The position numbers and the translations under genes are program-made. A DNA stretch of 22,141 bases from positions 1 through 22,141 of the IMG/VR virus record IMGVR_UViG_3300013253_000004. One strand, given 5' to 3'. The stretch comes from a virus. Within the stretch, counting starts at the first letter, position 1. Every line of letters begins with the position of its first letter. The notes under the pieces were generated by a model, which was not told the origin of the DNA, ran no database searches, and saw nothing but the letters and a program-made list of their open reading frames with translations. Below, piece after piece: positions 1 through 22,141 of the stretch.

Positions 1-28
1 TCTCAAACTTTTCATCGATTGTGGACAT
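1..28 (-). CDS. Start of a gene cut by the window edge, probably prohead scaffold gp22
   Basis: Only the first nine codons are present; they read MSTIDEKFE on the minus strand. The start is well supported: an AGGAG ribosome-binding site (34-38) lies just upstream, and a T4-type late promoter (TATAAATA, 71-78) precedes it. In T4-like phages the prohead protease gene 21 is followed by the scaffold gene 22 and then the major capsid gene 23. Synteny therefore suggests the scaffold protein. Nine residues cannot prove this, and gp23 or a small unknown protein remain possible. Confidence 0.5.
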
Positions 29-33
29 GGTTG

Positions 34-38
34 CTCCT
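34..38 (-). promoter_or_regulatory. Shine-Dalgarno site AGGAG of the left-edge gene
   Basis: AGGAG on the minus strand, 5 nt before the ATG at 28. Strong Shine-Dalgarno sites are scarce in this block, so this one suggests high translation, as expected for a major head-assembly protein. Confidence 0.7.
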
Positions 39-70
39 ACGAATAAGACTGCGGTGTGATTTGCTATATT

Positions 71-78
71 TATTTATA
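71..78 (-). promoter_or_regulatory. T4-type late promoter TATAAATA
   Basis: Exact TATAAATA on the minus strand, 43 nt upstream of the ATG at 28 and directly after the gp21 stop codon (81-83). A second, overlapping match AATAAATA lies at 67-74. This octamer is the T4 late-promoter consensus, read by host RNA polymerase carrying the phage late sigma factor gp55. Position and exact match make a late promoter for the next head gene likely. Confidence 0.75.
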
Positions 79-80
79 AA

Positions 81-728
81 TTAAAGACTTCTCAAGAAAG
101 CCGCAAACGCGGAAATCTTTCTCTCTTGAAGTTCCATGGGGTTTGGCGCGGAATCAAGGGCATCCTTGATAGCATCGAATTGAGACTCTTTGAGTCTGCC
201 ATCGACCATAACCCACTCACGTCCCTCATAAATGCCTTCAACGAAAGCATCTGGGGCAGAAGGATCTGCTACGATATCCGCAGCAGTGGCAAGCATGAAG
301 TCATCACCGACAACGTTGGTGGCACCTTCGCGCTTGATTGAACCGAGACCTCTAGAAGAGACTCCCAGTTGTACACCTTCGTCCAAAAGGGACTGGGCAA
401 TCTTACCCATTGGTGTATCGAGCAGCTTTGCTTTACCGATGAAGTTTGTACCTTCTGGTACAAGTTCAACGATCTTGTGACTTACTCTGTCAAGATTGAT
501 AGTCGGACCCTCGGGATGACCGAGTTCACCAAGAGCTCTGCCACGGTTGATAAAAGACTCCGTGTACTTATCGACTTCACGCTTCATGGTGCTGTACTTG
601 TACATGCGACCATTACGGTTAGTCATCTCAGTTTGGAGAAAGATACCCTTGATAAAGGTATTCTTTTTACCATCAGATTCTTCGTGGAGAATCTCAATGG
701 ATTCAATCTCTTCCGTGATCAGTTTCAT
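81..728 (-). CDS. 21: Prohead core protease gp21
   Basis: A 215-residue protein matching the T4 gp21 family of prohead maturation proteases (herpesvirus-assemblin-like fold). In the prohead this enzyme cleaves scaffold and capsid proteins before DNA packaging. Visible signatures are the GHPEG motif with the likely catalytic His71, the LGVSSRG motif with the nucleophile at Ser124 or Ser125, and a downstream acidic stretch DIVADPSAPDAF (Asp151/Asp155). The reading frame stays open upstream to 884, but the residues before Met53 are basic and unlike the family. An AGAGGAA ribosome-binding site (736-742) lies before the ATG at 728, so that start was chosen. The gene overlaps the preceding small acidic gene by 26 nt. 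Length agrees with T4 gp21 (about 212 residues). Confidence 0.93.
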   Translation of the reverse strand: MKLITEEIESIEILHEESDGKKNTFIKGIFLQTEMTNRNGRMYKYSTMKREVDKYTESFINRGRALGELGHPEGPTINLDRVSHKIVELVPEGTNFIGKAKLLDTPMGKIAQSLLDEGVQLGVSSRGLGSIKREGATNVVGDDFMLATAADIVADPSAPDAFVEGIYEGREWVMVDGRLKESQFDAIKDALDSAPNPMELQERKISAFAAFLRSL

Positions 729-969
729 CAGTAGTTTCCTCTGGTTCTTGTTCAGTTTCGACTTCATCCTCTGCGGATGCCTCAGGTGTTTCCACCTCAG
801 GTTCACCGTCCTCAGGTACATGCGGGAACATTGCCTGAGCAATGTCTTGCTTAGATGCGTCAACTGCCATAGCAGCTTTAACATTTAGCATGTCCTTCAA
901 TTTGGACAGCGCGTCAGCCTGGTCGTTGTTCCAAAGCAAATCAACGATGTCTCGTTCTTGTGTTGACAT
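703..969 (-). CDS. Small acidic protein between portal and protease; prohead-core candidate (gp67-like position)
   Basis: An 88-residue protein. Residues 1-45 look helical, with alternating leucines and charges (DLLWNNDQADALSKLKDML) followed by an Ala/Lys/Asp segment ending in AQAMF. Residues 46-88 are very acidic and disordered, rich in Glu, Pro and Thr. T4 carries small acidic prohead-core proteins (gp67, gp68) between genes 20 and 21, and this gene has the same place, size range and composition. By analogy it would sit inside the prohead and be cleaved by gp21. No catalytic or binding motif is visible. The start lacks a clear ribosome-binding site but follows an AATAAATA late-promoter match. 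The function is inferred from synteny and composition only. Confidence 0.7.
   Translation of the reverse strand: MSTQERDIVDLLWNNDQADALSKLKDMLNVKAAMAVDASKQDIAQAMFPHVPEDGEPEVETPEASAEDEVETEQEPEETTDETDHGRD
736..742 (-). promoter_or_regulatory. Shine-Dalgarno site that fixes the gp21 start
   Basis: AGAGGAA on the minus strand, 7 nt before the ATG at 728. It lies inside the end of the small acidic gene and supports an internal start, giving a 215-residue gp21 rather than the 267-residue open frame. Confidence 0.7.
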
Positions 970-981
970 AATAAAACTTGA

Positions 982-2607
982 CTATATTTTATTTATTAGA
1001 TTTGTTACTTGACGGCGCGGGCGGGTTCTTGCCTGCTGGATCTGCGCCTGTTTCAGCTCTTGATCAAGGGCAGCGTTGTCCTGTTCCATATCCATAGCAT
1101 TCTGATCCATTGCCACCTGGTCAAGTGGATCAATAATCCTACCATTCTTGATATCGTCATCCATTTGGACGTCAAGTTCTTCCATCTCGGTTTCTGATTG
1201 ACCGAGGATCTGAGCTCTAACATACTCAGTAGAGAAGTAGCGACCCATGTAGGGTTCCATTTGGGCAATGACGCCGAGCTTCTCATTCAACATCTCAAGA
1301 TTCTTGAGCTCTGTGAAGTGGTTATCATAAAGGTAGTCATATTGGATATGCTCCTTCATGTCTTCCCAATCTTCAGGAGCGATAACTCCTTTGAGGATCA
1401 GTTGAGTCTTGAGGATGTCATGGAATAGTTCGCTAAACTTCTTACGAAGCTTACCTACAAACTTAGTGAACTTCAGTTCATCGCGGAGAATCTCTGAGGA
1501 TCTACCAAGGTTGAAACTGGTATTTGAATCGAGTCTACCAGCAGGTACGTTGAGCGCTTTGTACAGTTTAGTTTGGAAATACTGAATGTCAGTCAGTTCT
1601 CCGAGGTTCTGCCCGCCAGGAAGAGTAGTGATTTCTGTCCCGCGCCCTCCCTCGCGACGTGGAAGCCAGAAGTCTTCCATCATGGACATGTACTTACGAT
1701 CGTCACGGATCTCACCAGTGTTGGCATCGTATACCAGCTTGTTGCGGTAACGACTCATCACCTCACGAAGGTATTGCTCCGCCTTTACCTTCGGCAAGTT
1801 GCCCACATCGATGTAGAAGATTCTACGTTCGGGTGCGCGGGAGATACGATAGATCACCAAGGAGTCTTCAATCATCTGAAGTTGATTGAGAACCTTGATA
1901 GCCTTGTGGAGATACGAGAGAACAATGTTCCTATTCGTATCCATGATTCCAGAGGTCACATAGGAAATAGCATCCTTAGCGATCCTGATACCAGTGTTCG
2001 CGGAAGTATTGTTGAGACCTTTGGGGTTGTAGAGGAAATATTCGTCGATCTTACCGAAGTCCAACTTCATGAACTCTTCGGTGTTCTGCGGACTCTTATT
2101 AATCTGCCTTACTTTTTTGATCTTCTGGGGATCAACATAGCGCAACTCCAGGATACCATCCTGGGGTCTATTCAGATCGATTACCTTATGATAATACAAA
2201 CGCCCATCGATGTACCATCTGCGGAACATCTCATGGGCTTTAGTGTCGAATCCAATCAGGCGCTTGATATAATCAAACTCCGTGCGGATCAGATTCTTTA
2301 CAGAGTCACTAACCTCAAGGTTAGAGAGCTCGATTTGTACAGGTGAATCGTTCTGATCAGTAACGATTGCCTCTTGAATAATATCCTCAATGGCAGAATC
2401 AACTTCTGGATGCATCGCCATAACGCGATACTTCTTAACCATGTCATATTCGGTCTTGAAGTTGCCGTCAAGATCGACATACTGACCATAGTAACCACCA
2501 GCGATAAAGCTAGTAGCGCCGTCCTCATTTGTAGGGGCAATGGGAGAAGGGGCACTCTTTGCCTTCTTCTCCCTTTCCCTAAATGAAAATCCAAAAAGTT
2601 CCGCCAT
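982..2607 (-). CDS. 20: Portal vertex protein gp20
   Basis: A 541-residue protein matching the T4 gp20 portal family (T4 about 524 residues). Twelve copies form the ring at one head vertex through which DNA is pumped by gp17 and to which the neck attaches; it also starts prohead assembly. The recognisable core includes DSAIEDIIQEAIV near residue 75, GFDTKAHEMFRRWYIDGRLYYHK near 120-142, the APERRIFYIDVGNLPK segment near 260, and EDFWLPRREGGRGTEI near 310. The C terminus is a Gln/Asp/Met-rich helical tail, as in cyanophage gp20. It lies between gp19 and the small prohead-core candidate, the standard T4-like order. A CTAAATA late-promoter motif lies 28 nt upstream. The gene is a common marker for cyanomyovirus diversity. 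Confidence 0.96.
   Translation of the reverse strand: MAELFGFSFREREKKAKSAPSPIAPTNEDGATSFIAGGYYGQYVDLDGNFKTEYDMVKKYRVMAMHPEVDSAIEDIIQEAIVTDQNDSPVQIELSNLEVSDSVKNLIRTEFDYIKRLIGFDTKAHEMFRRWYIDGRLYYHKVIDLNRPQDGILELRYVDPQKIKKVRQINKSPQNTEEFMKLDFGKIDEYFLYNPKGLNNTSANTGIRIAKDAISYVTSGIMDTNRNIVLSYLHKAIKVLNQLQMIEDSLVIYRISRAPERRIFYIDVGNLPKVKAEQYLREVMSRYRNKLVYDANTGEIRDDRKYMSMMEDFWLPRREGGRGTEITTLPGGQNLGELTDIQYFQTKLYKALNVPAGRLDSNTSFNLGRSSEILRDELKFTKFVGKLRKKFSELFHDILKTQLILKGVIAPEDWEDMKEHIQYDYLYDNHFTELKNLEMLNEKLGVIAQMEPYMGRYFSTEYVRAQILGQSETEMEELDVQMDDDIKNGRIIDPLDQVAMDQNAMDMEQDNAALDQELKQAQIQQARTRPRRQVTNLINKI
990..997 (-). promoter_or_regulatory. Late promoter match AATAAATA
   Basis: AATAAATA (form NATAAATA) on the minus strand, 21 nt upstream of the start at 969. 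It overlaps the last codons of gp20. The spacing fits the other late-promoter matches, but AT-rich gene ends give chance hits, so certainty is moderate. Confidence 0.5.
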
Positions 2608-2634
2608 TATATCAGGGGTGGACGTTATTCGTAC

Positions 2635-2641
2635 TATTTAG
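2635..2641 (-). promoter_or_regulatory. CTAAATA late-promoter variant before gp20
   Basis: CTAAATA on the minus strand, 28 nt upstream of the gp20 start, in the 54-nt gap after gp19. It sits in a short inverted repeat (TACTA/TAGTA around two bases, 2632-2643). The same heptamer recurs at matching distances before gp18, the tail fibre and the 84-residue gene. Confidence 0.6.
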
Positions 2642-2661
2642 TATAGCACGAGACGCCTCAC

Positions 2662-3267
2662 TTAATCACTCACCTTCTCGATGAGATTGTTGCCACTACC
2701 ACCGCCTGTGGTGAAGAACTGATATGCGAATTCAACGTCAAACTCTTCGTAAGAATCGTTATTGTCGTATGCCAGAGAGATCTGAGATACGCTGACGGGG
2801 AATGCGCCAATCAGTTTATACTCACGGATAGTCGAGAGACCACTGGCTCCAACCTTCTCACCAAACTTATCAAGTTGAAGTATATTGATATCTTGTAGAG
2901 TTGCGCCTGTGCCCGTCGCGGTGAGGGGAGCATCAGATCTATTGACGTCTACGCGGTTGGTAAGATCAATCCATCTCTCATAAGCACCACGAAGATCGAA
3001 AGCGTCGTCCATGTAGAAGGTAGCGGTCCAGGACTCGAAAGTTCTGTCGCCAGGCACCTTGAGAACTCTACCACGGAAGGGCAGTTCTACAGTTCCTACA
3101 GTGGAAGCAGGCAGAGCTGCCGACTTACACAGGTAGGACTCCAGCTTTTCGTCTGTCGGTTTCGCTTTTTCGGGGAATTCGTGATAGACTTGGAAAAGGT
3201 TAGGGCGTACGCCGCCCTTCACCTTTTGCTGAAAGTCTAGAATTCCAAGTTTGCTAAGTTCAGCCAT
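2662..3267 (-). CDS. 19: Tail tube protein gp19
   Basis: A 201-residue protein at the position and with the look of the T4 tail tube protein gp19 (163 residues in T4). Stacked hexamers of it form the inner tube of the contractile tail, through which DNA passes into the host. Recognisable parts are the N-terminal RPNLFQVYHEFP segment, the ALPASTVGTVELPFRGR motif typical of tail tube proteins (about residues 51-67), and the C-terminal ALPVSVS-like GAFPVSVSQISLAYD with an EFDVEFAYQFF strand. It starts 14 nt after the stop of gp18 and probably shares its transcript. The protein is about 38 residues longer than in T4. The extra length appears spread over loops, for example residues 105-125 rich in Ala, Thr and Gly. 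Confidence 0.93.
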   Translation of the reverse strand: MAELSKLGILDFQQKVKGGVRPNLFQVYHEFPEKAKPTDEKLESYLCKSAALPASTVGTVELPFRGRVLKVPGDRTFESWTATFYMDDAFDLRGAYERWIDLTNRVDVNRSDAPLTATGTGATLQDINILQLDKFGEKVGASGLSTIREYKLIGAFPVSVSQISLAYDNNDSYEEFDVEFAYQFFTTGGGSGNNLIEKVSD

Positions 3268-3281
3268 TGTTTTTAATTACC

Positions 3282-5258
3282 TCAGGATCTGCGGGGGACT
3301 ACTTCTTCAAATGCTACACCTGTGCGGGTAGCAACGAAGGTCAGCGTGATGAAGTTAATCGAGCGAGCGGGTTTGATGTAAATCTCTGCCACGAACTCGT
3401 TAGCATCAATCACAGCTGGTGTGTTGTTTGTCTCGTCGGCAACAACCAAGAAGTCGGTGATGCCTCTGCGTGCCTGAATGTCACGGAGGAAAGGTTCGAC
3501 TGTGTTGTTGAAACCGTTACGAGTGAACTCGTCGTTCAGTTCAAACAGGACTCCCTTCGCAGCATTGCCGATTGTCTTCTCAACGACGAGGAAGAGACGA
3601 CGGACATTGATGCGATCAAAAGCAGATGGTGAAGCGAGAGCAGTCTTATCACCGAAGAGGACAATACCCTGACCAGGCAGGCTGGTGATGGGGTTGACGC
3701 GGTTCTGATAGAGTTCGTCTCTTTCAGACTTCTTAGGTGAGTAAGCCAGTTTAATAGCGTTACGGATACCACCACGGTTCAGTCCAGCAGGGGAGAACCA
3801 GGGGTCACCGTTAGCAGTGGTAGAAGCGCAGAGACCTGCGACGTCACCGTTACATGCGACCCAACGATACTTATCGCTGAATCTATCGTACATGTACTTA
3901 TAACCACTGTCGAATACAGTGTAAGAGTTGCTAGCAACTGAGTCGAAGAAATTGACGATGTTGGAGGTTTGAGTAGCGCTATCGCTTACACCAACAACGG
4001 CACCCTTGTGAGGTGACACAAATGCCATACAATCTTTACGAGATGTTACGATACTGACAAGTTTGTTAACCTTTGCCAGGGACTCTGTTTCGTTAGCACC
4101 CGAACCACCCATGATCAGATAATCAATCTGAGTAGTTTCAGGGTCAGAGAAGAGATCGTAACCAGCGAGGATCTCACCCTGAGTAAGAGTGAAGTCATCT
4201 ACGCCACCAGTCAAGCTGTACTGGACATGACCCAGGACGTCGAAGGTAGTACCAACAACGGAACCAAGGTTACCAGCAGTTGTAGTAGGAGCGTTAGCGG
4301 AGATGTCCCATACAGACTCCTCGTGCTTACCCCAGTAGATGTAAGAAGAACCGTTCAGGATTCTCTCGGGGTAGTAGTTTTGAGCACCTTCGGTAGTCTT
4401 ACCGTCGGATGCTTTGGACAGGTAGGTCAGCTTCTCAAGGACTGTGTTAGGGTTACCTGTTACAGCACCTGTAGAATCGTAAACAACTACATGCATTTCG
4501 TCGAAGGCACCGCCGCGATCAGCAGCATAAGGTGAAGTGCCAGGACGAGGAGCGATCTGATTCCACTTGAGACCAGTGAAAACTTCTTGCTCGTTGTACC
4601 AAACTTTGACAGAAGAGATATCTACATCAGGAGTTCCATCTTCCAGAACGTCACCACCATTAGCAGAAGGTGTCCAAGCACCACCTGTTGTCCAGATGAT
4701 AGACATTCTTCTTGTGGTAGCATCCCAGGAGTGGATGTAAGCAGACTTAGTACCAGCAACGTTTTGGATGGCAGTACCAGGAGTAACAGCACCGTTAGGT
4801 ACAGAATCCAGATACAGGTTTTGGTCAGCACCACGGTCGATAACAGCAACCTTAATTGAGTTACCTTGTGCGCCAGCAGTACGTGCCGCCCATTCCCAGG
4901 TCATGCTGCCTGTGTAATATGCGCCTTCGTATGCTACAGAATTATCAATGCGGAGTGATGCTTGCCCGCCTACAGATGAATTGGTGAGTGTGGATCCAGC
5001 AGCTCTGACAACATCCAGGACACCACCATAAGCAAGGAAGCTGGAAGCAGCAAACCATGTCTCATAGTTGTCGTCGGTGGGTGCTCCAAAGCGGTCGAGA
5101 AGCTCGGACTCGGAGGTTACTCTAGTTGGGGTATTCGTAGGTCCTCTGCTAAAGGCACCTGCGATTGCTCCAACGTTAACCTGAACGGTCTCGATGGATC
5201 CAAGAGTCAGATCCTTCTCTTGGATCGCTACTCCTGGTGAGAGAAGCGTGCTAGCCAT
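3282..5258 (-). CDS. 18: Contractile tail sheath protein gp18
   Basis: A 658-residue protein, the same length as T4 gp18 (659). It forms the outer sheath that contracts to drive the tube through the host envelope. The N terminus (LLSPGVAIQEKDLTLGS) and the GAIAGAFSRGPTNTPTRVTS segment are typical of sheath proteins, as is the C-terminal core (NRGGIRNAIKLAYSPKKSERDELYQ, VLFGDKTAL, FDRINVRRLF, FVVADETNN-type strand and KPARSINFITLTFVAT). The central residues, about 90-400, form variable domains rich in Gly, Thr and Ser. A strong AGGAG ribosome-binding site (5267-5271) and a CTAAATA motif 41 nt upstream fit a very abundant late protein. It is followed closely by gp19. Confidence 0.97.
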   Translation of the reverse strand: MASTLLSPGVAIQEKDLTLGSIETVQVNVGAIAGAFSRGPTNTPTRVTSESELLDRFGAPTDDNYETWFAASSFLAYGGVLDVVRAAGSTLTNSSVGGQASLRIDNSVAYEGAYYTGSMTWEWAARTAGAQGNSIKVAVIDRGADQNLYLDSVPNGAVTPGTAIQNVAGTKSAYIHSWDATTRRMSIIWTTGGAWTPSANGGDVLEDGTPDVDISSVKVWYNEQEVFTGLKWNQIAPRPGTSPYAADRGGAFDEMHVVVYDSTGAVTGNPNTVLEKLTYLSKASDGKTTEGAQNYYPERILNGSSYIYWGKHEESVWDISANAPTTTAGNLGSVVGTTFDVLGHVQYSLTGGVDDFTLTQGEILAGYDLFSDPETTQIDYLIMGGSGANETESLAKVNKLVSIVTSRKDCMAFVSPHKGAVVGVSDSATQTSNIVNFFDSVASNSYTVFDSGYKYMYDRFSDKYRWVACNGDVAGLCASTTANGDPWFSPAGLNRGGIRNAIKLAYSPKKSERDELYQNRVNPITSLPGQGIVLFGDKTALASPSAFDRINVRRLFLVVEKTIGNAAKGVLFELNDEFTRNGFNNTVEPFLRDIQARRGITDFLVVADETNNTPAVIDANEFVAEIYIKPARSINFITLTFVATRTGVAFEEVVPRRS

Positions 5259-5266
5259 GCGTGGTA

Positions 5267-5271
5267 CTCCT
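5267..5271 (-). promoter_or_regulatory. Shine-Dalgarno site AGGAG of gp18
   Basis: AGGAG on the minus strand, 8 nt before the gp18 ATG. It is among the clearest ribosome-binding sites in the window, in keeping with the high copy number of sheath subunits. Confidence 0.75.
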
Positions 5272-5298
5272 GATGAAAGATTTCAATTTGTCTAATAT

Positions 5299-5305
5299 TA
5301 TTTAG
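5299..5305 (-). promoter_or_regulatory. CTAAATA late-promoter variant before gp18
   Basis: CTAAATA on the minus strand, 41 nt upstream of the gp18 start, in the 61-nt gap after gp17. It lies in an imperfect palindrome, TCTAA/TTAGA with a six-base centre (5291-5306). Confidence 0.6.
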
Positions 5306-5319
5306 AAAAACTCGTCTTT

Positions 5320-6999
5320 TCATCGATAGTCCCACATGAAGCTCCGATCCCCGTACTCATCTAGGTTATAACGCGCATCACCATCGTTCATATCTGCGGA
5401 CCACACGGTACCATCCGTGTCAACGATGCTCTCGTCTCCTAGTCCGTCCACGATAAAACCAAACGGAGCCATGTCCTGTTCGATCTGGTTCTTTTGCTCT
5501 TCGTAAATGCGCCGACGGATATCCTGATCCGTCATCTCTTTGAAATATTCCTGCTGTACCAACCATGAGAAAATGACAAGACACATCACCAAGTCATCAT
5601 GGTGACCCTCGTCTGCTTCAAATGATTGTTTGTTCTGAATGAATGTAGTTAGTTCTGAGATGATGTTGTAGTCTCTGACTACCAGTTTGTCATCTTCAAT
5701 CAATGTCTTGAGGTTAGAGCACCCCTGAGCTTTCACAACCTTGGACATCTTCACGCCCATCTGTGTCTTACCACCAGAGAATCCTTGTCCAACCATCTGC
5801 CCTGCGCGTCCACGCATAGCACACATGAGAACATTATCATACTCCAGATCATAGTGGAGCATTGATGCTACTGCCTCACCGATGTCATTTACTTCGATGA
5901 GTGTGTGAGCTCTATTGTACATCGTTGCTACGTTAAGGATAACGTTCGGTAGCAACATTGGTCTTATGTCGTGGTCTCTGTATTTTGCGACAAGAGTCCA
6001 GGGCGCAGTAGTGATATCAATAACCACGAAAGCGCTATAGTCCTGAGCGAGACCGCGACTAACGTCAACACAAACAATATAATCGTGATTATCTCTTGGA
6101 GATTCGTATACATCTAGACCCGCGTTAGATTGGATTGGGTCATCGTATGAAAGAATTCTAAGTTTGGCAGGAGCGATGAGTGTATCCACCGACCCCAGAA
6201 ACTCACACTCGAATTCTTGGGTGAACTGTCTTTCTGACGTGTTCGCAATAGTGGTCTTCTTCCATTCAGCATCCCTACCTGGGACTTCTGACCAGTGGAC
6301 CTCTGACCATATATAGCCGTTCCTATCCTTCTGTGCGTCAACCCACAACTTATAGAAGTGGTTCATCCCATTCGGCGTCGAGATGATGATGACTTTTGTT
6401 GATTTACCAGAAGTAATAGTAGGATAAACAGAGGCAAAGAATTGCTCTGCGATATGGTTTGGAATAAACGCGAACTCGTCGAGGAAGATGATATTAAACG
6501 ACATGCCTCGGACAGCAGACGCAGATGTAGAAGCTGCCAGTATCTTACTGCCATTTTCAAGTTCCATTGAACCTTTATTATACACCACAATTCCCTGTTG
6601 CATCCACAACGGGAGTTGTTCGTACGCCAACTGTAGCCTTCCCAACAGGTCACGTGCCGTAGACAGTTTGTTTGCCAGGATACCAATGTTCACGTTGTCA
6701 TTGAACAACGCATAGTGAAGTAGGTATGACACACAGGTGGTAGACTTACCAGTCTGTCGTGGCAGTTTAGCAATATTAAATCTGTGATCGTGGAAGTTCT
6801 GGATGAGCTTCTTCTGGAAGTCCCACATCTTGAACGGCACGACACCTTCGTCAAGAGAGATAATCTTGACGTAGTTCATCGCGAAGTATACAGGATCCTC
6901 CTTACACTTCAGATATTCTTTAATTTGTTCTTCAGTGAACTCAATCGGCGTCCCAACCTTTTTGAGGTTAGGGTTGCCGAGGTAACTATCAGCGGACAT
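5320..6999 (-). CDS. 17: Large terminase subunit gp17 (packaging ATPase and nuclease)
   Basis: A 559-residue terminase. It docks on the portal, pumps DNA into the head using ATP, and cuts the concatemer. The ATPase domain holds the Walker A motif PRQTGKST (residues 80-87, Lys85) and Walker B IIFLDE (170-175) with the catalytic Glu175. The RNase-H-like nuclease domain has Asp312 (CVDVSRG), Glu369 (LIEVND) and Asp468 or Asp469 (GHHDDLVM), matching the acidic triad of T4 gp17 (Asp401, Glu458, Asp542). The first two acidic residues are 57 apart in both proteins. It is shorter than T4 gp17 (610 residues), mainly at the N terminus. Its start overlaps the tail-fibre stop by one base (TAATG), which suggests translational coupling. 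gp16 lies upstream but is separated by six genes. Confidence 0.97.
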   Translation of the reverse strand: MSADSYLGNPNLKKVGTPIEFTEEQIKEYLKCKEDPVYFAMNYVKIISLDEGVVPFKMWDFQKKLIQNFHDHRFNIAKLPRQTGKSTTCVSYLLHYALFNDNVNIGILANKLSTARDLLGRLQLAYEQLPLWMQQGIVVYNKGSMELENGSKILAASTSASAVRGMSFNIIFLDEFAFIPNHIAEQFFASVYPTITSGKSTKVIIISTPNGMNHFYKLWVDAQKDRNGYIWSEVHWSEVPGRDAEWKKTTIANTSERQFTQEFECEFLGSVDTLIAPAKLRILSYDDPIQSNAGLDVYESPRDNHDYIVCVDVSRGLAQDYSAFVVIDITTAPWTLVAKYRDHDIRPMLLPNVILNVATMYNRAHTLIEVNDIGEAVASMLHYDLEYDNVLMCAMRGRAGQMVGQGFSGGKTQMGVKMSKVVKAQGCSNLKTLIEDDKLVVRDYNIISELTTFIQNKQSFEADEGHHDDLVMCLVIFSWLVQQEYFKEMTDQDIRRRIYEEQKNQIEQDMAPFGFIVDGLGDESIVDTDGTVWSADMNDGDARYNLDEYGDRSFMWDYR

Positions 7000-9900
7000 T
7001 AACTAGATGCTCTATACGTAAAATCAAGGAAGATGGTACCGAGACCGATAGCGCAGTTGCTAGAAGTAATAATAGATCCGCGCTGATAGTCAGCGTTCAA
7101 ACCTTGGAGAACAACCCACTGATCTTGAGATCCTTTGTGGGAGATGATCATATCTCTAGAGTCATCCAAGAATTGTGTCTGTGCTGTGTTCAGGAAGTGA
7201 CCAGAATCGTTCTCCATGATGACACGCATAATAGCGTTGTCAGCACAAGAGATAGCAGGTTCAAAGGGAAGAGGCAATCTCAGTTCACCACCAATCAGTG
7301 TGTTGTCAATGATGTTGACAATCATCTTGGCATGAACGTGTACCATTCTACCAACCTTGGTGTAGTAACCAGTGGAGTTAGTAGACATACCCGCTCTGTT
7401 TGTGTTAGCGAAGTATGGAGTAGCAGCGTAAGAACCTTCTTCGTAGTGATCCAGAACCTCATAGGTAGCACCACCCAGAGCAGTCTGGTTACTAAAGTCA
7501 ATACCTTTTTCTGCTTGGAGCTTGAAGTTACCAGCAGAGTTAATCCTTGCTGCCTCAGTTAGTGTGCCACTCTGAGTAGTGAAGAACTTAATAGCACCAC
7601 CCTCTGAGAGGTTAGAAGTTCCCTCAACCTCAGAGATGATGGCAGAATATGTGACGTTAGCATTGTTAAGACCGTTTCTACCACGGAAGTCAATACGACC
7701 AGGCTGGTGTCCAACACCAATCGTACCCGACTTGTAGAGAACAAGGTCAGGAGCAGTAGTAGAAGAGTTTGTCTCGTTCTCAATAATGATCTGGTCAGTG
7801 GTGTCATTACCCTTGACGTGGAATTGACCAGCAGGTTCATCGATACCCAAACCAACCAACTTACCCTTGAGGGTCATGGTGTTTACCAGGGCACCACCAT
7901 CAGAACACTGGAGGAACAAACGTCCACGTTCTGAACCAGCAGATACAAGTTCTGCCTCAGCAAGAATACCAGCATATGAAACATCATTGCTGTATGTGGA
8001 ATCCTGACTGTTGAACAAGAAGCGACCGATCAGGTCATTGTTTGCTACGCTGGTAGTATCTCTTTGGAGAATGAAGTCTGGACCAACGTTAGCACCGTTG
8101 TCAGCATAGGTAATACCAGAAGTCTGTGCGTTGACTTCGAGTGTACCTGTGACATTGATATTTGTAGAAGCAAAACTAATATAGTTATCGTTTACTTCAA
8201 AGTTAGGTGTACCACTATTATCAGTGTCTACCTCAAAGGAAAGCTTACTTGCGGCAACGCCACGCTTTCTCCAACCAAACTGACCAACGGTAGAACCACC
8301 GTTGTTTCTAAATTCAATATGACCCAGGTCATTACCATCGGCAATAATAGTATTGTTGGTAAAGTCAATACCTGTGTGACGGAATGCGATCTGTCCTGCG
8401 GAGTTGACAGTACCAGTGTTGTCAGTGTTGTTGAGGATCAGAGCTCTGGTATCAGCACCAGAGAATGTACCAGCAGCAAAGTTGACTGATGCGTTAGTAG
8501 CAACGTCTTGACCAATGGAGAACTCACCAGCTACGCTATCGTAAGTTACACCTGTGCCACCAGAGAAGTGAACTCTAGTCTCAGCAGGTGAAGAACCAGT
8601 GAAGGTAAAGATACCAGTACCAGAATCGTAAGCAAGTGAACCATCTCCACCGACGTCACTTACTGAAACATGAGCACGTACTTCAGCTGCTGAAGGTCCA
8701 GTGTATGTAAAGGCTCCTGTGCTACTATCGTAAGCAAAAGAACCATCTCCACCAGAGTCAACCGCACTAACAGCGGCTCTAGCGCGAGCATCGGTGAAGT
8801 AGATATTTGTCGTGCCTTCATTTACATCATCAGTATCAAACTCACTAAAATCAACAGACAGAGTGAGGGAATCAGCGCCATCATTGTAAGACTTCGTAAT
8901 ACCTGTACCACCTTGTAGCAGGACACTAACGCGGTCATCGACACGCTCGTTAGTGTAGAAAAGGTTGGTTGGTGTAACAGATGCCTCAGCAATATCATCC
9001 AAGTCTAAGGTGATATCGGCACTACCGTTAAAGGAGACACCGTTAATTGTTCTGGCAGTCTGTAGTGTGGTTGCTGTATCAGCATTACCAGTCAGAGGAC
9101 CAGTGATACCAGCAAACTGTACACTGTCAGATGTACCTACTGCTTGACCGATAGAGATCACTCCACCAGAGAATCCAACACCTGTGCCAGCAGAAAGATG
9201 CGCTCTTACCTCAGTAGCACTAGGACCAGTGTATGTAATTACACCAGTGCCACTGTCATAAGCGAGAGATCCATCACCACCAGAATCAGTAACACTTACT
9301 GCTGCTCTTGCGCGAGCGTCAGTGAAGTAGATATTTGTAGGTGTGCCAGACTCCTGTACGTTATCTGTGACAAGAGTGATGTTCTGAGAACCATTAAAGG
9401 ATACACCACTAATGTCTCTAGCAGTCTCTAACGTGGTTGCTGTATCAGCATTACCAGTCAGAGCTCCCGTAATAGAAGTAATATTGGCAGCATCACCGTA
9501 GATGTTTGCCCAACGTATGGTAGCTGAACCGAGATCCCAAGAACTGTCGGCGCTAGGATATACGTGCTGATTGAAAGTCCAGGCGTCATTAGTATTGGAC
9601 CAGGTGATAAGTTTGTCAGTCGCTCCCTTCAGAACGATCCCGCCCCCGTTAGCTGTCGCATCTGTCGGAGTCGCGACGGTTCCCAGTTCAATAGTAATGT
9701 CATCGACCTGAACAGTGGTCGAATTAATAGTTGTTGTGGTACCCTGAACATCAAGGTTACCAGTAACAGTTAGATCATTGCCGATAGTTACATCGTTCGG
9801 CAATGAGAAAGTCATCTCATTGTCGTTAGTGTAAGCAACAGTGATCTGGTTTGCTGTGCCAGCAAACTTAACATCATCCAGAACAGAGTAGGAAGATGTC

Positions 9901-10145
9901 AGTCTAAGAAGCGCACCACCCGTAGTGGTTACAGCGCGGATATCATATTCAGTACCGATGGAACTAGCACCACCACCAACGTCAAAGTTTCTGACAACAC
10001 CGTCCGTGCCCTTCAGCTTCATGGTCAGAACAGTGTTCGATGTTGCTTCGAGAACAACATCACCGTTCTGAGAAGGGGTTACGGTAGTAGGGGGTCTGAG
10101 GAGATTTGGTGCCTCCTCGGGTAATCTGCGAATTGTCAGGGACAT
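6999..10145 (-). CDS. Tail-fibre-like virion protein with internal repeats
   Basis: A 1,048-residue protein rich in Thr, Ser, Asn, Gly and Asp, with the look of the large fibre-like proteins of marine T4-like phages. Residues 1-115 form a likely attachment end. Residues 118-150 carry the NDLTVTGNLDVQGTTTTINS motif, and 201-216 carry SSWDLGSATIRWANIYG, both typical of repetitive beta-structured fibres. Residues 227-533 contain two kinds of internal repeat: LTGNADTATTL...GVSFNGS (227-258, 349-380) and TDARARAAVS...GDGSLAYDSGTG (271-323, 447-494, 495-533). The C-terminal 150 residues differ in composition (aromatic and His-rich), as in receptor-binding tips. A CTAAATA motif lies 29 nt upstream. 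Role in host contact is inferred from composition and family look; no chaperone or lectin signature is seen. Confidence 0.8.
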   Translation of the reverse strand: MSLTIRRLPEEAPNLLRPPTTVTPSQNGDVVLEATSNTVLTMKLKGTDGVVRNFDVGGGASSIGTEYDIRAVTTTGGALLRLTSSYSVLDDVKFAGTANQITVAYTNDNEMTFSLPNDVTIGNDLTVTGNLDVQGTTTTINSTTVQVDDITIELGTVATPTDATANGGGIVLKGATDKLITWSNTNDAWTFNQHVYPSADSSWDLGSATIRWANIYGDAANITSITGALTGNADTATTLETARDISGVSFNGSQNITLVTDNVQESGTPTNIYFTDARARAAVSVTDSGGDGSLAYDSGTGVITYTGPSATEVRAHLSAGTGVGFSGGVISIGQAVGTSDSVQFAGITGPLTGNADTATTLQTARTINGVSFNGSADITLDLDDIAEASVTPTNLFYTNERVDDRVSVLLQGGTGITKSYNDGADSLTLSVDFSEFDTDDVNEGTTNIYFTDARARAAVSAVDSGGDGSFAYDSSTGAFTYTGPSAAEVRAHVSVSDVGGDGSLAYDSGTGIFTFTGSSPAETRVHFSGGTGVTYDSVAGEFSIGQDVATNASVNFAAGTFSGADTRALILNNTDNTGTVNSAGQIAFRHTGIDFTNNTIIADGNDLGHIEFRNNGGSTVGQFGWRKRGVAASKLSFEVDTDNSGTPNFEVNDNYISFASTNINVTGTLEVNAQTSGITYADNGANVGPDFILQRDTTSVANNDLIGRFLFNSQDSTYSNDVSYAGILAEAELVSAGSERGRLFLQCSDGGALVNTMTLKGKLVGLGIDEPAGQFHVKGNDTTDQIIIENETNSSTTAPDLVLYKSGTIGVGHQPGRIDFRGRNGLNNANVTYSAIISEVEGTSNLSEGGAIKFFTTQSGTLTEAARINSAGNFKLQAEKGIDFSNQTALGGATYEVLDHYEEGSYAATPYFANTNRAGMSTNSTGYYTKVGRMVHVHAKMIVNIIDNTLIGGELRLPLPFEPAISCADNAIMRVIMENDSGHFLNTAQTQFLDDSRDMIISHKGSQDQWVVLQGLNADYQRGSIITSSNCAIGLGTIFLDFTYRASS
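8547..8663 (-). repeat. Tail-fibre repeat unit, copy 3 (shortened)
   Basis: Encodes residues 495-533 (GGDGSLAYDSGTG, FTGSSPAETRVHFSGGTGV). It lacks the TDARARAA part of the other copies, so it is a partial tandem duplicate. Confidence 0.7.
8664..8807 (-). repeat. Tail-fibre repeat unit, copy 2
   Basis: Encodes residues 447-494, with NIYFTDARARAAVSAVDSGG identical or nearly so to copy 1. It is directly followed by copy 3, which makes a tandem pair. Confidence 0.8.
9067..9097 (-). repeat. 31-bp exact direct repeat, copy B
   Basis: Second copy of the 31-base repeat at 9433-9463. Recombination between the copies would delete an in-frame 366-bp segment (122 codons) of the fibre gene. Confidence 0.85.
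9177..9335 (-). repeat. Tail-fibre repeat unit, copy 1
   Basis: Encodes residues 271-323 (TDARARAAVS...SLAYDSGTG...TYTGPSATEVRAH). Related units follow at 8664-8807 and 8547-8663. Copy 1 and copy 2 share the DARARAAVS and TYTGPSA.EVRAH segments almost exactly, pointing to duplication within the gene. Confidence 0.8.
9433..9463 (-). repeat. 31-bp exact direct repeat, copy A (pair at 9067-9097)
   Basis: A 31-base stretch encoding LTGNADTATT occurs identically at 9433-9463 and 9067-9097, 366 bp apart on the same strand. Identity at DNA level over synonymous sites suggests recent duplication or gene conversion. Confidence 0.85.
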
Positions 10146-10399
10146 TACTGAGAGGCAGTCTGTTTTCTATGTGTATTTAGCTTCAACCAATCCGCGCAGG
10201 TATCGAAGTCATCGAAAAACACTGTGCGTCCATCGAAGCAGGTATAAAATTTGTTCAGGTAAGAGTCGTAAGAAATCCAATCTTCGACGTCATCCTTATG
10301 GTCTTCAGCGACTTGCTCGCGATACCATTGTGGGTTATCAATAATCTCATCTCTGAGATCTTCAATGATGTGTAGACGATCCTCTGGGACTTCACTCAT
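10145..10399 (-). CDS. Small acidic protein of unknown function
   Basis: An 84-residue protein not recognised as any family. It is acidic and rich in Asp, Glu, Tyr and Trp. The N-terminal half is helical in character (DRLHIIEDLRDEIIDNPQWY). The middle (YDSYLNKFYTCFDGRTVFFDDFDTCADWL) has alternating aromatic and acidic residues and two cysteines. The last ten residues are polar and basic. There is no signal peptide or membrane segment. The stop overlaps the tail-fibre start by one base (TAATG). An AAGG ribosome-binding site and a CTAAATA motif (26 nt) precede it. It lies in the variable cassette between the two terminase genes. Confidence 0.8.
   Translation of the reverse strand: MSEVPEDRLHIIEDLRDEIIDNPQWYREQVAEDHKDDVEDWISYDSYLNKFYTCFDGRTVFFDDFDTCADWLKLNTHRKQTASQ
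10174..10180 (-). promoter_or_regulatory. CTAAATA late-promoter variant before the tail fibre
   Basis: CTAAATA on the minus strand, 29 nt upstream of the tail-fibre start and inside the 3' end of the 84-residue gene. A promoter here would allow fibre expression independent of the small-gene cassette. Confidence 0.55.
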
Positions 10400-10424
10400 A
10401 AGACAAACCTTATGTACATGTCTA

Positions 10425-10431
10425 TATTTAG
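10425..10431 (-). promoter_or_regulatory. CTAAATA late-promoter variant before the 84-residue gene
   Basis: CTAAATA on the minus strand, 26 nt upstream of the start at 10399. It overlaps the stop codon of the zinc-ribbon-like gene. Confidence 0.55.
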
Positions 10432-10670
10432 TCCTGTTCTTCTAGGTCTGTAATTCTTTCAGATCTTTTTGCCCAGGTATCACCACCATCCATACCTCTC
10501 GATGGATTGATACACTGCTCATCACCAAAGTCATTACATACTAATCCAGCGAGATCAAGCTCACTGGTATCAGAGGTATTTCCTGTACGCCAATAATGCT
10601 TACCGTTTACCCAGGTAGCACCACACTTATTACAAATCTTTGTGCTCAATGTCTCGGAGGAACTCTCCAT
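10428..10670 (-). CDS. Small zinc-ribbon-like protein of unknown function
   Basis: An 80-residue protein with a likely zinc site: CNKCG (Cys13, Cys16) and a later pair Cys45 and Cys53 in LVCNDFGDEQC. The first pair is a typical zinc knuckle. The wider seven-residue gap in the second pair is unusual, so metal binding is probable but not certain. WVNGKHYWRTGNTSDTSELDLAGLVCN resembles small rubredoxin-like or zinc-ribbon proteins that read or bind other macromolecules. Its start is nested 41 nt inside the preceding membrane-protein gene, with a GGAG ribosome-binding site (10678-10681) inside that gene. No partner or reaction can be named. Confidence 0.8.
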   Translation of the reverse strand: MESSSETLSTKICNKCGATWVNGKHYWRTGNTSDTSELDLAGLVCNDFGDEQCINPSRGMDGGDTWAKRSERITDLEEQD

Positions 10671-10863
10671 AATCTTTCTCCATCTGTTTCTTGAGAACTT
10701 TTAATTGTCGTTCTAGTTTCTTTCTTAAAAAATAAGATCGAATCTTGACAACTCCATATCTAAGCTCCAAGTCAATATACTGGAACAACCGTATAGTCTC
10801 ATCAAATCCTGCGAACAGGAAAAGGGCGAGAACAATAACGATTATATAAAGACTAGCTTCCAT
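10630..10863 (-). CDS. Small single-pass membrane protein with coiled-coil tail
   Basis: A 77-residue protein. Residues 5-20 (LYIIVIVLALFLFAGF) form one clear membrane segment right after the start. The rest is basic and helical, with RKKLERQLKVLKKQMEKD looking like a coiled coil. The orientation is probably N-out with the tail in the cytoplasm, judged by the positive charges after the segment. The frame can be extended to a TTG at 10878, but the ATG at 10863 is preferred. That ATG overlaps the upstream gene by 11 nt. The function is unknown. Small phage membrane proteins of this form include lysis regulators (holin or spanin-like) and superinfection factors, but no family signature supports either role. 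Confidence 0.75.
   Translation of the reverse strand: MEASLYIIVIVLALFLFAGFDETIRLFQYIDLELRYGVVKIRSYFLRKKLERQLKVLKKQMEKDYGEFLRDIEHKDL
10678..10681 (-). promoter_or_regulatory. Shine-Dalgarno site GGAG of the zinc-ribbon-like gene
   Basis: GGAG followed by AAAG on the minus strand, 7 nt before the ATG at 10670. It lies within the upstream membrane-protein gene and supports the nested start. Confidence 0.6.
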
Positions 10864-11089
10864 AAGAGTAGGATTCAAACGCTAAGAACGCAGGTACATC
10901 CTTGATCTTCTCTGTCTCCAGATAAGAAATGATGCGACAACCTGGATATATCTTAGACGCTTGAGTCTGAATGTCAACTCTTTGGGGTTTGTTGAGCTTA
11001 GGGAAAAATAGCTGGACGCGGTACATCCGCCCACGCCAGACAAGCTCAACGTGATAATACTTGCCGTACTCGTTAAGACGCGCTGCCAT
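10853..11089 (-). CDS. Small basic protein of unknown function
   Basis: A 78-residue protein, basic in its first half (ARLNEYGKYYHVELVWRGRMYRVQLFFPKL). It appears to be an alpha/beta fold with strands YYHVELVW and MYRVQLFF and a short helix before CRIISYLE. No known motif was recognised. The TGATG overlap with the upstream structural gene implies translational coupling. It belongs to the small-gene cassette between the terminase subunits and probably is expressed late. A structural or assembly role is possible from context only. Confidence 0.75.
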   Translation of the reverse strand: MAARLNEYGKYYHVELVWRGRMYRVQLFFPKLNKPQRVDIQTQASKIYPGCRIISYLETEKIKDVPAFLAFESYSYGS

Positions 11090-11634
11090 CAGGCGACCAT
11101 CGCGCTAACTTCTGTACAGTGAACGTCAGAACCGTTACTACCATCAGGATAGACAGCATACTTAACGGAGTTTCTTAATTCGGCAGTGCCAGTGAAAGCA
11201 GCGAAAGAAGAACCATCAACGTTCAGTGAGATAGTGCTAGGGGTTACAGCGCTAACAGTTGCGTGAGTAACATTGTAATCACCAACAGCAGCACCACTAA
11301 CAGTTACAGCATCGCCAACACGAAACTCGTTATGTACACCACCTTCTCTAGCAAGGGTGGCAACGATCGGGTTAGCAGCAGTAGCAGCAGTGATCAATTC
11401 TCTTCTAGGAGCTTCATGCTTAACCAGAACAGACTCACCTGCGGTAACATGAAGACCACCAGTGCTAGCATCAGGGTTAGCACCGAGAGCGATCTGACAT
11501 GAGTCCTTACCAGATGCTACCGAAAAGCGGTAGATGCCAGTAGCGACTGTCATTGCGCCAGACAGTGTGTTTGCTTGACTGTTCACACTAACAGTAGGTC
11601 TGTAAGCAGCAGCCTTAAGAATAGGACCAGACAT
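11089..11634 (-). CDS. Probable virion structural protein, beta-rich
   Basis: A 181-residue protein rich in Ala, Val, Ser, Thr and Gly with few charged residues, as in head-decoration or tail accessory proteins. Residues 1-80 include SGAMTVATGIYRFSVASGKDSCQIALG and a TAGESVLVKHE strand. Residues 98-150 (FRVGDAVTVSGAAVGDYNVTHATVSAV...ISLNVDG) look like a small beta-barrel with the VGD turn seen in several phage structural proteins. It starts 27 nt after an AATAAATA late-promoter match at the end of gp16 and overlaps the next gene by one base. The exact place in the virion cannot be told from sequence. Confidence 0.7.
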   Translation of the reverse strand: MSGPILKAAAYRPTVSVNSQANTLSGAMTVATGIYRFSVASGKDSCQIALGANPDASTGGLHVTAGESVLVKHEAPRRELITAATAANPIVATLAREGGVHNEFRVGDAVTVSGAAVGDYNVTHATVSAVTPSTISLNVDGSSFAAFTGTAELRNSVKYAVYPDGSNGSDVHCTEVSAMVA

Positions 11635-11659
11635 AATTTTTTAGTAAGTTTTCCCTGTC

Positions 11660-12064
11660 TTATTTATTCTTGGAAGCATCCTTCAGCATCTTCTGTAGAT
11701 CTGCTGTGCTTCCAACGAACAATGCGTTTGTGACGTTAGTAGGTCCACGCTTGGACTCTTCCTTGACGTCTTTTGTTTTCTTTTGGAGATCCATCAGTTT
11801 ATCTGTGGTATCTGCCACGTGCTTGATCAACTGACCAGCAACTTCATATGCTCTTGGATGATCGGATGACATAGCAACATCGAGCGCACCGCTGATAGCT
11901 TCTTGTCCTTTCTCAATCAGATTGTAGAGTTGTGCTCTACTGTACTCATGGTCATCGTCAACCTGATCCTTCACCTTTGGTGGTGGGGCAGGTTTGCTAG
12001 GTTCGACCTTTGAGATTTCACTCACAGTCTCGAACGCTTCGTCTAGTCCGTCAAACTTATCCAT
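11660..12064 (-). CDS. 16: Small terminase subunit gp16
   Basis: A 134-residue protein recognisable as the T4-like small terminase (T4 gp16 164 residues). It forms a ring that recognises DNA and regulates the gp17 motor. The N-terminal 40 residues are acidic and Pro-rich (PSKPAPPPK) and probably disordered. The central helical core (about residues 41-97: YSRAQLYNLIEKGQEAISGAL, SSDHPRAYEVAGQLIKHVADTTDKLMDLQKK) is the oligomerising coiled coil of the family. The tail ends in a short helix (TADLQKMLKDA) likely to contact gp17. It overlaps gp15 by 8 nt, so it is probably translated by coupling; no ribosome-binding site is seen. The partner gp17 lies about 4.7 kb away, after six inserted genes. 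Confidence 0.9.
   Translation of the reverse strand: MDKFDGLDEAFETVSEISKVEPSKPAPPPKVKDQVDDDHEYSRAQLYNLIEKGQEAISGALDVAMSSDHPRAYEVAGQLIKHVADTTDKLMDLQKKTKDVKEESKRGPTNVTNALFVGSTADLQKMLKDASKNK
11661..11668 (-). promoter_or_regulatory. Late promoter match AATAAATA
   Basis: AATAAATA (NATAAATA form) on the minus strand, 27 nt upstream of the 181-residue gene. It overlaps the gp16 stop codon. It would start late transcription of the cassette between gp16 and gp17. Confidence 0.55.
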
Positions 12065-13067
12065 AGAAAGATGTCATCTCATTGAATCCAAAGTCATCGC
12101 CGCTATCGAGCAGAGCGTCATCGCTAGCATTGACGATATCGATTACAGAACCAGCAGCATGATCCGACTTCGTAGTAGAATTAGCACCACGGGTTACTGT
12201 GATACTTGTAGCATCAGGCTTGGTCTTAACCTTCATGACCTCATTGTTGATCTCGATGAGGTCACCAATACTGAAGACTGTGCTGTCAGTAACTTCTAGA
12301 GTAGCAAAGCGCTTGTCTATATCTTTGGTAAGGTTGAGACCTGATCCATCGGCATCCTGATCTCTGAGTGCTTTTGGTGTAACCTGATACTGTACTCTGC
12401 GTGGAGCAACTTCGCGATTGACACCAGTCTTGTAATCGACCTTTGCTTTTTTGATAGGAGCACCAGTCTGAGAAGGACCGAATACATATGTCTTCATAGT
12501 GAAAGACATATCTACTGTAGTTAGTCTTCTCTGAGTGAAGTCTCCTTCGTAGTCATCGGTATAGTTGATAGTATTCATGACGATGGGAACGTCACGATAC
12601 TCTTTGAGTGCTTCCACAATGTTTACCGTCACGTTGTAAGACGGTTGGAAGAACGGCATGATCTGCTCAGCAATCTCTAGAGCTTCGTCATTCGTCTTCG
12701 AGAGAATAGAAAGCGAGAACTCTAGATTGTAAGGTACAGGAGTGTACATCTTACGAACAGCATTGTTGCCATCTGCCTTGAGTTCCAAGGTAACAGGACT
12801 GAGTTTTCTAGTGGCATCATAAGAGATACCAGTCAACTCAAATGCGATACGTGGCAGAGTGATGGCAACTTTCTTGTTCAGCTCAGGTTGCTGCTCAAGT
12901 CTTGCCAAGAACTTCTGCTTAGGTCCATACGCCAAAGGCACCTTCATTTTACTGTAGGTGCTACCATCTGAGTTCTCGCGTCGAACTTCGATATTGTTAA
13001 AGATCGTGCCGAAAGCGATAACGCATTTACGGATTACTTTATTGTATGTGTACCCAGTGTTTAACAT
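12057..13067 (-). CDS. 15: Tail completion / sheath stabilizer protein gp15, with C-terminal extension
   Basis: A 336-residue protein of the gp15 family (T4 272 residues), which caps the finished tail and joins it to the neck. Residues 1-200 carry the family core: FGTIFNNIEVRR, KVPLAYGPKQKFLARLEQ, ITLPRIAFELTGISYD, YTPVPYNLEFSLSI, and QRRLTTVDMSFTMKTYVFGP. Residues 253-313 form an extra domain (FATLEVTDSTVFSIGDLIEINNEVMKV, ITVTRGANST) resembling small beta domains found in other phage structural proteins. That domain accounts for the greater length. It starts one base after the gp14 stop and runs 8 nt into gp16. A GATAAATA match 84 nt upstream may add transcription. Confidence 0.93.
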   Translation of the reverse strand: MLNTGYTYNKVIRKCVIAFGTIFNNIEVRRENSDGSTYSKMKVPLAYGPKQKFLARLEQQPELNKKVAITLPRIAFELTGISYDATRKLSPVTLELKADGNNAVRKMYTPVPYNLEFSLSILSKTNDEALEIAEQIMPFFQPSYNVTVNIVEALKEYRDVPIVMNTINYTDDYEGDFTQRRLTTVDMSFTMKTYVFGPSQTGAPIKKAKVDYKTGVNREVAPRRVQYQVTPKALRDQDADGSGLNLTKDIDKRFATLEVTDSTVFSIGDLIEINNEVMKVKTKPDATSITVTRGANSTTKSDHAAGSVIDIVNASDDALLDSGDDFGFNEMTSFYG

Positions 13068-13068
13068 T

Positions 13069-14400
13069 TTATGTCGCTATACCAAATGGATTGGACTCAG
13101 TGAAGTCTAGAATGTCGTCTGCTTCAGTTTCAAACTCAACATTGTCATAATATTTATCATCCGTAGAGTCAATAGGATCAAAACTATGTATAGTTACGGT
13201 TGCTCCACTGGTAGAACCCATCAACAATTCTCCAACTAGGAAGTCTCCTGTTGGATTCTTAAGCTTCAACCATCCTTCTCCATCGTTCCAATCAGCAAGC
13301 ATAGCAGTATTGCTAGTGCTACCCCCAGTAACAGACTCGCCATCTTTGAAAGTACCTTGTAATCCAGCAGGAACAGTTTCAATATCAAGAGATGCTGTAG
13401 TGTATCCAGAACCAGGACTGGTCACTACAAGTTTTTCTACTTGTGTATATCCAGAACCCTCATTAGAGATTTCAACCTTTGTGAGACTTCCGTTAGAATC
13501 GAAAGTAGGTATAACCGACGGACTGTTGCCACCGAATGGAGGGTCGGTAAATTGAATATAGGATCTTGTAGCATCGTATCCCTGTCCACCATCTACAATA
13601 GTAAGTTTGTTTAGTTTACCTTGTACAATAGATGGTACAAGAACTGCGGGTTTGACTGGTGTAGATCCACCAACCGAAACACCGATCATATCAGCACGAA
13701 CTGTAGCACCGTTGCCATCACCATTTACAGTGACATTAGGGGTAAAGTTATAACTTTTTCCGTTAGTAGTTACGATAGCTTGGTCCACAGTACCACTGTC
13801 AAGGCTAACAGTACCAGCAGCAGATGTACCGCTAGAGGTAAGATAGTAGTATTTGACAGTGTATCCTGTATCAATGAGTTCCTCGTCTCCCTCAAAGATG
13901 TCTCCTTGTTCGTCGGAGTATTCAAAGAGCTCACACTTGAGTTTGTATGTGTAGTTCTTTCCGAGTTGGTAGAATGGTTCTTCATGCTCAACGTACTTGA
14001 TCTCAAAGTAGTTTGCTGTCAGTGGGAACCAGATAAGGTCACCCTCCTGAGGACGTTCTCCAATCTCAACTTCTTTGTCTTCTAGAAGGAACTGAGCGAT
14101 AAGGTCAGAGAATCTCTGCTGTGATATGACCAATGTTACTTCATCTGACTGACGAATGCCGAACTTTGTCAGTAGATCACCACCACCTTGGAACCCATCA
14201 AAGTTCTCCATGTACGCTTCAATGAGATAAGAGTCATCAAACTCGGAGATGATCTCTTCATTAAATACGCCATCCTTCCTCACAAGCTGCCTGGGGATGT
14301 ATAACACATCCATACCAAACATCTTGATATACTCTTCAACCAGACCTTGCTGAAGGAACTGTTCGTTGCGAGTGCCGTGAGTAAAGAAAACGTTTCTCAT
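13069..14400 (-). CDS. 14: Neck protein gp14 with a large internal insertion
   Basis: A 443-residue version of the neck protein gp14 (T4 256 residues), which with gp13 closes the filled head and forms the tail-binding site. Residues 1-180 match the family (MRNVFFTHGTRNEQFLQQGL, VEEYIKMFGMDVLYIPR, DLIWFPLTANYFEIKYVEHEEPFYQLGK). So does the C terminus, residues 417-443 (YYDNVEFETEADDILDFTESNPFG). Between them about 235 residues are inserted. The insert is rich in Gly, Ser, Thr and Val, with three GxGY turns (GGQGYDAT near 271, EGSGYTQV near 314, PGSGYTTA near 330) that suggest a beta-solenoid or beta-sandwich. The start overlaps gp13 by four bases (ATGA). The insert is probably exposed on the neck, as a collar or whisker-like decoration; this is inference. 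Confidence 0.92.
   Translation of the reverse strand: MRNVFFTHGTRNEQFLQQGLVEEYIKMFGMDVLYIPRQLVRKDGVFNEEIISEFDDSYLIEAYMENFDGFQGGGDLLTKFGIRQSDEVTLVISQQRFSDLIAQFLLEDKEVEIGERPQEGDLIWFPLTANYFEIKYVEHEEPFYQLGKNYTYKLKCELFEYSDEQGDIFEGDEELIDTGYTVKYYYLTSSGTSAAGTVSLDSGTVDQAIVTTNGKSYNFTPNVTVNGDGNGATVRADMIGVSVGGSTPVKPAVLVPSIVQGKLNKLTIVDGGQGYDATRSYIQFTDPPFGGNSPSVIPTFDSNGSLTKVEISNEGSGYTQVEKLVVTSPGSGYTTASLDIETVPAGLQGTFKDGESVTGGSTSNTAMLADWNDGEGWLKLKNPTGDFLVGELLMGSTSGATVTIHSFDPIDSTDDKYYDNVEFETEADDILDFTESNPFGIAT
13151..13158 (-). promoter_or_regulatory. Possible intragenic late promoter GATAAATA upstream of gp15
   Basis: GATAAATA on the minus strand within the 3' end of gp14, 84 nt before the gp15 start. It fits NATAAATA but is farther from a start codon than the other matches, so it may be a chance hit. 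Confidence 0.3.
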
Positions 14401-15191
14401 CCGATCATGTCAAGCGGTGGGATTTCGTACATATCAATCATCGAGTCCTCAAGTTTCTGGACTTCGTTATTACCATCTTCATACAACTCTCTACCATTGA
14501 GAGTGATACCACCAGGTAGCTGAGCACCTTGGAACTTAATGAGGTTCTGTCCCCACTGTCTCTTAAGCAGCGCAGTAGTATATCTCTTCAACCAGGGATC
14601 GTTATAGACACCAGCATAATCAGAAGGATCTATTGCTCTGTAGCAATCAAAGATAATGTAATCGCCGTCAAGTACATCAGACTTAAAGTCCAGATCCATA
14701 TACAGACGGTTGCCTCTCAGATTATATCTGATCTGCTTTTGTCCTTCCAGCAGGAAGTAGATATCTTCCAATCTACGGTTGACCATTTCATAGGTCAAGA
14801 TCTCAGTCTGTGTAAGATCCCACAGATCATTGAGTCTCCACTGGTAGCGGACATCAAAAAGGTTTGTAGTGTTCTTCGACGTGAAGTCAAAGATCTTGAT
14901 CACAGAGATGATGTGATCAGGTACAGTAATATAGTTGTTCTGAGTTTCAAAAGTTTTGCCACCTACAGTCTCTGAGGTGTCAGTCGTCATCGCATCGATG
15001 GTAGTCTGATCAAACTGGAACTTCAGGAATGTCCTGATGTATCCGTCCATGTGACGCTCATTGTAATACTGAATGGCGTCATCGACGAGATCATCAATCT
15101 GATCATCGTCAACATTGATCTCCAGCACAGGAGCGCCAAGCTTCCTGAGGGAGTAATCAATAAGTTGTTCTCGTGTTGCTGGTTTTGCCAT
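14397..15191 (-). CDS. 13: Neck protein gp13
   Basis: A 264-residue protein of the gp13 family (T4 309 residues). It binds the portal after packaging and, with gp14, seals the head. Recognised features are the N terminus (ATREQLIDYSLRKLGAPVLEINVDDDQIDDLVDDAIQYYNE) and the aromatic-rich middle (YITVPDHIISVIKIFDF, LYMDLDFKSDVLDGDYIIFDCYRAIDP). The C-terminal KFQGAQLPGGITLNGRELY segment is also typical. The N-terminal half is strongly acidic. It overlaps the giant protease gene by one base (TAATG) and gp14 by four, so the three are probably translated as a coupled unit. Weak ribosome-binding sites agree with coupling. Confidence 0.95.
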   Translation of the reverse strand: MAKPATREQLIDYSLRKLGAPVLEINVDDDQIDDLVDDAIQYYNERHMDGYIRTFLKFQFDQTTIDAMTTDTSETVGGKTFETQNNYITVPDHIISVIKIFDFTSKNTTNLFDVRYQWRLNDLWDLTQTEILTYEMVNRRLEDIYFLLEGQKQIRYNLRGNRLYMDLDFKSDVLDGDYIIFDCYRAIDPSDYAGVYNDPWLKRYTTALLKRQWGQNLIKFQGAQLPGGITLNGRELYEDGNNEVQKLEDSMIDMYEIPPLDMIG

Positions 15192-18100
15192 TAGATTGTA
15201 TCAACGTTGAATCTCACGCGGACATAATATGTAGTTGTAGGTAACGTGGTAACGTCACCTGGCAGGGTGTAAGAAACTAAGTTGGTAGAGTTTCCGAGTG
15301 ACTGGTGCTCCACATCAGTGAAAGTATTAGTTCTAGAGAACTGCCAGTCAGAAGATACATGCCCATAACCACTCTTAATTGCTGGTGACAATACAGAGAT
15401 AGTTGGGTTGAAAGCAGGTGTAATAACCTGAATCTCAGGTTGATCTACTACAGGAGTAGTGAACTGTACTGGTGTTGAGTAGTTAGAAGTCAGATCATTC
15501 TGGTCTTTGAACTTAACCTGTACACTATAAGTTGTATCAAAATCTAGAGTACCTGCTGGTACAGTGAATGTAGTCAGATTGTTAGGATCACCAGCAGACA
15601 AGTCAGGAACTGTGATGGTGCTAGTATCATATACAACAGTGTTGTCAGATACTTTCTTGATCAACCAGAAAGACTTGGCGTGAGTAGATCCAGCATACTG
15701 AGATACAAAGGCAGATGATGTAGCAGTAGGTTGTCTGTTGAATGCCAAACCAGTATCAGTATCAGTATTGACATTCATTGAAGTCGGAGCTTCAACAAAC
15801 TCAGACTCATTAACTGTCAAAGTAGCAGCGTCAGACGTTACCGAGATAGCGTTAGAGTTGCTAAGTACACAGCGATACTGCCTACCCACTGTTGGGAATG
15901 GCATGTTCGGTGTTTGATATGAAGCGTTTGTTGCTCCACCAATGTTACCCCAGTTTCCACCATTGTCAGTAGACAGTTGCCACTGATAGTTCAGAGTGCC
16001 ACTGGTTATAGCAGCAGTAATATTATATGTTGCTCTGTTACCCTCAATGATTGTTTGTGGTTGGGGTTGAACTGAGATGGTGATGACTCTGTTGACAGTC
16101 AGTTCAGCATAAGAAGATGTCAGAGGAGCCTGAGCACCAACCAAAGACAGAACGCAACGATAACGATCAGCATTATCATCAACATACACCAGAGTAGGTG
16201 TGGTGTAACTAGCATTTGTAGCACCACCAACAGGTGTGTAGTTTGCTACGTTGGTAGATTCTGCCTTCTCCCACTGGTAAGTATGTGTGCCACTGGAAGT
16301 AGTTCCAGCAACAGTAAACGTAGCAGTACCACCCTCATTTCCAATCTGGTTAGAAGGTTGAGTGCTAACAGTATGAGTTCTGTATACAGTTAGGAGTGCT
16401 GCTCCAGTGTATACTTCAGTATCAGCACCAACAGCATCGATCTTACAACGATAACGATCATCATGATCATTGGCATAAGTTAGTGCTGGAGTAGTGTAAG
16501 AACTAGATGTAGCACCACCAATATCTGACCAGCTACCTCCCTGATTATCAGATCTCTGCCACTGGAATGTTACTGATGGTGTGTGGTCTGAGAGGATTTG
16601 TTCAAATAGACGTTGTTGTTCAGGGTCATCAAATTGATTGCCCTGCTGTGGAGTGATCCAAGAGCTAATACCGAAGGAGCTATGAATAGCGCCAGTGATA
16701 CCAGAGTTCTGAGCTGTACCATTACATGTAAATGTCGCAGTTCCTAATTCATCCGCTGTTTGGTCTGTAGGATCTAAAGTTACAGAGACTTGTACAGTCT
16801 CTACCTGTAAGACCGCTGCGTTTGAAATTACATTAGCAGCACCAGGGGCAGAAACAAATACACGATACTGATACTCATCCATCGAAGCGGTGAGTGTTGG
16901 AGTCGTGTAGTCAGCAGATGTAGCACCGCCGATGTTTGACCAACTGGTTCCATCGTCGATAGATTGTTGCCACTGGAATGTAACGTCACTGTTGTCTCCG
17001 TCAGAGAGACTAGCAGCTACAGTGAAAGTTCTTGTTCCACCTACAGAACCTGTCTGGTCTGTTGGTTGCGTATTGATAGTAACCGTTCTAGTAACAGTCA
17101 GAATTACTGTTGTAGATTCTACAGCAGCAGCTCCGACAGCTGTCAGAGAGCACTTGAGACGGTCATCGTTATCAAAGTTAGTTCCAGTAATTCCATCGCC
17201 ACTATCGTAGGTGGTTGCCGATGTTGTATAGGCAGGTGATGTAGCACCCGAAATAGTACCAAATGTGGAAGGAGCTGAACCATCTGCTTTACTCCATTGA
17301 TAGTTTGGAACAGTTCCATCTACAATAGCAGCAACCAGAGTGAATGTGGCAGCAGCAGGAGCAACTACACTTTGACTACTCGGTTGTGATGAGATTCTAA
17401 TAACTCTGAATACCGTAAGAGTTACCGCATTCGTTACAGCATCTAGTGGCGCTGTTGATGAACCACATACACAGCGATATTGGTAATCGTTATATCCATA
17501 GTTACCAACAACTGTCAGAGTATCAGTAGTCTCTCCGCTATGATCGGCAAGACCAGAGATGTCTGCCCAGTTGGAACCACCATCTGTACTAAATTGCCAC
17601 TGGAAAGTTACCGTAGAACTGTCAGATGTTGTAGCAGTTACAGGTCCAAATGTTGCGTTACCTGTACCAGCTTCAATGTTAGCATCTGAGGGTTGACCTG
17701 TGATGTTAACAAGAACACCAGTTCCGTTGGTATCAAAACTATATGCTTGAGATTCACCTGTAGTCAGTTCAGTGACTGTAATATTATAAGTTGTGTCATT
17801 ATAGCTGGAAGTTACGGTACCAGTCAGAACACCAGTAGATGTGCTGAATGTAAGTCCACTACCAGAAAGACTGCTACCACTAAGACTATATGATCTACCA
17901 GAGAAGTTTTCGTTGGCATAGGATACAACAGTGTTGATGCCCAACTGGAGGTTTACATTTTCTCCATTGTCAAAACCATCGCCGCCACTACTAATATCAC
18001 CAGCAGCTCTATGCCAGGTAATAGTTTTTGGAATGAATGGTGTGAAAGCACCACGAACCTTAGACTTAACTGATGGATATGTGAGGTGTTGGAAGTCTAC

Positions 18101-20695
18101 ACCAGTGTCAACAGGGATTTGTCTGATTGCTCTACCACTGTGAGTAGATTCTTCACTATCAAGTTCAGCGTACAGAGCTACACTACCATACGTAGGACCA
18201 TCAGTCTCTTCATGGGTATCAGAAATGATACACATGTAGCAGTTATCTCCACCGCCACCTGAAGAAGTACCAGTAGCAGCGTTGGTTACTTGGAATGTGA
18301 CTGTATTGTTGGCAGCATCCTGTGCTGTGATGTCTTGCCAAACAGCAGTAGCATCAACTAGGTTAACACCACCAACACTATTGTCTGGGTTCTGGACATA
18401 GATAGCACCCTCCATATTGGGGTGAGCAGAGCACTGATAATAGTAAGTGCCTACAGGAACATTAGTTGTGTCCCAGATAATATCACCAGATGTAGCACCC
18501 TGGTTGGTTACGCCTGTATTATAAGCGTTGTTTGTACCAGAAGAACCCTGAGTGTCTTTGATATAGAACGGGTGAGCGTTCAGCTGATTGTCAAAGGTGA
18601 TGGTGTCACCTTTATTAATATAGATGGCAGGATCATCTGTACTAGAAGTAGTACCATTTCTATCGGTACCATTCATAGTATAGTGCTGGGAAGAGGGAGC
18701 ACCAGTAATATCCCAACTATATGATGCGGCAGTAGTTTGAAGAGTTCCAAGTCTAAGCTGAATCTTCTTACCAATGTTGTTCAGGAAGACTGAGGAATCT
18801 GATGCCTCAAACTTGACTTTGATATCTCTACTAGCTGCTGTAGTGATAAAAGGATTGCTAGGGAGTTTATACTCAATAGCAGTATTGGTAGGATAACCTT
18901 CGTGACTTGTAGCACTGAACGTACCAACAGAACCAGACTGTCTGATAAAGTTCTTAGACAGTTGTGTAAGGTTAGAAGTTCCGAGGTTGTAGTTGTTATT
19001 GGCAACCCACTGGGTCATGATACCAGCAACAACAGGACCAGAGAATGAGGTACCTGAAATGTTTACGTAGTTACCAGTGCTAGTGTATGGAGTGTTAGCA
19101 GTCCAGTCATATGCTGGAACGGTGAGGTGCTGACCAGGAGCAACTGTAGTACAAGCAGAACCATAGTTAGAGAAGTCTGCCCAACGGTCATTATAGTCAG
19201 AAGCACCAACAACAATAGAGTTGATGTTGACATCTACAGTGTTGACATCTCCATCACTGTATCCTGAGGATCTGGCACCAGCAACAAATCTAGTTTGGAG
19301 AGGTCCAAGGAAGTTGTTACTAGAGTTCTTGAATCCATTACCAGCAGATCTAACAAGAATGATATTGTTATCTACAACTTCTTTCTCGGTCTCGTCATAG
19401 AGTTCAACGTCAAAACCAGAATCAGCTCCTGGTTCGTTGAGTTCAACGTATGGGAAAGATCCACTAGGCTGTGTAGGACCAAACGATGCGTTGATGACAG
19501 CAGGTCTAGTATTACCTTTGTAGTTTGCGTTACCTGAATCATTGTGATCAATGACTGCCTGGTAAGCATTCATGATACCTGAAAGAGATCCGCTACCAGC
19601 AGAAGAGAAGCACTTCAGTGCGTAGAACTTCGCTTGTCTAGCGAGACCAGTTTTGATACCACCAATGATATTGGCACACTGCGTACCGTGACCATTATCA
19701 TCTTCATTACTGTTCGATTCGCTGCCAACAGTATATCCAGAGTTATATCCTGTTACTTCATAGACTCTGTATGCCTGCTGTTCAGACAAACCATTAAGGT
19801 CAGTTACATTATCATATGAGTAAAGCTCAGGGTGAAGACCTGCGTTGTTACCAGTAGGACGACTAGCACCTCTGATGCCAGTATCCAGAACGTAGACGTC
19901 TACACCGTCGCCTTCTTCATTTGTATTGTAAGATCCGTTCATGAAAGAACGGTTCTGCTTTGTAATTCTGTCAAGATACCAGAAGTCATGAACGCACAGC
20001 TTACCAAATCTGGAAGGTGTGTCGTTATAGTCTCCGTATCTTTCGTAGTTTGCGTTGTACCAATACAGTATAGACGGAGTTGTAGCACTGATTGTAATAC
20101 GTGTATAGGCACCAGACTGACCAGGTGTGCCGTTAACAGTTACATCGGATGTGTATGCTACACCACCACCGAATGTTCCGTCAGGAGTCAGAGAGAATCT
20201 GAACGGGTGACCAGCGTTAGAGGAGTCGGACTGATCAAAAGTATATGTACCACCTTGTAGGAATCCACTGTATGTGCTGATCCTACTGTATGAACCACCC
20301 TGAGTATTTGAAATTACAAACCTGTCACCAGCAGTAAACGTCTGAACTTTTACGTATAGAGTACCACCACCTGAGGTTGTCAGGATACGAGTATTCTTTA
20401 CTTCATCTACTTCAGAAGATACTTCCGTAATCGTATCACCAGAGAACTCTACGTTCTGTACACCTTCTTCTGTAACTGGTTGGAGATGAAACTCCTTGTC
20501 ATACGTTGCCCCAGCAACAATATCCATGCCGCGAATAGCATCAATCTGAGATTGATCTTTATCTTCGCAGGTGAACTGTAGGGTTTTGAATGATCTAAAA
20601 GATCTTACGAACTCTAAATAAGTATGCTGACCAAGAATTGTACTCTTAGCATCATCCAGATCTGGAGTAGTGACCTTAACTAACAGGGTTGCCAT
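15191..20695 (-). CDS. Giant subtilisin-like protease with copper-site cupredoxin domain and Ig-like array
   Basis: A 1,834-residue multidomain protein. Residues 1-75 resemble a protease prodomain. Residues 108-222 form a cupredoxin-like domain that keeps His163 but lacks the Cys/His/Met loop. Residues 262-595 are a subtilase with an intact triad: Asp271 (VLDTGI), His336 (NGHGTQCA) and Ser550 (SGTSFSGP), plus oxyanion Asn453 (SAGN). Residues 655-770 are a second cupredoxin domain with all type 1 copper ligands: His708 (AHPF), Cys755, His758 and Met761 (CSAHPNM). A cadherin-like stretch (about 920-990) and six Ig-like domains (997-1628) follow, most with TFQWQ-type and YRC-type strands. Two FnIII-like segments end the protein. 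There is no signal peptide. It is coupled to gp13 (TAATG) and starts 34 nt after a TATAAATA late promoter, so it is probably a virion protein. The substrate is unknown. Confidence 0.9.
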   Translation of the reverse strand: MATLLVKVTTPDLDDAKSTILGQHTYLEFVRSFRSFKTLQFTCEDKDQSQIDAIRGMDIVAGATYDKEFHLQPVTEEGVQNVEFSGDTITEVSSEVDEVKNTRILTTSGGGTLYVKVQTFTAGDRFVISNTQGGSYSRISTYSGFLQGGTYTFDQSDSSNAGHPFRFSLTPDGTFGGGVAYTSDVTVNGTPGQSGAYTRITISATTPSILYWYNANYERYGDYNDTPSRFGKLCVHDFWYLDRITKQNRSFMNGSYNTNEEGDGVDVYVLDTGIRGASRPTGNNAGLHPELYSYDNVTDLNGLSEQQAYRVYEVTGYNSGYTVGSESNSNEDDNGHGTQCANIIGGIKTGLARQAKFYALKCFSSAGSGSLSGIMNAYQAVIDHNDSGNANYKGNTRPAVINASFGPTQPSGSFPYVELNEPGADSGFDVELYDETEKEVVDNNIILVRSAGNGFKNSSNNFLGPLQTRFVAGARSSGYSDGDVNTVDVNINSIVVGASDYNDRWADFSNYGSACTTVAPGQHLTVPAYDWTANTPYTSTGNYVNISGTSFSGPVVAGIMTQWVANNNYNLGTSNLTQLSKNFIRQSGSVGTFSATSHEGYPTNTAIEYKLPSNPFITTAASRDIKVKFEASDSSVFLNNIGKKIQLRLGTLQTTAASYSWDITGAPSSQHYTMNGTDRNGTTSSTDDPAIYINKGDTITFDNQLNAHPFYIKDTQGSSGTNNAYNTGVTNQGATSGDIIWDTTNVPVGTYYYQCSAHPNMEGAIYVQNPDNSVGGVNLVDATAVWQDITAQDAANNTVTFQVTNAATGTSSGGGGDNCYMCIISDTHEETDGPTYGSVALYAELDSEESTHSGRAIRQIPVDTGVDFQHLTYPSVKSKVRGAFTPFIPKTITWHRAAGDISSGGDGFDNGENVNLQLGINTVVSYANENFSGRSYSLSGSSLSGSGLTFSTSTGVLTGTVTSSYNDTTYNITVTELTTGESQAYSFDTNGTGVLVNITGQPSDANIEAGTGNATFGPVTATTSDSSTVTFQWQFSTDGGSNWADISGLADHSGETTDTLTVVGNYGYNDYQYRCVCGSSTAPLDAVTNAVTLTVFRVIRISSQPSSQSVVAPAAATFTLVAAIVDGTVPNYQWSKADGSAPSTFGTISGATSPAYTTSATTYDSGDGITGTNFDNDDRLKCSLTAVGAAAVESTTVILTVTRTVTINTQPTDQTGSVGGTRTFTVAASLSDGDNSDVTFQWQQSIDDGTSWSNIGGATSADYTTPTLTASMDEYQYRVFVSAPGAANVISNAAVLQVETVQVSVTLDPTDQTADELGTATFTCNGTAQNSGITGAIHSSFGISSWITPQQGNQFDDPEQQRLFEQILSDHTPSVTFQWQRSDNQGGSWSDIGGATSSSYTTPALTYANDHDDRYRCKIDAVGADTEVYTGAALLTVYRTHTVSTQPSNQIGNEGGTATFTVAGTTSSGTHTYQWEKAESTNVANYTPVGGATNASYTTPTLVYVDDNADRYRCVLSLVGAQAPLTSSYAELTVNRVITISVQPQPQTIIEGNRATYNITAAITSGTLNYQWQLSTDNGGNWGNIGGATNASYQTPNMPFPTVGRQYRCVLSNSNAISVTSDAATLTVNESEFVEAPTSMNVNTDTDTGLAFNRQPTATSSAFVSQYAGSTHAKSFWLIKKVSDNTVVYDTSTITVPDLSAGDPNNLTTFTVPAGTLDFDTTYSVQVKFKDQNDLTSNYSTPVQFTTPVVDQPEIQVITPAFNPTISVLSPAIKSGYGHVSSDWQFSRTNTFTDVEHQSLGNSTNLVSYTLPGDVTTLPTTTYYVRVRFNVDTI
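15812..17707 (-). repeat. Array of six Ig-like domain repeats within the giant protein
   Basis: Residues 997-1628. Approximate units are 997-1095, 1096-1201, 1202-1299, 1300-1437, 1438-1536 and 1537-1628. Recurrent features are a QP..Q opening, a Y/FQW strand, an IGGATSA.YTTP turn, a YRC strand and a final LTV. The units are diverged at DNA level. Unit four carries a roughly 40-residue insertion. Confidence 0.8.
18386..18733 (-). other. Cupredoxin domain with amicyanin-type copper ligand loop (domain of the giant protein)
   Basis: Residues 655-770. The strand ASYSWDITG opens the domain. INKGDTITFDNQLNAHPFYI places His708, and GTYYYQCSAHPNMEGAIYV places Cys755, His758 and Met761. The spacing Cys-x2-His-Pro-x-Met is that of amicyanin. 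All four ligands expected for a type 1 (blue) copper centre are present. Confidence 0.8.
20030..20374 (-). other. Degenerate cupredoxin-like domain (domain of the giant protein)
   Basis: Residues 108-222. GGTYTFDQSDSSNAGHPFRF and a later VTVNGTPGQSGAYTRITI parallel the cupredoxin pattern seen in marine phage proteins. The C-terminal ligand loop reads ILYWYNANYERYG, so the Cys, His and Met ligands are gone and copper binding is unlikely. Confidence 0.6.
20614..20620 (+). promoter_or_regulatory. Possible plus-strand late promoter CTAAATA
   Basis: The only CTAAATA noticed on the plus strand. It lies within the 5' end of the giant gene, 121 nt before the plus-strand ATG at 20742 (73 nt before the alternative ATG at 20694). 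The distance is longer than for the minus-strand motifs, and one hit is no more than chance predicts. Confidence 0.25.
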
Positions 20696-20728
20696 GTATT
20701 CGCAGCTGGTCAGTGTTATCCTCTTTTG

Positions 20729-20736
20729 TATTTATA
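20729..20736 (-). promoter_or_regulatory. T4-type late promoter TATAAATA
   Basis: Exact TATAAATA on the minus strand, 34 nt upstream of the giant protease gene. It lies in the 46-nt gap between that gene and the divergent plus-strand gene, and ends 5 nt before the ATG of the latter. It can drive the coupled run of the protease, gp13, gp14, gp15 and gp16. Confidence 0.75.
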
Positions 20737-20741
20737 CCCTA

Positions 20742-21029
20742 ATGTCGCTAAGAGATAGACAAGCTCCTGTAGGAGAATACAGAAACAGAGAGCACCTATA
20801 TTCTAGAATCATCGCACCTTTCGATGGTAACCCTGAGACTATCCCCCATGAAGTAGGTGGTCAGTATGAGGGTAGAACCATTCGCGCTATCGGTGTTACC
20901 AAAAACATTTACGGGCACAGGTACTATCTCATTGTTTCAGGAGATAAGACCCATGCCCGTAATAGATTTGAATTTGATGAGAAACATGATCTTATTTCAA
21001 CCAAGTTTCTCGGGTTAGAAGGAGATTAG
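20742..21029 (+). CDS. Lone plus-strand small protein of unknown function
   Basis: A 96-residue protein, the only gene on the plus strand. It is not recognised. It has a charged N terminus (SLRDRQAPVGEYRNREHLYSRIIAPFDGN), a middle GGQYEGRTIRAIGVTKNIYGHRYYLIVSGD of beta character, and a basic-then-acidic tail. It has no cysteine and no membrane segment from this start. No minus-strand frame covers this span, which favours a real gene. The ATG at 20742 has no ribosome-binding site. The in-frame ATG at 20694 would add 16 residues with a hydrophobic run (LVSVILFCIYTL) but would overlap the start of the giant gene. Its stop codon overlaps that of the convergent minus-strand gene. Opposite orientation suggests separate timing, perhaps early or middle. 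Confidence 0.7.
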   Translation: MSLRDRQAPVGEYRNREHLYSRIIAPFDGNPETIPHEVGGQYEGRTIRAIGVTKNIYGHRYYLIVSGDKTHARNRFEFDEKHDLISTKFLGLEGD

Positions 21030-21211
21030 TCTGCTACTACTTCGGCAGCAGGTTCAACTTCTTTCTCTGCCAAGCGGAGACCTTCGATAGCGCCTTGGAA
21101 GCGCAGGATCTGGTCTTCACGAGCTTTCAGTGCTTCTTTCAGCTCTGCCACTTCACTACGAACTTTAGACTGCTGTTCAGTAAAGTCCTTGATCATTTCT
21201 TCAATAGTCAT
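21026..21211 (-). CDS. Small coiled-coil protein of unknown function
   Basis: A 61-residue, highly charged, mostly helical protein. Residues 1-45 show heptad-like spacing of hydrophobics (IEEMIKDFTEQQSKVRSEVAELKEAL), which implies a coiled coil. The last residues are acidic and Ala/Val-rich. No family was recognised. An AGAGGA ribosome-binding site precedes the start, and the start overlaps the upstream stop by one base. Its stop overlaps that of the plus-strand gene. Composition is very like its upstream neighbour, so the two may be related or form a complex. Confidence 0.75.
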   Translation of the reverse strand: MTIEEMIKDFTEQQSKVRSEVAELKEALKAREDQILRFQGAIEGLRLAEKEVEPAAEVVAD

Positions 21212-21504
21212 TAGTCAGTCCTCTGGATACGAGATTCTTCTTTTAGAACTTGGGTGCGGATGATATCGATTGCTTCGCAAGCACCCTCAAGTTTGGTACA
21301 CTTATTGCGAGCATCGTTGAGATCAGTCAGGTCAAGACGAGTCATGAGACTTGCGTTCTTTTCAAGTTCATCCTCGCGCTCCTTTACCTCCAGACGTGCT
21401 GCGGTAAGTTGAGCAACGAAGTCTTCCCAGACATCCTCAAATTCAATTTCTTTTGTCTCGGTTTCTTCGAGACCCATCCCTGCGGATTCAGGTGCGTCAG
21501 ACAT
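21211..21504 (-). CDS. Acidic coiled-coil protein of unknown function
   Basis: A 97-residue acidic protein. Residues 1-25 are Glu-rich and probably disordered. Residues 26-90 look like one long helix (WEDFVAQLTAARLEVKEREDELEKNASLMTRLDL, then NARNKCTKLEGACEAIDII-like). It has two cysteines and no motif. It starts 8 nt inside the oxygenase gene and overlaps the 61-residue gene by one base, so the three genes form a coupled set. A role as an assembly factor or structural spacer is possible but unsupported. Confidence 0.75.
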   Translation of the reverse strand: MSDAPESAGMGLEETETKEIEFEDVWEDFVAQLTAARLEVKEREDELEKNASLMTRLDLTDLNDARNKCTKLEGACEAIDIIRTQVLKEESRIQRTD

Positions 21505-22126
21505 AGTTTTTCACTTCATCTTGGATGTGCTGTTCGCTCATGCTAAATGGTGTAGCAAGATACGGACGTGTGTCATACTTCAGGTCAGAGAACTCACCAT
21601 CAGCATAGACATACTGGAGGAATGCTTGTACATGCTCCTGACCAGTGTATTTGTTTCGCCAGTGTGGGATAGCGGCACCGCTATACACTACCATATCCCC
21701 AGGTTCCAAGTCAACTCTGAGTTCTTGCCCTTTCCATCGGAAGAACAGACCCCAGTCATCATCCTTTGCTAGGTTGACGCTACAAGCAATCTCAGAACTG
21801 CGGCGATCAGTGTGCTCAACGAGCTCACTTCCATTATTATATATCCTACCATAAGAATAGGTAGGATGGAGTTCCGCTTTCAAGATATGTTCGAGTCTAT
21901 CCTTGACGGCAAGACTCAAAGCCTCGAAGCAAAGGGGACCGTACCAAGAAAAGCATCCTGGTGCGGAAGGATCATTATAACCCTCATTACTGCCCATGGC
22001 AAGTAGGGAATCCCGCATGATACGGAACTCTCTGTATACGAAGTCCACCACGGGGTATGGAATAGCTTCTCGCCATACCTTAATGAGAGGGGATCTTGTA
22101 GTTTGCTCTGTCATAGGGTTGTCCAT
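21497..22126 (-). CDS. 2-oxoglutarate/Fe(II)-dependent oxygenase (prolyl-hydroxylase-like)
   Basis: A 209-residue enzyme of the 2OG/Fe(II) dioxygenase superfamily common in marine T4-like phages. It would use iron, O2 and 2-oxoglutarate to hydroxylate a protein or small molecule. The iron site shows as HxD (His105, Asp107 in VEHTDRRSSE) and a distal His155 (IPHWR). The double-stranded beta-helix strands are YSYGRIYNNGSELVEH, LFFRWKG, LEPGDMVVYSG and VQAFLQYVY. The start is supported by an AAGGAT ribosome-binding site (22132-22137). The next in-frame ATG, four codons later, has none. It overlaps the following coiled-coil gene by 8 nt. The substrate is unknown; a virion or host protein target such as a prolyl residue is speculation. 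The upstream context is outside the window. Confidence 0.85.
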   Translation of the reverse strand: MDNPMTEQTTRSPLIKVWREAIPYPVVDFVYREFRIMRDSLLAMGSNEGYNDPSAPGCFSWYGPLCFEALSLAVKDRLEHILKAELHPTYSYGRIYNNGSELVEHTDRRSSEIACSVNLAKDDDWGLFFRWKGQELRVDLEPGDMVVYSGAAIPHWRNKYTGQEHVQAFLQYVYADGEFSDLKYDTRPYLATPFSMSEQHIQDEVKNYV

Positions 22127-22131
22127 TTAGA

Positions 22132-22137
22132 ATCCTT
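22132..22137 (-). promoter_or_regulatory. Shine-Dalgarno site of the oxygenase gene
   Basis: AAGGAT on the minus strand, 5 nt before the ATG at 22126, at the right edge of the window. It selects the first of two nearby ATG codons. Confidence 0.6.
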
Positions 22138-22141
22138 GGAT

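Follow-up and report, generated by a model that had tools for sequence, protein, structure and literature searches.

A predicted subtilase joined to cupredoxin-like and Ig-like domains beside the neck genes of a Eurybiavirus-like Prochlorococcus phage

Described relatives

Enzymes carried on phage particles mostly cut glycans or peptidoglycan, and phage Ig arrays commonly serve as decorations that promote adhesion. Most S8 enzymes with an I9 propeptide are found outside the cell. In T4, the whisker gene wac lies directly before gp13.

The protein described here is encoded in a window (the whole stretch of DNA analysed) of 22,141 nucleotides. It shares with proteinase K and pro-subtilisin (MEROPS S8A with I9) the catalytic triad, the oxyanion Asn and, by prediction, the fold and propeptide, but a cupredoxin separates its propeptide from the enzyme, no export signal is seen, and the gene appears to be a phage late gene. 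Tandem Ig domains are shared with Hoc and phage Ig decoration proteins (RB49 Hoc, 3SHS; 9ncf_S), whereas the present protein carries an enzyme and its C-terminal module is matched by sequence only within its own family.

The closest relatives are found in cyanophages. In P-HM2 and MED4-213 (Eurybiavirus, T4-GC519 / PHROG 27200), the protein occupies the same site before gp13 with the same domain order; their cupredoxin 1 retains intact copper ligands, unlike that of the source phage. The "peptidase S8" of S-BM3 (WDS61281, 2,648 aa; L084, positions 5770-13716) shares S8 motifs, cupredoxins, Ig array and C-terminal module, but its cupredoxin lies inside the S8 domain, it has an additional YHYH domain, and its gene does not adjoin gp13. 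The S8-cupredoxin proteins of ACG-2014e and S-H9-1 (PHROG 9158) share the I9-like start, the S8 motifs and a C-terminal cupredoxin with full ligands; they differ in having about 670-690 aa, no Ig array and another locus beside structural genes. S-SCSM1 QFG06492 (L091, positions 4932-9167) likewise combines an I9-like start and S8 triad motifs with likely adhesion domains, although lectin-like repeats (by eye) are found where the source protein has Ig and cupredoxin domains. It is annotated as "baseplate wedge subunit (virion protein)", an annotation that conceals an S8 enzyme. The virion proteome of S-SCSM1 has been measured (PMC9602691), and the words "virion protein" are taken to mean detection in that proteome. 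S8 genes also adjoin baseplate or structural genes in S-CREM1, S-H38 and S-H9-1, the peptidase gene of S-CREM1 being located amid baseplate genes. Across these layouts, S8 enzymes with adhesion-type domains are thus a repeated feature of the tail and neck regions of cyanophages.

An S8 peptidase was reported by Sullivan et al. 2010 (PMC3037559) among 70 genes common only to P-HM1 and P-HM2, under the name T4-GC518; the P-HM2 record gives T4-GC519 for the same gene. Because of this listing, the kind of protein is already known and the architecture is the new part. A preliminary description of the DNA had stated that no defined function was known for this architecture, which is right, with the addition that the peptidase itself was on record in 2010. 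Among publications on phage cupredoxins with proteases or tails and on cyanophage S8 peptidases, no study of the architecture was found, and the propeptide, cupredoxins, late promoter, single-cell host link and wide environmental spread are not described in the literature searched. The text of the P-HM2 expression paper does not name the gene.

Domain architecture

The gene is a single intact ORF of 1,834 aa with zero internal stops, in agreement with the one fused protein first proposed, and PHROG 27200 spans this protein end to end. Its features are:

15191..20695, minus strand: whole gene (I9 propeptide, cupredoxin 1, S8 subtilase, cupredoxin 2, Ig array, C-terminal module)
20480..20695, minus strand: I9-type inhibitor propeptide (beta-alpha-beta-beta-alpha-beta), residues 1-72
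20018..20383, minus strand: cupredoxin-like domain 1, residues 105-226, putative copper ligands lost in the source phage
18881..20002, minus strand: S8 subtilase domain, proteinase K-like, residues 232-605
19883..19885, minus strand: catalytic Asp271, invariant 61/61
19688..19690, minus strand: catalytic His336, invariant 61/61
19337..19339, minus strand: oxyanion-hole Asn453, invariant 61/61
19046..19048, minus strand: catalytic Ser550, invariant 61/61
18380..18733, minus strand: cupredoxin-like domain 2, residues 655-772, amicyanin-type ligand set
17726..17983, minus strand: beta-sandwich, putative Ig or cadherin type, residues 905-990, all-beta in AlphaFold2
15806..17716, minus strand: six Ig-like domains, residues 994-1630
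15194..15805, minus strand: C-terminal module, FN3-like by eye, residues 1631-1834, a conserved block

The full Ser-His-Asp subtilase site with its oxyanion Asn, claimed from the first reading, is borne out. Pfam Peptidase_S8 matches residues 262-574 (E 8.8e-26, far past the cutoff), and the four residues are invariant among the 61 non-redundant full-length sequences compared, their codons varying synonymously only. Median dN/dS is lowest in the S8 domain (0.109, against 0.16-0.31 in the other five of six N-terminal regions), these medians being drawn from sequence pairs that are not independent. Judged from the sequences, the catalytic site is intact and under strong purifying selection.

An AlphaFold2 model of residues 1-790, built from 38 sequences, has a mean pLDDT of 67, which is moderate only. 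In it, residues 1-70 form an I9 beta-alpha-beta-beta-alpha-beta unit (pLDDT 77-91 in blocks), and cupredoxin 1 sits between this propeptide and the protease. The part comprising residues 1-603 aligns with unprocessed pro-subtilisin E (3whi_A; Z 28.0, rmsd 3.8, 326 residues aligned) and with further pro-subtilisins, so that structure prediction, proposed earlier as a check, returns a subtilase fold; the Foldseek list is headed by proteinase K-type enzymes. Membership of the S8A/I9 subtilases is indicated by the triad within S8 motifs, the oxyanion Asn, and the predicted subtilisin fold and N-terminal propeptide. The original domain list of subtilase, cupredoxins and Ig domains was correct but missed the I9 propeptide. 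Residue 262, first given as the protease boundary, is the start of the Pfam match and is too late, because the mature N-termini of subtilisin-type enzymes align near residues 232-239. The sequence shows no apparent signal peptide.

Both cupredoxin-like domains exist as described at the outset, with the correction that domain 1 is without its copper ligands in the source phage. There, His163 is kept, while Asn214, Tyr217 and Tyr220 replace Cys, His and Met, leaving incomplete a type 1 copper His-Cys-His-Met set that is intact in many relatives. The Cys and His are both present in 28 of 38 aligned relatives and both gone in the remaining 10, including the source phage. Domain 2 is an optional cassette within the family, and its ligands His708, Cys755, His758 and Met761 are invariant in all 21 members with a domain at this place. 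Its best PDB match is amicyanin (E 1e-3), with which it shares the spacing C-x2-H-x2-M; the Pfam Copper-bind match is sub-threshold (E 0.013). Domain 2 is thus a putative copper binder. A possible association of site 1 loss with the domain 2 cassette was rejected, since the counts (13/16 vs about 25/44) come from related sequences and are not taken as evidence. At least one Cys-His-Met type motif is kept in 58 of 61 proteins; the three members with neither (L003, L004 and L012) all belong to one lineage.

Each of the nine cyanophage records tested contained cupredoxin modules, often within proteins that lack S8, and domains like cupredoxin 1 were found in a "virion structural protein" of S-TIM5 and in tail-fibre and baseplate-connector proteins. 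By sequence comparison, the cupredoxin is a module in general use among the particle proteins of cyanophages. There are many such modules, and their role seems undescribed in the literature searched. Some reside in open frames of more than 4,000 aa.

Residues 900-1834 were modelled by AlphaFold2 as all-beta, with a mean pLDDT of 81 and values near 90 in the six Ig domains, which upholds the Ig-like array of the preliminary description. The fourth Ig domain has an insertion at about 1332-1370, and residues 905-990 would, from the model, belong to an Ig or cadherin family. PDB matches of the array model are proteins with Ig domains in tandem, including RB49 Hoc; the best sequence match is the phage Ig-like protein 9ncf_S, equal in length to protein bas63_0124 of E. 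coli phage JohannRWettstein. In a sequence search of 50,697 phage records, the C-terminal module was limited to P-HM1, P-HM2, MED4-213 and S-BM3. The conservation of these roughly 200 residues and their restriction to the family and S-BM3 fit an anchor, and the module may attach the protein to the particle.

Genomic setting and host

The window is a fragment of a T4-like marine phage, and the source phage is Eurybiavirus-like. Along the minus strand, small genes are followed by the protease-Ig gene, gp13, gp14, gp15, gp16, a DUF7243 protein, a 1,048-aa structural protein, gp17, gp18, tail tube, portal and prohead protease, the last three being named from their order and from comparison with P-HM2. 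This order matches the annotation of Prochlorococcus phage P-HM2 and places the protease-Ig gene in an operon together with genes for neck, sheath, terminase and portal proteins. The surrounding features are:

20729..20736, minus strand: T4-type late promoter TATAAATA, exact match, 33 nt before the ATG
14397..15191, minus strand: gp13 neck protein, its ATG overlapping the protease-Ig stop codon by one base
21026..21504, minus strand: two small upstream genes (97 and 61 aa), with homologs known in Sf-CH3
81..884, minus strand: prohead protease gene, adjoining the portal gene; the P-HM2 ortholog is annotated gp21

The motif NATAAATA occurs within 80 nt upstream of the start in 63 of 78 relatives, compared with 1% of random 80-mers, and in all carriers except one it begins 33 to 42 nt before the start. 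The exact promoter match and its conservation across the family point to late expression, as first supposed. The linkage to neck genes is equally firm: gp13 is the next gene in 65 of 66 relatives, with a one-base gap in most. In Sf-CH3, homologs of both small upstream genes directly precede gp13 and the protease gene is absent at this site. Since these homologs run straight into gp13, the protease is encoded by an accessory gene with a defined site.

A further small gene on the plus strand (window 20670-21029) overlaps with its 5' end the protease gene start and the late promoter. Each of the 67 relatives for which upstream sequence exists has a homolog; in the lineage of the window it runs opposite to the protease gene, and in some others both run the same way.

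A megablast search of the protease-Ig gene against phage records gave zero matches, so that a search at the protein level was required. Full-length orthologs with 48-50% identity were found in P-HM1, P-HM2 and MED4-213, each of which was isolated on Prochlorococcus MED4. A scan of IMG/VR gave 128 stretches encoding relatives, and the family is common in ocean metagenomes. A relative with 65% identity is encoded on contig QCLS01000003.1 (189 kb) of a Prochlorococcus single-cell genome, together with a portal gene that is 85% identical. This contig belongs to a phage of the protease-Ig group, and the cell was apparently infected or had virus bound to it. The host is Prochlorococcus, given the orthologs in MED4 phages and the contig in the single-cell genome. 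Recent capture of the gene from the host was also considered and rejected: a genome scan, weak because it rested on short peptide patterns, gave close relatives only in the single-cell contig and in one marine MAG contig, the latter probably phage, the remaining matches being remote S8 proteins.

Proposed role and neighbouring genes

The favoured reading, to which about an even chance is given, is a late zymogen protease on the virion surface, borne on an Ig stalk near the neck or tail and acting on host-surface proteins. The protease would be made late as a zymogen, with the I9 propeptide assisting folding and blocking the active site within the infected cell, and the enzyme would then cut off its own propeptide. 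The subtilase would be carried at the end of the six-Ig stalk, and the conserved C-terminal module would hold the protein to the particle, with neck, collar or upper tail the likeliest place from gene position, although adjacency to gp13 does not fix its place on the particle. During attachment or entry the protease may trim host-surface proteins, the Ig and cupredoxin modules holding or tuning it. Presence in the virion is likely, because of the gene position and because the annotation of a related cyanophage S8 protein places it in the virion; location, anchor, activation, substrate and copper binding are each put forward conditionally. No proteomics of any member of the family was found in the literature, and the S-CREM1 peptidase is not named in the main text describing that phage's virion proteome, in which only 14 proteins were detected.

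Late expression and the adjacency to gp13, gp14 and gp15 would also suit a particle maturation protease that cuts neck, tail or fibre proteins at assembly and is placed by its Ig part, and a zymogen fits timed action in the cell. This is nevertheless unlikely: the phage retains a normal prohead protease gene, the similar neck operon of Sf-CH3 has no protease gene, which suggests that assembly is generally independent of it, and a six-Ig stalk would be superfluous. The late promoter and the mostly extracellular habit of S8/I9 enzymes agree as well with release at or after lysis, the enzyme breaking down host debris and surface proteins in which progeny would be caught; since no signal peptide is apparent, and the big adhesive array and the position among structural genes suggest a particle component, such a role is improbable.

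A copper or redox device, with the cupredoxin beside the protease sensing or carrying copper and regulating activity or contact with the host, would account for the invariant ligands of cupredoxin 2, for the joint retention or loss of Cys and His in cupredoxin 1 and for the motif kept in nearly all members, and S8-cupredoxin fusions recur in ACG-2014e, in S-H9-1 and, within the S8 domain, in S-BM3. The lineage without either motif speaks against it, and because cupredoxins are widespread in cyanophage proteins, many of them without S8, the pairing may be functional or mere module shuffling; this explanation is considered unlikely. It is highly improbable that the protein is a decoration or adhesion factor whose protease fold acts mostly as a scaffold or binding domain. 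The adhesive habit of phage Ig arrays and the Ig and Hoc structure matches would fit it, but all 61 sequences keep the triad and oxyanion residues unchanged, and among the six N-terminal regions dN/dS is lowest in the S8 domain.

If the virion-surface protease were aimed at host-surface proteins, it would be unusual among particle-borne enzymes and would offer a handle on how these phages cope with the surface of a photosynthetic cell that ranks among the most abundant. A fuller version would have a self-activating virion subtilase, equipped with a functional blue-copper domain and mounted through its Ig stalk on the neck where T4 has whiskers, cut a Prochlorococcus surface protein and help to set host range; as a whole this is a bold proposal that is probably wrong. 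The role is directly testable, as the family is common in metagenomes and present in cultured Prochlorococcus MED4 phages. Identity with T4 fibritin (wac) was rejected: the gene place fits, but no long coiled coil with foldon is seen in the modelled parts (residues 1-790 and 900-1834, which are S8, cupredoxin and all-beta Ig).

Some neighbouring genes show features of their own. On the minus strand, gp14 (window 13069-14400) has a C-terminal extension at about residues 190-340 similar to modules of baseplate wedge and structural proteins, and gp15 (window 12057-13067) has a C-terminal addition similar to tail-fibre modules. The protein at window 21497-22126 (minus strand) bears the PHROG label ferrochelatase and had zero Pfam matches; its H-T-D ... 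H-W-R motifs resemble those of a 2OG-Fe(II) oxygenase.
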